Part shown: piece by piece, positions 1-64,000 of the stretch
How the letters are laid out: every line of letters begins with the position of its first letter
Position numbering within the stretch: the stretch's first letter is position 1
From: Gammaproteobacteria bacterium
Lineage (GTDB): Bacteria; Pseudomonadota; Gammaproteobacteria; Nevskiales; Nevskiaceae
Direction: 5' to 3'
Assembly: GCA_026398815.1 (NCBI GenBank)
Contig: JAPLSA010000031.1
Location: 124,001-188,000 of the forward strand
Length of the DNA stretch: 64,000 bases
The notes under the pieces: model-generated
What the model was told of the DNA's origin: nothing
Seen by the model: only the letters and a program-made list of their open reading frames with translations
Databases searched by the model: none
Translations under genes and position numbers: made by a program

Positions 1-1331
1 GCCGCCAGCGACACCCGGACCGCCGCCGACTGCAGCAGGTCGCGCGCCACTTCCAGATTCGGCGCGTGATCATCGACCGCCAGCACCGACAGCCCGGCCA
101 GGTTCGTGGCATCGGCGGCGCCCGGCGCGATCGGCAGCGTCGCATCGTCGAAGGCTGCGAACGTCGCCGAGAACCGGAAGACGCTGCCGACGCCGGGACG
201 GCTGTCGACCGCCATGCTGCCGCCCATCATCTCGACCAGCCGCTTGCAGATCGACAGGCCGAGTCCGGTGCCGCCAAAGCGTCGCGTGGTGGAGGAATCC
301 GCTTGGCTGAACGGCGAGAACAGCTTGTCGATCTGTTCGGGCGCGATGCCGATGCCGCTGTCGCGGACTTCGAAGCGCAGACGGCAGCCGCCGTTCGCGG
401 TCGCATCAAGGTCCAGCCCGATCCTGATCGCCACCTGTCCGGATTCGGTGAACTTCACCGCGTTGCCGCCGAGGTTCATCAGCACCTGACCCAGGCGCAG
501 GCTGTCGCCGACCAGTGCCTTCGGCACGTCGGCGTCCACGGCGATGCTGAAGCCCAGCCCCTTTTCCTGCGCGCGCAGGCCGATCACGCTCTCCAGGTTG
601 TCCAGCAGCTGGCCGAGCAGGAACGGCGCGTGATCGAGCTCGAGCTTGCCGGCTTCGACCTTCGACAGGTCGAGCACGTCGTTGATGATGTCCAGCAGGG
701 ACCGGGCAGCGGTTTCGATCTTGGCGAAGTAATCGCGCTGCCGCGCCAGCTCGGTGCTGCGCTGGCCCAGATAGGCGAAGCTCAGCACCGCGTTCATCGG
801 CGTGCGGATTTCATGGCTGATATTGGCCAGGAACTCGCTCTTGGCACGGCTCGCCGCTTCCGCATCTTCCTTGGCCTGCGCGAGCTGCCTTTGCAGTTCG
901 AGCGGCCCGCTGATGTCCTGCAGGCAGGTGATGGTGACCATGGCGCCACCGGCTTCCAGATGCTTGCGGGTGAAGTCGCGCATCGAACGCACCCGGCCGT
1001 CGCGATGCACCAGCCGGTAGTTGAGCGAGACATCGCCGACGGCGCCGGACAGGATCGACTGCATCACCATCGGCAGATCCTCCGGCAGGATCAGTCCGAC
1101 CATCACGCCCGGGTCCTCGATGCAGGCTTCAGGCTCCACGCCGCAGAGTTCCCGGATGCCGTCGCTGACATAGGTGAAATGCAGGCGGCCATCGGTTTCC
1201 AGCCGCATCTCCATCACCACCCCTGACATGCGATTGGTGACATCGCGCAGCCGTTGCGCCTCGGCCCGCGCGGCATCGCGCTCGGCTTCGAGCTCTTTCA
1301 GCAGCGCGATATCGGGATGGTCGTTGGCCAT
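1..1331 (-). CDS. Hybrid sensor histidine kinase (C-terminal part beyond window)
   Basis: Read from ATG at 1331 on the minus strand; it stays open to the window edge, so the C-terminus is missing. A short coiled-coil start is followed by a PAS domain (about residues 20-125), a HisKA dimerisation domain with the H-box ISHEIRTPMN (phospho-acceptor His about residue 173), and a HATPase domain with N box (GGNAVKFTESG), G1 (DSGIGI) and G2 (GGTGLGLSI). Just before the edge a receiver domain begins (LAVDDHAPN, the acidic pair of REC), which makes it a hybrid kinase. No transmembrane segment is seen, so it is probably cytosolic. The signal is unknown and no partner regulator lies in the window. Confidence 0.9.
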   Translation of the reverse strand, partial: MANDHPDIALLKELEAERDAARAEAQRLRDVTNRMSGVVMEMRLETDGRLHFTYVSDGIRELCGVEPEACIEDPGVMVGLILPEDLPMVMQSILSGAVGDVSLNYRLVHRDGRVRSMRDFTRKHLEAGGAMVTITCLQDISGPLELQRQLAQAKEDAEAASRAKSEFLANISHEIRTPMNAVLSFAYLGQRSTELARQRDYFAKIETAARSLLDIINDVLDLSKVEAGKLELDHAPFLLGQLLDNLESVIGLRAQEKGLGFSIAVDADVPKALVGDSLRLGQVLMNLGGNAVKFTESGQVAIRIGLDLDATANGGCRLRFEVRDSGIGIAPEQIDKLFSPFSQADSSTTRRFGGTGLGLSICKRLVEMMGGSMAVDSRPGVGSVFRFSATFAAFDDATLPIAPGAADATNLAGLSVLAVDDHAPNLEVARDLLQSAAVRVSLA

Positions 1332-1381
1332 GGTCGATCCTCGTTCAGTGCAGACGGCTCAATCAAGAAGCCGGGTGGTGT

Positions 1382-1570
1382 CTCAGTTTGAAAAATTCGA
1401 ATCAAAAAGCCCGGAGCACAAAGGCACGAAGGTGAAAAGCAAGGACACAAAGAATGCTTTTCTTCGTGTCCTTGCGGTGGCTGTCCTTTGTGCCTTTGTG
1501 CCCCGGAGCTTTTGATGGTTGCTCGGGACATGGGGCAAGACTGGCTGAGCGTTCAGAATTTCAAACTGAG
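1382..1570. repeat. MITE-like nested palindromic element, 189 bp
   Basis: The stretch 1332-1653 has no gene. It holds an element bounded by perfect 12-bp terminal inverted repeats, CTCAGTTTGAAA at 1382-1393 and its complement at 1559-1570. Inside are two further nested inverted repeats: a pair of about 22 nt around GGAGCACAAAGGCAC (1404-1427 with 1491-1514) and an inner pair GCAAGGACAC (1439-1454 with 1458-1475). The whole could fold into one long imperfect hairpin. It is richer in A and T than its surroundings and has no transposase. Short ORFs inside it are artefacts of the palindrome. Whether it is present in many copies cannot be seen here. Confidence 0.75.
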
Positions 1571-1653
1571 GCACTTCCAGAAGCCGGATCGGGCAGCAGC
1601 CGGCCCGATCCAGCCTGAAGCGACGACTCCCGGCGAATGACCGGACGGTGTTC

Positions 1654-3324
1654 CTACACGCCGGTCTGCACGCGGGTGCTTTCCACTTCGCGGTTGTTGG
1701 TCGTGTTGTCGTCGAGCTGGTTGGCGGTCACGCTCGCATCGTTCTGCAGGGTGATGCCATTGCTGTTCGGCGTCGTCAGGCGCACCTCCAGCGGACTGGC
1801 CGCCGTCCCGGCACGCAGCACTTCGGTGTAGCGGCAGACCACCTTGCCGGTCGGCAGGGTGCAGGCCCAGTTCAGTCCCGATGCGCTGACGTTGGTCACG
1901 CCGGCCGGCAGGATGTCCTCCACCGTGACGCCGGTGGCCGCAGCCAGTCCGGCATCGATGGCGGCTATGCCGGTCAGGGCTTCCGGTGCGTCGAAGTTGC
2001 TGACGTTGATGGTGTAGGTCAGCGCGCCAGCCGCGGGTGCCGGGTCCCTGGAGTCGGACTGGACCAGGCTCAGATTGATCGGCTGCGTGGCCTGATAGCG
2101 CTGGGCGAGGATGTCGTAGCTGGAATTCAGGTTGGTCAGGCCATGCCAGGCCACCACGAAGTCGCCGTCGGCATCCATCCCGATCGCCGGCCGCCGGTCG
2201 GCCTGTGCATTGCCGTTGCCGACATTGATCTCGGGCCCCACCAGCCCGCCATTGAGGTTGAAGCGCTGCGCGCTGATGCCGGTGTTGCTGCTGCCGGTAG
2301 CGCGGGTCCAGCTGACCACGAAGGCACCGCTCAGATCCATGCTGATGGCGCTGCCGGTCTGGTCGCCGGCCTGCAGGCCGCTGACATTGAACTGCGGCCC
2401 GGCCAGGGCGCCGGCAGCGGTCACGCCCCGGGCCACGATGTCGTAACCCGAAGTGCTGCCGGCCGGCGCTTCCCAGGCCACCACGAAGGCGCCGTTGCGA
2501 TCGACCGCGACCGCGGGCCGCCGCGAAGGCTTGCCGCTCTGTCCAGGTCCGCCGATGTAGACGGGCGTGCCGCGCAGCGAGCCGTCGCTGTTGAAACGCT
2601 GCGCCAGGATGCTGCTGCCGAGATAGCTGTCCCAGGCGACGACGAACTCGCCGCGCGGGTTGGTCGCCACCGACGGATGCTCCTGCCGAAACTGCGCCGC
2701 GTCGCTCAGGATCCGGCGCGTGCCGGAACGGCTGCCATCGGCGTTGAAGCGCTGCGACTGGATGGTGATGCCGCTGGTCTTCTCGGCCTGCCAGGCGATC
2801 AGGAAACGGCCCTGGGCGTCGATGGCCACCGACGGCGCGCGGTTGTAGGCTGGCTCGAAATCGACCCCGATGACGCTGCCGATCAAGGCACCGCTGGCGC
2901 TGACTCTCTGGGCCCGGATTGCCGTGCCGACCGTGGCCCCGTCATACGGCTGCACCCAGCTCACCACGAAGTCGCCGTTGGCACTGATGGCGACGGCGGG
3001 CGTGGCCTTGTCGGCGAAGGAGTAGCTGCCTTCGTAGAGCTTGATCGGCGCGCGGCCCAGCGCTTCGCCGTTGGCGTTGTAGCGGCGCGCCATGACCGAG
3101 TAGTAGCTGGTGCCGGCGCCGGTCTGCGACTGCCAGACCGCAACGAAGTTGCCGTCCGGACCGGTGGCGATGACCGGATCGATCTGCGCATAGGCTTCGG
3201 CGTCGTTGATCGCGATGGTCGCGCCGACCGGGCCAGGCGCGGCGGCATGGCTGACGCCCGATGGCAGCAGGACGGCAGCGGCGAACGAGGCGAGGATCGT
3301 GTGGCGAAGGTTCGAGCGGTTCAT
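1654..3324 (-). CDS. Exported seven-repeat propeller-like protein with DUF11-type C-terminus
   Basis: 556 residues. A signal peptide (residues 1-27, ending near SHAAA) shows export. From about residue 50 to 390 there are seven copies of a motif of the form P-x-V-A-x-D-x-x-G-x-F-V-V-A-W, spaced about 53 residues apart (for example PAVAVDRNGAFVVAW, PSVATNPRGEFVVAW). This regular spacing suggests a seven-bladed beta-propeller (inference). The last 150 residues look like a DUF11/conserved-repeat domain (TYTINVSNF, TGVTVEDILPAGVT). No anchor or sorting signal is visible at the C-terminus. Cell-surface or adhesion-type roles are common for such repeats, but the function here is unknown. Confidence 0.8.
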   Translation of the reverse strand: MNRSNLRHTILASFAAAVLLPSGVSHAAAPGPVGATIAINDAEAYAQIDPVIATGPDGNFVAVWQSQTGAGTSYYSVMARRYNANGEALGRAPIKLYEGSYSFADKATPAVAISANGDFVVSWVQPYDGATVGTAIRAQRVSASGALIGSVIGVDFEPAYNRAPSVAIDAQGRFLIAWQAEKTSGITIQSQRFNADGSRSGTRRILSDAAQFRQEHPSVATNPRGEFVVAWDSYLGSSILAQRFNSDGSLRGTPVYIGGPGQSGKPSRRPAVAVDRNGAFVVAWEAPAGSTSGYDIVARGVTAAGALAGPQFNVSGLQAGDQTGSAISMDLSGAFVVSWTRATGSSNTGISAQRFNLNGGLVGPEINVGNGNAQADRRPAIGMDADGDFVVAWHGLTNLNSSYDILAQRYQATQPINLSLVQSDSRDPAPAAGALTYTINVSNFDAPEALTGIAAIDAGLAAATGVTVEDILPAGVTNVSASGLNWACTLPTGKVVCRYTEVLRAGTAASPLEVRLTTPNSNGITLQNDASVTANQLDDNTTNNREVESTRVQTGV

Positions 3325-3469
3325 CGGAAATCTCCAGTGGGAAAGTGGTTCGCGTTTCGGCTGCTGCCGATGACGAACACTGTGCCGACCCGCCTGCTGG
3401 ACATCTCCGCCGTTTGCAAACTTGATTCACACCGTTTTCAAACCATCCTCAGCGCCCGCCGCACCTCGT

Positions 3470-4093
3470 TCAGGGCTCCAGCCGCTGCAGTTGCCAGCCG
3501 CTGTCGATCTGACGGTAGACCAGCCGATCGTGGCTGCGATTGTCGCGGCCCTGCCAGAATTCGATGACCTCCGGCCGGAGCCGGTAGCCGCCCCACTGGC
3601 TCGGATCGAACGGCACCGGCTCGGTCGCATAGCGGGCCAGGTTGTCGGCCAGTCGGGCATCGAGTTCGGCGCGGCTGGCGATCACCTGACTCTGCCGCGA
3701 CGTGATCGCGCCGACCTGCGAGCCCTGCGGCCGGCTGCGGAAATAGGCTTCCGACTCGGCCGCCGTCAGCTTCTCCACGGCGCCCTCGATGCGCACGCTG
3801 CGCTCCAGCCGATCCCACCAGAACGTTGCCGCCGCATACGGATGGGCGGCCAGCGCCTGCGCTTTCCGCGACTGGTAGTTGGTGTAGAACGCGAAGCCGT
3901 CGGCATCCAGGCCTTTCAGCAGCACCACGCGGGCCGATGGCCGGCCGTCGGCATCGACGGTGGCCAGGGTCATCGCGATCGGTTCGATCATGCCGATGTT
4001 GACCGCATCGTCCAGCCAGCGGCGGAACTGGATGATCGGATCCTGAGCGACATCGGCTTCGAGCAGCGGCGGGTTGCTCGTGTATTGCGGCAT
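3470..4093 (-). CDS. pdxH: Pyridoxamine 5'-phosphate oxidase
   Basis: 207 residues, close to the usual family length. It oxidises pyridoxamine or pyridoxine 5'-phosphate to pyridoxal 5'-phosphate with FMN, in the cytosol. Family signatures are present: RVVLLKGLDADGFAFYTNY (FMN and substrate binding), SRPQGSQVGA, and the C-terminal FWQGRDNRSHDR followed by a terminal RLEP. The gene is divergent from the reductase at 4144; the 50-bp gap holds an inverted repeat. Confidence 0.96.
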   Translation of the reverse strand: MPQYTSNPPLLEADVAQDPIIQFRRWLDDAVNIGMIEPIAMTLATVDADGRPSARVVLLKGLDADGFAFYTNYQSRKAQALAAHPYAAATFWWDRLERSVRIEGAVEKLTAAESEAYFRSRPQGSQVGAITSRQSQVIASRAELDARLADNLARYATEPVPFDPSQWGGYRLRPEVIEFWQGRDNRSHDRLVYRQIDSGWQLQRLEP

Positions 4094-4103
4094 GGGCGCA
4101 TGG

Positions 4104-4133
4104 GGCAGAATAAGGACTGACTTTCATTCTGCC
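4104..4133. promoter_or_regulatory. Inverted repeat between divergent pdxH and YhdH-family gene
   Basis: Perfect 8-bp arms, GGCAGAAT and ATTCTGCC, with a 14-nt spacer (22-bp centre-to-centre, about two helical turns). It fills most of the 50-bp divergent intergenic region, so it is placed where an operator for either gene would be. No matching regulator is identified. Confidence 0.4.
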
Positions 4134-4143
4134 GGAATCCCCG

Positions 4144-5160
4144 ATGCCCACTTCCGTACCTGCAACCTTCAAGGCGCTGCGCATCCATCAGATCGACAAG
4201 AAGACCGAAGCGCGCATCGAAGCGATCACGCTGTCGGATCTGACGGCGGGCGAGGTGGTGATCCGGGTCGTCTATTCGTCGATCAACTACAAGGACGCGC
4301 TGGCCGTCACCGGCAAGGGCAAGATCATGCGCGGCTACCCGAAGGTGGCCGGCATCGACCTGTCAGGCATCGTCGTGTCCAGCGACGTGCCCGACTACAA
4401 GCCGGGCAACCGCGTGCTGGTCACCGGCTGCAATGTCGGCGAGCAGTTCGACGGCGGCTTCGCCGAATACGCGCGGGTGCCGGCCGATGCCGTGGTGCCG
4501 CTGCCGCCGGGCCTGTCGCTGCTGGAAGCGATGGCGCTCGGCACCGCCGGCTACACCGCAGCGCTGGCGCTGCGCCGGATGCTGGAAAACCACCAGACGC
4601 CGGACCTCGGCCCGATCGCCGTCACCGGCCCGACCGGCGGCGTCGGCTCCATCGCCATCAGCCTGTTCAAGCGCGCCGGCTTCCAGGTCGCGGCGATCAC
4701 CGGCAAGCCGGGTGCCGAAGCCTATCTGCGCGAACTCGGCGCCGACGAGATCGTCGACCGCAACACGCTGGACCTCGGCTCCAAGCCGCTGGAAGCCGCC
4801 CGCTGGGGCGGCGCGGTCGACAACCTCGGCGGCGACACGCTGGCCTACCTGGCCCGGACCGTGAAGCCCTGGGGCTCGATCGGCGCGATCGGCCTGGCCC
4901 AGTCGCCGCTGCTGTCGACCACGGTGATCCCGTTCATCCTGCGCGGCGTCAGCCTGCTCGGCATCTGGTCGGTCGAAGGGCCGCGCAGCTGGCGGCTGGC
5001 GATCTGGGACCGGCTGGCCGGCGACTGGAAGCCGCGCGGCCTGACCACGCTGATCGCGCCGAAGGTGATTCCGCTCGATCAGGTGCCGGAAGTCGCCGAG
5101 CAGCTGGTGGCCGGCAAGGCGCAGGGCCGCACCGTCGTCCAGCTGTCCGACGAAGGCTGA
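4144..5160 (+). CDS. YhdH/AcuI-family NADPH-dependent acryloyl-CoA reductase-like oxidoreductase
   Basis: 338 residues, medium-chain dehydrogenase/reductase of the YhdH family. An N-terminal GroES-like domain contains SINYKDALAVTGKGKI, typical of YhdH/AcuI, and there is no structural zinc Cys cluster. The Rossmann part carries TGPTGGVGSIAISLFK (nucleotide-binding glycines). Members reduce acryloyl-CoA or quinone-like enones with NADPH, detoxifying reactive acyl-CoA in propionate or DMSP breakdown; the true substrate here is not shown. It starts 50 bp from pdxH and is followed 15 bp later by the CDF transporter. Confidence 0.85.
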   Translation: MPTSVPATFKALRIHQIDKKTEARIEAITLSDLTAGEVVIRVVYSSINYKDALAVTGKGKIMRGYPKVAGIDLSGIVVSSDVPDYKPGNRVLVTGCNVGEQFDGGFAEYARVPADAVVPLPPGLSLLEAMALGTAGYTAALALRRMLENHQTPDLGPIAVTGPTGGVGSIAISLFKRAGFQVAAITGKPGAEAYLRELGADEIVDRNTLDLGSKPLEAARWGGAVDNLGGDTLAYLARTVKPWGSIGAIGLAQSPLLSTTVIPFILRGVSLLGIWSVEGPRSWRLAIWDRLAGDWKPRGLTTLIAPKVIPLDQVPEVAEQLVAGKAQGRTVVQLSDEG

Positions 5161-5175
5161 AGCGCGCCGACCACG

Positions 5176-6201
5176 ATGGGCCAGCACCACGACCACGCAG
5201 GCCATGACCACGATCACCACCACGATCACGGCCATGGCCATTCCGCGCAGGCGCCGAAGTCGGGCAAGCACGACCACGGCCATGCCCACGGGCACAGCCA
5301 TGGTCACGGCCACCACCATCACGGCAGCAGCAATGAAACCCGGCTTGCTGTAGCGCTGGCGATCACCGCGACCTTCATGGTCGTCGAGCTGGTCGGCGGC
5401 TGGCTGTCCGGCTCGCTGGCGCTGCTCGCCGATGCCGTGCACATGCTGACCGACGCCGCCTCGCTGGCCCTGGCGCTGGTCGCGCTGCGGGTGGCCCGGC
5501 GGCCGGCCAGCACGCTGTTCTCCTACGGACAGGCGCGCTACGAAGTGCTGGCGGCCTTCGTCAACGGGCTGGCGCTGCTGCTGCTGAGCGCCTGGATCGT
5601 CGTCGAATCGATCCAGCGGCTGCTGGCGCCGGCGCCGGTGATCGGTACCACGATGCTGGTGATCGCCGTGCTCGGCTTCTTCGCCAACCTCGCGGCGTTC
5701 TTCGTGCTGCGCGATGGCGAGGACACGCTGAACATGCGTGGCGCGCTGCTGCACGTGCTCGGCGACCTGCTCGGCTCGGCGGCGGCGATCGCGGCGGCGC
5801 TGGTGATCCTGGGCACCGGCTGGACGCCGATCGACCCGATCCTGTCGGCCTTCGTCGCACTGCTGATCCTGAAGGGCGGCTGGCGGGTGACGCGGGAATC
5901 GGCGCACATCCTGCTCGAAGGCGCGCCGCGCGATCTCGATACCGGCGCGCTGGCCGATGACCTGGCCGCCAGCGTGCCGGGCGTGACCGGCATCCACCAC
6001 CTGCACGCCTGGTCGCTGACCGACAAGCGCCCGGTGATGACCCTGCACGCGGTGCTCGACGAAGGCACCGATCGCGACGCCGCCCTCGGCGCGATCCAGC
6101 AGCGGCTCAAGGCCCAGTTCGGCGACGTGCACGCCACCGTGCAGATCGAGCAGGCGGCCTGCCCGGCCCACGGCTGCGGCCCGGCGGCGCTCGGCCACTG
6201 A
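5176..6201 (+). CDS. Cation diffusion facilitator (CDF) zinc/cobalt exporter, His-rich N-terminus
   Basis: 341 residues. The first 50 residues are a His/Asp/Gly-rich metal-binding tail (23 or so histidines), encoded by low-complexity DNA at 5185-5330. Six transmembrane helices follow. The metal site of the family is visible as two H-x-x-x-D motifs, HMLTD in TM2 and HVLGD in TM5, which favours Zn2+/Co2+ over Mn2+ (DxxxD) or Fe. The C-terminal cytosolic domain (from about 240) resembles the dimerising CzcD/ZitB domain. It exports divalent cations from the cytosol in exchange for protons. Confidence 0.93.
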   Translation: MGQHHDHAGHDHDHHHDHGHGHSAQAPKSGKHDHGHAHGHSHGHGHHHHGSSNETRLAVALAITATFMVVELVGGWLSGSLALLADAVHMLTDAASLALALVALRVARRPASTLFSYGQARYEVLAAFVNGLALLLLSAWIVVESIQRLLAPAPVIGTTMLVIAVLGFFANLAAFFVLRDGEDTLNMRGALLHVLGDLLGSAAAIAAALVILGTGWTPIDPILSAFVALLILKGGWRVTRESAHILLEGAPRDLDTGALADDLAASVPGVTGIHHLHAWSLTDKRPVMTLHAVLDEGTDRDAALGAIQQRLKAQFGDVHATVQIEQAACPAHGCGPAALGH

Positions 6202-6207
6202 GCCGGA

Positions 6208-6229
6208 CCGGCGCTGCTGTCAGCGCCGG
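6208..6229. terminator. Hairpin between convergent genes
   Basis: A 9-bp perfect stem CCGGCGCTG/CAGCGCCGG with a CTGT loop lies between the CDF gene and the convergent gene at 6220-6672, overlapping the stop codon of the latter. There is no U-tract, so it is only a possible bidirectional terminator. Confidence 0.45.
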
Positions 6230-6672
6230 CGGTTGCGCAACTCGTCGAGCAGCCGCTCGAGCGTCGATTTCAGCTGCGCCGCATGGCCGTCCTTGCCGGT
6301 CTCGCGGACGATCAGGCCCTCGACCTTGCGGATCAGGTCATCGACCGTGGCATCGCCGATGTCGACACCGCCGATGGTGCGGCTGCGCCGCACGGCATCC
6401 GGATCATCGGACGACCCGGTGGCGTGATAGCCGCCGATCGAGCCGTAGATGTTGATCCGCTCCTCGATCTCGCGACCGGCTTCCAGCGCCCGGTAGAAGG
6501 AATCGCCCCGCCGCCTGCCGGGCTTGCCGCTGACCAGGTCGTAGACCGCCGCAACGACGGTGACCGGCACCAGCACGAAGTTCAGGACATTGCCGAGCAC
6601 CAGCTTCAGCTGGAACACCAGCACGTCGCGAATGAAGGGCCAGCGGCTGTTGTCCGGGTTGGGGGTGTTCAT
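6220..6672 (-). CDS. Conserved hypothetical membrane-associated protein
   Basis: 150 residues. A hydrophobic stretch at residues 20-50 (LKLVLGNVLNFVLVPVTVVAAV) suggests one or two membrane passes near the N-terminus. The rest is a hydrophilic charged region ending in RNRRR, with a predicted helical C-terminal part. No enzyme motif is recognised. It lies 34 bp downstream of the gene at 6707-7417 on the same strand and may be cotranscribed. Confidence 0.65.
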   Translation of the reverse strand: MNTPNPDNSRWPFIRDVLVFQLKLVLGNVLNFVLVPVTVVAAVYDLVSGKPGRRRGDSFYRALEAGREIEERINIYGSIGGYHATGSSDDPDAVRRSRTIGGVDIGDATVDDLIRKVEGLIVRETGKDGHAAQLKSTLERLLDELRNRRR

Positions 6673-6706
6673 GTCAGCAGTCTAGTGCGGCGCGGCGGTG
6701 ATGCGG

Positions 6707-7417
6707 TCAGCGCTTGTCGAGGCACTGCTTCAAGGCATCGCGCGCCGCATGGCCGGAATGCCATTCGATGCTGCCGATCGCCTTGCCCTCGTGTTCCAGA
6801 TGGAAGTCGAGCTTGTCGTCCATGCCTTGCAGCGCGGCGTCGATGGTCGGTACTGCGAACGCCAGGATCGGCGTCTGCCACTGGCCGATGTTGAAGTTGA
6901 ACACCCGCACGGTCGCCGCCGGATCGCTTCCCTGCTTCAGGCTGACCGGGATGATCGTCGGCTGCGCCGACTTCGGGAACGCGCTGTCATCGAGCGCCGA
7001 AAAGATCATCAGCGCGCCGCGATAGTCGCCCCCAGGCCCGAGCACGGTGACGCTCATGCCCTGCCGGGCAAACATCGCCGCGCAGTACTCGCCGGGCTTG
7101 GCACCGGAGAACGCCTGGAAGTGCTGCCAGTAACCGTCCTCGTACTTCTTGCGGGCATCGCCGGACAGGAATTCCTGCTTGCTGGTCTCCACCGCCTGCT
7201 TGGCGTTGATCTCCTTTTTCGTCGTGTCCATGATGTTGCCGAGCACGTCGAAGGAGCCGGCGCCACTGCTTGCCGCCACCTGATCGGCGCTGCAGCCCTT
7301 GCCGTCACTGGCGACCGACATGCCTTTCGGGCACGCGGGAGCCGCCTGCGAGATGACGGGCAGCAAGGCCACCGCAGCCGTGAACGCCAGCGCGGTGCGG
7401 ATCGAATGATGGGTCAT
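6707..7417 (-). CDS. Exported protein of unknown function
   Basis: 236 residues with a clear signal peptide (residues 1-25, cleavage near SQAA). The mature protein has four cysteines (two near the N-terminus in ACPKG and GCSAD, one in EYCAA, one in KQCLD), consistent with disulfides in the periplasm. No known domain is recognised. It lies downstream of another exported protein (7472-8650), separated by a short tandem repeat, so the two may work together. Confidence 0.7.
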   Translation of the reverse strand: MTHHSIRTALAFTAAVALLPVISQAAPACPKGMSVASDGKGCSADQVAASSGAGSFDVLGNIMDTTKKEINAKQAVETSKQEFLSGDARKKYEDGYWQHFQAFSGAKPGEYCAAMFARQGMSVTVLGPGGDYRGALMIFSALDDSAFPKSAQPTIIPVSLKQGSDPAATVRVFNFNIGQWQTPILAFAVPTIDAALQGMDDKLDFHLEHEGKAIGSIEWHSGHAARDALKQCLDKR

Positions 7418-7435
7418 CGTGGTGAGCCTTCCATT

Positions 7436-7467
7436 GCTTGAACAGGTGCTTGAACAGGTGCTTGAAC
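7436..7467. repeat. 12-bp tandem repeat, 2.7 copies
   Basis: The unit GCTTGAACAGGT occurs at 7436-7447 and 7448-7459, with a partial third copy at 7460-7467. It lies in the 54-bp gap between two minus-strand exported-protein genes, just upstream of the ATG at 7417. It could be a slippage-prone spacer. Confidence 0.7.
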
Positions 7468-7471
7468 CGGG

Positions 7472-8650
7472 CTAGTTCGGTGCCTTCAACAGCGTGTCGC
7501 ACCAGGCGCGGCCATCACCGAGACCGTTCTGGGCGATCCAGACCCGCACGTCGGCGACCCGCCAGGCCTCATTGCGGTCACGCATGGTGACGAACTCGAC
7601 GTTGCACTCGGAGTAGTTGCCTTCTTCCCAGGTCGCGCCGCTTTTCATGTCGACGACCTGCGCGGTGTTGTCGAACACCCGCTGGTACTGCAGGAAGCGC
7701 TGGTTGCCGGCTTCGTTGAGGCGCGGATTGCCCATCGTCGACACCACTTCGTCCTCGGTTCGGCCGACCCAGGCCGGGATCAGCTTGTCTTCGAGCTTGT
7801 TGCGCGGGCGAGACTTGCGCAGGCTGGCGGCGCGATCCTGGAAATCGAACTCCGCCTGCATGCGGTTGAGGTTCGCTTCCACGCTCTTGCGGGCCTCGGC
7901 CAGCGCCGGCTCGGCTTCCTTGCGCAGCGCTTCCATCCGCTGGATCGCCGCGGCCTTGGCTTCCGGCGTGGCCGCCGTCGACCACTTGCCGCTCGGGTCC
8001 GGGCGCTTGCCGTCGAGCACCACCTTCCACCACAGCGTGGTCCAGGCGAAATCGAGGAACTCGTTCGCCTGGTTGTAGCCGATCAGCATCAGGTCCGGCG
8101 GCAGATCGAGTTTGGCGATGGCCTTGCCGAAACCGGCCTCGTCGAACGCGGCCGGCGGCTTGCGCATCGACTTGCGGATCGCCTGCTCGAAAGCCTGGGC
8201 GTTGCAGGCGATGCGGCCGGCCTTCATCAGCATCGGTGCATCGGAGGTCTTCCAGTCACTGGCCGGCATCGGTTCGGATTTCAGGTCGACGCGCTTGACC
8301 AGATAGCTGCCCTCGCCAATCCGGAACTTCACCGGATCGCTGGCCTTCAACGGCTTCGGCTTGTTCTTGGCATCGAGCGCGACTTCGGCCGGGCACTCGA
8401 ACTGCAGCCGCATCGTCACCCATTCGGGCTTGGCGGCGTTCTCGTAGACGGCGGTGACGTCGATCTCCTTGACTGAGGTCGGGCCGAAGATCTGATCCAT
8501 CGGCGTGCGGTCGGAGATCACCCGGACATCGGCGAAGAAGGCTTCGCGATCACCCTCGCTGCCCTGTAGGTGCACGATCGCACCGATCGCCTGTGCAGCT
8601 CCGGAGGCCAGCAGCAACACTGACAGCAGCAGCCTGTGCAATCCCTGCAT
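7472..8650 (-). CDS. Exported protein with coiled coil and SmpA/OmlA-like motif
   Basis: 392 residues from the ATG at 8650, chosen because a GGAG lies 8 nt upstream and a signal peptide follows directly (LLLSVLLLASGAAQA). A longer reading from 8713 would bury the signal. Residues 240-300 are Ala/Glu/Lys/Arg rich and probably coiled coil. Near residue 300 the segment WVGRTEDEVVSTMGNP resembles the turn seen in SmpA/OmlA lipoproteins (G-x-[TS]-xx-E-V-xx-xx-G-xP), though the protein is not a lipoprotein. Probably periplasmic; function unknown. Confidence 0.7.
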   Translation of the reverse strand: MQGLHRLLLSVLLLASGAAQAIGAIVHLQGSEGDREAFFADVRVISDRTPMDQIFGPTSVKEIDVTAVYENAAKPEWVTMRLQFECPAEVALDAKNKPKPLKASDPVKFRIGEGSYLVKRVDLKSEPMPASDWKTSDAPMLMKAGRIACNAQAFEQAIRKSMRKPPAAFDEAGFGKAIAKLDLPPDLMLIGYNQANEFLDFAWTTLWWKVVLDGKRPDPSGKWSTAATPEAKAAAIQRMEALRKEAEPALAEARKSVEANLNRMQAEFDFQDRAASLRKSRPRNKLEDKLIPAWVGRTEDEVVSTMGNPRLNEAGNQRFLQYQRVFDNTAQVVDMKSGATWEEGNYSECNVEFVTMRDRNEAWRVADVRVWIAQNGLGDGRAWCDTLLKAPN

Positions 8651-8728
8651 GTTCACTCCGGTCCCTGTTCGTGATCGCCGCCATGGTTCCGCGCCGTCAA
8701 CGCCGGGCGGCAAACCGGCCGGCGCGTT

Positions 8729-10528
8729 CTAGAGCTGTGCGGCATTGGATGCGAGCACCGTGTCATCCAGATGATCGAGCAGCGCGGCGTGGCGTTCCAG
8801 CTTCGGCAGTTCCCAGCGGAAGTAGTAGCGCGCGGCCTGCCGCTTGCCGTCGAAGTAGCCGCGATCGGCCTCGCTCGGGCTGTCGATGCCGGCGATGCAG
8901 ACCAGCTGGCGCAGCCACATCCAGCCGATCACCAGACCGCCGAGCAGTTCCATGTAGACCCAGGCATTGGCCAGCATCCGTTCGGTTTCGCCGCGCGCGC
9001 CGGCAGCGGCCAGCGCCTGGGTGGTAGCGATCACCCGCTGGCGCGCAGCGTCGAGTGCGCCGGCGAATTCGGCCAGCGCCGGCTCGGCCGATGCTTTGGC
9101 GATGGTCGCGGCGATCCGCGTCATCAGCAGCTTGAACGCGGCGCCGCCCTGCATCATCACCTTGCGGCCGAGCAGGTCGCCGGCCTGGATGCCGTTGGTG
9201 CCTTCGTGGATCGGGTTCAGGCGGTTGTCGCGGTAGATGCGCTCCAGCGGGTAGTCGCGCGTGTAGCCGTAGCCGCCGAGGATCTGCAGGCCCCAGTAGT
9301 TGGCTTCCAGGCAGTAGTGCGCCGGCCAGGCCTTGATGATCGGCGTCAGGATTTCCAGCTCCAGGTTCAGCTCGGTGCGCTCGGCATCGGTGCCGGCGAT
9401 CGCCAGCCGGTCGACCAGGGTCGCGCCGTACAGGCACAGGCTCAGGGCCCCTTCGGAGAACGCCTTCTGCACCAGCAGCATGCGGCGCACGTCGGGGTGC
9501 TCGGCAATCATCACCTGCGGTGTGGTCGGGTCGCGCTCGGCCAGCTTGCGGCCCTGCGGCCGGCCCAGCGCGTAGTCCAGCGAATGCAGGTAGGCGGTGT
9601 GGCCGAGCACCGCTGCGTTCAGGCCGACGCCGATGCGGGCCTCGTTCATCATGTGGAACATGCAGGCCAGGCCGTGGTTGACCTCGCCGATCAGCCAGCC
9701 GCGGCATTCGCCGGTCTCGCCGAAGTTCAGCAGCGTGTTGGTGGTGCCGCGATAACCCATCTTGTGGTTCAGCCCGACCAGGCTGACGTGATTGCGCTCG
9801 CCGACCGCGCCGTCATCGCCGATGCGCCGCTTCGGCACGATGAACAGCGAGATGCCGCGCGCCCCGGCCGGGCCGCCCGGAATCTTGGCCAGCACCAGAT
9901 GGATGATGTTCTCGCTCAGCTCGTGCTCGCCGCCGGAGATCCACATCTTGGTGCCGGTGATCCGGTACCAGCCGTGCTCGGTGGCTTCGGCGCGAGTGCG
10001 GATGTCGCCGAGCGACGATCCCGCCTGCGGCTCGGACAGGCACATGGTGCCGAACCAGCGACCCTCCATCATCGGCCCGAGGTACCGGGCCTTCTGCTCG
10101 GCCGAGCCATGGGCGCGGATCAGGTTGGCGGCCGCCATGGTCAGGAACGGATAGGCGGCGGTGCCGACATTGGCCGCCGCGAACACCCAGGCGATGCCCT
10201 GCGCGACCGCATACGGCAGCTGCGAGCCGCCGTCGTCGAGATCGAAGCCGGTGCCCATGAAGCCGGCCGCGACATAGGCCTCGATGCCCTGCTTCACTTC
10301 CGGAATCAGGTGCACCCGCTCGCCGTCGAAGTGCGGCTCCTCGGCATCAACCTTGGCCGCGTGATTGGCGAAATGCTCGTCGGCGACCTTGATCGCGACA
10401 TCCAGTGTCGCGTCGAACACCGCGCGGTCGTGCATCGCGTAACGCGGGTGGGCGCAGACGGCATCGGCCTTCAGCAGGTCGTAGAGCAGGAAATCGATCT
10501 CGCGACGGCGCAGCTTCAGGTGGATCAT
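8729..10528 (-). CDS. Acyl-CoA dehydrogenase, large (DmdC-like) type with extra C-terminal domain
   Basis: 599 residues from ATG 10528 (a start at 10582 would add 18 residues without family support). FAD enzyme that makes 2-enoyl-CoA from acyl-CoA. Signatures: MCLSEPQAGSSLGDIRT (flavin binding), TGTKMWISGGEHEL, and the catalytic base in NPIHEGTNGIQAGDLLGR (Glu). The length and the extra helical C-terminal domain (about 480-599) match the acyl-CoA dehydrogenases with PF12806-type tail, which includes 3-methylthiopropanoyl-CoA dehydrogenase DmdC and many fatty-acyl enzymes. The substrate is not determined. It sits just after cusA on the same strand but is unlikely to be functionally linked. Confidence 0.93.
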   Translation of the reverse strand: MIHLKLRRREIDFLLYDLLKADAVCAHPRYAMHDRAVFDATLDVAIKVADEHFANHAAKVDAEEPHFDGERVHLIPEVKQGIEAYVAAGFMGTGFDLDDGGSQLPYAVAQGIAWVFAAANVGTAAYPFLTMAAANLIRAHGSAEQKARYLGPMMEGRWFGTMCLSEPQAGSSLGDIRTRAEATEHGWYRITGTKMWISGGEHELSENIIHLVLAKIPGGPAGARGISLFIVPKRRIGDDGAVGERNHVSLVGLNHKMGYRGTTNTLLNFGETGECRGWLIGEVNHGLACMFHMMNEARIGVGLNAAVLGHTAYLHSLDYALGRPQGRKLAERDPTTPQVMIAEHPDVRRMLLVQKAFSEGALSLCLYGATLVDRLAIAGTDAERTELNLELEILTPIIKAWPAHYCLEANYWGLQILGGYGYTRDYPLERIYRDNRLNPIHEGTNGIQAGDLLGRKVMMQGGAAFKLLMTRIAATIAKASAEPALAEFAGALDAARQRVIATTQALAAAGARGETERMLANAWVYMELLGGLVIGWMWLRQLVCIAGIDSPSEADRGYFDGKRQAARYYFRWELPKLERHAALLDHLDDTVLASNAAQL

Positions 10529-10595
10529 CTCGGCGTCCGGACAGGTCGTGGCCTCATTGTTGCCGGAAACGGCGGGCCTCACGCGGCCCGCCGGG

Positions 10596-13500
10596 TCAGC
10601 CCTGCAAACCGCGCCGCTTCAGCAGCAGATAGGCCGCCGGCAGCACGAACAGCGACAGCAGCGGCGCGGAAATCATGCCGCCGACCATCGGCGCGGCGAT
10701 CCGCTGCATCACCTCCGAGCCAGTGCCGCTGCCGAGCAGGATCGGCGCCAGCCCGGCGACGATCACCGCCACCGTCATCGCCTTTGGCCGTACCCGCAGC
10801 ACCGCACCCTCCTCGATGGCATCGCGCAGGCTGGCGCGCGTCAACGCCGGCCCGCGCCGCGCGATCGCCTGATCGAGGTACAGCAGCATGATCACGCCGA
10901 ACTCGGCGGCGACCCCGGCCAGCGCGATGAAACCGACCGCCGAGGCGATCGACAGGTTGTCGCCGCGCGCCAACAGCAGCCATAGCCCGCCGACCAGCGC
11001 GAACGGCAGGCTGGCCATCACCAGCAGCGCCGGCAGCACGGCGCGGAAGCTCAGGAACAGCAGGATCAGGATGATCAGCAAGGTCAGGGGCACCACCCAC
11101 TGCAGGCGTTTGGCGGCGCGCTCCAGATGCTCGAACTGCCCGGACCAGGTCACCGAGTAGCCCGGCGGCAGCGGCACGGCGGCGGTCACCGCCGCCTGTG
11201 CCTCGCGGACATAGCCGCCGAGATCGCGCCCGTCGATGTCGACATAGACCCAGCCGTTCAGCCGCGCGTTCTCGCTGCGCAGCTGCGGCGGGCCGTCGCT
11301 GATCGCGATGTCCGCCACCTGGCCGAGGGTGATCGTCGCGCCGGCGCGGGTCACCACCGGCAGCGCCTGCAGCGCCGCCAGCGAATCGCGCCGCTCGCGC
11401 GGATAGCGGACGTTGATCGGGAAGCGGCTGCGGCCTTCGATGGTCTCGCCGACCGTTTCGCCGCCGATCGCCACCGCGACGATCTGTTGGACGTCGGCGA
11501 TCGACAGGTCCAGCCGCGCCGCCTTCAGGCGATCCGGCCGGATGTCGATGTAGCGGCCGCCGCGCACCCGCTCGGCATACGCCGAGCGGGTGCCCTGCAG
11601 GCCTTTCAGCACCGTTTCGATGTCGGCGCCGAGCCGTTCGATGACCTTCAGGTCCGCACCGGCGATCTTCACGCCGACCGGGCTCTTGATGCCGGTCGAC
11701 AGCATGTCGATGCGGTTGCGGATCGGCTGCACCCACAGGTTGGCGAGGCCCGGAATGCTCAGCGCCGCGTCCAGCTCGCGGATCAGCGCGTCCTGCGGCT
11801 TCGCCGGGTCCGGCCACTGGCTGCGCGGCTTGAAGCGGATGGTGGTCTCGAACATTTCCAGCCCCGCCGGATCGGTGGCGCTGTCGGCGCGGCCGGCCTT
11901 GCCGAACACCTGGGCGACTTCCGGAAACTGCCGGATCAGCCGGTCGGTCTGCTGCAGCAGCTGGCGCGCCTTGTCGGCCGACAGCCCCGGCAGCGCCGAC
12001 GGCATGTACAGCAGATCGCCCTCGACCAGCGGCGGCATGAATTCAGTGCCGAGCCGGCTGACCGGAACCAGGGCCGACAGCAGCAGCAGCGCCGACGCCG
12101 CCAGGGTCCACTTCGGATGGCGCAGCGCGGCGCGCAGCAGCGGCCGGTAGGCAGCGATCAGCACGCGGTTCAGCGGATTGCCCGCTTCCTCGGGAATCCG
12201 GCCGCGGATGAACAGCAGCATCAGCACCGGCACCAGGGTCACCGACAGCCCGGCGCTCGCCGCCATCGCATAGGTCTTGGTCAGCGCCAGCGGCCCGAAC
12301 AGCTTGCCCTCCTGCGCCTGCAGCGTGAACACCGGCACGAAGCTCAAGGTGATGATCGCCAAGCAGAAGAACAGCGCCGGGCCGACCTCCACCGCGGCGG
12401 CGGTGATCACCTTCAGGCGCTGCTCGAAGGACAGGTGTGGCTGTTCGCGGCCGGCCCGTTCCAGATGCTTGTGGGCGTTCTCGATCATCACCACGGCGGC
12501 GTCGACCATCGCGCCAATGGCGATCGCGATGCCGCCGAGCGACATCAGGTTGGCAGCCACGCCCTGGGCCTTCATCACCGCGAACGCCGCCAGGATGCCG
12601 AGCGGCAGGCTGATGACCGCGACCAGCGCCGAGCGCAGGTGGAACAGGAACAGCGCGCAGACCACCGCGACGATCAGCATCTCCTCGATCAGCCGCGCCT
12701 TCAGCGTGCCGACCGCGCTGACGATCAGCTCCGAGCGATCGTAGGTCGGCACGATCTCCACACCCGCCGGCAGGCCGGGCCTGAGCTGCTCGATCTTGCG
12801 GCGCACGGCATCGATGGTGGCCAGCGCGTTCTTGCCGGCGCGCATCACGATGATGCCGCCGACCACGTCGCCGTCGCCGTCGAGTTCGGCCAGGCCGCGG
12901 CGCAGCTCCGGGCCCCGCTGCACGCGGGCGACATCGCCGAGCAGCACCGGCACGCCATTGGCGCCGAGGCCGACCGGCAGCGCGCGGAAGTCGTCGAGCG
13001 ATTTCAGATAACCGCCGGCGCGCACCGCGTACTCCACTTCGCCGAGCTCCAGCACCGAGCCGCCGGCCTCGTTGTTGCCGGCGCGCAGCGCGTCGATCAC
13101 GGTGCTGATCGTGGTGCCGGTGGCGCGCAGCCGATCCGGGTCGAGCACGATCTGGTACTGGCGCACCTGGCCGCCGACGCTGGCTACTTCGGCGACGTTC
13201 TCGACCGTCTTCAGCTCGTACTTCAGGAACCAGTCCTGGATCGCGCGCAGCTGCGCGGTGTCGAGCCGGCCGCTGCGATCGACGAGTGCGTATTCGTAGA
13301 TCCAGCCGACGCCGGTGGCATCGGGCCCGAGCGTCGGCCGGGCCGCCGGCGGCAAGCGGCCGCTGACCTGGTTCAGGTATTCCAGCACCCGCGAGCGCGC
13401 CCAGTAGAGATCGGTCGCGTCGTCGAAGATCACGTAGACGAAGGAGTCGCCGAACATCGAATAGCCGCGCACCGTGCGCGCACCGGGCACCGACAGCATG

Positions 13501-13715
13501 GTCGTGGTCAACGGGTAGGTGACCTGGTCCTCGATCACCTGCGGCGCCTGCCCGGGCCAGCTGGTGCGGATGATCACCTGGGTGTCGGACAGGTCCGGCA
13601 GCGCGTCGAGCGGCGTGGTCAGCGCGGCGCGCGTGCCCCACAGCGCCAGCAGCCCGGCGACCAGCAGCACCAGCACGCGGTTGGCGAGTGCGGCGCGGAT
13701 GATGGTGGCGATCAT
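10596..13715 (-). CDS. cusA: CusA-type heavy-metal RND efflux permease (Cu+/Ag+)
   Basis: 1039 residues, inner-membrane proton-driven pump. Twelve-TM RND architecture with the HME signature [15 protein letters not shown] and [16 protein letters not shown]. The three methionines that relay Cu+/Ag+ in E. coli CusA are present in their conserved contexts: [16 protein letters not shown] and [12 protein letters not shown]. The TM4 acidic residue for proton transfer is in [13 protein letters not shown]. It overlaps the stop of cusB by 4 nt (ATGA), so translation is coupled. Copper/silver is favoured over zinc/cobalt because of the methionine set and the CopL neighbour. Confidence 0.95.
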
Positions 13716-15085
13716 GGCGTGTGGCCCTGGTGGCCGCTGTGGTCTTCATGACCGGCATGGCCTCCATCGCTGGCCGGTGCCGCCGGTTGCGCAGGCCCGG
13801 CATGGCCGGCATGCGGATCGTCGGCCGCCGCGGGTGTGGCCTCGATGTCGATCGGCGCCAGCCGCTCCAGCGCGCCGCGCAGGTTCGCTTCGGAATCGAT
13901 CAGGAACTGGCCGCTGGCGACCACCTGCTGGCCGGCCGCCAGGCCGTCGAGCACCTCGACCCAGTCGCCGGTCTCGACGCCGGTATGCACCAGCACCGGC
14001 CGGAAGCGGCTGTCGTCGTCGGCCACCAGCACCAGGCTGCGGGTGCCGGTGCGGATCACCGCCTCGCTCGGCACCGCCAGCGCCTCCGCGCGGGCCGGTG
14101 TCTCGAGCTGCACGCTGGCGTACATGCCGGGCCGCAGCTGTGCCGCGGGGTTCGGCAGCGCGATGCGCAGCTTCACGGTGCGGGTCGCGCCGCTCAGCTC
14201 CGGGTAGACGTATTCGACCCGGCCGCTGAAGTCCTGTCCGGGCAGCGCCGCCACTGTCACCCGCGCCGCTGCGTCCGGCACGATCGCCGCGCCCTGGGCT
14301 TCCGGCAGCTCGGCGTTCAGCCAGACGCTGTCGAGGCCAGCCAGCACGAACAGGTTCATGCCCGGCTGCACCTGCGCGCCTTCGCGGACGCCGAGTTCCA
14401 GCACATAGCCGTCGCGGTCGGCAAACAGCTCGACGCGCCGCTCGGCCTGGCCACTGGCGGCGATGCGGCGCAGCTGTGCCTCGCCGACGCCGAGCAGCGC
14501 CAGCCGGGCGCGGGCGGCGTCCTTCAGGCCGGCATCGCCGCTGCGCAGCGCCAGCAGGAATTCGCCCTGCGCAGCCAGCAGCTCCGGCGACTGGATCGCC
14601 GCCAGCCGCTGGCCGCGCCGCACCGGATCGCCGACCGCCTTGACACCGAGCTGCTCGACCCAGCCGGCGGCGCGCGCCTGCACCGCCGCGATGCCGTGTT
14701 CGTCGACGGCGATCACGCCGGCCGCCAGCAGCTGCGGCTGCAGCGCCCGGCGCTCGACCGTGGCCCGACGGACACCGAGGTTCTGCACCACGCGCGGGTC
14801 GATGCGGAAGCCGCCGTCGTCCTGTGCGTGGCTGGCCTCGTCGACGTACTTCGGCACCAGTTCCATGTCCATGAACGGCGACTTGCCGGGCTTCTCGAAG
14901 TGCTGGTCCGGCACCATCGGGTCGTACCAGTAGAGCGGCTGGCGGGCTGGCGCGGCCGCCGCCGCAGCGGGCGCGGCCGGTGCTGGCGCGGCGTGCTGCG
15001 ACAGCAGCACGGCGCTGGTCGCGGCAACGGCAACGGCAACGGCGATGGCGATGGCGGCGAGGCCGATCACGGTGGAACGGTTCAT
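13712..15085 (-). CDS. cusB: CusB-type periplasmic adaptor with metal-binding N-domain and His-rich tail
   Basis: 457 residues. An N-terminal membrane anchor or signal is followed by a heavy-metal-binding domain ([12 protein letters not shown] ... [13 protein letters not shown]), the methionine-rich motif that passes Cu+/Ag+ to CusA. Barrel-sandwich, hairpin and beta-barrel domains follow. The last 30 residues contain about eight His in [15 protein letters not shown] repeats, an extra metal-binding tail not needed in E. coli CusB. Start and stop overlap cusC and cusA by 4 nt each. Confidence 0.94.
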
Positions 15086-16392
15086 GGCGTCACTCCTGCG
15101 GATTCGGTGTCGGTGTCGGGCTCGCGGGCCGCGAGATAGCGCAGCTGCAGCGCGTGGCGGCTGCGGTCGGTTTGCAGCTCGAGCCGGCGCAGCCGGGTGT
15201 CGAGCGCGGCGCGGCGTGCCGCCAGCACCTCGGACAGGCTGCCGCTGCCGGCGGCCCAGGCCAGCCGGGCGGCTTCGATGCGGGCCTCGGCCTCGGGAAG
15301 GATGGTGTCGTCGAAGCGGGCCAGACGGTCGCCGAGGCGGGTCCAGTCGCCGTGGTTCAGACGGGCGTCGGCGGCGTGTTCGCGGAAGCTGTCCTCACGC
15401 AGGGCCTCGGCGCGCAGCAGCTCGGACTGCTTCGCGGCCAGCCCGCGATCCTGACGGTTGGCGGTGAACACCGGCAGGTCGACCGAGACCTGCAGGTTCA
15501 GGTAATCGCTGAACGCCGGCCGGTGGCCGTAGCCCAGTTCGACGCTGAAATCGGACTGGTAGGCCTGCCGCGCCAGCCGCACGTCGGCCTCGGCGACGTC
15601 GATCTCGGCGCTGCTGATGTCGAGATGCGGATGGTTGCGCAGGCCGTCGAGCAGCACCGCCAACGACGGCGGCTCGGGCAGCGGCGGCGGACCGTCCGGC
15701 AGCGGCCGGTAGGCGGCCTCGCCGAGCCAGCGCGACAGCTGGCTGCGCGCATGGCCGTCGTCCTGTTCCAGCTTGGCGATCTCGTCGCGCAGCAGTTCCA
15801 GCGCTACCCGCGCTTCGCGCACCTCGGCTTGCGGCTTGCGGCCGCTGGCGTAGGCGAGCTGGAGCGCGTCCAGCTGCAGCTGCGCTTCGTGCTCGCTGGC
15901 GCGGGCCAGCGAGTGCGCTTCCCGGGCCTTCCAGACCTCCAGCCAGACCAGGCTGACCTCGCGTTCCAGCTGCAGGCGGTCGGTCAGCAGGCGGCGCTCG
16001 GCAAGCCGGGTTTCGGCGTCGGCGCGTTCGCCGCGCAGACGGCGCTTGTCGGCGCGCGGAAAGGCCTGCTGGATGCCGACGGTGAACTGGGTGTCGCTCT
16101 GCCGGGTCAGCGTGCCGATCTGGTCACCGGTCGCGGTGAGATCGCTGACCCCGCCGCGCAGCACCGGATCGGGCAGCTGGCGCGCCGCGACGGCGGCCTC
16201 GCGGGCGGCATCGACCTGATGCGCCTCGGCTTCGAGCATCGGCTGGCGATCGAGCGCGATGCGCCGCGCCGCCGGCAGCGACAGCGGTCCGGTTTCCGGC
16301 ACGGGGTCGGTCCAGGCCGGACCGGGCAGCAGCAACGGCAACAGCGACAGCAGCGCGCAGGCCGCGCGCGACGACGGGGGAATTCGGGACAT
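15082..16392 (-). CDS. cusC: CusC/CzcC-like TolC-family outer-membrane factor
   Basis: 436 residues from ATG 16392 (GGAG 7 nt upstream; an in-frame ATG at 16407 lacks this). A signal peptide (about residues 1-28) precedes two OEP repeats rich in Ala/Arg/Leu helices, forming the outer-membrane channel of the CusCBA pump. Unlike E. coli CusC no lipobox cysteine is seen. First gene of the tightly overlapping cusCBA set, after copL. Confidence 0.9.
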   Translation of the reverse strand: MSRIPPSSRAACALLSLLPLLLPGPAWTDPVPETGPLSLPAARRIALDRQPMLEAEAHQVDAAREAAVAARQLPDPVLRGGVSDLTATGDQIGTLTRQSDTQFTVGIQQAFPRADKRRLRGERADAETRLAERRLLTDRLQLEREVSLVWLEVWKAREAHSLARASEHEAQLQLDALQLAYASGRKPQAEVREARVALELLRDEIAKLEQDDGHARSQLSRWLGEAAYRPLPDGPPPLPEPPSLAVLLDGLRNHPHLDISSAEIDVAEADVRLARQAYQSDFSVELGYGHRPAFSDYLNLQVSVDLPVFTANRQDRGLAAKQSELLRAEALREDSFREHAADARLNHGDWTRLGDRLARFDDTILPEAEARIEAARLAWAAGSGSLSEVLAARRAALDTRLRRLELQTDRSRHALQLRYLAAREPDTDTESAGVTP

Positions 16393-16421
16393 GGAACCGC
16401 TCCGCAACGACCAGCCACGGG

Positions 16422-16444
16422 CGCGTCGGGGCTAGCCCGACGCG
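16422..16444. other. Intercistronic hairpin between copL-like gene and cusC
   Basis: Perfect 9-bp arms CGCGTCGGG and CCCGACGCG around GCTAG, in the 61-bp gap between the copL-like stop and the cusC start, immediately upstream of the cusC ribosome site. It has no U-tract. It could stabilise or attenuate the downstream message, or be an operator. Confidence 0.5.
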
Positions 16445-16453
16445 GAACGAGCG

Positions 16454-16849
16454 TCAGACGGCGGCAGCGATCGGAGGTCGGAACGGGTGCGGCGGTGCGC
16501 GGTCGCGCAGGGTGGCGAGGCGCGGCGGCGCGGCCATGTCGGGGCCAGGCAGCAGGTTCAGCGCCAGGCCAGGCACCGGCAGTGCCGCAGCCCCGCAGGC
16601 GGCGGCGCAGAGGCAGTGCCCGCCGTTGCCGCAGCAGTCATGCGGGGCCTGATGGTCGGCAGCGGCGTGATCGGCTGCTGGCGCCATCTGGTCCATGCCG
16701 GCCATGTCATGGCAGGGCATCTCGGCGGCGGCTTCCACCGCCACCGGCGCCGGCTGCACCATCGCCGCGCCCATCGCCGCCGAAGCCACGCCCTGCCAGA
16801 GCAGGGCGAGCACGGTCAGCAGCGACAGGGCGAGACGGCGGGTCTTCAT
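16454..16849 (-). CDS. CopL-like exported metal-binding protein
   Basis: 131 residues with a signal peptide (residues 1-25). The mature part has a Met/His/Cys-rich stretch: MPCHDMAGMDQM, ADHAAADHQAPHDCC, then GGHCLCAAACG. This arrangement is like CopL, the small protein ahead of copper-resistance operons in Xanthomonas and relatives, where it is needed for copper-induced expression. Placement directly before cusCBA supports a copper role. The family assignment rests on composition and context rather than a firm motif. Confidence 0.7.
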   Translation of the reverse strand: MKTRRLALSLLTVLALLWQGVASAAMGAAMVQPAPVAVEAAAEMPCHDMAGMDQMAPAADHAAADHQAPHDCCGNGGHCLCAAACGAAALPVPGLALNLLPGPDMAAPPRLATLRDRAPPHPFRPPIAAAV

Positions 16850-16883
16850 GGTCCGGCGATGGACCGTCGGGAACGGCGCGAGT

Positions 16884-18359
16884 TCAGACCGTCTTCAGCA
16901 GCAGGTTGATGATCTTGCGCATCTTGTCGTTGTACGGCGGGAAGAACATCTTGGCCAGCATCACCTGGGTGCGGACCACGGCGCGCTCGTGCGAGAAGTC
17001 GCGGAAGCCGTACAGGCCGTGAGCGCGGCCGATGCCGGAGTTGTTGACGCCGCCGAACGGCAGGTTGCCGTGCAGGAAGTGGACGACCGTGTGGTTGATG
17101 CAGGTGCCGCCGGCCGAGGTCTGCTTCAGCACTTTCTCGACCGTCGCGTCGTCCTTGCTCCAGATGTACAGCGCCAGCGGTTTCGGATCGGCGTTGATGC
17201 GGTCGATCACTTCGGAGATCTGGCTGAACGGCACGATCGGCAGCAGCGGCCCGAAGATTTCCTCGGACATGATCCGCGCATCGGCCGGGATGTTCTCGAT
17301 CAGCGTCGGGGCGATGTAGCAGTCACCGCTGTCGACCGCGCCGCCGGTCAGCACCTTGGCGCCACGGCTGGTGGCGTCGTCGAGCAGGCCCTTGATGCGC
17401 GCGGTGTGGCGCTCGTTGACGATGCGGGCCAGGAACGGGCTGGCCTGCTGGGCGCTGGCATCGGCGCCGTAGGTGGCGTCGAGCACCGCCTTGCACTGGC
17501 GCACGAACTCGTCCTTGACCGAGGCATGCACGTAGACGTGGTCCGGCGCGATGCAGGTCTGGCCGTTGTTGGTGAACTTGCCCCACAGGATGTTCTGGGC
17601 GGCGAGCTTCAGATCGGCCGTGGCGTCGACGATGGTCGGGCTCTTGCCGCCCAGTTCCAGCGTGCAGCTGGTCAGGTGCTTGGCGGCGGCGCCCATCACC
17701 ACCTTGCCGATCGCCGGCGAGCCGGTGAAGAAGATGTGGTCGAACGGCAGGCTCAGCAGCGTCGTCGACACGGCGGCGTCGCCTTCGAAGATCGCCACTT
17801 CGTCCTCGGTGAAGATGTCCTTGACGATCTTGACCATCAGCGCCGACAGGTTCGGCGTCATTTCCGACGGCTTCAGGATCGCCGTGTTGCCGGCGGCGAT
17901 CGCCGACACCAGCGGGCAGAACGTCAGGTTCACCGGGTAGTTCCACGGAGAGATGATCAGGGTGCGGCCCTTCGGCTCGTACTGCACCCAGGCCTTCAGG
18001 CCGAAGGTCATCCGCGACGGCCAGACCTTGGTCGCCTTCATCCACTTCTTGATGTGGCGCATCGCGTCGTTGGCTTCGCAGACCACCGGCAGCAGCTCGG
18101 TCAGCTCGACCTCGGCCGGCGGCTTCTTGAAATCGGCGTAGCCGGCGGCGATCAGCTCCTCGCGGCGCGCCATCAACGCATCACGCAGCTTGCGGATCTT
18201 GGCGATGCGCTCGGCGGCCGTGGAGGTGCGCAGGCGCAGGGCGGTGGCGCGCTGGGCCTCGAAGATCCGGCGGATTTCGGCATCGCTGACCTGCGTCTGG
18301 AACTGCGACTGAACCGTCGTCGGGCCTGCATTCGGAAGATAGGAAACGACCGTGCTCAT
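16884..18359 (-). CDS. Aldehyde dehydrogenase, class 3 / coniferyl-aldehyde-type
   Basis: 491 residues from ATG 18359 (GGAG upstream; the longer reading from 18437 would run through a likely operator). NAD(P)-dependent oxidation of aldehydes to acids. Signatures: ISPWNYPVNLTFCPLV, FTGSPAIGKVVM (cofactor), TLELGGKSPTIV (general-base Glu) and GQTCIAPDHVYV (nucleophile Cys). The hydrophobic C-terminal tail (FFPPYNDKMRKIINLLLKTV) is typical of membrane-associated class 3 enzymes of the CalB/fatty-aldehyde group. Substrate may be a fatty or aromatic aldehyde. Confidence 0.93.
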   Translation of the reverse strand: MSTVVSYLPNAGPTTVQSQFQTQVSDAEIRRIFEAQRATALRLRTSTAAERIAKIRKLRDALMARREELIAAGYADFKKPPAEVELTELLPVVCEANDAMRHIKKWMKATKVWPSRMTFGLKAWVQYEPKGRTLIISPWNYPVNLTFCPLVSAIAAGNTAILKPSEMTPNLSALMVKIVKDIFTEDEVAIFEGDAAVSTTLLSLPFDHIFFTGSPAIGKVVMGAAAKHLTSCTLELGGKSPTIVDATADLKLAAQNILWGKFTNNGQTCIAPDHVYVHASVKDEFVRQCKAVLDATYGADASAQQASPFLARIVNERHTARIKGLLDDATSRGAKVLTGGAVDSGDCYIAPTLIENIPADARIMSEEIFGPLLPIVPFSQISEVIDRINADPKPLALYIWSKDDATVEKVLKQTSAGGTCINHTVVHFLHGNLPFGGVNNSGIGRAHGLYGFRDFSHERAVVRTQVMLAKMFFPPYNDKMRKIINLLLKTV

Positions 18360-18405
18360 GGCTTGACTCCGTGGTTGCAGCCGCGCGACGCGCAGGCGGT
18401 AGGTT

Positions 18406-18417
18406 GAACGAGCGTTC
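18406..18417. promoter_or_regulatory. TetR-type palindrome upstream of aldehyde dehydrogenase
   Basis: GAACGAGCGTTC, a perfect 5+2+5 palindrome, flanked as TT...GAG, 47 nt before the ATG. The AACG-n2-CGTT core is a common operator form for TetR-family regulators of aldehyde and fatty-acid genes. No TetR gene is adjacent, so the binder would be encoded elsewhere. Confidence 0.5.
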
Positions 18418-18513
18418 GAGCGTAGGGAAAAAGGCAATGACGTACCAGCGGCCCAGCGTCACCGCCGGCGACAACCCCGGTTACCGGTGTCGCCGCGCCG
18501 GCTGTGCGCCGGC

Positions 18514-19524
18514 TCAGGGATTCCACAGGTGCAGGCCGTACTTCAGGTAGCCGGCGACATTGTTCAGCCGCGCATCCTGGTCGACCGGCATCACCAGCAC
18601 ATCGCCCTGCAGCAGCGGCCGCAGGTAGGGCTCCAGCGTGGCGCCGCCGCCGCCGGTCAGCACGATGCAATCGATGTCCCAGTCGTCGGCCCACAGCCGG
18701 TTCACTTCCACCGCGATGCGCGCCGCCAGCTGCTGGAAGGTCTGCTGCACCAGCCCGGTGATGTCGTAGCGGCTGCCGCGGATCTTGATCGTGCCGCGGG
18801 TCACCGCCTCGTAGAGCCGGTACAGCTCGATCTGGGTGCCGCTCTTCTCATGCAGCGCGCCGGCGATGGCATTGAACGCCACCGACATGCCGGAGTCGGT
18901 CGACAGCGAGCCGCGCTCCGAATACTTGGTCTTTTCCGACACCGCGAAGTCGGCGGTGCGGAAGCCGATGTCGATGACGCCGATCTTCTCGGTGACGAAG
19001 CGCTGCTGCACCGCCTTGCCCTGCTCGTTGAGCATGTGGTTGAACAGCGAGCCGAACGGCTGCGGGATCACCCGCACCTTCTCGATGTAGATCGATTTCT
19101 CCTCGCGCTCGCCATTGGCGTGGACGATGGTCACCGCGTGGCGGTTCTGCAGCTGCGTGGTCAGCGCATCGCGGTGCTTGCGGAAGAAGCTCACCGGCAG
19201 CCCGGTGACCAGCCGCACCGGATCGCCGTGCTCGGCGTACGGCGCGATCGCCGCCAGACCCAGGGTGCGCGCGTACTGCTGGATGAACTGGCCGGGATCG
19301 AGCGTGAAGCTGCGCCCCCGGCTCTGGCTTTCGGCCAGCTCGCCGACGAACACGTCTTCGCCGTCGATCTCGAAATGGCGCGGCGTCGCCATCTGCGACG
19401 GCAGCACCGATTCCGCGAACTGCCCCGGATTGGCTTCGCCGACGATGCTCTTGAACAGCTGGCTGATCCGGCCATCGGTGGCCTTGGTGTAGCCGAAGCC
19501 GATGTCGGTGGCGAGAATGCGCAT
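18514..19524 (-). CDS. ParM/StbA-like actin-family ATPase, solitary
   Basis: 336 residues from ATG 19524 (GGGAG upstream and the family start MRILATDIGFGYTKA). Actin fold signatures: phosphate-1 loop ATDIGFGYTK, phosphate-2 loop IGVIDIGFRTADF, and adenosine loop IVLTGGGGATLEPYL. It resembles the ParM/Alp group of plasmid-segregating or cytoskeletal filaments, about the usual 320-350 residues. No ParR-like DNA-binding partner or parC repeats are visible on either side. Neighbours are an aldehyde dehydrogenase and an HD-type hydrolase. Either a domesticated plasmid relic or a chromosomal filament of unknown job. Confidence 0.85.
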   Translation of the reverse strand: MRILATDIGFGYTKATDGRISQLFKSIVGEANPGQFAESVLPSQMATPRHFEIDGEDVFVGELAESQSRGRSFTLDPGQFIQQYARTLGLAAIAPYAEHGDPVRLVTGLPVSFFRKHRDALTTQLQNRHAVTIVHANGEREEKSIYIEKVRVIPQPFGSLFNHMLNEQGKAVQQRFVTEKIGVIDIGFRTADFAVSEKTKYSERGSLSTDSGMSVAFNAIAGALHEKSGTQIELYRLYEAVTRGTIKIRGSRYDITGLVQQTFQQLAARIAVEVNRLWADDWDIDCIVLTGGGGATLEPYLRPLLQGDVLVMPVDQDARLNNVAGYLKYGLHLWNP

Positions 19525-19807
19525 GCCGGGTCTCCCTGTCGATGTCGTTGATTTTATGGACGCCGGGGCTTGTAGCATGGCGCTCGAAAGGCGGTCAAAA
19601 CGCCGCTTCCGACACCGCGATGCAGCCGTTCCGGCCGCTCGCCGCCGTCCCTGCCTGCCGCCGAACGAATGCCGCCATGCCGATCATCCGCCCGCCCGCT
19701 GCCCGTTCCGCCCTGCTGCCGGACGAGCCATTGGCGCCGCAGCGCGGCCGGCCCGGCGAGGCCGCCGCCACGCTGCGGCCCCTGATGTCCGCCACCCGGC
19801 CGCCGCC

Positions 19808-20479
19808 ATGCCGCTGAGCCCGCCAACCGTCACCCGGATCATCAACGGCCCCGAACGCTGGGCCGCGCTATGGCGGGCGCTGGGCGCCGGCAGCCCGCCG
19901 GCGGACGCGTTCGACGCGCTGCTGCAGCACTGGCGCGAGCCGCAGCGTCGCTACCACACGCTGGAACACCTGCAGGAATGCCTGAGCGCGTTCGACGAGA
20001 TCGCCGCGTTGGCGCTGCGGCCGGCCGAGGTCGAACTGGCGATCTGGTACCACGACGCGATCCACGAGATCGGTGTCGACAGCAACGAGCTGAAAAGCGC
20101 CTACCTGGCCGAGCGCACGATGACCGCCGCCGGCTGCGACCGCGAGGCGATCGGCCGGGTCCGCAGCCTGATCCTCGCCACCCGCCATCACGGCCTGCCG
20201 GAAAGCACCGACGAAGCGCTGCTGCTCGACATCGACCTGGCCATCCTCGGTGCGCCGGACAAGCGCTTCGACCGCTACGACGCCGACATCCGCGAGGAGT
20301 ACCACACGGTGCCGTGGTCGAAATACGTCGCCGCCCGGCGCGCCGTGCTGCGCGGTTTCCTGGAACGGCCGCGCCTGTACGTCACCGGCCATTTCCACGA
20401 CCGGCTCGACGCCCCGGCCCGCGCCAACCTGCGCCGGGCGCTGAAGCGGCTGCAGCCGCTGCGTGGTCTGCCCGGCTGA
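19808..20479 (+). CDS. HD-type metal-dependent phosphohydrolase-like protein
   Basis: 223 residues from ATG 19808. Contains YHTLEHLQECL, then WYHDAIHEIG with the HD pair, then TRHH and LLLDIDLAILG, matching the predicted HD-superfamily hydrolases often (mis)labelled NMDA receptor subunit 2C-like. The His and Asp residues should bind metal. Substrate unknown. Upstream readings to 19502 are GC-driven open frame and overlap the divergent ParM gene. The 283-bp gap before it shows no other convincing gene. Confidence 0.8.
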   Translation: MPLSPPTVTRIINGPERWAALWRALGAGSPPADAFDALLQHWREPQRRYHTLEHLQECLSAFDEIAALALRPAEVELAIWYHDAIHEIGVDSNELKSAYLAERTMTAAGCDREAIGRVRSLILATRHHGLPESTDEALLLDIDLAILGAPDKRFDRYDADIREEYHTVPWSKYVAARRAVLRGFLERPRLYVTGHFHDRLDAPARANLRRALKRLQPLRGLPG

Positions 20480-20587
20480 CTGATTTGGAATAAGGATTGC
20501 ATCCGAATTGCATTGCCGGAATGACACTGCTCCCTTATTGTCCGCGCCCAACCTGCACCCTCGTCCGCCCGCGTCGCCACCGCCCTG

Positions 20588-21205
20588 ATGTTCCGCTCCC
20601 GCTCCCACCTGCAGTCGATGGCGCTCTGGCTGGCGCTGGCCGGCGTGGCGTTGCGGTCGCTGGTGCCGGTCGGTTTCATGCCGGGCTGGACCGATGCGGC
20701 TGCCGGCGGTGATGCCCGCTGGCTGATCATCTGCCCGACCAGCCCGCTGTACGCGGCGCTGCAGGCGGCGCCAGGTCATGGGCATGGGGCGGCGCCTGTA
20801 GCAGCCCCGGCAGCCGAGCACGCGCACCATGCCGGCGGGCACCACGACCACGCCGCGATGCTGGCCGCGCAGGCCGCTGCCGCAGCGGACCCGCACGCCC
20901 ACCATCACCACGGCGCTGCCGCCGAGGCGGCGGCCAGCCCGAGCGCGGTCGCTGCCAACCCGCACGCCGGCCACGACGCCAGCCAGCACGGCGGCCACCG
21001 GATCGCCGCCGAACACCTGAGTTGCCCGTTTGCCGGCGCTGCTGCACCGGCGCTGCCGGCCAGCGCGGTCGTGCTGGCCGCCGCCGTCGCCGGCAGCATC
21101 CGGCCGAACGCGGCCGTCCCTGCGGATGCCGTCATCCGCAATCACCGCCGGCTGCCACCGGCGCGCGCGCCGCCGCACCGCGACGACGACACCGCTGCCG
21201 CCTGA
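20588..21205 (+). CDS. DUF2946 family protein, His-rich
   Basis: 205 residues. N-terminal hydrophobic segment ending in the family motif LVPVGFMP, then CP (IICPTSP), a long His/Ala-rich middle (HAHHAGGHHDH, HAHHHH) and a late CPF motif. DUF2946 proteins commonly sit beside copper or TonB-receptor genes; the His-rich insert suggests binding of copper or another metal in the periplasm. First gene before the TonB receptor at 21494. Its extra length compared with usual members (about 120-140) comes from the His-rich insert. Confidence 0.78.
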   Translation: MFRSRSHLQSMALWLALAGVALRSLVPVGFMPGWTDAAAGGDARWLIICPTSPLYAALQAAPGHGHGAAPVAAPAAEHAHHAGGHHDHAAMLAAQAAAAADPHAHHHHGAAAEAAASPSAVAANPHAGHDASQHGGHRIAAEHLSCPFAGAAAPALPASAVVLAAAVAGSIRPNAAVPADAVIRNHRRLPPARAPPHRDDDTAAA

Positions 21206-21493
21206 TCGCCGCGCACGCGTCTGCGTGCGGTGGCGCCCGGGTTTCGTGTCGTCGACGCCGTCGACCGCGTCCTGATCCCATTCCGAAGTTCCGCACGGCG
21301 CTTGCCGCATGCGCACGCCTGCCACGTGCGCTGCGCCGGCCGCCTGCCACGTCCGGCGCTGCCGCCTGTGCGTGAGCCGGAAACGGACCGGCCGGTCTCC
21401 TGCCTCGACTCTCCCATGTCCGCCTTAACACGGCGTACCTTGCCTGCGCGCCGGCCATGCTGCCGCGCGCAGGCTGCTTTCGGAGTGATCTGC

Positions 21494-23599
21494 ATGTCCG
21501 CGTCATCGCTGATCCGCCGCGCTGCGGCGCTGCTGTTTGCTGCCCCCGTTTCCATCGGCCTGTCGGCGCTGGCCGCCGACGCGCCGTCCGAGGCCAAGGC
21601 CGGGACCGAAGTCGCCGCCGCGCCGGTCACCCAGCTGTCCGAAGTGAAAGTCGAAGGCAAGGCTCCGGCCACGCCGACCGCGCCGACGATCGACGAAGCT
21701 CGCGCCCGCGCCGCGCTGGTTGCCGGCGGTACCGCCGTGATCGATGCCGACAGCTACAAGAACGGCCGCACCAGCACCTTGCAGGACGCCCTCGGTTTTG
21801 CCCCCGGCGTGTTCATCCAGCCGCGCTTCGGCGCCGAGGAAGCGCGCATCTCGATCCGCGGCTCGGGCATCCAGCGCACCTTCCACGGCCGTGGCCTGAC
21901 GCTGCTGCAGGACGGCGCCTCGGTGAACCTCGCCGACGGCGGCTTCGACTTCCAGGCCATCGAACCGTTGGCCACCCAGTACATCGAGGTCTATCGCGGC
22001 GCCAACGCGCTGGAATACGGCTCGACCACGCTCGGCGGCGCGATCAACTACGTGTCGCCAACCGGCTACACCGCCCCGGCGCTGTCAGCCCGGCTGGAAG
22101 CCGGCAGCTTCGAGTACCGCCGCGCCCAGGCCGCGGTGGCCGGCAATGTCGGCAATGTCGACGGCTATGTCAGCGTCAGCGCGCTGCATGCCGATGGCTT
22201 CCGCGACCACGCCCAGCAGGACAACTACCGGCTGTTCTCCAACCTCGGCCTGCGCCTGTCGCCGGCGCTGGAAACCCGCCTGTACTTCACCTTCGTCGAC
22301 ACCGAATCGGAACTGCCGGGCAGCCTGACCCGCGCCGAAACCGAATCGAAGCCGGAACTGGCCAACCCCGGCAACATCAGCGGCGACCAGAAGCGCGACT
22401 TCCGCCTGATCCGCATCGCCGACCGCACGGTCTGGACCATCGGTGACGGCCAGACCCTCGAAGGTTCGGTGTTCTATGCCGACAAGCGCCTGTTCCACCC
22501 GATCTTCCAGGTCATCAACCAGGACAACAGCGATGTCGGCCTGACCCTGCGCTACGCGCTCGACGGCACGCTGTTCGGCCACCGCAACCGGGTGGTCGTC
22601 GGTACCCGTTACGTCTACGGCGAAACCCAGGAATTCCGCGCCACCAACGTGCGCGGCCAGAACGGCGTGCAGACCGACGGCTCCGACCAGACCGCCCGCT
22701 CGATCGCGCTGTATGCCGAGAACCAGTTCTTCGTGACGCCGGATCTGGCGGTCTCGGTCGGCGCCCAGGGCGCGCGTGACCGCCGCGTGCGCTTCGACAA
22801 CTTCGTGCCGGCCGGCGAAGTCGATGGCGATTTCAAGAACAGCTACGGCGGATTCAGCCCCAAGCTCGGCGTGCTCTGGACCGCCCAGCCCGGCACCCAG
22901 CTGTTCGCCAACCTGAGCCGCTCGTACGAGCCGCCGTCGCTGTCCGAGCTGACCGGTGGCTCGGCAGCCACGCCGCTGGTCAACGGCAGCCAGCGCGGCA
23001 CCACGATCGAGATCGGCAGCCGCGTCGAGCACACGATCTTCGCGCTCGATGTCGCGCTGTACCGCGCCTGGATCAAGGACGAGCTGCTGGCGCTGAACGA
23101 TCCGAACGGCCAGCCGCTCGGCACCATCAACGCGCCGAAGGCGATCCATCAGGGCCTGGAGCTGGCCGGCACGGTCAAGCTGCCGTACGACCTCACGTTC
23201 CGCTCGGCCTACCTGATCAACGACTTCCGCTTCGACAACAACGCCACCTACGGCGATAACCGCCTGGCCGGCCTGCCGGTGCAGAGCCTGCGCGCCGACC
23301 TGAGCTGGAAGGGCCCGTGGTTCAGCGCCGGTCCGAATGTCGAGTGGATTCCCAACGGTACTTGGATCGACCACGCCAACACCTTCTCGTCGGACGGCTA
23401 CACCTTGCTCGGCTTCCGGGTCAGCGGCACCGTGTCTGGCCAGTGGAGCTGGTTCGTCGATGGCCGCAACCTGACCGACGAGAAGTACGCCGCCACCACC
23501 GGCGTGATCGCCAATGCCAACGCCACCGACAGCCGCCAGTTCCTGCCGGGTGATGGCCGTTCGGTCTATCTCGGCCTGAGCTGGTCGAGCGGCAAGTGA
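21494..23599 (+). CDS. TonB-dependent receptor (FecA-like plug, no signalling domain)
   Basis: 701 residues from ATG 21494 (GGAG 8 nt upstream, signal peptide ending LSALAA). Plug domain: LQDALGFAPGVFIQPRFG, ISIRGSGIQRTFHGRG, VEVYRGANALEYGSTT-type region, then a 22-strand barrel ending in a final strand with YLGLSWSSGK. It imports a metal complex across the outer membrane using TonB energy. The plug resembles FecA-type receptors but lacks the N-terminal sigma-signalling domain. Stop overlaps the PepSY gene start (GTGA), so the two are coupled. The following copper chaperone and flanking DUF2946 genes suggest copper or a copper/iron chelate as cargo (inference). Confidence 0.92.
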   Translation: MSASSLIRRAAALLFAAPVSIGLSALAADAPSEAKAGTEVAAAPVTQLSEVKVEGKAPATPTAPTIDEARARAALVAGGTAVIDADSYKNGRTSTLQDALGFAPGVFIQPRFGAEEARISIRGSGIQRTFHGRGLTLLQDGASVNLADGGFDFQAIEPLATQYIEVYRGANALEYGSTTLGGAINYVSPTGYTAPALSARLEAGSFEYRRAQAAVAGNVGNVDGYVSVSALHADGFRDHAQQDNYRLFSNLGLRLSPALETRLYFTFVDTESELPGSLTRAETESKPELANPGNISGDQKRDFRLIRIADRTVWTIGDGQTLEGSVFYADKRLFHPIFQVINQDNSDVGLTLRYALDGTLFGHRNRVVVGTRYVYGETQEFRATNVRGQNGVQTDGSDQTARSIALYAENQFFVTPDLAVSVGAQGARDRRVRFDNFVPAGEVDGDFKNSYGGFSPKLGVLWTAQPGTQLFANLSRSYEPPSLSELTGGSAATPLVNGSQRGTTIEIGSRVEHTIFALDVALYRAWIKDELLALNDPNGQPLGTINAPKAIHQGLELAGTVKLPYDLTFRSAYLINDFRFDNNATYGDNRLAGLPVQSLRADLSWKGPWFSAGPNVEWIPNGTWIDHANTFSSDGYTLLGFRVSGTVSGQWSWFVDGRNLTDEKYAATTGVIANANATDSRQFLPGDGRSVYLGLSWSSGK

Positions 23600-24984
23600 G
23601 CGGCGCGCGGAAACTGCATCGCGCGCTGGCCTGGATCGCCGCCGGCACGGCGGTGGTCTGGGCCACCAGCGGCGCCTTCCATCCGCTGATCACCGCGATC
23701 GGCCCGAAGCCGGTGGCCTTCCAGCCGCCGGCCTCGAGCTTCGAGGCGGCGGCGCTGCCAGCCCCGGCCGCGCTGCTGGCCAGCGCCGGCATCGGCGCGG
23801 CGAGCCAGCTGCGCTACCTGGCGGTCGACGGCCGTCCGGTGCTGCAGGTGCAGCCGGCTGGCCAGGCCGAGCGCGTCTATCTCGACGCCGCCAGCGGCCA
23901 GCCGATGGCCGATGCCGATCGCAGCCGCGCGGTGGCGCTGGCCCGTCACTACAGCGGCCGTGCCGAGGCGGCGGTGGCCGAGACGCGGCTGGTCGAACAG
24001 TTCGAGCGCGACTACCCGTGGATCAACCGGCTGCTGCCGGTCTGGGCGGTGCGCTTCGCTGGCGACGACGCGGTGACCGTGTACGTCGATACCGGCGGCG
24101 ACCGGCTCGGCACCATGAGCGACGCCAGCAAGCGGCGCTGGCAGGGTCTGTTCCAGACCCTGCACACCTTGAGCTTCATCCAGGTGCCGTATCTGCGGGT
24201 GATTGCCATCACCCTGCTGACCGGCACGCTGCTGCTGACCGCCGCCGTCGGTGCCCGGCTGCTGCTGACGCGCGGCGGCCGGCAGCCGCTGCGCCGCTGG
24301 CATCGGCGGCTGGCCTGGGTCGCTGTGCTGCCGGCACTGCTGTTCCCGGCCACCGGCCTGTTCAAGCTGCTGGTCGGTCAGCTCCCGGTGGCCGCGCTGC
24401 CGGTGCCGCCGAACCTCGCCAGCGCTGCGCTGACCGCGCTGCCGTTCACCGCCGCCGACGGCGCCATTCGCGAAGCGGTGGCAGTGCCGGTGATCGGTGG
24501 TGCGCCGGTCTGGCGCGTGGTCGCTCCGCGCGGCGAGGTGCTGAACCTGTGGCTGAGCGAAGTCGACGGCACGGCAATCGCCGGAGACGACGCGGCGCTG
24601 GCCGGCCGCATCGCCAGCGGCGCGCTCGGCACGCCGCCGGCCGCACCGCTGAGCCTGGTCACCGCCTTCGATCGCGACTACGGCTTCGCCAACAAGCGGT
24701 TGCCGGTCTGGCGTGCGGTCGCGGCCGACGGCAGCGGCTGGTACGTCGAAACCCGCAGCGGCGTGGTGGCGGCCAAGGTCGGCGGCCCGGACGGCGCGCT
24801 GGATCAGGCGCAGGCGCTGGTCTTCAACCTGCTGCACAAGGGCCATGTGCTCGACCCGCTCGGCGTCACGCCGAACCAGCGCAACGTGGTGATGAGCGCG
24901 CTGGCCGCCACCGTGGTGCTGGTCGCGCTGCTCGGCATCGCGCTGCGCCGCCGGGCTGGCCGCAACCGGGAGGACATCCGATGA
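23596..24984 (+). CDS. PepSY-domain membrane protein (putative periplasmic metal-chelate reductase)
   Basis: 462 residues, GTG start overlapping the receptor stop. N-terminal TM with ATSGAFHPLI (the SG-xx-HP signature of PepSY-associated TM proteins), two PepSY-like periplasmic regions (around 85-180 and 290-400), and TM helices with histidine near 170-260 and at the C-terminus. Proteins of this type (FoxB/PiuB/FpvG kind) sit in the inner membrane next to TonB receptors and are thought to reduce or help release metal from siderophores, probably with heme. Overlaps the PCu(A)C gene by 4 nt. Confidence 0.85.
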   Translation: MSGARKLHRALAWIAAGTAVVWATSGAFHPLITAIGPKPVAFQPPASSFEAAALPAPAALLASAGIGAASQLRYLAVDGRPVLQVQPAGQAERVYLDAASGQPMADADRSRAVALARHYSGRAEAAVAETRLVEQFERDYPWINRLLPVWAVRFAGDDAVTVYVDTGGDRLGTMSDASKRRWQGLFQTLHTLSFIQVPYLRVIAITLLTGTLLLTAAVGARLLLTRGGRQPLRRWHRRLAWVAVLPALLFPATGLFKLLVGQLPVAALPVPPNLASAALTALPFTAADGAIREAVAVPVIGGAPVWRVVAPRGEVLNLWLSEVDGTAIAGDDAALAGRIASGALGTPPAAPLSLVTAFDRDYGFANKRLPVWRAVAADGSGWYVETRSGVVAAKVGGPDGALDQAQALVFNLLHKGHVLDPLGVTPNQRNVVMSALAATVVLVALLGIALRRRAGRNREDIR

Positions 24985-25496
24985 ACCCGATCCTTCGCAA
25001 CAGCCTGCTGGCCGCGACCCTGCTCAATGCGCTGCCGCTGTCGGCGGACGACGGCGCCAGCGCCGCCGCGCCGCTCAGCATCAGCGAGGTCTGGACCCGG
25101 CCGACCGCTGCGGGCGCCGGCACCGGCGCCGGCTTCCTGCGCATCCGCAACAGCGGCGCGGAGCCGGAGCGGCTGCTCGGCGCCAGCAGCGAACGCGCCG
25201 GCAAGATCGAGCTGCACCAGCAGGTCGAGCACGACGGCGTGGTCGGCATGCGGCCGCTCGGTGATGGTGTCGAGATCCCGCCGGGCGGCGAGCTGCGGCT
25301 GGCGCCGAGCGGCATCCATCTGATGCTGATCGACCTGCGGGCGCCGCTAGTGCCGGGCGAACGGGTGCCGCTGCGGCTGCACTTCGCGCGGGCTGGCGAA
25401 GTGCCGGTGGCGCTGCATGTCGAAGTGCCGGCACCGGAAGCGCCGAGCCGGCCGAAGCCGGCGACGGCGGCCGGGCATGAGCACGACCATCACTGA
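24981..25496 (+). CDS. PCu(A)C periplasmic copper chaperone
   Basis: 171 residues with a signal peptide (to about residue 22). The family copper site is visible: ELHQQVEHDGVVGMRPL followed by GIHLMLIDLR, i.e. His...Met...His-x-Met. The C-terminal tail GHEHDHH adds further possible ligands. PCu(A)C proteins carry Cu(I) in the periplasm, for example to cytochrome oxidase. Third gene of a receptor-PepSY-chaperone unit with 4-nt overlaps, the strongest hint that this unit handles copper. Confidence 0.93.
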   Translation: MNPILRNSLLAATLLNALPLSADDGASAAAPLSISEVWTRPTAAGAGTGAGFLRIRNSGAEPERLLGASSERAGKIELHQQVEHDGVVGMRPLGDGVEIPPGGELRLAPSGIHLMLIDLRAPLVPGERVPLRLHFARAGEVPVALHVEVPAPEAPSRPKPATAAGHEHDHH

Positions 25497-25517
25497 CCGG
25501 CCGGCCCGTTCGCGACG

Positions 25518-26039
25518 ATGAACCGACGCCGTCATCCGCGCCTGCCGCGCTTCGCCACCCGCTTGTTGCTGGTGGCGTTGCTGCTGCATGCGCTGGTGCC
25601 GGCCGGCTTCATGCCGGCGGTTGCCGGCGGCGCGCCGGCCGCTTCCGGCTGGCTGGCGATCTGCCCGGCCAGCGCGCTGGCCGTGGCGCTGAAGGCGCAT
25701 GCCGATGGCGCGCCGCCGACCGGGCCGATCTGCCATGGCGGCCGCCAAGCCGATGCCGCCGCCGATGACGCGCTGAGGGCGCAGGCCGCCGCCCGCCACG
25801 ATCCGCATGCTGGCGCCCCCGCCGGCGACACCGGACGCCTGTCCGGTCACGGCGACTGCCCGTTCGCGCAAGCCGGCGCAGCGCTGCCGCCGGCCGGCGG
25901 CCCGGTGTCCGCCGCGCCCTTGGCACCCGTGCTGGCGATCGGCGGCGCCGCCTGCGCCGTACCCCATGTGCTGCTGCACCCCCGGCCGCCATCGCGCGGC
26001 CCACCGCTGTCGCTCGCCGTACTGCCGCTGCAAGGCTGA
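25518..26039 (+). CDS. DUF2946 family protein
   Basis: 173 residues. Starts with an N-terminal hydrophobic segment ending in LVPAGFMP, the same motif as in the protein at 20588, then AICPAS and a late DCPF. Fewer histidines than its paralogue. It closes the receptor-PepSY-PCu(A)C unit, so two DUF2946 paralogues bracket that unit. Probably a periplasmic or membrane-bound accessory factor for metal uptake; molecular role unknown. Confidence 0.78.
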   Translation: MNRRRHPRLPRFATRLLLVALLLHALVPAGFMPAVAGGAPAASGWLAICPASALAVALKAHADGAPPTGPICHGGRQADAAADDALRAQAAARHDPHAGAPAGDTGRLSGHGDCPFAQAGAALPPAGGPVSAAPLAPVLAIGGAACAVPHVLLHPRPPSRGPPLSLAVLPLQG

Positions 26040-26125
26040 TACGACGGCTGCACCACGGTCCTTGCCGGACCGGCGTGCGGCCTGCCGGCCCGGTCACGGG
26101 CCCGTTGCCGACACGGATTCCCTCG

Positions 26126-26275
26126 ATGTCCCTCCCTGTGCTGCGCGCCTGCGCATTGCTGCTGCTGGCGGCGTTCGCCGTCGCGGCCGCGCCCGGCGTG
26201 GATGACGGCGAACGCCGTCACGACGACGACGCCCACCACCTGCTGCTGATCCGGATCGCCGACGCGCCGCCCTGA
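26126..26275 (+). CDS. Small exported His/Asp-rich peptide (49 aa), possible
   Basis: 49 residues: a plausible signal peptide (LRACALLLLAAFAVAAAPG) followed by a short charged stretch with RRHDDDAHHLLL. It fits between a DUF2946 gene and the next TonB receptor on the same strand. No strong ribosome site is seen, so it may be chance; the signal-like start and acidic/His tail make a small metal-binding peptide possible. Confidence 0.4.
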   Translation: MSLPVLRACALLLLAAFAVAAAPGVDDGERRHDDDAHHLLLIRIADAPP

Positions 26276-26332
26276 GCGCCCCTCGCGCGATACCGCTGCA
26301 CGCCCGCTTTCCCTGAATTCCCGGAGTTCCGC

Positions 26333-28498
26333 ATGACCCGATTCACCGCCTGCACCCCCGCCCGCCAGGCCGCCGCGCTGTCGCTGCTGCTGGCGCTCGG
26401 CAGTGCCGCCGCCGACGTCCGCGCTGCCGACGACGGCACCGAGACGCCCGCCGCCGCGAAAGCCACCGATGAAGCCGTGAAGCTCGACGGTGTCGAAGTC
26501 ACCGGCGTCAAAAGCCTGAAGCCGCCGGCGGTCAATGTCGGCAACAAGAGCGGCCTGCCGCTGGAACGCGTGCCGCAGAGCGTGCAGGTGCTGTCGGCGG
26601 ACGATCTCGACGAGCGCGGCGTGCGCTCGATCGGCGACGCGCTGCGCGCCGTGCCCTCGGCCAACGTCGGCAATCCCCGTGTCGCCCGTTACCAGAGCTT
26701 CAGCCTGAAGGTTCGCGGCTTCCTCGCCGACCAGCAGCGCAACGGCCTGCGCCAGCGCTACTTCGAGGATGTCGATGCCTCGGCGATTTCGAACATCGAG
26801 CGCATCGAAGTGCTCAAGGGACCGGGCGGCGTGCTGTACGGCCAGTCGGCGGTCGGCGGCCTGCTGAACATCGTCACCAAGGCGCCGCAGGCGCAGTTCG
26901 GCGCATCGGGCAATGCCAGCTTCGGCAGCTTCGACCAGAAGACGCTGGCCGCCGATGTCACCGGGCCGATCAGCCGCGAACAGCGGCTGTATGCCCGGGT
27001 CACCGGCGAAATCGAGCGCAGCAACACCTATTCCGATTTCCAGAAGCTGAACCGCGAGAACGTCGCGCTGGGCCTGTCCTGGCAGCCGGTCGATGCGGTG
27101 ATAGCCCACCTGAACGCCGAATGGCACCAGCGCAATACCGCCAACAATCCGGGCCTGCCGGTCACCGGCACGCTGGTGAGCAACGGCGTCGCCGAACTGC
27201 GCCGTGGCCTGTTCCTCGGCGAGCCGAACTTCACCACGCTGAACGCCTATGCGCCGCTGGTGCAGGCCTGGGTCGACATCCAGCTTTCCGACCACTGGAC
27301 GCTGACGCCGCGCGCCCAGTACTCCGGCTTCAACACCGATCTGCAGCAGATCCGCGTGCTGGCGCCGCAGGCCGGCCATCCGACGGTGATCAATCGCAAC
27401 GGCCGCAACGGCCAGGAGAACGACGGCTATTCGGTGTTCCAGCTCGATCTGGCCGGCCGCTTCGACACCTTCGGCTTCGAGCACCGGCTGCTGACCGGCG
27501 TCGAGCAGAACCTGGAACGCAGCCTGTTCACCCAGTTCAACCTGAGCAACGTCGGCAGCATCGACGTGCTGAACCCGGTCTACACCTATGACAGCGTCGC
27601 CCCGGCCGGAACCTTCGCGTTCCACTCGGTGCAGAACATCGACACGCTGGCGTTCTACCTGCAGGACACGCTGGCGCTGACCCGCCAGTGGGATGTCACC
27701 GGCGCCGTGCGCCAGACCCGGATTCTGGCCGACAACATCTTCAACGGCGCCGCCGATTCCACCGCCCAGGCGGCGACCACGTTCCAGGTCGGCAGCACCT
27801 TCCGCTTCGACGATCGCTGGTCGCTCTACGCCGGCTACAACACCGGCTTCGATCTGGAAGCCAACGCCGGCTCGCGGACGCCGAGCGGCGGCGTTGCCGA
27901 GCCGGAGGAATCCGACCAGGTGGAAGCCGGCATCCGCTATGCGACCGATTCGCTGCGTGCCAGCGCGGCAGTCTTCCGCACCCGGCGCAAGAACTTCGTG
28001 GTGCCGGACGCCGTGGACCCGAACCTGTTCACCCAGGCCGGTCTGGTCCGCGTCGATGGCGTCGAACTCGAAGGCGCCTGGCAGGCGACGCGGCTGATCC
28101 AGTTCAGCGGCGGCTACGCCTACCTCGGCGCCAAGGTCGTGCGCGGCGACGCCGACGACAGCGGCCGCCGCCTTGGCGACACGCCGCTGCACAGCGGCAA
28201 TCTGAGTGTCGAAGCCCGCGCGCCGTCGGCCTGGCTGGAACCGAAGTTCGGCACCGTCAGCCTGCGCGTCACTGGCGCCTATGTCGGCAGCCGTAACCTG
28301 ACCAACACCAGCGCCGTGGAGCTGCCGGACTACGGCACGCTCGATGTCGGCCTGCACTGGGCATTGCGCGAGCTGAGCGTCGACCTGCACGGCCAGAACC
28401 TCAGCGACAACCGCTACTTCACCGCCACCGGCAGCTCGAACTTCGTCTACGCGGGTGAGCCGCGCACGGTGTTCGTGCGGTTCGGCTGGCGTTACTGA
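26333..28498 (+). CDS. TonB-dependent siderophore-type receptor
   Basis: 721 residues, GGAG 8 nt upstream of ATG. Signal peptide (to about residue 32). Plug motifs: LPLERVPQSVQVLSADDL, VRGFLADQQRNGLRQRY, IEVLKGPGGVLYGQSAVGG, LLNIVTKAPQ; barrel ends with VFVRFGWRY (terminal aromatic). This is the standard siderophore-receptor layout. Ligand unknown. The PepSY gene follows 11 nt after the stop, repeating the receptor-PepSY pairing seen upstream. Confidence 0.94.
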   Translation: MTRFTACTPARQAAALSLLLALGSAAADVRAADDGTETPAAAKATDEAVKLDGVEVTGVKSLKPPAVNVGNKSGLPLERVPQSVQVLSADDLDERGVRSIGDALRAVPSANVGNPRVARYQSFSLKVRGFLADQQRNGLRQRYFEDVDASAISNIERIEVLKGPGGVLYGQSAVGGLLNIVTKAPQAQFGASGNASFGSFDQKTLAADVTGPISREQRLYARVTGEIERSNTYSDFQKLNRENVALGLSWQPVDAVIAHLNAEWHQRNTANNPGLPVTGTLVSNGVAELRRGLFLGEPNFTTLNAYAPLVQAWVDIQLSDHWTLTPRAQYSGFNTDLQQIRVLAPQAGHPTVINRNGRNGQENDGYSVFQLDLAGRFDTFGFEHRLLTGVEQNLERSLFTQFNLSNVGSIDVLNPVYTYDSVAPAGTFAFHSVQNIDTLAFYLQDTLALTRQWDVTGAVRQTRILADNIFNGAADSTAQAATTFQVGSTFRFDDRWSLYAGYNTGFDLEANAGSRTPSGGVAEPEESDQVEAGIRYATDSLRASAAVFRTRRKNFVVPDAVDPNLFTQAGLVRVDGVELEGAWQATRLIQFSGGYAYLGAKVVRGDADDSGRRLGDTPLHSGNLSVEARAPSAWLEPKFGTVSLRVTGAYVGSRNLTNTSAVELPDYGTLDVGLHWALRELSVDLHGQNLSDNRYFTATGSSNFVYAGEPRTVFVRFGWRY

Positions 28499-28509
28499 AG
28501 GCGCTGGCC

Positions 28510-29928
28510 ATGGCGACGCCGAATCCGGCTTCCGATGACCGCCGCCCGCGCAGCCGCGGCCTGTATGGCGCGGTCTGGCGCTGGCATTTCTATGCCGGCC
28601 TGTTCGTGGTGCCGGTGCTGCTGATGCTGGCGGTGACCGGCGCGCTGTACACCTTCGATGACGAGATCGAAGCCTGGTGGTACCGCGACCTGCAGGTGAC
28701 GCCGGCCTGCGCCGCACCGCTGCCGGCGGCGAGCCAGGAAGCGGCGGTGCAGGCCGCCTATCCGGGCGCGGCGATCCGCCGCTACACGGTGGCCGCAGCG
28801 GCCGACCGCGCCGCCCAGTGGACGATCCAGCCGCCGGGCGGCGCGGCGCTGAACCTGTTCGTCGAACCCTGTACCGGCGTCGTGCGCGGCGCGCTCGAGG
28901 CGCGCTGGCAGCTGATGAAGGTGATCTCGGCGCTGCACGGCGAACTGCTGCTCGGCACGGTCGGCGACTGGCTGGTTGAACTGGCAGCCAGCTGGGCGCT
29001 GGTGCTGCTGGTCACCGGGCTCTACCTGTGGTGGCCGGAGCGCGGCGACCGCCTGCTCGGCACCCTGATCCCGAGGCTCAATGCCAAGGGCCGGGTGTTC
29101 TGGCGCGACCTGCATGCGGTGCCAGCGGTCTGGAACGCGCTTGCGCTCGGCTTCTTGATCCTCAGCGGCCTGCCTTGGGCCGGCTTCTGGGGTGGCCAGC
29201 TGGCCCGCCTCGGCACGGTGTCGCACCTAACCGCGCCGACGCCGAACTTCGTCGCCGCGCCGACGCTGGACGCTGCCGCGCCGGCCGATCCGCACGCGGC
29301 ACATCGCGTTGCCGCTGCCGGCAATGACACGAGCATTCCGTGGGCGATCCGCCACGACGTCGCGCCGCAGGGCGGGCCGGCGCGGATCGGCGTCGCCGAG
29401 GTCGAAGCGGTCGCCCGCCAGCGCGGCGTGCTCGGCCCCGGCCTGCGGCTGATCTACCCGGACGGCCCCGGCGCCGTCTGGCACCTGAGCTACATCCCCG
29501 GCGGCGCCACCACGCAGCGCACGCTGTACCTCGACCCGGCCGATGCCCGCGTGATCGACGACATCGGCTACGGCCGCTACAGCCCGCTCGGCAAGGCCGT
29601 CGAATGGGGCGTGGAAATCCACCTCGGCCGCCAGTTCGGCCTCGCCAACCAGCTGCTCTGCGTGCTGGTCTGCGGACTCACGGTGCTGACCGTCATCACC
29701 GGCACGGTGATGTGGTGGCGCCGCCGCCCGCCCGGCGGCCTGCGCGCCGGCCTTGGCGCGCCAAGCCGGCCGAAGGCCTACCGCACCCAGACCGGCGTGG
29801 TCGTGATCGCCGTCGTGCTCGGCCTGCTGTTCCCGCTGATGGGTGCAAGCCTGGTCGCGGTGCTGATCCTCGACGTGCTGATCCGGCGGCTGCTGCCGAC
29901 TGCGACGCAGCGCAGGTCTGCGATATGA
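28510..29928 (+). CDS. PepSY-domain membrane protein, second copy
   Basis: 472 residues. TM1 with GAVWRWHFYAGLFVVPVLL (the W-R-W-H-F-Y-A-G signature of PepSY-TM/PiuB proteins), then VTGALYTFDDEIEAWWY, a periplasmic PepSY region with two cysteines, a mid TM pair with conserved HGELLLG, ALVLLVTGLYLWW, and two C-terminal TM segments. Probably an inner-membrane reductase or translocation helper for the chelate brought in by the receptor at 26333. Only loosely similar to the PepSY protein at 23596, so the two receptors have separate partners. Confidence 0.88.
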   Translation: MATPNPASDDRRPRSRGLYGAVWRWHFYAGLFVVPVLLMLAVTGALYTFDDEIEAWWYRDLQVTPACAAPLPAASQEAAVQAAYPGAAIRRYTVAAAADRAAQWTIQPPGGAALNLFVEPCTGVVRGALEARWQLMKVISALHGELLLGTVGDWLVELAASWALVLLVTGLYLWWPERGDRLLGTLIPRLNAKGRVFWRDLHAVPAVWNALALGFLILSGLPWAGFWGGQLARLGTVSHLTAPTPNFVAAPTLDAAAPADPHAAHRVAAAGNDTSIPWAIRHDVAPQGGPARIGVAEVEAVARQRGVLGPGLRLIYPDGPGAVWHLSYIPGGATTQRTLYLDPADARVIDDIGYGRYSPLGKAVEWGVEIHLGRQFGLANQLLCVLVCGLTVLTVITGTVMWWRRRPPGGLRAGLGAPSRPKAYRTQTGVVVIAVVLGLLFPLMGASLVAVLILDVLIRRLLPTATQRRSAI

Positions 29929-30110
29929 GCGCGCCGGCCCTCGTCACTGCGGTTCCGCATCGGGTCGGACCCTGGCCGGCATGGTCTTCGGAGTCTCTTC
30001 CGAGGCGCGCGATCGCCTCGCGATTCCGAGGGCATCTCTGCTTTCCCATCGCCGGCGCAGCAGGCTTGCTGCCGACGTCGGCCCTACGTCACCGGAGTCT
30101 CCTTCGATGA
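29925..30110 (+). CDS. 61-aa linking ORF with ATGA overlaps at both ends, doubtful
   Basis: The ATG overlaps the PepSY stop (ATGA) and its own stop overlaps the ATG of the next TonB receptor (again ATGA), so a ribosome could pass through all three without release. The 61-residue product (Arg/Pro/Ala/Ser mix) has no recognisable motif. The receptor has its own GGAG, so the ORF could be chance in GC-rich DNA. Confidence 0.3.
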   Translation: MSAPALVTAVPHRVGPWPAWSSESLPRRAIASRFRGHLCFPIAGAAGLLPTSALRHRSLLR

Positions 30111-32278
30111 ACCTCAAACTTGCCGCTGCAGGGCACCTGCGCCGACTGCTGATCGCCGCCGCGTTGCAATCGACGCTGGCCGTCAACCTGGCGCAGGCGG
30201 CCGATGCGGCCAACCCGGCTGCCTTGCCCCCGACGGACACCCCGAACGAAAAGGCCGTGCAGCTGGCCCCGGTGATCGCCACCGGCACTCCCGCCGCGCC
30301 GGCCGCGCAGACCGCCACCAAGATCGCCGCGCCGCTGGCCGAGATTCCGCAGTCGATCACGGTGATCGGCCGCGACGCGCTCGACGAGCAGAACGCGCAG
30401 AGCCTGAACCAGGCGCTGCGCTTCGTGCCCGGCGTGCAGAGCGAGCAGTACGGCCTCGACAACGTCTACGATTTCTTCGCGATCCGCGGCTTCCGCGCCG
30501 ACGACACCGGCGTGTTCCGCGATGGCCTGCTGCTGTTCTCGCCGGCCAGCGGCTTCGCGGCGTTCCGGCTCGAGCCGTACGGCGTGGAGCGCATCGAGGT
30601 GCTGCGCGGCCCGGCCTCGGTGCTGTACGGCAGCGCCAACCCGGGGGGCCTGGTCAACTACGTCAGCAAGCAGCCGCCGGCCACGGCGCAGCGCGAGCTG
30701 CAGCTGGAGGTCGGCAGCTTCGACTGGAAGCAGGTCAAGGCCGATGTCGGCGGGCCGCTCGGCGCGGTCGACGGCCTGCAGTACCGGCTGACCGGCCTGT
30801 ACCGCGACAGCGGCACCCAGGTCGATTTCGAGCAGAACGACCGCGCCTTCATCGCCCCTTCCTTGAGCTGGCAGATCGGCCCGGACACCCGGCTGACCGT
30901 GCTCGGCCAGTACCAGAACGACGATGCCGGCCACCTGCAGTTCCTGCCGGCAGCGGGCACCGTGCAGCCGAATCCCAACGGCCGCATCTCGACGCACCGC
31001 AATGACGGCGAACCGGGCTACAACGGCTTCGACCGCGAGCAGTGGTCGGCCGGCTGGATCGCCGAGCATCGCTTCGACGCGGTCTGGAGCGTTCGCCAGC
31101 AGTTCCGCTACGACCATCTCGACACCGCGTTCCGCGATGTCTTCGGCCTGGGCCTCGATCCGGCCGACGACAGCCAGCGGACCCTGCTGCGGGCCAGCTT
31201 CAGCTCCGCCGACCGCGCCCGGGCCGCCGTCGTCGACAGCAACCTGACCGGCCGCTTCGGCAGCGGCCGGCTGCGCCATGCGGTGCTGGCCGGCGTCGAC
31301 TACCAGCACATCGACTACGCCGGCAACCAGGGCTTTGGCGAGGCGCCGTCGCTGGATCTCTATGCGCCGAGCTACGGTGCTTCGATCGAGGTGCCGGCGC
31401 TGTTCGTCGACACCCGGACCCGGCGCAGCCAGGTTGGCCTGTACGTGCAGGAGCAGGCGACCGTCGACGAGCGCTGGCGGCTGCTGCTCGGCGGCCGTCA
31501 GGACTGGGTGTCGAACCGGGTGCGCGATCGCCTCGCCGACAGCCGCAGCGAGCAGGACGACAGCCAGCGCAGCGGCCGGGTCGGCGTGTCCTACCGCTTC
31601 GACCTCGGTCTGGTGCCGTACCTGAACTACGCGACCTCGTTCCTGCCGGTGATCGGCAGCGATTCCGCTGGCCGCGGCTTCCAGCCGGAAACCGGCCGGC
31701 AGTGGGAAACCGGGGCCAAGCTGGAGCTGCCGAGCTTGCGCAGCCTGCTGACCCTGGCCGGCTTCCACATCGAGCGCCAGAACGTGCTGACGCCGAGTCC
31801 GGACCCGGAAGATCCGTTCGGCCGCGTGCAGACCGGCGCGGTGCGTTCGCAGGGTGTCGAATTCGGTGCGGAGTCGCGACCGCTGCCGGGCCTGCACCTG
31901 ACCGCCGCCTACACCTGGCAGGACGTCGAGGTGACGCGCAGCAACGCCGGCAACCGCGGCCTGCGGCCGGTCGCCACACCCGAGCATCTGGCCTCGCTGC
32001 ACGCGCGCTACGCGCTGCTCGAAGGCCCGCTGGCCGGGCTTGGCCTGAGCGCCGCCGTGCGTTACCAGGGCGCCACCGCCGGCGATGATCTGAACACGCT
32101 GAAGGTGGCCGCCTACACGCTGTTCGACGCCGGCATCGACTACGGCTGGCGCGGTCTGCGCTTCGGGGTCTACGCGCAGAACCTCGGCAACAACACGCAC
32201 GTGGCGGCCTGCCAGGCCGGCTCCTGCTTCTACGGCGTCGACCGCACGGTGACCGGCACGGTCGCCTATCGCTGGTAA
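30107..32278 (+). CDS. TonB-dependent siderophore receptor, FhuA-like
   Basis: 723 residues from ATG 30107 (GGAG upstream; signal peptide ending LAQAAD). Plug: AEIPQSITVIGRDALDEQ, LRFVPGVQSEQYG, FAIRGFRADDTGVFRDGL, IEVLRGPASVLYG, NPGGLVNYVSKQPP. Near the C-terminus a Cys pair CQAGSC followed by FYGVDRTVTGTVAYRW closely matches the end of ferrichrome/hydroxamate-type receptors. Cargo is therefore plausibly a ferric hydroxamate, although a copper chelate cannot be excluded. It is followed 34 nt later by the Tat-exported InhA-like protein. Confidence 0.94.
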   Translation: MNLKLAAAGHLRRLLIAAALQSTLAVNLAQAADAANPAALPPTDTPNEKAVQLAPVIATGTPAAPAAQTATKIAAPLAEIPQSITVIGRDALDEQNAQSLNQALRFVPGVQSEQYGLDNVYDFFAIRGFRADDTGVFRDGLLLFSPASGFAAFRLEPYGVERIEVLRGPASVLYGSANPGGLVNYVSKQPPATAQRELQLEVGSFDWKQVKADVGGPLGAVDGLQYRLTGLYRDSGTQVDFEQNDRAFIAPSLSWQIGPDTRLTVLGQYQNDDAGHLQFLPAAGTVQPNPNGRISTHRNDGEPGYNGFDREQWSAGWIAEHRFDAVWSVRQQFRYDHLDTAFRDVFGLGLDPADDSQRTLLRASFSSADRARAAVVDSNLTGRFGSGRLRHAVLAGVDYQHIDYAGNQGFGEAPSLDLYAPSYGASIEVPALFVDTRTRRSQVGLYVQEQATVDERWRLLLGGRQDWVSNRVRDRLADSRSEQDDSQRSGRVGVSYRFDLGLVPYLNYATSFLPVIGSDSAGRGFQPETGRQWETGAKLELPSLRSLLTLAGFHIERQNVLTPSPDPEDPFGRVQTGAVRSQGVEFGAESRPLPGLHLTAAYTWQDVEVTRSNAGNRGLRPVATPEHLASLHARYALLEGPLAGLGLSAAVRYQGATAGDDLNTLKVAAYTLFDAGIDYGWRGLRFGVYAQNLGNNTHVAACQAGSCFYGVDRTVTGTVAYRW

Positions 32279-32312
32279 GGCTTGAAACCCACCCCGACAG
32301 CGGAGAATCCCC

Positions 32313-33170
32313 ATGTCCATCGATCGCAGGAAGCTGCTCGGGATCAGTGCCGCCGGGCTTGCCGGCGTGGCTTTGACGGATGCGCTGGCGCGTGCCGCCG
32401 AGGCGATCGGCAAGAACAAGCCGTCGCTCGAGGACGCGCAGCGGCAGGGCACGCAAGCGCACGAAGCGCTGATGGCGGTTCCCGGCATGCACATGCACGG
32501 CAGCGAGCAGGTGGCCTTGCTGCTCTATCCGGGTTTCACGGCGCTGGACCTGATCGGCCCGCATTTCTTTCTCGCCAGCATGATGGGTGCGACCGTGCAC
32601 CTGGTCGCTGCGCAGCGAGAACCGGTGCTGTCCGATGTCGGTGTCGCGATGCTGCCGACCGCGCGCTTCGACGAGGTACCCGAGAAGCTCGACGTGCTGC
32701 TGGTGCCCGGCGGTGCCGAGGGCACCGTCGCGGCGGCACGCGATGCCGCCACGCTCGCCTTCGTCAAAAGCCGGGGCGCGAATGCGCGCTACGTGGCCAG
32801 CGTCTGCACCGGCGCGGTGATCCTCGGCGCCGCCGGGCTGCTCGCTGGGCGGCGGGCGACGAGCCATTGGGGCGTGCGCGAGGCGCTCGCCGACTTCGGC
32901 GCCAAGCCGGTCGACCAGCGGGTGGTGCTGGACGGCAAGCTGGTGACCGGCGCCGGGGTGTCGGCCGGGCTTGATCTCGGCCTGGCGCTGATCGGCCTGC
33001 TGCGCGGCAAGCCTTTCGCCGAAGCGGTGCAGCTGATGGCCGAATACGCGCCGGCACCGGCCTACCACGCCGGCACGCCCGGCAGCGCGCCGCGGGCGAT
33101 CGAGCAGTCGGTGCGCGGCATGTTCGCGCCGCTGCTGGTCGAGACCCGCGCGCTGGCCGCCGGGACATGA
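32313..33170 (+). CDS. Tat-exported DJ-1/PfpI protein, isonitrile hydratase (InhA)-like
   Basis: 285 residues. The N-terminus DRRKLLGISAAGLAGVALTD is a twin-arginine signal (R5-R6), so the folded protein is exported. After a linker containing GMHMHG (possible metal ligands) comes a complete DJ-1/PfpI domain. It matches isocyanide hydratase InhA: LDLIGPHFFLAS (Asp79), YVASVCTGAVILGAAGLL (nucleophile Cys165 and Thr166), ATSHWGVREAL, VTGAGVSAGLD and MAEYAPAPAY. InhA enzymes hydrate isonitriles to N-formamides. Known InhA is cytosolic; export is unusual. Position right after a TonB receptor in a copper-rich island suggests action on an imported metallophore (inference). Confidence 0.87.
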   Translation: MSIDRRKLLGISAAGLAGVALTDALARAAEAIGKNKPSLEDAQRQGTQAHEALMAVPGMHMHGSEQVALLLYPGFTALDLIGPHFFLASMMGATVHLVAAQREPVLSDVGVAMLPTARFDEVPEKLDVLLVPGGAEGTVAAARDAATLAFVKSRGANARYVASVCTGAVILGAAGLLAGRRATSHWGVREALADFGAKPVDQRVVLDGKLVTGAGVSAGLDLGLALIGLLRGKPFAEAVQLMAEYAPAPAYHAGTPGSAPRAIEQSVRGMFAPLLVETRALAAGT

Positions 33171-33377
33171 CCGTGCGCACTGCCCGGACCGACGCCGAGC
33201 GCGCGGTTCACGTACGCCCCTTGTCCGGCGCTAGGTCGGTCGACGAGCGGCTGGTCATCGACGGCCATTTGCACGGCGGTGCCGGCGTCCCGGCCGGAAC
33301 TGCTTGAAGCGCCGCTCGTGATGTACGACAACTTCGTTCAGGAAACGCGGAGCATTGCCGCGACTTCCGCGGTCTGA
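33167..33377 (+). pseudogene. Decayed second copy of the InhA-like gene
   Basis: From 33167 (ATG overlapping the stop of the intact gene) one frame reads to a stop at 33307. Its part SGARSVDERLVIDGHLHGG plus AGVPAG aligns with GAKPVDQRVVLDGKLVTG plus AGVSAG of the intact protein, about 15 identities in 23. After a frame change, the segment ending at 33377 reads NFVQETRSIAATSAV, similar to the intact C-terminus PLLVETRALAAGT. The intervening domain part (EYAPAP region) is missing. This looks like a tandem duplicate that lost its N-terminal part and central piece. Confidence 0.6.
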
Positions 33378-33409
33378 GCCGCACCCACCCCGAATCCCAG
33401 GAGTTGCCG

Positions 33410-34036
33410 ATGAACCGTTTCCGCCGTTCCCGCCTGATGCTGCTCAGCGCCGGCCTTGCCGCTGCCGTCGCCGTTCACGCCGCCGACCGTGCGCCGAAAG
33501 CGGCCACCGGCGGCTGGACGCTGGCCGCCGCCGATTCGCGGCTGGCCTTCGTGTCGATCAAGAACGACGCGGTCGGCGAGGTGCACCGCTTCCCGGCGCT
33601 GGCCGGCAAGGTCGATGCCGGCGGCAAGCTGGCGCTGGAGATCACGCTGGACGCCGTGGAAACCGGCATCCCGATCCGCAACGAGCGGCTGCGGACGATG
33701 CTGTTCGATACTGCTGCCCATCCGACCGCGAAGGTCAGCGCGCAGGTCGATGCGGCGGCGGTGCGGGCCTTGCCGGTCGGTGCCAGCCTGAATGTCAGCA
33801 CCCCGGTGACGCTGGACCTGCACGGCCTCAGCGGCGAACTGCCGGGCGAGTTCCGGATCACCCATGTCAGCGCCCGTCAGTGGCGGGTCAGCACCGAGGC
33901 GCCGCTGATCGTCAACGCGGCGAGCTTCGGCCTTGGCGAAGGCGTGGAAGCCTTGCGCAATGTCGCCAAGCTGCAGGCGATCTCGGCCGCGGTGCCGGTC
34001 ACCGCTTCGCTGCTGTTCGACGCCGCGCCGCGCTGA
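33410..34036 (+). CDS. YceI-family periplasmic lipid-binding protein
   Basis: 208 residues from ATG 33410 (AGGAG 6 nt upstream; a TTG six bases earlier lacks spacing). Signal peptide to about residue 26. The mature part is a YceI-type beta-barrel domain, with ADSRLAFVSIKNDAVGEVHRF at the start, IRNERLRTMLFDTAAHPTA (typical NxRxxxLF) in the middle, and ITHVSARQW later. YceI proteins bind isoprenoid or other lipophilic ligands; specific ligand unknown. Final plus-strand gene of the receptor/InhA run. Confidence 0.88.
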   Translation: MNRFRRSRLMLLSAGLAAAVAVHAADRAPKAATGGWTLAAADSRLAFVSIKNDAVGEVHRFPALAGKVDAGGKLALEITLDAVETGIPIRNERLRTMLFDTAAHPTAKVSAQVDAAAVRALPVGASLNVSTPVTLDLHGLSGELPGEFRITHVSARQWRVSTEAPLIVNAASFGLGEGVEALRNVAKLQAISAAVPVTASLLFDAAPR

Positions 34037-34119
34037 CACCGATGCGGCGGCCGGCCGGTCCGTTGACGCTGTCCGCCGCGCGCGCCGCAGGGCCGGCGGC
34101 GGCGCGGCGGCGGCCGGCT

Positions 34120-34605
34120 TCAGATGGCCTTGGCGGCGATGATGGTCTTGCCGCAGGCATCAAAGCAGGCCTTGCAGATCGCGTGGTGCTCGACGTGCGG
34201 CTTGCAGGCGGCGGCGCAGGCTTCCATCACCGCGATCGAGGCCTTGGCGAAGCTGGCGGTGAATTCCGAATCCAGCCGCGCCAGCCGGGCCACGGCCACG
34301 CAGCTGGTATCGCAGGCGAGCGCGGTCTTCAGGCATTCGCCGAGGCTCTTGTCGCCGGTGGCGAGCACCGACTGGCAATGGGCGATGCAGTCTTCGGCGG
34401 CAGCGGCGCAGTCGCTGAAGGTGGCGGCCAGCGCGGCATAGCGGCCGGACGCTGCCTGATGGGCGCTGTGATCCATGCCGGCATGGGCCGAATGATCGAC
34501 CGCCGCCTTGGCCTTGGCGACCATGCGGGGTTCGTCGGCGCTGGCCACCAGGCTGCCGAAGGTGGCCAGGCCGATTGCGCCACGGGCGAATTCACGTCGG
34601 TTCAT
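34120..34605 (-). CDS. Tat-exported four-helix copper-storage protein (Csp1-like)
   Basis: 161 residues. Tat signal NRREFARGAIGLATFGSL (R3-R4). The mature four-helix bundle carries 11 cysteines spaced as in Csp proteins: FSDC, EDC-xxx-C (EDCIAHC), GEC, ACDTSC, EACAAAC, AICKACFDACG. Csp1 of methanotrophs holds many Cu(I) ions through such Cys inside the bundle and is exported by Tat. A Met/His stretch HSAHAGMDHSAH follows the signal. It stores or buffers copper in the periplasm. Convergent with the YceI gene. Confidence 0.9.
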   Translation of the reverse strand: MNRREFARGAIGLATFGSLVASADEPRMVAKAKAAVDHSAHAGMDHSAHQAASGRYAALAATFSDCAAAAEDCIAHCQSVLATGDKSLGECLKTALACDTSCVAVARLARLDSEFTASFAKASIAVMEACAAACKPHVEHHAICKACFDACGKTIIAAKAI

Positions 34606-34784
34606 CGAAGTACTCCATGGGTTGAGGCCGCAGCGCCGGCAGTGGCGGGCGGCAATTCATCGGCCGGGCATCACAGCCCGGACGCGCGGCATTGTCCGGG
34701 CTCGCGTCGCCAGCAGCCAATACCGATCAGCGCCGGCAACGCCGGCCCGTCATGCCGTTTCGACGGCGGGCGGGGATCGTGGCG

Positions 34785-35261
34785 ATGAGTCGCCGCCGGC
34801 CCGTCGCGCGCTGGCAGCGCGCCCTGCTGGCACTGGCGCTGCTGATGCAGCTGTGCGCGCCGCTGCTGCATGCCCAGGCGCCGTTCCCGTCGCCCGGCCG
34901 CGCGGCGGCGGCGTTCTGCGGCGGCAATGCCGCGCCCGCGTCGATTCGGCAGCTGCAGGCGGCGCTGCCGCCGGAGCTGCGTGCCGCATTCGCCCGCCAG
35001 TCGGGCGATGCCTCGGCGGCAGCGCGCCATGCGGCGGCTGCCTGCGGCCACTGCGTCTGCGCCAGTCCGGCGCTGCTGCCGATGCCGGTGGCCGGCGGCC
35101 TGCCGGCGCAGCGGCAGCACGCTGATGCCCCGGCTCCGGCGCAGTCACCGCTGGTGCTGTCGCCGGCCACCCGCCTGCCGCCCGCCACCGGGCCGCCGGC
35201 CGTGATCGCGGCGCTGCTGCGCGACGCGGGCGGGCCCGTGCGCGTCGATTCCCACTTGTAA
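34785..35261 (+). CDS. Exported protein, DUF2946-like
   Basis: 158 residues from ATG 34785; an in-frame ATG at 34752 is an alternative. Signal-like N-terminus (RALLALALLMQLCAPLLHAQA). Late Cys motif ACGHCVCASPALL recalls the C-x-x-C of DUF2946, but the LVPxGFMP motif is absent, so the family assignment is weak. It is divergent from Csp1 and precedes two small genes. Role unknown; context suggests copper. Confidence 0.5.
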   Translation: MSRRRPVARWQRALLALALLMQLCAPLLHAQAPFPSPGRAAAAFCGGNAAPASIRQLQAALPPELRAAFARQSGDASAAARHAAAACGHCVCASPALLPMPVAGGLPAQRQHADAPAPAQSPLVLSPATRLPPATGPPAVIAALLRDAGGPVRVDSHL

Positions 35262-35295
35262 GCGGCCGGCGCGCTGTCGTCGGCCGACGAGGCCG

Positions 35296-35436
35296 ATGAC
35301 CATGAAAACCTTTCTGCTGCCGGCTGCCTTGCGCGGTATTGGCGATCACCTGCTGTGGATCGCCGGCTGGATCAATCTGCTGCTCGCTGCGCTGCTGATC
35401 GCCGCCCTTTCGACGGTGCCCGGAGTGCTGCCATGA
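35296..35436 (+). CDS. 46-aa single-span membrane protein
   Basis: 46 residues with one strong transmembrane segment (LLWIAGWINLLLAALLIAAL) after a short basic start. Its stop overlaps the next ATG by 4 nt (ATGA), so the two are translationally coupled. It is too short for routine gene calling. Hydrophobicity and coupling support a real gene; the function is unknown. Confidence 0.55.
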   Translation: MTMKTFLLPAALRGIGDHLLWIAGWINLLLAALLIAALSTVPGVLP

Positions 35437-35810
35437 GCCGCACGCTGTACGAGTTCCAGTTGCCGGCGCTGGTCGACGCCGCCGCGCTGCGCCGCCTGCG
35501 TGGCGAACTGGACATGCGCACCGCGCTGTCGATCCGCTACCACGACCTGAACCTGCGGATCGTCCGTGTCATCGGCCGGACCGGTCGCGAGGACGAGCTG
35601 CGTGCGCTGTTCGCCTCGCTCGGCTTCCCGCCGGCCAGTGACGACCCGACGCTCGAGTGCCAGCACCGGCCACTGCGCAATCGCCGCCGGCGGGAGCCTT
35701 TCGCGCGCGGTCCCGGCCGAAGTGCGGCGGCAGTGGCCGGTGTTCAGGCGGCGCGGGTTGCGGCGATGGCCTTGCCGCAGGCGTCGAAGCAGGCGCGGCA
35801 GGCCGGATGA
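35433..35810 (+). CDS. Small hypothetical protein, C-terminus antisense to copper-storage gene
   Basis: 125 residues, start coupled to the 46-aa gene. Residues 1-75 look like a compact alpha/beta fold (YEFQLPALVDAAALRRLRG, then LRIVRVIGR, then ALFASLGFPPA), somewhat like a ferredoxin-like metal-binding domain but without CxxC. From about residue 80 it is Arg-rich, and the last 20 or so codons are the antisense of the convergent Csp gene's C-terminus (67-nt overlap). The true C-terminus may be altered by an indel. Confidence 0.5.
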   Translation: MSRTLYEFQLPALVDAAALRRLRGELDMRTALSIRYHDLNLRIVRVIGRTGREDELRALFASLGFPPASDDPTLECQHRPLRNRRRREPFARGPGRSAAAVAGVQAARVAAMALPQASKQARQAG

Positions 35811-36175
35811 GCGGCGCGATGCGGCCGGCAGGCTTCGACGCAGGCGTCGAGGATCGACAGCGATTGCTTGGCCAGCACCGCAGCCCAGGCCGAGCGATTG
35901 CGCGCCAGCCGGCCGATCGCCACGGCGACCGCGTCGGCGTCCAGCGCGGTGCGCAGGCAGTCGGCCAGCGCGGCGTCGCCGGTCGCCAGCTGCTGCTGGC
36001 AGTGGCGGATGCAGGTTTCCGCCGCCGCCGCGCAGCCGTCGTAGGCCCGCGCCAGCGCCGCCTGCCGCTGTTCGGCCGGCGCGGCGTCGGCGGCGGCCGG
36101 ATCGACGAACGGCGCGTCGACCGGCGGAGCCGTGCCGGGAGTGTCGGAAGGGGAGGCAGCAGCAGTGGCGGTCAT
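35744..36175 (-). CDS. Cytosolic four-helix copper-storage protein (Csp3-like)
   Basis: 143 residues, no signal peptide, so cytosolic like Csp3. Nine cysteines: DGC, ETC, RHC (ETCIRHC), ADC, DACVEAC, PACRACFDACG. Compared with the exported paralogue at 34120, the ALACDTSC pair is ALDADAVA here, so two inner Cys ligands are lost. The N-terminal 45 residues are Pro/Ala/Asp-rich and disordered. It overlaps the convergent gene at 35433 by 67 nt. It probably buffers cytosolic Cu(I). Confidence 0.85.
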   Translation of the reverse strand: MTATAAASPSDTPGTAPPVDAPFVDPAAADAAPAEQRQAALARAYDGCAAAAETCIRHCQQQLATGDAALADCLRTALDADAVAVAIGRLARNRSAWAAVLAKQSLSILDACVEACRPHRAAHPACRACFDACGKAIAATRAA

Positions 36176-36268
36176 CGGCAGGTCCGTTCGGGCAGCACGG
36201 CGATCATGCCTGCCGGCGGCAGCGGCGATAATCCGCCGCTGCCCGTTCCCCTGTTCCCGGAGCCTGCG

Positions 36269-37345
36269 TTGTCCACCGATACCCGCATCCCGATGGTGCT
36301 GCTGACCGGCTTTCTCGGCGCCGGCAAGACCACCCTGCTGAACTTCCTGCTGCGCCATCCGTCGATGACCGGCACCGCCGTGGTGATCAATGAGTACGGC
36401 GAGGTCGGCCTCGACCATCATCTGGTCGAGCAGGCCGAGCCGGACGACATCGAACTGATCGAAGGCGGCTGCATGTGCTGCACCACGCGCGGCCGGCTCG
36501 CGGAATCGCTGATGAGCCTGTTCACCAAGGCGCAGCGCAAGCAGATTCCCAGCCTCAAGCGGATCATCATCGAGACCACCGGCCTGGCCGAACCCGGCCC
36601 GATCCTGAACCAGCTGTTCAATGCGCCGCAGCTGCACGAACGCTTCGTGCTCGATTCGGTGGTGACCCTGGTCGACGCCGTCAACGGCGCGCAGACCGCC
36701 GAGCAGATCGACATCGCCCAGAAGCAGATCGCCGGTGCCGACGCGCTGCTGATCACCAAGACCGACCTGGTCGATGCCGAAGCGCTGGACGCGCTCAAGG
36801 CCCAGCTGCTGGTGATCAATCCGGACGCCGAGCTGTACGTGCCGAAGAAGGGCGCGGCGCAGCCGGACTGGCTGTTCACCGGCGGCCGTCGCCGGCCGGG
36901 CACGCCGAGCTTCGGCCTGAGTCCGCTGATCCTGAAGGCCGACAGCCTGCGACTGGCGCCGGCCGATCCGAACCTGATGAGCGCCGATGCCGATCCCTGG
37001 GGCGCCGGCCCGGCCTGGGACGAGGTGCAGACCTTCAGCCTGATCGTCGACGCGCCGCTGCCGGCCTGGAAGTTCTACGGCTGGCTGGATTTCCTGCGCT
37101 CGCTGGCCGGCAACGACCTGCTGCGTTTCAAGGGCATCGTCAACATCGAAGGCCAGGACCGGCCGCGCGTCATCCACGGCGTGCAGACGGTGCTGCACCC
37201 GCCGGAGGAACTCGAGCGCTGGCCGGACGAGGACCGCCGCACGCGGATCGTCTTCATCACCCGGGGCTGGGGCCAGGAAACCGTGCGCAACACGCTGGCC
37301 TACCTGAAGGACACGCCGGACGAAGCCCCGCTGCTCGAACCGTGA
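36269..37345 (+). CDS. COG0523 GTPase (CobW/YjiA family) metallochaperone
   Basis: 358 residues from TTG 36269, which has GGAG 6 nt upstream; an ATG at 36206 would add 21 non-conserved residues and overlap no site. Walker A GFLGAGKTT, metal motif GGCMCC (CxCC), switch region ETTGLAEPGP, and TKTDLVD for guanine recognition, followed by the CobW C-terminal domain with KFYGWLDFLRSLAG. These proteins load Zn, Co or other metals onto client proteins using GTP. Position between copper-storage and copper-chaperone genes hints at metal homeostasis. Confidence 0.93.
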   Translation: MSTDTRIPMVLLTGFLGAGKTTLLNFLLRHPSMTGTAVVINEYGEVGLDHHLVEQAEPDDIELIEGGCMCCTTRGRLAESLMSLFTKAQRKQIPSLKRIIIETTGLAEPGPILNQLFNAPQLHERFVLDSVVTLVDAVNGAQTAEQIDIAQKQIAGADALLITKTDLVDAEALDALKAQLLVINPDAELYVPKKGAAQPDWLFTGGRRRPGTPSFGLSPLILKADSLRLAPADPNLMSADADPWGAGPAWDEVQTFSLIVDAPLPAWKFYGWLDFLRSLAGNDLLRFKGIVNIEGQDRPRVIHGVQTVLHPPEELERWPDEDRRTRIVFITRGWGQETVRNTLAYLKDTPDEAPLLEP

Positions 37346-37421
37346 ACGCGCCCGGCGGCCTGCTGCGGCCGCCCGCCCGCGCCCTTTCCCGTATCCCTTT
37401 CACTTCTGACGAGGACAGCCC

Positions 37422-37931
37422 ATGAAGCTGCGTCTTTCCCTGCTGGCGGCCACGGCCGCCATCGCCCTGCTGACCGCCTGCAAGCCGTCGGCGACCTCCC
37501 CTGCTGCCGCACCCGCGCCGGCTGCTGCGCCACCGGCAGCAGCGGCCGCCGAAACCCGGATCGGCGCGCTGCTGATCGTCGATGCCAGCTCGCGTGAAAC
37601 GCCGCTGGCTGGCGGCACCGCGCCCGGCTTCCTGACCATTCGCAACAGCGGCAGCGATGAAGATCGGCTGCTGGCCGCCAGCAGCCCGGCGGTGGCGACC
37701 GTGGAGATCCACGAGATGTCGATGGCCGATGGCCAGATGACGATGCGGGCGCTGCCCGAGGGGCTGGCGATCCCGGCCGGCGGCGAAGTGCAGCTGGCGC
37801 CGGGCGGCCTGCACCTGATGCTGATCGGCGTGCGCGAACCGTTGGCCGCCGGCCAGACCCTGCCGGTGGAACTGCGCTTCGAGAAGGCCGGCGCGGTGAC
37901 CGTGTCGCTGGCCGTGCAGGCGCGCCGCTAG
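37422..37931 (+). CDS. PCu(A)C copper chaperone, lipoprotein
   Basis: 169 residues. Lipobox ALLTAC gives a lipid-anchored Cys (about residue 20), followed by an Ala/Pro linker. The copper site is present: VEIHEMSMADGQMTMR and GGLHLMLIGVREP (His...Met...His-x-Met). It is a second PCu(A)C, membrane-tethered where the one at 24981 is soluble. It may deliver Cu(I) to an envelope enzyme, perhaps cytochrome oxidase. Confidence 0.93.
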   Translation: MKLRLSLLAATAAIALLTACKPSATSPAAAPAPAAAPPAAAAAETRIGALLIVDASSRETPLAGGTAPGFLTIRNSGSDEDRLLAASSPAVATVEIHEMSMADGQMTMRALPEGLAIPAGGEVQLAPGGLHLMLIGVREPLAAGQTLPVELRFEKAGAVTVSLAVQARR

Positions 37932-37959
37932 CTCTGCGGCTGCGGCGGCAGCGCCGGCG

Positions 37960-39690
37960 TCAGTTGTAGTCCTCGTTCAGCGCGCGCAGGAACGCCGCCA
38001 GATCGGCCTGGTCGGCGGCGTTGATGACGATGCCGGCGAGTCGTGGATCGCCGTTGCGCAGCTGCCCGGCGCGGGCCAGCGCGGCGCTCTCGGCATAGAA
38101 GGCCATCGTCGCTTCGAGGCTGTCGCGGCTGCCGTCGTGCAGGTAGGGCTGGGAATCGCCGAGATCGCGCAGGCCCGGCGTCTTGAAGCTGGCGACGGCG
38201 TCGGCCAGCAGCGCGTCGTCGCTGGCCGCGCGGCAGTCGCGGACCGGCAGCGCGATGTTGCACAGCAGGCTGCGCAGCGCCGCCTGCGAGCCGGGGAAAT
38301 CGTCGTTGGCGAACACGCTCCAGACACCGAGATCGCTGCGGCCGGGTGCATCGGCGGCGGCGATGGCCCGGAACTGGCCACGGCGCGCCGGATGGGCGGC
38401 CGTGGCCGGCAGCAGCGCATCGGCCCGCGCCGGATCGGCACGCTCGGCAAGGTTCGGAATCGCCAGCGCCGCGAAGGCACCGGCGCCGTGCAGGCCGTCG
38501 TACTCCAGCTGGCTGACGCCGGTGTTGTGCAGGCCGAAGTCGCTGAACTGCGGCGGCGCGTGGCAGCTGACGCAGTTGCCGATGCCGCCGGCCGCGCGTT
38601 CCTCCGCACTCGGGCCGGCCAGCGGATCGGCCGGCTCGCGCAGGAACACGCGCAGGCCGCGCAGTTCGGCTTCGGTAAAGGCGAAGGCCTGCGGGTGGAA
38701 CTGGAAGCGGCGCAGCACGTTGGCGGCGACGAACTGCGGTGCCGTCAGTGCCTCGACGGCGCCGCGCAGGCGGCGTGCGTAATCGAGATCGCTTTCGCCG
38801 AACGCCGGCGTTGCCGGCAGGCCGTTGCGCGCCAGGAACAGGTCGTACGGCGCGTTGACCGACACGCCGTCGGCATTGGTCACGAAGCGCAGCTGATCGA
38901 CATAGACGCCGATCAGCGTCGCCACCCGGTCGACGATCTCGGCATCGCTCGCGGTGTTGACGTCCAGCCGGTAGGCCGCCGGCAGCTTCAGGCTGGCGCT
39001 GGTGCCGGACAGCACGGCGCGGTAGCTGCCGCCGGCATCGGCGGCCAGCGCGCCGCTGCCGTCGTCCTCGCGGATCACCCGGGCGATGTGGGCGATGGCC
39101 TGCGCTTCCTCGCCGGGCAGCCAGCCGGTGTTGCGGCCGGTCAAGGTGGCACGGGCCAGTTCGGCGACGCTGGTGAATTCGCCATCGGCATGCAGGATCA
39201 GCGCCGCCGCGCGCGGCACGGTGGCGTTGACCAGCGGCGGCGAGTTGCGGGTGGTCAGCGCCGGGCCGTCGCCGCGTTCGGTGATCACCGAGCGGCGCGC
39301 GAAGTCGGCATAGGTGCGCGCGCCAGCGCCGGGCGTGGTGATCTGCTCGTCGACCAGATGGCACTGCCGGCAGTTGATCGACTGGCCGGCGAACGGGCCG
39401 CCCAGCGCCGGGCCGCTGGCGTTCGGCAGGGCGGCGACCGCCGGATCGCCGCTCACCAGCGGGGTGTTGACGCTGCCCGGCGAGTGGCTGGCGTAGAACT
39501 GGGCAAAGCGGGTTTCCAGGAACAGCCGCTCGCCGAAGGCGACTTCCGGCGGGTCCTCGAACTGCGGCGTGGCGTTGGCGGCGTTGCCGCCTCCGCAGCC
39601 GGACAGCAGCAGCATCGACAGCAGCAGCGGGGCCGCAGCGGCGGCGCGCCAGCGGGCGGCGTGCAGCGCGGGGTTCGGGCCTGGTTCCAT
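37960..39690 (-). CDS. Di-heme cytochrome c, cytochrome c peroxidase/MauG-like, lipoprotein
   Basis: 576 residues. Signal peptide with lipobox LLLSGC (Cys32). Two CxxCH heme sites, CRQCH (107-111) and CVSCH (373-377), in the order of the bacterial di-heme peroxidase family, which also contains MauG and MbnH. It is much longer than the usual 330-380, with an insert of about 190 residues between the hemes. It acts in the periplasm; hydrogen peroxide reduction, or oxidative modification of a partner as in MbnH/MauG, are both possible. Last gene of the porin-FMN-ApbE run. Confidence 0.85.
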   Translation of the reverse strand: MEPGPNPALHAARWRAAAAAPLLLSMLLLSGCGGGNAANATPQFEDPPEVAFGERLFLETRFAQFYASHSPGSVNTPLVSGDPAVAALPNASGPALGGPFAGQSINCRQCHLVDEQITTPGAGARTYADFARRSVITERGDGPALTTRNSPPLVNATVPRAAALILHADGEFTSVAELARATLTGRNTGWLPGEEAQAIAHIARVIREDDGSGALAADAGGSYRAVLSGTSASLKLPAAYRLDVNTASDAEIVDRVATLIGVYVDQLRFVTNADGVSVNAPYDLFLARNGLPATPAFGESDLDYARRLRGAVEALTAPQFVAANVLRRFQFHPQAFAFTEAELRGLRVFLREPADPLAGPSAEERAAGGIGNCVSCHAPPQFSDFGLHNTGVSQLEYDGLHGAGAFAALAIPNLAERADPARADALLPATAAHPARRGQFRAIAAADAPGRSDLGVWSVFANDDFPGSQAALRSLLCNIALPVRDCRAASDDALLADAVASFKTPGLRDLGDSQPYLHDGSRDSLEATMAFYAESAALARAGQLRNGDPRLAGIVINAADQADLAAFLRALNEDYN

Positions 39691-39731
39691 GAGATGCGGG
39701 TGCTCCGGAAGGTTCGTTCTGGGTGTGAAGA

Positions 39732-40567
<836 letters not shown>

Positions 40568-40571
<4 letters not shown>

Positions 40572-41134
40572 TCGCCGTGGCTGCTGCGTCTGCGGCGGCG
40601 GCGGCCGAGCACGACGTGCAGCGCCAGCAGCACCGCCAGCAGCAGCCCGGGCAGCCAGTGCAGCAGGCTGATCGCGGCGCGCAGGCGATCGCCGCCGACG
40701 TAGTACAGGCCGCAGCCGCTGAGCGCGAGCGCGCCGTTGAGAACCAGCAGCGCATGGCCGCTGAGCCGGTTGTGGCGCAGCGCCAGGCCGCGCATCACAT
40801 GCACCGGCAGCAGGCTGCCGAACAGGAACAGGAAGGCCATCGCCGCCGCGCCGTGCACCGCCAGCGCCGGATGTTCCCAGGGGCTGGGCGACGGGCCGAA
40901 TTCACCGTCGACCGCGCCGAAGTGATGCAGCAGCAGCCAGCCGCCGCCGCTGAGCAGCAGCGCGGCAACCGCCAGATAGACCGCCAGCCGCTGCCAGCCC
41001 GGCATCCGCGCCGAGGCGATCGCCGCCAGCCGTCGCGCGCGCTGCAGGAACGGCGGCAGCGCGGCATCCGGATCGCCGGCCGGCGTCGGCGACGCATGCC
41101 GGTGCGGGTGATGGTGGGCGCGCGGCGCGGTCAT
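40568..41134 (-). CDS. Four-TM histidine-containing membrane protein, cytochrome b-like (unassigned)
   Basis: 188 residues. His-rich cytosolic start (HAHHHPHRH-like), then four TM helices. Histidines occur inside or at the edges of helices (LLLHHFG, WEHPALAVHGAAAM, LLPVHVMRGL, LSGHALLVL, LLHWLPGLL, LALHVVLG), which resembles membrane cytochromes that bind heme b. No family is recognised. Lying between the FMN-binding protein and ApbE, it could pass electrons from quinol to the periplasmic flavin protein (inference). Confidence 0.7.
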
Positions 41135-41141
41135 CGCCGGC

Positions 41142-41675
41142 TCAGCCGAGCGGCTTCAGCACCAGCGCCCAGGCCGCGACCAGGCGGCGGATGCCGTCGG
41201 TGACGTGTTCGCAGGACAGCGTCGCGCCGCTGATGCCGTCGATGTCGTCGCCGATGCGCAGTTCATTGCCGACGGTCTTGTCGACGAACTGCTTGCGCCA
41301 GCCCGGATAGCGGATTTCGCCGCCATGCGATTCGCGGTATTCGAGCACTTCCACCTGCTTGATCCGGCCTTGCGTATCGAGACCGAGCGCGTAGGTGATC
41401 AGCTCGCTCTTGCCGATCACCGCATCGAGCAGGAACCAGCCGCCATCCGCCGCCCGCCAGGCGCGCAGCAGGCTGCCGCGCACCGGCACGCCGCTGGCCT
41501 GCTCGATGGCCTTCATCTGCGCGGCATCGAGCGTCAGTGGCCGGGCGGTCATCGCCTGCTCGCCGAACATCGCCCGCTGCGCGTCCTCGATGCTCAGGTA
41601 GACCGTGGCCTGCGCCGGCGCGCTCGCCGCCAGCGCGGCGAGCGGCAGCAGGCAGATGCGGCTCGATCGGCTCAT
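41142..41675 (-). CDS. FMN-binding domain protein, covalently flavinylated target
   Basis: 177 residues with signal peptide (to about residue 23). The FMN-binding domain ends with DDIDGISGATLSCEHV; the SGAT motif is the ApbE target, where FMN is attached to the Thr. Before it come EYRESHGGEIRYPGWRKQF, typical of the family. The protein is periplasmic. Its modifying enzyme ApbE is encoded in the same operon. It likely passes electrons in the envelope. Confidence 0.9.
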   Translation of the reverse strand: MSRSSRICLLPLAALAASAPAQATVYLSIEDAQRAMFGEQAMTARPLTLDAAQMKAIEQASGVPVRGSLLRAWRAADGGWFLLDAVIGKSELITYALGLDTQGRIKQVEVLEYRESHGGEIRYPGWRKQFVDKTVGNELRIGDDIDGISGATLSCEHVTDGIRRLVAAWALVLKPLG

Positions 41676-41685
41676 CGCGGCGCGC

Positions 41686-43065
41686 TCAGTAGAACTGCAG
41701 GCCGAGGCCGAGATTGAAGCGGTTGTCCTCGCTGGCGCGGCGGTAGTGCTGGTAGTCGGCTTTCAGCACCACGTTCGGGGTCAGGTAGAAGCTGGCGCCC
41801 GAGGTCAGCACCGTTTCGGTCAGGCGATCGGCGCTGCCGAAGCCGGCCGGCTGGTTCGCGTAGTCGGCGCCGGTGTTGTAGCGCTCGAAGCGGACGAACG
41901 GAGTCAGCGCGTAATCGCCGCTGCGCCAGACCCGGTAGGCGCCCTGCGCGTACCAGCCGTAGAAGGCTTTCGGAATCGGCGTCAGCGCACCGGCGTTGGC
42001 GAGATTCAGCGCGGCGGTGTCGCTGAAGCCGCCGTGCGCGTACAGCGCCTGCAGCTGCAACGGGCCGTGCACGTAGCGGGCGTGGCTTTCCCAGAGCAGG
42101 AAACGCGGGCTGGCCGACACGCCGACATCCTGGTTCTGGCCGACTTCGCCGGTGAACACGCTGCCGCCGAAGTTCAGGCCGGCGATGCCGTCGTAGTTCA
42201 GCGACACGTACTGCGCGAGGTCGGCGGCGCGGCTGTTGGTCAGCTCGCCGTGGATCGAGCCGAGCGGCGATTCCGCGCCTTCTGCGCTGCCGAAATCCCA
42301 GTTGGCGAGGTTGAAGCTGGTGGTCAGGCCGAGGTCGTAGCTGAGGCCGTAGCCGGTACGGCCGTACAGCGAGATGCCGCCTTCGCGCTCGGTGGACGGA
42401 ATGATCCGGGTCTCGATGTTGTTGCGCTCGACGCCGAAGTAGCGGGTCGGCTCGTGGGCGGTGTTCAGGTAGCCGATCGGGATCAGGATCAGGCCGATGC
42501 GGCTGGCCACGTGCTCGTTGTAGCGGTGGTCGATGTAGAACTGCTCGACCTCGAACTCGCCGCCGTCATCGGCCGACACCACGGCGTTCTCGGTCTCGAA
42601 TTCGGAGACCAAGCTGGTGCTGTCGTTGAAGCGGTAGCCGATGCCGAACACGGCGCGGCGCACGGTGGCTTCGTCGCGGCTGGAATCGTGGTCGTAGTGG
42701 TTGTAGTTGACTTCGCCGTAGCCGGACAGGAAGGCCTCGCGGTGTTCGGCGGCGGCGCGGGCGTCCTGGCGGGTCGGCGCGGTGGAGGGGTCGACGTAGG
42801 CGGCCACTGCCGCAGTGGATGCCGGCGTCTGGGTCGGCGCCGGAGCCTGGGCCGATGTAGCGGCACTGGTCGCCGCCGCCTCGGCCTTCAAGGCCCGCAG
42901 TTCGGCCTGCAGGGCTTCGAGCTGCTTGGCCAGCGCATCGACCTTCTGCTCCAGCTGTTCCTGGCGGCTGTCGGCCGCCGCCGGCAGCGCCGTGGTGAAC
43001 AGGCTCAGGGCACAGGCGGCAAGGACCCGATGGCGGGACGAGGGCAGCAGCAGGTTCAGCGCCAT
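41686..43065 (-). CDS. Outer-membrane porin with N-terminal coiled coil
   Basis: 459 residues from ATG 43065; the 43140 reading adds 25 residues before the signal. Signal peptide (ending ALPAAA), then a coiled coil (RQEQLEQKVDALAKQLEAL) as in trimeric porins, an Ala/Thr/Pro linker, and a beta barrel from about residue 125 to the C-terminal aromatic (LGLGLQFY). Substrate unknown. First gene of the run porin, FMN-binding, four-TM, ApbE, di-heme cytochrome, all on the minus strand with gaps of 10 nt or less until ApbE. Confidence 0.85.
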   Translation of the reverse strand: MALNLLLPSSRHRVLAACALSLFTTALPAAADSRQEQLEQKVDALAKQLEALQAELRALKAEAAATSAATSAQAPAPTQTPASTAAVAAYVDPSTAPTRQDARAAAEHREAFLSGYGEVNYNHYDHDSSRDEATVRRAVFGIGYRFNDSTSLVSEFETENAVVSADDGGEFEVEQFYIDHRYNEHVASRIGLILIPIGYLNTAHEPTRYFGVERNNIETRIIPSTEREGGISLYGRTGYGLSYDLGLTTSFNLANWDFGSAEGAESPLGSIHGELTNSRAADLAQYVSLNYDGIAGLNFGGSVFTGEVGQNQDVGVSASPRFLLWESHARYVHGPLQLQALYAHGGFSDTAALNLANAGALTPIPKAFYGWYAQGAYRVWRSGDYALTPFVRFERYNTGADYANQPAGFGSADRLTETVLTSGASFYLTPNVVLKADYQHYRRASEDNRFNLGLGLQFY

Positions 43066-43159
43066 GGGCGGCAGGGCTCGGGATCGGACAGCGCGGACAG
43101 GGAATGAAGCAGTGCGCCGGATTCGTGAAAAATCCGTCAATCACGAGTGAATCTTATGT

Positions 43160-43178
43160 GATAAGGATTCTTGTTTTC
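43160..43178. promoter_or_regulatory. Fur-box-like sequence upstream of the porin/FMN operon
   Basis: GATAAGGATTCTTGTTTTC matches the 19-bp Fur consensus GATAATGATAATCATTATC at 13 of 19 positions by eye. It is 95 nt upstream of the porin ATG in an AT-rich stretch that stands out from the GC-rich surroundings. If real, the operon would be repressed by iron. Confidence 0.5.
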
Positions 43179-43228
43179 AAACGAGAGCGATTCCCCGTCC
43201 TGCGCCGACCCCGCGCGCCTCGTCGCCG

Positions 43229-43636
43229 CTACTCCGCCGACAGATGCTGCAACGCTGCCGCGTGCTGCTCCCAGTTCTGGCCGTCGAAGTCCTCGACGGT
43301 CAGCGTGCTCACCGTGCCGGGATCGAGGCAGTGCACGTTGATCGACCAGCCGTCCGGGTTCGAGCGCGGCCGGTAGAACGACTTGACGCCGCAGCGGCTG
43401 CAGAACAGATGGCGGGCGACGCCGGTGTTGAAGGTGTATTCGGTCAGCTGGTCCTGGCCGGCTTCCAGCGTGAACGCCGAGGCCGGCACGATCAGGTGCA
43501 GGAAGCCAGTGCGCGAGCAGATCGAGCAGTTGCAGCGCTGCGCGGTGATCCGCGCCGGCGCGCGTACGGTGAAGCGCACCGCGCCGCAGTGGCAGCCGCC
43601 ACGGTGCAGCACGGAAGTGGTGGCGGGCTCGGTCAT
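43229..43636 (-). CDS. GFA/CENP-V family zinc protein
   Basis: 135 residues from ATG 43636; the longer frame from 43723 reads back into the dapF promoter region. Zinc ligands of the family are visible: GGCHCGAVRF, CNCSIC, and CSRCGVKSF. The family is named for glutathione-dependent formaldehyde activation but most members are uncharacterised. No formaldehyde genes are nearby, so the function remains open. Confidence 0.88.
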   Translation of the reverse strand: MTEPATTSVLHRGGCHCGAVRFTVRAPARITAQRCNCSICSRTGFLHLIVPASAFTLEAGQDQLTEYTFNTGVARHLFCSRCGVKSFYRPRSNPDGWSINVHCLDPGTVSTLTVEDFDGQNWEQHAAALQHLSAE

Positions 43637-43752
43637 CGGCGGGGCTCGGCTGGCGTCGGGGCTGCGCAGCGTAGCCGATCCGATGCCCGGAAAGTCTCGT
43701 GATTTCAAGGCTTGCCATGACATCGGGAGGGTCGAGCCGCTACCCTGTATGC

Positions 43753-44595
43753 ATGGATTTCGCCTTCACCAAGATGCACGGCCTCGGCAATGATTTCGTC
43801 GTCGTCGACGCCACCCGCACCCCGTTTGAACCCGACGCCGCACTGCTCAGCCGCCTGACCGACCGCCGCTTCGGCATCGGCTGCGACCAGGTGCTGGTGG
43901 TCGATCCGCCGCCGGGCGAGGACGTCGATTTCGGCTACCGCATCTACAACGCCGATGGCTCGCAGGTCGGCCAGTGCGGCAATGGCGCGCGCTGCCTCGC
44001 CCGCTACATCGCCGAGCATGGCCTGAGCAGCAAGCCGCGCCTGCGCGTGCGCACCCGCAGCGCGCTGCTCGAACTGCGCCAGCAGCCGGACGGCCAGGTG
44101 ACGGTCGACATGGGCGCACCGCGCTTCGAGCCGGCCGCCATTCCGCTGGCCGCGCCGGCCCGCGCCGATCACTACGACGCGCGGCTCGCCGATGGCAGCA
44201 CGGTGCGCTTCGGCGCCGCCGGCATGGGCAATCCGCATGCGGTGATCCGGGTCGACGACGTCGACAGCGCCGAGGTCGCGCGCATCGGTCCGCTGCTGCA
44301 GCAGCACCCGCTGTGGCCGGAATCGGTCAACGTCGGCTTCATTCAGATTATCGACCGCCGCCATGCCCGGCTGCGCGTCTACGAGCGCGGTTCCGGCGAA
44401 ACCCTGGCTTGCGGCAGCGGCGCCTGCGCGGCGTTCGCAGTGGCCCGCGCCTGGGGGCTGCTCGATGCCCGCGCCGAACTGGCGCTGCCCGGCGGCGCGC
44501 TGATCCTGGAATGGGATGGCGACGCCCAGCACCCGGTGCTGATGACCGGCCCGGCCACCACCGTTTTTGAAGGGAGATTCGAGTGGGCGAACTGA
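43753..44595 (+). CDS. dapF: Diaminopimelate epimerase
   Basis: 280 residues. Converts LL- to meso-diaminopimelate for lysine and peptidoglycan. Both catalytic Cys are present in GQCGNGARCLA and LACGSGACA. N-terminal FTKMHGLGNDFVVVD is the family start, fixing ATG 43753. Overlaps the DUF484 gene by 13 nt, the usual gammaproteobacterial order; xerC, often next, is absent here and an isocitrate dehydrogenase follows instead. Confidence 0.97.
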   Translation: MDFAFTKMHGLGNDFVVVDATRTPFEPDAALLSRLTDRRFGIGCDQVLVVDPPPGEDVDFGYRIYNADGSQVGQCGNGARCLARYIAEHGLSSKPRLRVRTRSALLELRQQPDGQVTVDMGAPRFEPAAIPLAAPARADHYDARLADGSTVRFGAAGMGNPHAVIRVDDVDSAEVARIGPLLQQHPLWPESVNVGFIQIIDRRHARLRVYERGSGETLACGSGACAAFAVARAWGLLDARAELALPGGALILEWDGDAQHPVLMTGPATTVFEGRFEWAN

Positions 44596-45308
44596 CGACC
44601 GACCCCGTCGCGCCGGTGGTTGCCGAACCGCAGCCGGTCGCCGCCGTCAGCGAAGCGCAGGTGGTGGCGTTCCTGAAGGCCGATCCGCTGCTGCTGACCC
44701 GCCACCCGGTGTTGCTGGAGCAGCTGGAAGTGGCCCACGCGGCCGGCTCGGCGGTGTCGCTGATCGAACGGCAGGTGGAACTGCTGCGCGGCAAGAACCA
44801 GCGCCTCGAAGCGCGGCTGGAAAAGCTGATCGACAACGCCCGGGCCAACGAAGTGCGCGCCGACAAGACCCTGAAGCTGGCGCTGGCGCTGATCCGCGCG
44901 CCATCGCTGGCGGCGATCGCCGCTGCGCTGCGCAGCGCGATGCGCGACGACTTCGGCCTCGACGACGTCTTCATCGGCCTGCATTCGCCGCTGTTCAAGC
45001 GCCATGACATCGACGGCATCGTGCCGGTCGAAGCCGGCGGTGCGATCGCCCGCGCTTGGGACAACTTCCTGCGCACGCGGCTGATCGACTGCGGCCCGAT
45101 CGATCCCGACCGGGCGCGGCTGCTGTTCCCGAAATGCGAGGTCACCATCGCCTCGGCCGCCGTCGTGCCGCTGGAACGTGACAAGCACCTGGGTTTCATC
45201 GCGCTCGGCTCCGCCGATGCCGACCGCTTCCAGCCCCGTCAGGGCAAGCTGTTCCTGGAGATGACTGCCGAACTGGTATCGGCGGCGATCCGCACCCGGC
45301 TCAACTAA
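44583..45308 (+). CDS. DUF484 family protein (GAF-like)
   Basis: 241 residues, GTG start with GGGAG upstream, overlapping the dapF end. An N-terminal helical region (VVAFLKADPLLLTRHP, then SLIERQVELLRGKNQRLE coiled coil) is followed by a GAF-like domain. The family is conserved next to dapF and xerC in gammaproteobacteria; function unknown. Confidence 0.9.
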   Translation: MGELTTDPVAPVVAEPQPVAAVSEAQVVAFLKADPLLLTRHPVLLEQLEVAHAAGSAVSLIERQVELLRGKNQRLEARLEKLIDNARANEVRADKTLKLALALIRAPSLAAIAAALRSAMRDDFGLDDVFIGLHSPLFKRHDIDGIVPVEAGGAIARAWDNFLRTRLIDCGPIDPDRARLLFPKCEVTIASAAVVPLERDKHLGFIALGSADADRFQPRQGKLFLEMTAELVSAAIRTRLN

Positions 45309-45310
45309 CC

Positions 45311-45371
45311 GAATTGCGCTTCGCGCCGCGATCCGGCGCAAAGCTTGCTGCGCAATTCCGCATTCGTTTTT
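45311..45371 (+). terminator. Nested hairpin followed by T-run after the dapF-DUF484 unit
   Basis: Outer arms GAATTGCGC (45311-45319) and GCGCAATTC (45350-45358), with an inner stem GCGCCG/CGGCGC (45323-45328 with 45334-45339). About 8 nt later comes TTTTT. It starts 3 nt past the DUF484 stop. It could be a terminator or a REP-like unit. Confidence 0.5.
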
Positions 45372-45405
45372 CGTAATCGCATCCGACCCCCCAAGAGCCT
45401 GATCC

Positions 45406-46443
45406 ATGAGCATTGCCCGCATCCCCGCCACCCTGATTTCCGGAGACGGAATCGGCCCTGAGATCGTCGACGCCACGCTGGCGGTGCTCGATGCACTGGA
45501 GGCCCCGTTCGAATGGGAAACCTGCGTGGCGGGCCTGGCTGGCGTCACCTCCGAAGGTGATCCGCTGCCGAAGGCGACGCTCGACTCGATCCGCCGCACC
45601 CGGCTGGCGCTCAAGGGCCCGCTGGAAACGCCGTCCGGCGGCGGCTATCGCTCCTCGAACGTGCGGCTGCGCGAGGAATTCCAGCTGTACGCCAACCTGC
45701 GCCCGGCGCAGACGCTGATCCCCGGCAAGCGCTACGAAAAGATCGACCTGGTGGTGGTGCGCGAGAACATCGAAGGCCTGTACATGGGCTACGAGCACTT
45801 CATCCCGATCGGCGGCGATCCGCACGCGGTCGGCATGTCCACCGGCATCAATACCCGCCAGGGCTGCCGGCGGATTCTCGAGTACGCGTTCGAGTACGCC
45901 ATCGCCACCGGCCGCAAGAAGGTCACCGTGGTGCACAAGGCCAACATCATGAAGGCGCTGACCGGCATCTTCCTGGAGACCGCCCGCGACCTGTACATCG
46001 AGAAGGGTTATCACGGCAAAGTGCAGATGAGCGAGATCATCGTCGACGCCTGCGCGATGAAGCTGGTGCTCGATCCCTGGCAGTTCGACGTGCTGGTGAC
46101 CACCAACCTGTTCGGCGACATCCTCAGCGACCTGGTTGCCGGCCTGATCGGCGGCCTCGGCATGGCGCCGGGTGCCAACATCGGCACCGATGCCGCGATC
46201 TTCGAAGCCGTGCACGGCTCGGCACCCGACATCGCCGGCCAGCAGAAGGCCAACCCGACGGCGCTGCTGCTGGCCAGCGCGATGATGCTCGACCACGTCA
46301 ACCTGACCGACAAGGCCACGCGCCTGCGCCGGGCGATCCACGACACGCTGAACGTCGACAACATCCGCACCGGCGATCTTGGCGGCAGCGCCAACACCGC
46401 CGCCTATGCGGCAGCGCTGATCACGCGGATCAGGAACGGCTGA
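45406..46443 (+). CDS. Isocitrate dehydrogenase, NAD-dependent type
   Basis: 345 residues, short beta-decarboxylating dehydrogenase. Oxidises isocitrate to 2-oxoglutarate. Motifs: LISGDGIGPEIV, SSNVRLREEFQLYANLRP (substrate Ser/Asn/Arg), RENIEGLYMGYEH, TNLFGDILSDL (metal Asp) and GSAPDIAGQQKANPTA. The cofactor-loop context is like NAD-dependent IDH rather than the larger NADP enzymes. Homoisocitrate dehydrogenase is a less likely alternative. Confidence 0.92.
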   Translation: MSIARIPATLISGDGIGPEIVDATLAVLDALEAPFEWETCVAGLAGVTSEGDPLPKATLDSIRRTRLALKGPLETPSGGGYRSSNVRLREEFQLYANLRPAQTLIPGKRYEKIDLVVVRENIEGLYMGYEHFIPIGGDPHAVGMSTGINTRQGCRRILEYAFEYAIATGRKKVTVVHKANIMKALTGIFLETARDLYIEKGYHGKVQMSEIIVDACAMKLVLDPWQFDVLVTTNLFGDILSDLVAGLIGGLGMAPGANIGTDAAIFEAVHGSAPDIAGQQKANPTALLLASAMMLDHVNLTDKATRLRRAIHDTLNVDNIRTGDLGGSANTAAYAAALITRIRNG

Positions 46444-46457
46444 GATCGGGGGCCGGC

Positions 46458-46484
46458 GCCGGCGCGCTCGCTAGTAGCGCCGGC
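46458..46484. terminator. Hairpin between convergent icd and FadL genes
   Basis: Stem GCCGGCGC/GCGCCGGC with an 11-nt loop, overlapping the stop of the minus-strand FadL gene. No U-tract. It is a possible bidirectional terminator, of the same kind as the hairpin at 54803. Confidence 0.4.
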
Positions 46485-47787
46485 TCCAGCCGAGATAGAA
46501 GGTGTTGACGTACGGCGTCACCGATTCGTAGCCGCCGAGCGCGGTCGCCGACGGGCCACCGTAGGTGCCTTTCAGATAGCGGCCGTAGGCGAACTGCAAG
46601 TCGTGGCCGGTGGCGAAGGTCCAGGTGAAGCCGCCGGTGACGTTGCGGACCGGGTTCGGCGTCAGCAGGTTGAAGCTTGCCGAATTGACGCTGGCATCGC
46701 GCTGCGGCCGTTCGCCGTAAGCGAAGCCGGCGCGCAGGGTCAGCGTCGGCAGCGCGGCATAGGCCAGCGCCAGCCGGTAGTTGGTCTGGTTGCGCCAGTT
46801 GAAGCCGCTGCCGGTGCTGCTGCCGAGCGGGTTGGCGACCGGATCGGTCAGCGAGTTCAGCACACCGTTGCCCAGCGCCTTGATCTGGCCGAAATGGATG
46901 CGTTGCCAGTCAAAGCCCATCGTCAGCTTCGGGATCGGCATCACCGCCAGGCCGAGGCTCAGGTTCTCTGGGATGTCGAACGAGCCGTTGCCGGCCAGCA
47001 GGCCGCGATACGACTCGAAGTTCTGCATGTAGACCCGCGTCGAATAGGCCGCGCCCAGATGCAGCCAAGGCAGCACCTGCCCGTACCAGCCGATCCGGAC
47101 GCCGGCGCCGAAGGCACCTTCGTAGCCGTTGTTGGTGACTGCGTCCGGGTGCGCGGACAGGCCTTCGAACGCCTGCAGGCCGTAGGCCTTGAAGCGCTGG
47201 TAGGCCAGCAGCGGCGCGATGCCGATGCTCTGGCCTGGCGCGTAGCGCCAGCTCAGCGTGGTGGCCATGATCAGCTGGCTGAGGTCGAAGCCCAGCTGGC
47301 CGCAGCCGAGGAAGAAGTTGCCCGGCTGGTTGCCGCAGCGCGCCGGCGCCGCATTGCTGCCCGGCACCGGTGATTCGGCGCGGTAGTCGGTGTTCAGGCC
47401 GCCGTTGCCGTACAGGCTGATGCCCCAGGACAGCGCCTCGTCGATGCGCGCGGCGTAGCCGAACTCCGGCAGCAGGAACAGCTTGTTCTTGCTGGTGGAG
47501 GTCAGGTCGAAGTTCGGGTCCGCCGAGCCCTCGCGCTCGATGCGCCGGTTCGGCGAGAACACCAGCAGGCCGAGATCGCGACGGAGGCCGACCGCCGACA
47601 GCTTGGCCGGATTGCTGGCCCCGGCGAAGGCATCGAGGCCGATCGCGGTCGAGGTGCCGGCCGACTGCGCCGCCTCCGGACCGTAACCCAGCACGAAATA
47701 GCCGCCGCCGGCCTGCGCCGGCAAGACGGCAGCAGCGCCGATGGCCAGCAGCCGCCGGCCCCAGGTCCCCAGGCTTGAACCACGCAT
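46471..47787 (-). CDS. FadL/OmpP1-type outer-membrane long-chain fatty acid transporter
   Basis: 438 residues from ATG 47787, with GGGGGAG 6 nt upstream; the frame before it lacks a signal. Signal peptide ends at AVLPAQAGGGYF. The hatch region GPEAAQSAGTSTAIGLDAF, with SNPAKLS nearby, is typical of FadL, followed by a 14-strand barrel ending in FYLGWSRRY. Carries fatty acids or other hydrophobic compounds (including aromatics) across the outer membrane. Fits the lipid and phenol degradation genes nearby. Confidence 0.9.
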   Translation of the reverse strand: MRGSSLGTWGRRLLAIGAAAVLPAQAGGGYFVLGYGPEAAQSAGTSTAIGLDAFAGASNPAKLSAVGLRRDLGLLVFSPNRRIEREGSADPNFDLTSTSKNKLFLLPEFGYAARIDEALSWGISLYGNGGLNTDYRAESPVPGSNAAPARCGNQPGNFFLGCGQLGFDLSQLIMATTLSWRYAPGQSIGIAPLLAYQRFKAYGLQAFEGLSAHPDAVTNNGYEGAFGAGVRIGWYGQVLPWLHLGAAYSTRVYMQNFESYRGLLAGNGSFDIPENLSLGLAVMPIPKLTMGFDWQRIHFGQIKALGNGVLNSLTDPVANPLGSSTGSGFNWRNQTNYRLALAYAALPTLTLRAGFAYGERPQRDASVNSASFNLLTPNPVRNVTGGFTWTFATGHDLQFAYGRYLKGTYGGPSATALGGYESVTPYVNTFYLGWSRRY

Positions 47788-48034
47788 GATCTCCCCCTTC
47801 GCGATGCGGATCGCGGCGCCGTGCTCGCTGCCGGTGAATGCCGGCGTGCCGTCAGCGCATGTTTTCGGATGCCGGTCGGCGGTTGCCGTTCCGGTGATGC
47901 CCGGCAATATGCAGTGCTGCCCGGCGCTGCGTCATCAGCCAAACGCATGAGCGATATCAGCGCGGCAGCGAATTCCTGCCGTGCTGGGGTTTCACCCGAC
48001 GTCGACGCTGCTGCCGCCGCGCCCGGCGGCCGTG

Positions 48035-49444
48035 CTAGCCGCCGGCCTGCCAGCCGCCGCCGAGCGCCTTGTAGACGGCGATGGCGCTGGTGTTGATCGC
48101 CGTCTCGGCGGTCGCCAGCTCGTCCTCGGCCGCCAGCGCCGTGCGCTGCGCATCGAGCAACACCAGGAAGTCGCTGGCGCCTTCGCGATAGCGGATGCCG
48201 GCGAGATCGGCGGCGCGCCGGCTCTGCCGCGCCTGTTCGAGCAGATGGCTGCTGCGCTGCCGCTGGCTGTTGAACAGGGTCAGCGCGCCTTCGATGTCCT
48301 CCAGCGCCAGCAGCACCGTCTGCTGGTAGTTCGCGAAGGCTTCATCGGCCTGTGCCCGGCTCTGGTCGAGGCGGGCCTGCACGCGCTTCCAGTTCAGGCC
48401 GTTCCAGGAAATGCGCGGGCCGATCGAGAACGCCTGCGAGGCCAGCGAGCCGAGATCGGCGCTGCTGCCGGACAGGAAGCCGATGAAGCCGCCGACTTCG
48501 ATGTGCGGATAGAAATCGGCCGTGGCGATGCCGATGCCGGCGGTCGCCGCCGCCAGCGCGCGTTCGGCACGCTGCACGTCGGGCCGGCGGGCCAGCAGAT
48601 CCTGCGGCGCGCCGAGCGCCAGCGTCCCGGACAGCGGCTTCAGCGATTGCGGCGACAGGTCGATGGCGGATTCACCGGGGCGCGCGCCGGTCAGCACGTC
48701 GAGCCGGTAGCCTGCCAGCTTTTCGCTGGCGCGCAGCGCGGGAACCCGCGCCTCGGTGGCGGCCAGCCGCGCGGCAGCGCTGGCGACATCCTGCTCCGGG
48801 CCGGTGCCGACTTCGCGGCGGACCCGGGTCAGCTTCACTGTCTCGCTCTGGCTGGCCAGATCGCGGGAGGCGATCTCCAGCCGCAGCTGGGCGCCGCGCA
48901 GCTCGAAATAGTTGCGCGCCACCTCGGCGATCAGCCGCACCTGGGCGTCGCGCAGGCTGGCGACCTCGGCCTGGGCGCCGGCCCGCGCCGCTTCCACCGA
49001 ACGGCGGATGCCGCCAGCCAGGTCGAGCTCCCAGGCGGCATCGAAGCCGGCCTGGTAGCGGCTGATGCCGACCCGCTCGCTGATGAAGCCGGGCTGCTGG
49101 CCGTAGCTGCGCGTGTAGGCGGCGTCGACGCCGAGCGTCGGCAGCTGGTTCGACTGCGCATCGCCGACCGCCGCCCGGGCGGCGGCGACCCGGGCGGCGG
49201 CCATCTTCAGGTCGAGGTTGCCGGCGAGCGCCTGGCCGACCAGCGCATCGAGCGTCGGATCGCCGAACTGGGTCCACCAGCGGGCTTCGACATCGCGGCC
49301 GGGGTCGTGGTCGACGGCGTTCCGGAAGGTGGTCACCGGCGCCAGTTCCGGCCGCTGGTAGTCGGGACCGACGGCGCAGGCCGACAGCAGCGCGGCCAGC
49401 AGGCCGGCGGCCAGCGTCTTGCCGGATGAGGATCGAATGGTCAT
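48035..49444 (-). CDS. NodT/OprN-type outer-membrane efflux lipoprotein
   Basis: 469 residues from ATG 49444. Lipobox LLSACAVGPDYQRPEL, the standard OMF lipoprotein start. Two OEP repeats with long Ala/Arg helices. Forms the outer-membrane channel for the RND pump whose permease ends 41 nt upstream. Confidence 0.93.
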   Translation of the reverse strand: MTIRSSSGKTLAAGLLAALLSACAVGPDYQRPELAPVTTFRNAVDHDPGRDVEARWWTQFGDPTLDALVGQALAGNLDLKMAAARVAAARAAVGDAQSNQLPTLGVDAAYTRSYGQQPGFISERVGISRYQAGFDAAWELDLAGGIRRSVEAARAGAQAEVASLRDAQVRLIAEVARNYFELRGAQLRLEIASRDLASQSETVKLTRVRREVGTGPEQDVASAAARLAATEARVPALRASEKLAGYRLDVLTGARPGESAIDLSPQSLKPLSGTLALGAPQDLLARRPDVQRAERALAAATAGIGIATADFYPHIEVGGFIGFLSGSSADLGSLASQAFSIGPRISWNGLNWKRVQARLDQSRAQADEAFANYQQTVLLALEDIEGALTLFNSQRQRSSHLLEQARQSRRAADLAGIRYREGASDFLVLLDAQRTALAAEDELATAETAINTSAIAVYKALGGGWQAGG

Positions 49445-49484
49445 TGCGGGTACCTCGGATTCAGGGGCGGGCGCAGGTCCGCGC

Positions 49485-52400
49485 TCAGGCTTCGATCGGG
49501 TGGGCGGAGGCATCCGCCGGCTGCGCAGCGCGTGCCGCCCGGCGGCGCGCCTGCCAGCCTTCGATCACCACGTAGAACACCGGCGTCAGCGCCAGGCCGA
49601 AGAAGGTGACGCCAAGCATCCCGGCGAACACCGCCACGCCCATCGCATGGCGCATCTCGGCGCCGGCGCCGGTCGAGGTGATCAGCGGCACCACGCCCAT
49701 GATGAAAGCGAACGAGGTCATCAGGATCGGCCGCAGGCGCAGCCGCGCGGCCTCTTTCACTGCAGCGACCACGGCCATGCCTTCGTGCTGCCGTTCGCGG
49801 GCGAATTCGACGATCAGGATCGCGTTCTTGCAGGCCAGGCCGACCAGCACGATCAAGCCGATCTGCGTGAAGATGTTGTTGTCGCCGCCGGTCAGCCAGA
49901 CGCCGCTGATCGCCGAGAACAGGCCCATCGGCACGATCAGGATCACCACCAGCGGCAGGCTCCAGCTTTCGTACTGCGCCGCCAGCACCAGGAACGCCAG
50001 CAGCACGCAGAGGCTGAACACCAGCGTGGTGGTGTCGCCGGAAATGATCTTCTGGTAGGTCAGCTCGGTCCACTCGTAGCCCATGCCGCGCGGCAGGTGT
50101 TCGGCGGCCAGCTGCTCCATCAGCGCCTGCGCCTGGCCGGAGCTGACGCCGTCGGCGCCGGTGCCGTTGATCTCGGCCGTCGCGTAGCCGTTGTAGTGGC
50201 TGACCCGGTCCGGCCCGGCGCCCTGGCGGACGGTCACGAACGAACCCAGCGGCACCATTTTGCCGGCGGCGTTGCGGGTCTTGAGCTGCGGAATGTCGCG
50301 CGCTTCGCGGCGGAACGCTGGCTCGGCCGAGACATTGACCTGGTAGGTGCGGCCGAAGCGGTTGAAGTCGTTGACATAGACCGAGCCGAGATAGGCCTGC
50401 ATGGTCTGGTAGACGTCGTCGAGATCGACGCCTTCGGCCTTGGCCTTTTCGCGGTCGACATCGGCGTCGATCTGCGGCACGGCCACCTGGAAGCTCGAGA
50501 AGACATCCTTCAGCCGGCCGGATTCGCGCGCCTTGGCGATCAGGTTCTGGGTCTGCCGGTGCAGTTCCTCGAAGCCCAGCGCGCCGCGATCCTCGATCTG
50601 CATGCGGAAGCCGCCGATGGTGCCCAGCCCCTGCACCGGCGGCGGCGGGAAGATCGCGATGTAGGCCTCCTGCAGGTCCGCGAACTTGCGGCCCAGCGCA
50701 TCGGCGATGGCGCCGGCCGACAGCTCGGCGCTGCGCCGCTGCTCGAACGGCTTGAGCGTCACGAAGACGATGCCGGCGTTGCTGCTGTTGGTGAAGCCGT
50801 TGATCGACAGGCCCGGAAAGGCCACCGCGCTGTCGACGCCCGGCTGCTGCAGCGCGATCGCCGACATCCGGCGGATCACCTCCTCGGTGCGGTCCAGCGA
50901 GGCGGCGTCGGGCAGCTGTGCGAACGACACCAGATACTGCTTGTCCTGCGGCGGCACGAAGCCGCCCGGCACCTGCCGGAAGCCGAGCACGGTCAGCCCG
51001 ATCAGCCCGCCGTAGACCAGCAGCGCCAGCGCGCTGCGCCGGGTGATGCCGCCGACGATGCCGACATAGCGGTTGGAGCCGGCCTCGAACACGCGGTTGA
51101 ACGGCCGGAACAGCCAGCTCAAGCCCCGGTCCATCCAGCGCGTCAGGCGATCCTTCGGCGCGTCGTGGCTCTTCAGCAGGATCGCGGCGAGCGCCGGGCT
51201 CAGGGTCAGCGAGTTGAATGCCGAGATCACCGTCGAGATCGCGATGGTCAGCGCGAACTGGCGGTAGAACTGGCCGCTCAGGCCGCTGATGAAGGCGGTC
51301 GGCACGAACACCGCGCACAGCACCAGACCGGTGGCGACGATCGGCCCGGTCACTTCCTTCATCGCCTGCCGGGTCGCTTCCTTCGGCGACTTGCCGAGCG
51401 CGATGTTGCGCTCGACGTTCTCGACCACCACGATCGCGTCGTCGACGACGATGCCGATCGCCAGCACCAGGCCGAACAGCGACAGCGCGTTGAGCGAAAA
51501 GCCGGCGATCTTCATCACCGCGAAGGTGCCGATCAGCGACACCGGCACCGCCACCAGCGGAATGATCGACGCGCGCCAGGTCTGCAGGAACAGGATCACC
51601 ACCAGCACCACCAGCAGCACCGCCTCGAACAGCGTGTGCACCACCGCCTCGATCGAGCCGCGCACGAACACGGTCGGGTCGTAGACGATCCGGTAGTCGA
51701 CGCCTTCCGGGAAATCCTTCTTCAGCGTTTCCATCTTCCGGCGCACGGCGTCGGAGATTTCGATGGCGTTCGAGCCGGGCCGCTGGAACACCGGGATCGC
51801 GGTGGCCGGCTGGTTGTCGAGCAGGCTGCGCAGCGCGTACTGGCTGGAGCCGAGTTCGACGCGGGCGACATCGCGCAGGTGGATCGCCGCGCCGCCGGCC
51901 TCGCTGCGCAGCACGATGTTGCCGAAATCGTCCTCGGTGACCAGCCGGCCGCGGGTGTTGATGTTCAGCTGGAAGCTCTGCTCGCTGTGAGCCGGCGGTG
52001 CGTTCAGCGCACCGGCCGCGACCTGGACGTTCTGCTCGCGGATCGCCCGGACCACGTCGCCGGTGGTCATCCGGATCGCCGCCAGCTTCTGCGGATCGAG
52101 CCAGACCCGCATGCTGTAGTCGCCGAGACCGAAGATCTGCACGTCGCCGACGCCGTCGAGGCGCAGCAGCTCGTCCTTGATGTTCAGGCGCGCGTAGTTC
52201 GACAGGTACAGCATGTCGTAGCGGTCATCCGGCGACAGCAGATGCACCACCATGGTCAGGTCGGGCGAGCTCTTGTTGGTGGTCACGCCGAGCCGCTGCA
52301 CTTCTTCGGGCAGCTTCGGCAGCGCCTGCGCCACGCGGTTCTGCACCTGCACCTGCGCCTTGTCGAGATCGGTGCCGAGCGCGAAGGTGATGGTCAGCTG

Positions 52401-52670
52401 CAGCGCGCCGTCGCTGGTCGACTGCGAGGACATGTAGCTCATGCCCTCGACGCCGTTGATCTGCTCCTCCAGCGGCGTGGCCACGGTTTCGCCGATCACT
52501 TTCGGGTTTGCGCCCGGATAGCTGGCGCGCACCACCACCGTCGGCGGCACCACTTCCGGGTATTCGCTGATCGGCAGGTTCGGCAGCGACAGCGCGCCGC
52601 CGATCAGGATCAGCAGGGACAGCACCGCCGCGAAGATCGGGCGGTTGACGAAGAATTGCGAGATGTTCAT
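49485..52670 (-). CDS. MexF/OqxB-like RND multidrug efflux permease
   Basis: 1061 residues from ATG 52670 (GGAG upstream; longer frame lacks support). HAE-1 family proton antiporter with 12 TM helices. Signatures: MNISQFFVNRPIFAAVLS, YPEVVPPTVVVRASYPGAN, TM4 IVVDDAIVVVENVERN (Asp pair of the proton relay) and GLACKNAILIVEFARE. Exports drugs, solvents or aromatics. Middle gene of adaptor, permease and channel. Confidence 0.95.
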   Translation of the reverse strand: MNISQFFVNRPIFAAVLSLLILIGGALSLPNLPISEYPEVVPPTVVVRASYPGANPKVIGETVATPLEEQINGVEGMSYMSSQSTSDGALQLTITFALGTDLDKAQVQVQNRVAQALPKLPEEVQRLGVTTNKSSPDLTMVVHLLSPDDRYDMLYLSNYARLNIKDELLRLDGVGDVQIFGLGDYSMRVWLDPQKLAAIRMTTGDVVRAIREQNVQVAAGALNAPPAHSEQSFQLNINTRGRLVTEDDFGNIVLRSEAGGAAIHLRDVARVELGSSQYALRSLLDNQPATAIPVFQRPGSNAIEISDAVRRKMETLKKDFPEGVDYRIVYDPTVFVRGSIEAVVHTLFEAVLLVVLVVILFLQTWRASIIPLVAVPVSLIGTFAVMKIAGFSLNALSLFGLVLAIGIVVDDAIVVVENVERNIALGKSPKEATRQAMKEVTGPIVATGLVLCAVFVPTAFISGLSGQFYRQFALTIAISTVISAFNSLTLSPALAAILLKSHDAPKDRLTRWMDRGLSWLFRPFNRVFEAGSNRYVGIVGGITRRSALALLVYGGLIGLTVLGFRQVPGGFVPPQDKQYLVSFAQLPDAASLDRTEEVIRRMSAIALQQPGVDSAVAFPGLSINGFTNSSNAGIVFVTLKPFEQRRSAELSAGAIADALGRKFADLQEAYIAIFPPPPVQGLGTIGGFRMQIEDRGALGFEELHRQTQNLIAKARESGRLKDVFSSFQVAVPQIDADVDREKAKAEGVDLDDVYQTMQAYLGSVYVNDFNRFGRTYQVNVSAEPAFRREARDIPQLKTRNAAGKMVPLGSFVTVRQGAGPDRVSHYNGYATAEINGTGADGVSSGQAQALMEQLAAEHLPRGMGYEWTELTYQKIISGDTTTLVFSLCVLLAFLVLAAQYESWSLPLVVILIVPMGLFSAISGVWLTGGDNNIFTQIGLIVLVGLACKNAILIVEFARERQHEGMAVVAAVKEAARLRLRPILMTSFAFIMGVVPLITSTGAGAEMRHAMGVAVFAGMLGVTFFGLALTPVFYVVIEGWQARRRAARAAQPADASAHPIEA

Positions 52671-52725
52671 GGCACTCCCTGGTGCGGCACTGCAGATCCG
52701 GCCTGATGCCGGCGACGCCGACGGC

Positions 52726-53967
52726 TCAACCGCGGGTCGCGACTGCTGCCGTCGCCGCTGCCGCTTCGTCGTCGGCGCTGGCCGGTGACGCCGCACCGGC
52801 CAGCTTCCGGCGGGTGTCGAGGCGCTGGTCCATCGCCACCTTCTCGGCTTCCACGACCTCGCCCGGACGCACCCGCTGCAGGCCGTTGACCACCACCACG
52901 TCGCCGGGCTGCAGGCCGGCGCTGACCACGCGCAGGCCGTCGACCATCGCGCCGACCGTGACGCGCCGGTACTCGACGCGGTTGCCGGCGCCGATCACGT
53001 AGACGAACTGGTTGCCGAGGTCGGTGCCGATCGCGCGGTCGTCGACCAGGGTGGCCGGCTGCATCGTGGCGCCGCGCAGCTGCAGGCGGGCGAACAGGCC
53101 CGGCGTGTAGCGGCCGTCCGGATTGGCCAGCACGGCGCGCAGGCGGATGGTGCCGGAGCTGGTGCTGAGCTGGTTGTCGACGAAGTTCAGCCGGGCCTCG
53201 TGCGGAAAGCCCTGCTCGTTGGCCAGGCCGAGGCGCACCGGGCTGGCCTTGCCGCCCAGCGAGGCATCGTTCGAGTACTTGAGGAAGGTCTGCTCGTCGA
53301 CATCGAAGTTGGCGTAGACCGGATCGACGCTGACCACGGCGGTCAGCACGTCGGCACTGCTCACCAGGTTGCCGAGGGTGATCCGCTGGTTGCTGGCGCG
53401 GCCGTCGATCGGCGCGGTGACCTGGGTGTAGGCGAGGTTCAGGCGCGCCATGTCGAGCTGGGCGGCGATCGCGCCGAGTTCGGCTTCGGCGCTCAGCGAT
53501 GCGGTGCCGAGGCGCTCGGCTTCCTCGCTGGCGATCGCGTTCTGGGCCAGCAGGCGCTGGGCGCGGTCGCTGCTGGAACGCGCCAGCGTGGCCTCGGCGC
53601 GCGCCTGGGCGAGCCGCGCCCGCAGGCGGTCGACCTCGCTCTGGAACGGCCGTGGATCGATCCGGAACAGCAGCTGGCCTTTCTTCACCAACTCGCCCTC
53701 GCTGAAACCGACCTGCTGGATGTAGCCGCTGACTCTCGGCCGGATCAGCACCGTGTTGACCGCTTCGAGGCGGCCGGTGAATTCGTCGGCGCTGCTGATC
53801 TCGCGGCGGATGATCTCGGCGGCGGTGACCCGTGTGGCGGCCGGCGCCGCCGGGGCGTCGGCGGTCTTCGGTTCCTTGCCGACGGCGATGCCGGCGATCA
53901 GGGCCAGCGCGGCGGCCGAAGCGGTGAGCGTGTAGCGGAACGTCTTCGAAGTCAGCGGGGGGAGCAT
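52726..53967 (-). CDS. MexE-like RND periplasmic adaptor
   Basis: 413 residues from ATG 53967, with GGAAGG upstream. Signal or anchor (TLTASAAALALIAGIAVG), then barrel-sandwich (VLIRPRVSGYIQQVGFSEGE), alpha hairpin, and beta-barrel. First gene of the pump operon, so its promoter is in the intergenic region with the TetR-type operator. Confidence 0.94.
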   Translation of the reverse strand: MLPPLTSKTFRYTLTASAAALALIAGIAVGKEPKTADAPAAPAATRVTAAEIIRREISSADEFTGRLEAVNTVLIRPRVSGYIQQVGFSEGELVKKGQLLFRIDPRPFQSEVDRLRARLAQARAEATLARSSSDRAQRLLAQNAIASEEAERLGTASLSAEAELGAIAAQLDMARLNLAYTQVTAPIDGRASNQRITLGNLVSSADVLTAVVSVDPVYANFDVDEQTFLKYSNDASLGGKASPVRLGLANEQGFPHEARLNFVDNQLSTSSGTIRLRAVLANPDGRYTPGLFARLQLRGATMQPATLVDDRAIGTDLGNQFVYVIGAGNRVEYRRVTVGAMVDGLRVVSAGLQPGDVVVVNGLQRVRPGEVVEAEKVAMDQRLDTRRKLAGAASPASADDEAAAATAAVATRG

Positions 53968-54019
53968 GGCGATTCCTTCCTGGGGCCGTCTGCAGCGGCG
54001 GTGACGGTTGTGATACTGT

Positions 54020-54066
54020 GTGTTACCGGTCAGTAACTTATCGCCATAGTTACTGACCGGTAACAC
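54020..54066. promoter_or_regulatory. TetR operator: 19-bp perfect inverted repeat
   Basis: Arms GTGTTACCGGTCAGTAACT (54020-54038) and its exact complement (54048-54066), 9-nt spacer. Each arm contains TTACCGGTCAGTAA, itself a near-palindrome, so two dimers of a TetR regulator could bind. It occupies the divergent region between the adaptor gene (ATG 53967) and the TetR gene (ATG 54089), the expected place for repression of both. Confidence 0.85.
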
Positions 54067-54088
54067 CCATGTCAAGCGGAGATCCGCC

Positions 54089-54778
54089 ATGAAGTCGACG
54101 ACCCCTCCTGAAACCGGCCCCGCGCCGGGCGTTGCCGCGCATGGCGGCGGGGCGGCGCCGAAGCCGCGCGTGCGCGACCGCATCCTCGATACCGCCCGCA
54201 GCATGTTCTACCGCTACGGCCTGCGTGCGGTCGGCGTCGACGCGATCGCCTCCGAAGCCGGCACCAACAAGATGAGCTTCTATCGCTGCTTCGATTCCAA
54301 GGACGAGCTGATCGCCGAGTACCTGCGCGAACAGGGCCAGGCCTACTGGGCCTGGTGGGACGCCGCGATCGCGCCGCACGCCGGCGATGCCCGCCGCCAG
54401 CTCGAAGCGCTGTTCGACAACTACATGAGCCTGACCGGCAAGGACGGCTCGCGCGGCTGCTCGTTCGGCAACGCCGTGGTCGAGCTGCCGGAAGGCGATC
54501 ACCCGGGACGCCGGGTCATCGAGGCGCACAAGGCCGAGATGCGCAGCCGCCTGCGGCGGTTGTCCGCCGAGGCCGGCGCCCGCGATGCCGAGGCGCTCGG
54601 CGACACCCTGATGCTGCTGATGGAAGGCGGCTACCTGAGCCGGCTGAGCTTCCAGAGCCAGGGGCCGCTGACGGTGGCCGGCAAGGCCGTGCGCACCCTG
54701 CTCGACGCCCACATCCCGGCTCTGGCGGCGGACGCCGCCGCGCCGGCCCGGCGTCGCCGCACGGCGCCGGCCGGCTGA
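54089..54778 (+). CDS. TetR-family repressor of the divergent RND pump
   Basis: 229 residues. HTH: RDRILDTARSMFYRYG, VGVDAIASEAGTNKMSFYRC. The C-terminal ligand domain has a GCSFGNAVVELPEGDHPG segment typical of TetR_C regulators with aromatic or drug ligands. ATG has GGAG upstream. Divergent placement and the operator at 54020 point to local control of the pump and itself. Confidence 0.94.
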   Translation: MKSTTPPETGPAPGVAAHGGGAAPKPRVRDRILDTARSMFYRYGLRAVGVDAIASEAGTNKMSFYRCFDSKDELIAEYLREQGQAYWAWWDAAIAPHAGDARRQLEALFDNYMSLTGKDGSRGCSFGNAVVELPEGDHPGRRVIEAHKAEMRSRLRRLSAEAGARDAEALGDTLMLLMEGGYLSRLSFQSQGPLTVAGKAVRTLLDAHIPALAADAAAPARRRRTAPAG

Positions 54779-54802
54779 CGGCGCGCCCAGGTCCAGGCCC
54801 AG

Positions 54803-54834
54803 GCCGGCGCAGCAAGCGGCGTCAGGGCGCCGGC
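54803..54834. terminator. Hairpin between convergent tetR and acyl-CoA ligase genes
   Basis: Stem GCCGGCGC/GCGCCGGC, 16-nt loop, spanning the ligase stop. Same stem sequence as at 46458. No U-tract, so low confidence. Confidence 0.35.
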
Positions 54835-56483
54835 GGGTCGCCGGCTGCGGCTGCGTTTTCGCGTCCCTGCAGCTCGCGCCACAGGATCTTGCCCGAGCCC
54901 GATCGGGGCAGCGCATCGGCGAACACCACGATGCGCGGCTGCTTGTAGGCGGCCATCCGGGTCCGGCACCAGTCGATGATCTCCTCCGCACCGGTCCGGC
55001 CGCGCCATTCGGCCTTGAGCACGACGACGGCCTTGACGGTCTCGCCGCGACGGGCGTCGCGCGCCGCGATCACGCAGGCTTCCTGGATCTTCGGGTGCTG
55101 GTACATCGCCGACTCGACCTCCGCCGGCCAGACCTTGTAGCCGGCGGCGTTGATCATCCGCTTGAGACGATCGACGAGAAAGAAATAGCCGTCCTCATCG
55201 ACGTGGCCGAGATCGCCGGTGCGCAGGAAGCGCTTGCCGTCGATGTCGACGAAGGCGTCGGCGGTCGCCTGCGGATTGCGCCAGTAGCCGACCAGCAGCT
55301 GCGGGCTGTGGATGATGATCTCGCCGATCTCCCCGGCCGGCAGTTCGCGCCGCGTCTGCACGTCGACCACCCGTGAATCGGTGCCGAACAGCGGAATGCC
55401 CAGGCATTGCTTCTTCGGCCGCTGCGGCGGGTTGGTGTGGGTGCCGGCGATGGTTTCGGTCAGGCCGTAGCCTTCGACGTACGGCAGCTTCATCTCGATC
55501 AGCTGCTGGGCGATCGCCGCCGGCATCGCCGCGCCGCCGCCCGACAGCTGGCGCAGCGACGACAGGTCGTACTGCGCCAGATCCGGGTGCGACAGCAGGT
55601 CGATGACCATGGTCGGCACCGCCGTCCAGGCGCTGACCCGGTGGCGCTGGATCAGCTCGGCGGCAGCGCTTCGATCCCAGCGCGGCAGCACGACGATGGT
55701 GTTGCCGGCGGACAGCGGCGCGTTCATCGCGCACTGCATGCCGGTGACATGGAACCACGGCGCCGAGGCCAGCACCGTCGCCTCCGGCTGCAGATCGAAC
55801 CAGGTGGCGAAGGCCCGCAGCGAATGCACGACGGCGCGATGCGTATGCATGCAGCCCTTCGGCCGGCCGGTGGTGCCGGAGGTGTAGGGCATCACGCAAA
55901 GATCCGCAGCCGTCGCCGTCAGCGGGCCCGGCTGGCGATCGAGACCAAGCGCCGTCGACCAGGCGGTCACCGCGTCGCCGGCGGCAGGGGGCGGCGCTGA
56001 CGCGGCGGCTGCGTTCAGGCTGTCGTTGTCGCCGGCGACGATCAGCCGGCGCAGCGGCTGGCCCGGCCCGAGCAGGGGCGCGATCCGCGCCAGCAGCGCG
56101 TCGGCGGCCAGTGCGGTGCTGATGCCGGCGTCGTCGATGTAATGCCGCAGTTCGTCGGCGACGCTCATCGGGTTGACCGGCACCACCACCGCGTTGGCAC
56201 GCAGGATCGCGTAGAAGCCGATCAGGAACTGCGGGCTGTTCTGCATCAACAGCAGCACCCGGTCCCCGGCGCGGACACCACAGTCCTGCTCGAGGAAGCC
56301 GGCGAGCCGGCAGGCATCGTCGTGGAAGCGCCGGAAGCTCAGCTGCTGCCCGTGGCAGATCAGCGCGGGCTTGTCCAGGAAGCGCCGCGCCGACTGCGCG
56401 GCGATCTCGAACAGCGTGTCCGGCCGCTCGTCGAGCTGCCGGGGTGCGTGCGCGGGCCAGAACAGCAGATGGCGGTCCGACAT
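54822..56483 (-). CDS. AMP-forming acyl-CoA synthetase (fatty/aromatic acid)
   Basis: 553 residues. Activates a carboxylic acid with ATP to the acyl-CoA. Motifs: PYTSGTTGRPKGCMHTH (P-loop), APWFHVTGMQ, GYGLTETIAGTH (A5), RTGDLGHVDEDGYF (A7) and GSGKILWREL (catalytic Lys, A10). Resembles long-chain fatty acid ligases; exact substrate unknown. Followed downstream by the tetR end. Confidence 0.93.
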   Translation of the reverse strand: MSDRHLLFWPAHAPRQLDERPDTLFEIAAQSARRFLDKPALICHGQQLSFRRFHDDACRLAGFLEQDCGVRAGDRVLLLMQNSPQFLIGFYAILRANAVVVPVNPMSVADELRHYIDDAGISTALAADALLARIAPLLGPGQPLRRLIVAGDNDSLNAAAASAPPPAAGDAVTAWSTALGLDRQPGPLTATAADLCVMPYTSGTTGRPKGCMHTHRAVVHSLRAFATWFDLQPEATVLASAPWFHVTGMQCAMNAPLSAGNTIVVLPRWDRSAAAELIQRHRVSAWTAVPTMVIDLLSHPDLAQYDLSSLRQLSGGGAAMPAAIAQQLIEMKLPYVEGYGLTETIAGTHTNPPQRPKKQCLGIPLFGTDSRVVDVQTRRELPAGEIGEIIIHSPQLLVGYWRNPQATADAFVDIDGKRFLRTGDLGHVDEDGYFFLVDRLKRMINAAGYKVWPAEVESAMYQHPKIQEACVIAARDARRGETVKAVVVLKAEWRGRTGAEEIIDWCRTRMAAYKQPRIVVFADALPRSGSGKILWRELQGRENAAAAGDPPAP

Positions 56484-56529
56484 CAGCAGCGCCCCGCTGC
56501 CTGCCGCGCGCCGCCGACCACCACCGACC

Positions 56530-57057
56530 TCACGGCGCGCCGAGGCCGCCCGGCTTCACCAGCCCCGCCGTCACCTCGATGCCGGGCCAGCGCGTCGGCT
56601 CCAGATAGGTGTGGTCGTTGACGATCTTGCCGTTCCTGATCAGCAGGATCGCGCACCACGGCGAGAAGAACGCGGGCCGTGCGGAATCGAGGATCACCGC
56701 TTCGACCACGGTCCGGTCGTCGCCGATGAAATAGATCTGGTCGATGCGCATGTGGCGTCCCGGCGCTTTCGCCTGGATCGCCTTTTCCAAGGTCAGGAAC
56801 TGGGCCTGCCCATGCGCGGAAGCGCCGGTGAAATAGACATCGGCATCCTTGGCGTAGGTCTCCATCACCATCTTTTCGGCATCGCTGTTGTAGGTGTCGT
56901 GCCAGCGCTGCACCACCGCCAGCATCGCTTTCTGGGCATCGGTCCTGGCGGCTGCCGTGGCGAATCCCGGGCTGGCCGGTGCGGCGGCAAGGGCCGGCAT
57001 GCCGATCGCCAGGGCCGCGCTGGCGGCCAGAGCCCGCAGCAACGTCGTCGTGTTCAT
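56530..57057 (-). CDS. Exported SnoaL/NTF2-like protein
   Basis: 175 residues from ATG 57057 (AGGAG 9 nt upstream). Signal peptide (ending MPALAAAP). The mature part has a nuclear-transport-factor-2-like fold: AMLAVVQRWHDTYNSDAEKM, YAKDADVYFTG, then AILLIRNGKIVNDHTYLEP. Such domains serve as small ligand-binding or isomerase pockets. Divergent from the AraC regulator at 57211, which may control it. Confidence 0.75.
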   Translation of the reverse strand: MNTTTLLRALAASAALAIGMPALAAAPASPGFATAAARTDAQKAMLAVVQRWHDTYNSDAEKMVMETYAKDADVYFTGASAHGQAQFLTLEKAIQAKAPGRHMRIDQIYFIGDDRTVVEAVILDSARPAFFSPWCAILLIRNGKIVNDHTYLEPTRWPGIEVTAGLVKPGGLGAP

Positions 57058-57210
57058 CGAAGGATCTCCTCGCGCGCTGGAATGGGAATGGGCTGCGGCG
57101 CGCCGGCGCATCGGCCTCCGCGCCCGGATTAGACTCAAGGCCCGGCCCAGCGTCTTTCAGCGGCGGCCGCGTATTTGCAGGTTCGGCCGGGCATTGCGAC
57201 GGAGCCGTTC

Positions 57211-58107
57211 ATGATTCAGCCCGAGGGGACTGTCCCGGCGCTGCTGCCGGACGCGACGACGCTGCTGACCCGCGAAGCGGGTTTTGCACCCTGCCTGTCC
57301 AGCGACCGGCAGGGCTGGAAGGACATCCGCCTGTGCAAGTGGGAAGGCAGCAGCCCGTCGGTGTGGTATCCGCCGTTCAGGGAACTGATCCTGATCTTCC
57401 AGTCCGGCCCCGATCGGATGCGCGCCCGACGCGACGGCCGCTGGCTCGACCACGCCTCGGTCCGCGGGCGGATCACCGTGGTGCCGCCGGGTACGCCGCT
57501 CGACTGGCAGGTCGACGGACGGATCGACAGCTGGACGCTGCAGATCCCGGCGCGGAGCTTCGACGGCCTGCTCGACGACGCTCCCGGCGAACGGCTGATG
57601 CAGCGGGTCCGCTTCGATTTCGCCAGCGACGATCCGCTGCTGCGATCGTCGCTGGATGCGCTCGGCCGCGAGCTGCAGCAGCCGCACGGCTTCGGCCGGC
57701 AGTACGCGGCGGCGATCGCCGACACCATCAAGCTGCATCTGCTGCGACGCGCCAGCGGGGTCGTCGAGCCGCCGGCCCGGCGCCTGCCGCGCGCGGTGCT
57801 GGACCGGGTGCTCGAACGGATCGCGGGCGGGATCGAAGGCGGCGTCACGCTCGATGAACTGGCCCGGCTGTCCGGGCATGGCCGCTCGCAGTTCACCGCC
57901 GCGTTCCGGGCCTCGATGGGCTGTTCGCCGCTGCAGCACCTGCGCCAGCTGCGGATCGACGGCGCCAAGCAGCGGCTGGCCCGCAGCCGGGCACCGCTGG
58001 TCGAGATCGCGCTGGCGCTGGGCTTCGCCAGCCAGGCGCATTTCAGCGCCTGCTTCCGTCAGGCCGTGGGGATGACGCCATCGCGATACCGGCAGTCGGT
58101 ACAGTGA
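57211..58107 (+). CDS. AraC-family transcriptional regulator
   Basis: 298 residues from ATG 57211 (GGAG upstream). C-terminal double HTH: VTLDELARLSGHGRSQFTAA, and LVEIALALGFASQAHFSACF then RQAVGMTPSRYR. The N-terminal 190 residues are an unassigned ligand-binding domain. Divergent from the NTF2-like gene; target unknown. Confidence 0.92.
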   Translation: MIQPEGTVPALLPDATTLLTREAGFAPCLSSDRQGWKDIRLCKWEGSSPSVWYPPFRELILIFQSGPDRMRARRDGRWLDHASVRGRITVVPPGTPLDWQVDGRIDSWTLQIPARSFDGLLDDAPGERLMQRVRFDFASDDPLLRSSLDALGRELQQPHGFGRQYAAAIADTIKLHLLRRASGVVEPPARRLPRAVLDRVLERIAGGIEGGVTLDELARLSGHGRSQFTAAFRASMGCSPLQHLRQLRIDGAKQRLARSRAPLVEIALALGFASQAHFSACFRQAVGMTPSRYRQSVQ

Positions 58108-58147
58108 GCCGGCGCTGCCGCGCCGCCTGCCTGTCCGACTCGCCACC

Positions 58148-58732
58148 ATGCCCGACACCATCACCCTCACCCCCTTCGCCCGTGCTCGTCTGTTCCCGAA
58201 GCAGCGCCGCCCGAACACCATCCAGGACATCAGCCCGGCCGAGTTCGTCGCCTATCTGAATGCCCATGCGCCGGCGCGGGTGATCGACGGCTACGCGCCG
58301 TTCTGCAAGCTGCACGTGCACCGCAACTGGACCTCGACGCGCTGCCTGACGGTGGCGATCACCGACGACAACCGGCACCTGCTGCGCTCCGGCTACGAGG
58401 CGCGCAGCAAGGACGAGCTGCCGGTGCTGACGCGCTGGTTCGAAGGGCTCACGGCACCGGTCGCGGACTATCTGGTGGTGATCCTGTACAGCCGCGCGCA
58501 GATGGAGAAGGAAGGCGAGCCGATCGACGGCGACTGGGGCATCGTCGGCTGCCTGACCACCGCCGAGCCGGAAGAGATTCCGATGGCGCCGATCACCATG
58601 ATGCGCAACGCGCTCGGCGTGGCCGAAGGCGGCTCGGACGTGCCGCTGGACCGCGCGGCCTACCAGCGTAGCGTCGCCTACTGGGAGCGCCATGCGAACT
58701 GGCGGGTGGTGGCGCCGGCCGCTGGCGGCTGA
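58148..58732 (+). CDS. DUF3228 family protein
   Basis: 194 residues. Recognised by the family start TITLTPFARARLFPKQRR with NTIQDISPAEFVAYL, and the central CLTVAITDDNRHLLRSGYEAR and DGDWGIVGCLT. No catalytic motif is obvious. Cytosolic; function unknown. Follows the AraC gene by 40 nt. Confidence 0.85.
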   Translation: MPDTITLTPFARARLFPKQRRPNTIQDISPAEFVAYLNAHAPARVIDGYAPFCKLHVHRNWTSTRCLTVAITDDNRHLLRSGYEARSKDELPVLTRWFEGLTAPVADYLVVILYSRAQMEKEGEPIDGDWGIVGCLTTAEPEEIPMAPITMMRNALGVAEGGSDVPLDRAAYQRSVAYWERHANWRVVAPAAGG

Positions 58733-58816
58733 TCGGGCTGGCCCGCTGGCCATCGGCCGCTGCTCCACCGCGCCGCTGCGGGACAATGGCGGCCTGACCA
58801 CGACGAGGAGTTTCCG

Positions 58817-59698
58817 ATGCCGGACCGGCTGGATCGGCTGCTGACGCTGCTGGACATCGAAACGCTGGACGCCAACCTGTTTCGCGGCCAGTCGCGCGAT
58901 GACGGTTTCAAGCAGCTTTATGGCGGACAGGTGGTGGCGCAGGCGCTGGTGGCGGCCACCCGCACGGTGCCCAAGGACCGGCCGGCGCAGTCGCTGCATG
59001 CCTATTTCCTGCGCCCCGGCGACCTGCACCTGCCGATCATCTACGAGGTGGAGCGCATCCGCGACGGCGGCAGCTTCACGACGCGCCGCGTGCAGGCGAT
59101 CCAGAACAGCGTGCCGATCTTCTCGATGATGGTGTCGTTCCACGCGCCGGAAGACGGCTGGGACCACCAGCCGGCGATGCCGGAGGTGCCGGCGCCGGAG
59201 GTGCTGAAGTCCGGCACCCTGTTATTCGCCGAATGGCAGGCCGGGCCCCCGGACGTGTCGCCGGGGCTGCTCGGCGTGAAGGTGATTGCCGAACGCGCCG
59301 GCATCGAGATCCGTCCGGCGCTGGACCTGCAGTCGAAGGCCGGCGAGACGCCGGGCGGCCAGCGGCTGTGGATCCGCTGCACCGGCGACCGGCCGCCGCC
59401 GCCGGAATGGCACACGGTGCTGCTGGCCTATGCGTCGGATTTCGATCTGATCGGCACCGCCAAGCTGCCGCACGGCGGCTACTACGGCCAGCCGGACATG
59501 ATGATGGCGAGCCTCGACCACGCGATCTGGTTCCACCGGCCGGCGAATTTCGATGACTGGTTGCTGTACTGCATCGATGCGCCGACCGCCGCCGCCGGAC
59601 GCGCCTTCATCACCGGCCGGCTGTACGACCGCGCCGGTCGCCTGGTGGCCAGCACCACGCAGGAAGGGCTGATGCGGCGGCTGCGCGACCGCAGCTGA
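58817..59698 (+). CDS. tesB: Acyl-CoA thioesterase II
   Basis: 293 residues, double-hotdog enzyme hydrolysing acyl-CoA. Motifs: LFRGQSRDDGFKQLYGGQVV, HAYFLRPGD, LAYASDFDLIGTAKLPHGG (family Asp), ASLDHAIWFHRPANFDDWLL (second hotdog) and LVASTTQEGLMR at the end. GGAG upstream of ATG. Matches TesB in length. Confidence 0.95.
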   Translation: MPDRLDRLLTLLDIETLDANLFRGQSRDDGFKQLYGGQVVAQALVAATRTVPKDRPAQSLHAYFLRPGDLHLPIIYEVERIRDGGSFTTRRVQAIQNSVPIFSMMVSFHAPEDGWDHQPAMPEVPAPEVLKSGTLLFAEWQAGPPDVSPGLLGVKVIAERAGIEIRPALDLQSKAGETPGGQRLWIRCTGDRPPPPEWHTVLLAYASDFDLIGTAKLPHGGYYGQPDMMMASLDHAIWFHRPANFDDWLLYCIDAPTAAAGRAFITGRLYDRAGRLVASTTQEGLMRRLRDRS

Positions 59699-59718
59699 GT
59701 GCCGGGGCTGAGCGCGGC

Positions 59719-61116
59719 TCACCAGCCGCCGCGCAGCCGCACCTCGGCTTCCAGCGACATCGCGGTCGGCGTGTCGACGGCGGTGCCGGGCAGCAGCGCA
59801 TCCGGCCGCTGGGCGCGATCGAACCAGAAGCCGCTGCTGTCCGCGCTGCCGACGCCGACCGCCGGATGGCTGGCCAGCCAGACCATGGTGTCGGCGCCCT
59901 GGCGCGGCGTGCGCAGGAACGGCTGCATGCGGCGATCGAAGTCCGGCAGCGAGCGGGCCACACCCGGCGTCGCCGCCCAGCCGGGATGCATGGCGTGCCA
60001 GGCGATGCGCGGCTCGTCTTCGGCCCACAGCCGGGTCAGCGCCAGCAGGCCGCGCTTGGCTCGGGCGTAGGCCTTGGTGCCGTCGAACGGGCCGCGCTGG
60101 TAGTCGAGGTCGTCCAGCACCAGCCCCTGCAGGTACAGGCCGCCGGACACCACGTTGATGACCCGGCCGCGCCGCCGGGCCAGCAGCGGCTCCAGGCGCT
60201 TGGCCAGCAGCGCCGGGCTCAGCAGGTTGACCGCCAGCGTGCGCTCGTGGCCCTCGGCGGTGTCGCCGCGTTCGGCGAACAGCGCGCCGGCGTTGTTGAT
60301 CAGCACGTCGAGCTCCGGCTGCTCGGCCAGCAGCCGTTCGGCCAGCCGCTGGGTGTCGGCCAGCGACGACAGCTCGGCCTCGTAGGGCAGCAGCTCGCAG
60401 GGGCCGGCGAAGTCGCGGATCGTCTGCTGGGCTGCCGCCAGCCGGTCCGCGTCGCGGCCGATCAGGATCAGCCGGGCGCCGAGCCGCGCCAGTTCCTGGG
60501 CGGCGGCCAGCCCGAGCCCGGCGGTGACGCCGGTGATCGCCACGGTGCGGCCGTCCAGGCGCCGGCTCAGGCCGCGCGAATGCTGGGTACGCCAGCCGCG
60601 CCGGGTGAAGGCGACCATGCCGGGCACCACCAGCTTCTGCGCCAGCCGTTCGCGTTTCGGCAGCTGTTCCGGGCCGTCCTCGACCAGCGCCCGGACCAGG
60701 CCGGTCATCGCCTGGTCGCCAAGCCGTTCGGCCCAGGGCTTGAGCAGCGGCGCGATGCGGGCCGGGATCGCTTCCCAGCGCATCACGGCCTGGTAGCGCA
60801 GCCGGGTGCGGGCCTGTCCGCGGGCCTCGAAATCCAGTGTGTCGACCACGGTGAAGCCGGGGCCTTCACCGTGCAGCACCAGCTGGCGGTTCTCGTCGCG
60901 CGTCACCAGCTGGTACTGCGCCGGCACCGAGCGGCCCAGCACGTTCAGGCGCAGCGCGAAGCGGCTGCCCGCTGCGGCCGCACCCGGGGTGTGCTTGTCG
61001 GCCTCGAAGACGCCGGGGTCCCACTGCCCGGTGGTCGAGAAATCGGCCAGGTAGCGGAAGCAGTCGGCCAGCGGGCGGTCGAGCACCAGCTCGCGGGTCA
61101 GCGGCAGGGTCAGCAT
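59719..61116 (-). CDS. SRPBCC-SDR fusion protein (DHRS12-like)
   Basis: 465 residues from ATG 61116 (no clear ribosome site; 61197 is the far alternative). Residues 1-150 are an SRPBCC/polyketide-cyclase-like domain (LDRPLADCFRYLADFSTTGQ, VLGRSVPAQYQLV). Residues 185-465 are a short-chain dehydrogenase with TGVTAGLGLAAA (NAD(P) site), LINNAGALF and YARAK (catalytic Tyr and Lys in YxxxK). The lipid-binding domain may hold the substrate for the reductase. Resembles the DHRS12-type SDR. Neighbours suggest lipid metabolism. Confidence 0.85.
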   Translation of the reverse strand: MLTLPLTRELVLDRPLADCFRYLADFSTTGQWDPGVFEADKHTPGAAAAGSRFALRLNVLGRSVPAQYQLVTRDENRQLVLHGEGPGFTVVDTLDFEARGQARTRLRYQAVMRWEAIPARIAPLLKPWAERLGDQAMTGLVRALVEDGPEQLPKRERLAQKLVVPGMVAFTRRGWRTQHSRGLSRRLDGRTVAITGVTAGLGLAAAQELARLGARLILIGRDADRLAAAQQTIRDFAGPCELLPYEAELSSLADTQRLAERLLAEQPELDVLINNAGALFAERGDTAEGHERTLAVNLLSPALLAKRLEPLLARRRGRVINVVSGGLYLQGLVLDDLDYQRGPFDGTKAYARAKRGLLALTRLWAEDEPRIAWHAMHPGWAATPGVARSLPDFDRRMQPFLRTPRQGADTMVWLASHPAVGVGSADSSGFWFDRAQRPDALLPGTAVDTPTAMSLEAEVRLRGGW

Positions 61117-61211
61117 GGGCGGCGGAGGGAGGTTCGCGGTGCGGAGCGGGGACGCCAAGCCTAGTGCAGCGCACACGGTTTGTTGTACGCGCTGCACTGA
61201 CGGCAGCGGCG

Positions 61212-62924
61212 TCAGCCTTCGCGACGGCGCAGCTGCTTCAGGCGGTAGGCCAGCTGCGGCCGGGTCAGGCCCAGCGCCCGCGCCGCCGCCGACAGGTTGC
61301 CGCCGGCCTGGGCCACGGCGTGCTCGATCATCCGCGCCTGCACGGTCTCGATCGACTGGCCGGCGATGGCCTCGGCGGCTGGCTCCGCCGCCGCGGCCGG
61401 ACCCGCGTCGTCATGATCCGCGCGGGCCCGCAGGCTGCCGGCGCGGTCGAGCATCAGCGAACCGCTGCCCAGCTGCTCGCCGCCGGAGAACAGGTGCACG
61501 ACATCGATCGCGCCGCCTTCCGGCGCCAGGATCATGCCGCGCTCGACGATGTTCTCCAGCTCGCGGATGTTGCCGGGCCAGCTGTAGCTGAGCATCGCGT
61601 CGATCGCCTGCGCGGTGAAGCCGGTGGCGCTGCCGCCGTTGCGCTGGTTGAACTTGCGCAGGAAGTGATTCATGAAGATCGGGATGTCTTCGCGGCGCTG
61701 GCGCAGCGGCGGCACGGTGATCGGGAACACGTTGAGGCGGAAGAACAGGTCTTCGCGGAAGCGCCGGGCGCGCACTTCCTCGCGCAGGTCGAGATTGGTG
61801 GCGGCCACCAGCCGCACGTCGACCTTGTGGGTGCGGGTGCCGCCGACCCGCTCGATCTCCCGCTCCTGCAGCGCGCGCAGCAGCTTGCCCTGCGCGGTCC
61901 AGCTGAGGATGCCGATCTCGTCCAGGAACAGCGTGCCGCCGTGGGCGCGCTCGAAACGGCCGGGCCGGGCGGTGGCGGCGCCGGTGAAGGCGCCGCGTTC
62001 GACGCCGAACAGCTCGGATTCGATCAGGTTTTCCGGAATCGCCGCGCAGTTGATCGCCACGAACGGCCCGACCGCGCGCTTGCTGACCCGGTGCAGGCTG
62101 CGCGCCAGCACTTCCTTGCCGACGCCACTTTCGCCGAGGAACAGCACCGTGGCCTGGGTATCGGCCACCCGGCGCACCATGTGGCAGGCGGCGTTGAAGC
62201 CGGCCGAAGCGCCGACCACGTCGGCATCGCCCAGCAGATCCTGAGCCGCGCTGCCGACCGGCGTGGCGGCGGCGGTGGCCAGACCGGCGGTCAGCGCATC
62301 GGCGCGCAGGAAGGCGAGATCGCCGCTGGCATCGCCCCAGGCTTCCACCGGCTTGCCGACGATCCGGCAGTGCGGCGCGCCCTGCGCCCGGCATTCCACT
62401 TCGCGGAACAGCACCGGCCGGCCCATGAAGCGGCTGATGAAGCCGGCGGCGTAGCCGGTCTGCTGCCAGCAGACCGGTTCGCGGCCGATGCCGTACTGGC
62501 GGATGTGTTCTTCGGCTTCCGCCGAGCCGTGCCAGATGAACTCGCCGTCGAAGTGGCCCTTTTCCTCGTCGATCTCCATGCGCACCGGCTCGACCCGCGC
62601 CGTGCCTTCGAGCATGTGCAGCTGCGGGCCGCCGAACACGGCGGCGTCGGCACCGCCGGCGTCGCGCAGCTTGCGCGACAGCTCGGCGTCGTGGGAGCCG
62701 GAGTTGTAGCCGATGCGGGTCAGCAGGCCGCGGGCGCGATCGGTGCCGAGGCTTTCGATCAGTTCCCGACGCAGCACGCCGAAGGCCGAGCTGTGCATCA
62801 GCAGCATCCGCTGGTCGTCGAGCCAGATGCGGCCTTCCTCCGGCTCGAAGCGCACCCGGGCCAGCAGGTCGCTGACGTCCGGGTACAGCAGCGGTGCCGG
62901 GGCGGCAGGCGGGGGCAGCGGCAT
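61212..62924 (-). CDS. DmpR/MopR-type sigma-54-dependent phenol-responsive activator
   Basis: 570 residues. An N-terminal XylR-N/V4R sensor has the zinc set C...E..C....C ([21 protein letters not shown]) and phenol-pocket His and Trp (QLHMLEG, FIWHG) as in DmpR/MopR. Central AAA+ domain with Walker [13 protein letters not shown], the sigma-54 loop GAFTGA, and Walker [11 protein letters not shown]-terminal Fis-type HTH ([19 protein letters not shown]). Divergent from the phenol hydroxylase genes, with UAS and -24/-12 sites between. It should switch that operon on when phenols are present. Confidence 0.95.
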
Positions 62925-62946
62925 GGTCGGCGATCAGCGGCGAGGT

Positions 62947-62975
62947 TTGATCAACAGATTAATCAAATTGATCAA
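62947..62975. promoter_or_regulatory. Upstream activating sequence for the sigma-54 activator
   Basis: Two TTGATCAA palindromes at 62947-62954 and 62968-62975, 21 bp apart (two helical turns), with a GATTAATC palindrome between. This matches the TTGATCAA-rich UAS of XylR/DmpR. It lies about 190 bp from the -12 element of the hydroxylase promoter and just upstream of the activator's own start, so it may also affect its own expression. Confidence 0.75.
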
Positions 62976-63085
62976 ATCGCGGCCGACCAGAATCACCGAA
63001 TTCGACGAAAAGATGAAATCGGCCAATGAATCGATCACCGTGGCGGGTCGCGCCGGATTCAGTAATTTTCTATCAATACAAGTCT

Positions 63086-63098
63086 ATTCAAAGGCTTG
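63086..63098. promoter_or_regulatory. IHF-like site between UAS and sigma-54 promoter
   Basis: ATTCAAAGGCTTG matches the IHF consensus WATCAAnnnnTTR with one mismatch. It lies in an AT-rich block about 50-75 bp upstream of the -24/-12 promoter, where IHF bends DNA in related phenol promoters. Confidence 0.4.
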
Positions 63099-63137
63099 AA
63101 CAGTATTAATGGTTCCGGCAAAGCCGCCGCAGCGCGC

Positions 63138-63153
63138 TGGCACGCTCGGTGCA
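63138..63153 (+). promoter_or_regulatory. Sigma-54 (-24/-12) promoter of the phenol hydroxylase operon
   Basis: TGGCACGCTCGGTGCA: GG and GC elements 10 nt apart, matching TGGCAC-N5-TTGCW except for one base (G for the first T). It is 80 nt upstream of the dmpK start and downstream of the UAS. The region 62925-63232 has no gene. Confidence 0.85.
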
Positions 63154-63232
63154 ATCCTTCTGACAAGACATCAGGCCAAGACCTGATCACCGACGGGCAC
63201 CAGCCCGCGGCGCGGTGCGAACGGAGAACGAG

Positions 63233-63502
63233 ATGACGGTGGTGTCCCTGCATCCCGAGCGGAACCTGCTTGGGGCTCAACAGCGCTATGTGCGCCTGCG
63301 CGAACAGCGCGACGACGGCTTCGTGATCTTCGATTTCGCGATCGGCGATCCCCAGCTTTCCTGCGAACTGATCATGCCGGTGGCCGCCTACCAGGAATTC
63401 TGCGTGGCCAACCACGTCCTCCACCTCAGCGATCACCAGGCCGAACAGATCGACCGCGAAGCGCTCAAGTGGCGCTACGGCCAGCCCGGCATCAGCGAAT
63501 AA
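63233..63502 (+). CDS. dmpK: Phenol hydroxylase assembly subunit P0
   Basis: 89 residues, GGAG 7 nt before ATG 63233. Matches DmpK/PhP0: RYVRLREQRDDGFVIFDFAI, FCVANHVLHLSD. P0 is a small protein needed for correct iron loading or assembly of the multicomponent phenol hydroxylase. First gene of the operon. Confidence 0.93.
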   Translation: MTVVSLHPERNLLGAQQRYVRLREQRDDGFVIFDFAIGDPQLSCELIMPVAAYQEFCVANHVLHLSDHQAEQIDREALKWRYGQPGISE

Positions 63503-63526
63503 ACCAGAACCCGATCAGGAGGAATC

Positions 63527-64000
63527 ATGACCGTCGAGATCCGCACCAAGGGCGTCAAGCCGCTGGCCATCAGCTTCGGGCATCTGCAGCGCCGCTTCGG
63601 CGACAAGCCGGCGACCCGCTACCAGGAAGCGACGTTCGACATCCAGTCGACCGCCAACTTCCACTACAAGCCGCTGTGGGACCCGGAGCGCGAGATGTTC
63701 GACGCGCGCCGCACCGCGATCGTCATGAAGGACTGGTACGCGCTGAAGGACCCGCGCCAGTTCTACTACGGCAACTACACGACGACGCGCGCCAAGCAGC
63801 AGGACGCCATCGACCGCACCCTGGATTTCGTCGAGAAGCGCGATCTGCTGCGCGGCCTGTCGCAGGACACCCGCGAGCTGATCGTCCACGCTATCGTGCC
63901 GCTGCGGCACTACGAATGGGGCGCGAACACCAACAGCGCCCACGTTTCCGCCTACGGCTTCGGCACCGCGATCACCTCGCCGGCGATGATGAACACCGCC
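63527..64000 (+). CDS. dmpL: Phenol hydroxylase P1 (beta) subunit, partial
   Basis: AGGAGG four nucleotides before ATG 63527. The readable 158 residues match DmpL/PhP1: FDIQSTANFHYKPLWDPERE, MKDWYALKDPRQFYYGNYTT, then LIVHAIVPLRHYEWGANTNS. This is the non-catalytic beta subunit of the di-iron monooxygenase. The gene runs off the edge, and P2-P5 should follow beyond the window. Confidence 0.95.
   Translation, partial: MTVEIRTKGVKPLAISFGHLQRRFGDKPATRYQEATFDIQSTANFHYKPLWDPEREMFDARRTAIVMKDWYALKDPRQFYYGNYTTTRAKQQDAIDRTLDFVEKRDLLRGLSQDTRELIVHAIVPLRHYEWGANTNSAHVSAYGFGTAITSPAMMNTA

What the first reader, a model, noticed from the sequence alone, without database searches (positions are those of the whole stretch)
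32313..33170. Tat-exported isonitrile hydratase-like enzyme: a possible chalkophore opener
The domain closely resembles isocyanide hydratase InhA, including the nucleophile Cys/Thr and the Asp after the first strand, but has a twin-arginine signal and a Met/His linker. Isonitrile lipopeptides and related isonitrile natural products bind copper. An exported isonitrile hydratase next to TonB receptors and copper storage proteins could destroy the isonitrile ligand and free the copper, or detoxify isonitrile copper-scavenging antibiotics.
Basis: partly seen in the sequence, partly recalled or inferred. Interest (0 to 1): 0.72.

Follow-up and report, generated by a model that had tools for sequence, protein, structure and literature searches.

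The report
Exported isonitrile-hydratase-like partner of metal receptors
The gene encodes a protein that looks exported to the periplasm and closely resembles isonitrile hydratase; many of its relatives sit directly behind an outer-membrane metal-chelate receptor and some lie beside copper genes, so it may process the imported chelate to free its metal, but its substrate is untested.

Summary
ORF 32313-33170 is a 285-aa DJ-1/PfpI protein with a twin-arginine leader, a Met/His linker and InhA-type active-site residues (Asp79, Cys165, Thr166). It is not an InhA orthologue: the tree puts InhA in a clade of leaderless homologues and this protein in a leader-bearing set. A TonB receptor lies directly upstream in 30 of 52 leader-bearing loci and 0 of 31 leaderless ones (22 of 43 without seeds and near-copies). 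PCuAC, MbnP or MbnH lie in the fetched flanks of 11 of 52, against 0 of 31 leaderless and 0 of 20 FoxA-type receptor loci. The paired receptors' promoters lack those controls' Fur-box excess. Compared with a same-genus genome, receptor and enzyme were replaced together inside a conserved copper island, leaving the tail of the old enzyme gene. Best reading: the periplasmic half of a receptor-enzyme cassette that processes an imported metal chelate, most likely of copper. Isonitrile as substrate is possible but untested: none of 44 searched genomes with the leader-bearing form has a PvcA-type synthase, and position InhA-150 is usually altered.

The parts
32313..33170 (+). Tat-leader DJ-1/PfpI protein, related to isonitrile hydratase InhA; Asp79, Cys165, Thr166; Met/His linker about residues 48-63
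30104..32278 (+). TonB-dependent receptor of the FoxA/FhuA/FetA type, 34 bp upstream of the DJ-1 gene; the start is my choice, the ORF listed begins at 29981
   Evidence: below the FoxA and FhuA equivalog cut-offs
33226..33374 (+). tail of a lost second copy of the enzyme gene, closer to the gene of the same-genus Lake Pavin MAG than to the intact gene
28510..29928 (+). PepSY_TM membrane protein
   Evidence: 228.6 bits; 86% identical in the Lake Pavin MAG
26333..28498 (+). second TonB-dependent receptor, upstream of PepSY_TM
33410..34036 (+). YceI-domain protein
34120..34605 (-). Csp1-like Tat cysteine-rich protein, just below the family cut-off
   Evidence: TIGR04401 98.0 bits against 100
35744..36310 (-). 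second Csp1-like protein (start uncertain), below the cut-off
   Evidence: TIGR04401 72.8 bits against 100
36287..37345 (+). CobW-type GTPase (start is my choice)
37422..37931 (+). copper chaperone PCu(A)C
   Evidence: 123.7 bits, cut-off 29.4
10596..16407 (-). RND efflux set: AcrB-type pump, CusB-type adaptor with heavy-metal-binding domain, and a third ORF (15082-16407) that was not scanned
   Evidence: for the first two; for the third

Best explanation
It is a periplasmic Cys-Asp hydrolase of a branch next to isonitrile hydratase. It is exported by Tat and works with the TonB receptor encoded just upstream. The receptor imports a metal chelate, most likely of copper; the enzyme attacks an electrophilic carbon of the ligand through Cys165, with Asp79 as acid/base, which lowers the ligand's hold on the metal; the Met/His linker and neighbouring copper proteins (PCuAC, Csp1-like, MbnP/MbnH elsewhere) take the metal on. 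Shown by computation: fold, residues, leader motif, linkage to receptors, enrichment near copper genes, joint replacement of receptor and enzyme. Inferred: export, catalysis, that the ligand is the substrate, and that the metal is copper.
For: Asp and Cys kept in 52 of 52 leader-bearing proteins, Thr or Ser next to Cys in all 52. Receptor directly upstream in 30 of 52 against 0 of 31 leaderless; 22 of 43 against 0 of 31 without the 9 seeds and near-copies, Fisher 3e-7. PCuAC over the Pfam cut-off in 8 loci, MbnP and MbnH over the NCBIfam cut-offs in 5 each, together 11 of 52 loci (8 of 43 non-seed, against 0 of 31 leaderless, p 0.018, and 0 of 20 FoxA-type receptor loci, p 0.047). Orders include receptor-PepSY-PCuAC-enzyme (L077) and a PepSY-enzyme-MbnP-MbnH stretch with SCO1 behind a distant receptor-like protein (L100). 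Fur-box match in 31 paired-receptor promoters equals shuffles (excess 0.03), against 1.42 in 20 FoxA-type controls; one-sided Mann-Whitney p 0.007, and 0.022 with 15 beta/gamma loci only. Against the Lake Pavin MAG flanking proteins are 82-93% identical, but the receptor 31% and the enzyme 56%, with a leftover tail of the old enzyme gene. Receptor and enzyme identities correlate over 28 of 32 pairs (4 dropped), r 0.53, 0 of 5000 permutations as high.
Against: 22 of 52 leader-bearing loci have no receptor directly upstream (L059, L063, L077, L087, L088 and L100 have one or a distant one nearby), among them a Methylobacterium group and a Nocardia. 41 of 52 have no confirmed PCuAC, MbnP or MbnH in the fetched flanks. 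The window's own receptor is of the FoxA/FetA siderophore type, a type known for iron. The receptor control loci come from one order and are 20 of 49 matches, some with short flanks. The correlation of receptor and enzyme could come from shared ancestry alone. No biochemical data on a member were found; the only expression data seen, for a Caulobacter cluster, concern a protein whose membership I could not check and come from a zinc regulator mutant.
Confidence: 0.5

Rival explanations
1. One reading: a true isonitrile hydratase that hydrates the isonitrile ligands of imported chalkophores in the periplasm and so frees copper.
For: Catalytic Asp, Cys and Thr of InhA kept; 45% identity and rmsd 1.0 to InhA; copper and receptor context.
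Against: Outside the InhA clade; InhA-150 mostly Ala or Glu and several other sites differ from the leaderless homologues; 0 of 44 searched genomes with a PvcA-type synthase, which does not exclude foreign isonitriles or another isonitrile pathway.
Confidence: 0.22
2. An iron version of the same idea: a periplasmic enzyme that cleaves a ferric siderophore brought in by a FoxA/FhuA/FetA-type receptor.
For: The window's receptor is nearest to enantio-pyochelin and ferrioxamine receptors; PepSY_TM next door is the family of the ferrioxamine reductase FoxB (PMC12914433, passages) and also stands near 7 of 20 FoxA-type control loci.
Against: No Fur-box excess at the paired receptors; no DJ-1 protein in any of 20 FoxA-type control loci; copper genes near some pairs.
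Confidence: 0.12
3. A non-catalytic periplasmic Cu(I) carrier that binds copper by the Cys and the Met/His linker and takes it from the receptor.
For: Close Met-His pair in 32 of 52 linkers against a mean of 3.8 by chance.
Against: The catalytic Asp and the Thr/Ser beside Cys are as constant as in the leaderless InhA relatives; 20 of 52 linkers lack a close Met-His pair.
Confidence: 0.1
4. Detoxification of isonitrile or related copper-scavenging antibiotics arriving through the receptor.
For: XanA, an isocyanide hydratase homologue of a fungal isocyanide cluster, is suggested to serve detoxification (PMC5974471, passages).
Against: A receptor placed with the enzyme would import the poison; receptor and enzyme were replaced together in the window's lineage, which fits uptake better.
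Confidence: 0.06

Closest known systems
Isonitrile (isocyanide) hydratase InhA, Pseudomonas
   Same: DJ-1 fold, Asp17/Cys101/Thr102, 45% identity, rmsd 1.0
   Different: Proteins of the InhA clade in the set have no recognised leader and no receptor directly upstream; the window protein lies elsewhere in the tree and has Ala at position 150
3ewn, ThiJ/PfpI family protein of Pseudomonas syringae
   Same: Nearest solved structure, 50% identity, rmsd 0.8; falls among leader-bearing proteins in the tree
   Different: Ser in place of Thr beside the Cys; the entry title gives no function; its own leader and neighbours were not examined
CrtA copper TonB transporters with the PepSY_TM protein CrpH (Bordetella)
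   Same: Copper-linked receptor operons with PepSY_TM and sometimes PCuAC (PMC12914433, abstract, section 4, discussion and passages; PMC13038864, passages)
   Different: The terms DJ-1, PfpI, isonitrile and hydratase do not occur in either main text; whether the receptors here are CrtA-type was not tested
MbnP/MbnH copper-linked pair
   Same: In the flanks of the leader-bearing DJ-1 gene in 5 loci, over the NCBIfam cut-offs
   Different: A separate module; the own genome's one MbnP match lies on another contig
Periplasmic siderophore hydrolases (recalled, no call)
   Same: Enzyme that opens the imported ligand of a TonB receptor
   Different: Those known to me are serine esterases, not Cys-Asp DJ-1 proteins

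Membership tests
Isonitrile hydratase InhA | DJ-1/PfpI fold | tested here: met
Isonitrile hydratase InhA | Asp17, Cys101, Thr102 | tested here: met
   Asp79, Cys165, Thr166
Isonitrile hydratase InhA | same clade as InhA | tested here: not met
   (quick tree, SH-aLRT): InhA in a 29-row clade with 27 leaderless and 1 unclear row (99); window in a 12-row leader-bearing set (96)
Isonitrile hydratase InhA | hydration of isonitriles to formamides | not testable with these tools
   needs an enzyme assay
Isonitrile hydratase InhA | Gly at position 150 | tested here: not met
   Ala in the window protein
Tat-exported protein | twin-arginine leader with hydrophobic stretch | tested here: met
   window: RR. 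Of the 52 called leader-bearing, 50 show RR; L050 has Lys-Arg and L059 no clear motif
Tat-exported protein | export in the cell | not testable with these tools
   needs fractionation
DJ-1 glyoxalase III / PfpI deglycase | NCBIfam equivalog scores | tested here: not met
   TIGR01383 67.7 against 131.25; NF040823 58.6 against 330
FoxA ferrioxamine receptor (window receptor 30104-32278) | equivalog score | tested here: not met
   480.3 against 1300
CrtA copper receptor | same sequence cluster as CrtA | not tested
   no CrtA sequence was compared
Csp1 copper storage protein (34120-34605) | TIGR04401 score | tested here: not met
   98.0 against 100, just below

The most novel reading that the evidence does not exclude
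A periplasmic enzyme that chemically opens an imported chalkophore (isonitrile or another electrophilic ligand) to release copper, encoded as a swappable cassette with its own receptor: an enzymatic copper-release step behind a TonB receptor, found in alpha-, beta- and gammaproteobacteria including methanotrophs.
Probability: 0.28. Interest if true: 0.88.

Novelty: new variant of a known kind. Interest (0 to 1): 0.62.

Why it matters
To my knowledge how bacteria take copper off a chalkophore after import is an open question, and the copper-receptor passages seen here name no ligand-processing enzyme. A recurrent receptor-enzyme pair with an intact Cys-Asp active site, found in methanotrophs and sometimes near MbnP/MbnH and PCuAC, gives a concrete candidate that can be purified, with a crystal structure (3ewn) already deposited for its branch. 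It also suggests a role for a branch of the isonitrile hydratase relatives that the plasmid records seen here annotate only as DJ-1/PfpI family protein.

Tried and rejected
Glyoxalase/deglycase role: NCBIfam scores far below cut-offs. Copper-type two-component system as proof in the methanotroph plasmid loci: the three sensor kinases scanned score best against the heavy-metal sensor model but at about half its cut-off, and the three response regulators score best against PmrA or TctD, so this is not used as evidence. Own isonitrile synthesis: PF05141 gave 0 of 1 and 0 of 43 genomes from 44 handles given of the 52 leader-bearing loci (L063 was not held); the search does work, since it found the family in 1 of 26 genomes of leaderless homologues, 26 of 31 loci given. 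DUF2946 as a further neighbour: of six candidates scanned one passes the Pfam cut-off (L062 8821-9261), five give no match, so not counted. PepSY_TM as a copper marker: rejected, it also occurs in 7 of 20 FoxA-type control loci. Independent-pairs test of leader against receptor on the tree: too few pairs to decide. Two methanotroph copper papers: the words DJ-1 and PfpI do not occur (PMC9601215 and PMC4831470, passages). Promoter/terminator scan of 29800-34200: nothing found. Literature: of the ten searches no listing or passage that I saw describes the receptor-DJ-1 pair as a unit; PMC4176598 lists a TonB receptor and a ThiJ/PfpI protein in one co-regulated Caulobacter cluster. The library is open-access only and most listed papers were not opened.

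Rows and labels: the counted set is 87 loci (80, the window, L044, and plasmid loci L035-L039). Plasmid loci L040 and L041, and the other genome-search loci, were fetched but not counted; L042 and L043 are the same places as L048 and L073. 4 of 87 (L089, L093, L101, L126) were left out as truncated or unclear; 38 of the 52 leader-bearing calls are by rule and 14 by reading the N-terminus, of which L059 is doubtful. L054, L055 and L061 were added to the upstream count by hand because the rule had picked wrong starts. Leaderless L125 and L127 have a receptor 4.4-4.8 kb away on the other strand, and L066 a weak match 6.6 kb upstream. Automatic profile hits to MbnP in L068 and MbnH in the window were dropped from the copper count because they were not confirmed; with them it is 12 of 52. 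The profiles were built from members of the loci themselves. Promoters were cut by slightly different start rules for pairs and controls; 31 of 32 pairs had enough upstream sequence.

Full report
WHAT IS THERE. The ORF at 32313-33170 is real: 285 aa, strong codon bias, DJ-1/PfpI domain at 109 bits. Its N-terminus has a twin-arginine leader (MSIDRRKLLGISAAGLAGVALTDALARA), then a linker with Met and His, then the catalytic domain. The nearest solved structures are 3ewn (Pseudomonas syringae, no function in the title; 50% identity, rmsd 0.8) and isocyanide hydratase InhA (45%, rmsd 1.0), by sequence and by an AlphaFold2 model of mean pLDDT 94. InhA's Asp17, Cys101 and Thr102 align with Asp79, Cys165 and Thr166.

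FAMILY. 52 were judged leader-bearing (38 by rule, 14 by reading), 31 leaderless, 4 left out. In the tree (quick method) InhA lies in a clade of 29 rows with 27 leaderless and 1 unclear protein (support 99); the window lies in a set of 12 rows, all leader-bearing (support 96); 3ewn lies among leader-bearing proteins. The two kinds are not cleanly split: 4 leaderless rows (L058, L066, L067, L072) fall on the other side, and 5 leader-bearing ones (L044, L081, L092, L100, L112) on the InhA side of a weak fork; the leader label needs 6 changes against a shuffled mean of 27.1. So the protein is a neighbour of InhA, not an InhA orthologue. Asp17 and Cys101 are kept in 52 of 52 and 31 of 31; position 102 is Thr or Ser in all. 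Position 150, where Gly-to-Ala or Gly-to-Thr slows InhA about sixfold (PMC10971408, passages), is Ala 34, Gly 13, Glu 5 in the leader-bearing set and Gly 27, Ala 3, Ser 1 in the other. The Met/His linker is a family trait: a His and a Met within five residues in 32 of 52, against 3.8 expected.

RECEPTOR LINK. A TonB receptor ends within 300 bp upstream on the same strand in 30 of 52 leader-bearing loci and 0 of 31 leaderless loci. Without the 9 seeds and near-copies it is 22 of 43 against 0 of 31 (Fisher 3e-7). In others a receptor, or in L100 a distant receptor-like protein, is one or two genes away or on the other side (L059, L063, L077, L087, L088, L100). In four Methylocystis and Methylosinus plasmid loci the pair stands beside a divergent two-component system. 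Identities of receptor and enzyme correlate across 28 pairs (4 of 32 dropped; r 0.53; 0 of 5000 permutations as high), which shared ancestry alone could also give.

A CASSETTE THAT WAS SWAPPED. A same-genus genome (Lake Pavin MAG; G014, L042, L048) has the same island. Window DNA matches it at 81% over 25005-29874 and at 78% over 33287-37900; flanking proteins are 82-93% identical. Between these lies the receptor-enzyme pair, with 31% (receptor) and 56% (enzyme) identity. Just behind the intact gene, at 33226-33374, is the tail of another copy, 84% identical over 88 bases to the end of the Lake Pavin gene. The simplest account is that another receptor-enzyme pair replaced the old pair as a unit. 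That is what one expects if the two act on the same ligand. The newcomer receptor is FoxA/FhuA/FetA-like (484 bits to FetA, against 171 for the paired receptor of L062); its median identity to the other paired receptors is 27%, theirs among themselves 32%.

WHICH METAL. For copper: PCuAC in 8 loci (Pfam), MbnP and MbnH in 5 (NCBIfam), together 11 of 52 loci; 8 of 43 non-seed against 0 of 31 leaderless (p 0.018) and 0 of 20 FoxA-type receptor loci of the same order (p 0.047). The 20 control loci were taken from 49 matches outside the window. The window's island itself holds PCuAC, two Csp1-like proteins below their cut-off, and an efflux set with a CusB-type adaptor. Against iron: the best Fur-box match in 31 paired-receptor promoters is no better than in shuffles (excess 0.03), while 20 FoxA-type controls show an excess of 1.42 (one-sided p 0.007; 15 beta/gamma loci only, p 0.022). 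Limits: 41 of 52 loci show no confirmed copper gene, controls come from one order, and the window's receptor type is a siderophore type. In Caulobacter a cluster with a TonB receptor (CC1778) and a ThiJ/PfpI protein (CC1780) goes down together in a zur mutant; apart from this and the czr efflux cluster, the paper assigns the remaining down-regulated genes to the Fur regulon (PMC4176598, passages). I could not check that CC1780 belongs here.

MECHANISM. Shown here by computation: fold, active-site residues, leader motif, receptor link, copper-gene enrichment, joint replacement. Inferred: Tat export; attack of Cys165 on an electrophilic carbon of the imported ligand with Asp79 as acid/base, as in InhA; weakened binding; hand-over of copper to the linker and to periplasmic copper proteins. 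Isonitrile is one candidate ligand; the absence of PvcA-type synthases from 44 genomes (positive control, 1 of 26) means it would be foreign or made by another pathway.

KNOWN OR NEW. The CrtA/CrpH papers describe copper receptor operons with PepSY_TM and PCuAC; a term search of their main texts finds no DJ-1, PfpI, isonitrile or hydratase (PMC12914433, abstract, section 4, discussion and passages; PMC13038864, passages). PMC3621798 (passages) describes MbnP/MbnH near receptors, with no DJ-1 or ThiJ mention. In none of the ten literature searches did I see the pair described as a unit. I rate it a new variant of a known kind: a known enzyme fold and a known receptor kind in a combination whose function is open.

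Noticed in passing
33226-33374: Tail of a lost second enzyme gene, closest to the gene of the same-genus Lake Pavin MAG.
   Followed up: yes
10596-16407 (-): RND efflux set with a CusB-type adaptor carrying a heavy-metal-binding domain, in the same window.
   Followed up: partly
16454-16849 (-), 20588-21205, 25518-26039, 34692-35261 (+): Small proteins that by eye resemble DUF2946, near receptor or metal genes; none gives a Pfam match.
   Followed up: partly
39732-41675 (-): ApbE flavin transferase and FMN-binding-domain protein, a possible periplasmic flavin redox set.
   Followed up: no
37960-39690 (-): Di-haem peroxidase-like protein, below the CCP_MauG cut-off (22.8 against 25.6).
   Followed up: partly
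L060 7875-8681: Leader-bearing homologue in Nocardia, with no TonB receptor found in the fetched flanks.
   Followed up: partly
L085, L091, L095, L103, L108: A Methylobacterium/Methylorubrum group of leader-bearing homologues without a receptor directly upstream.
   Followed up: no
L115 genome (G143), L149 and L150: A Pseudomonas genome with a leaderless InhA-clade protein also holds two PvcA-type isonitrile synthase matches.
   Followed up: no
L128 (own genome, contig 23): The own genome has an MbnP-family protein on another contig.
   Followed up: no
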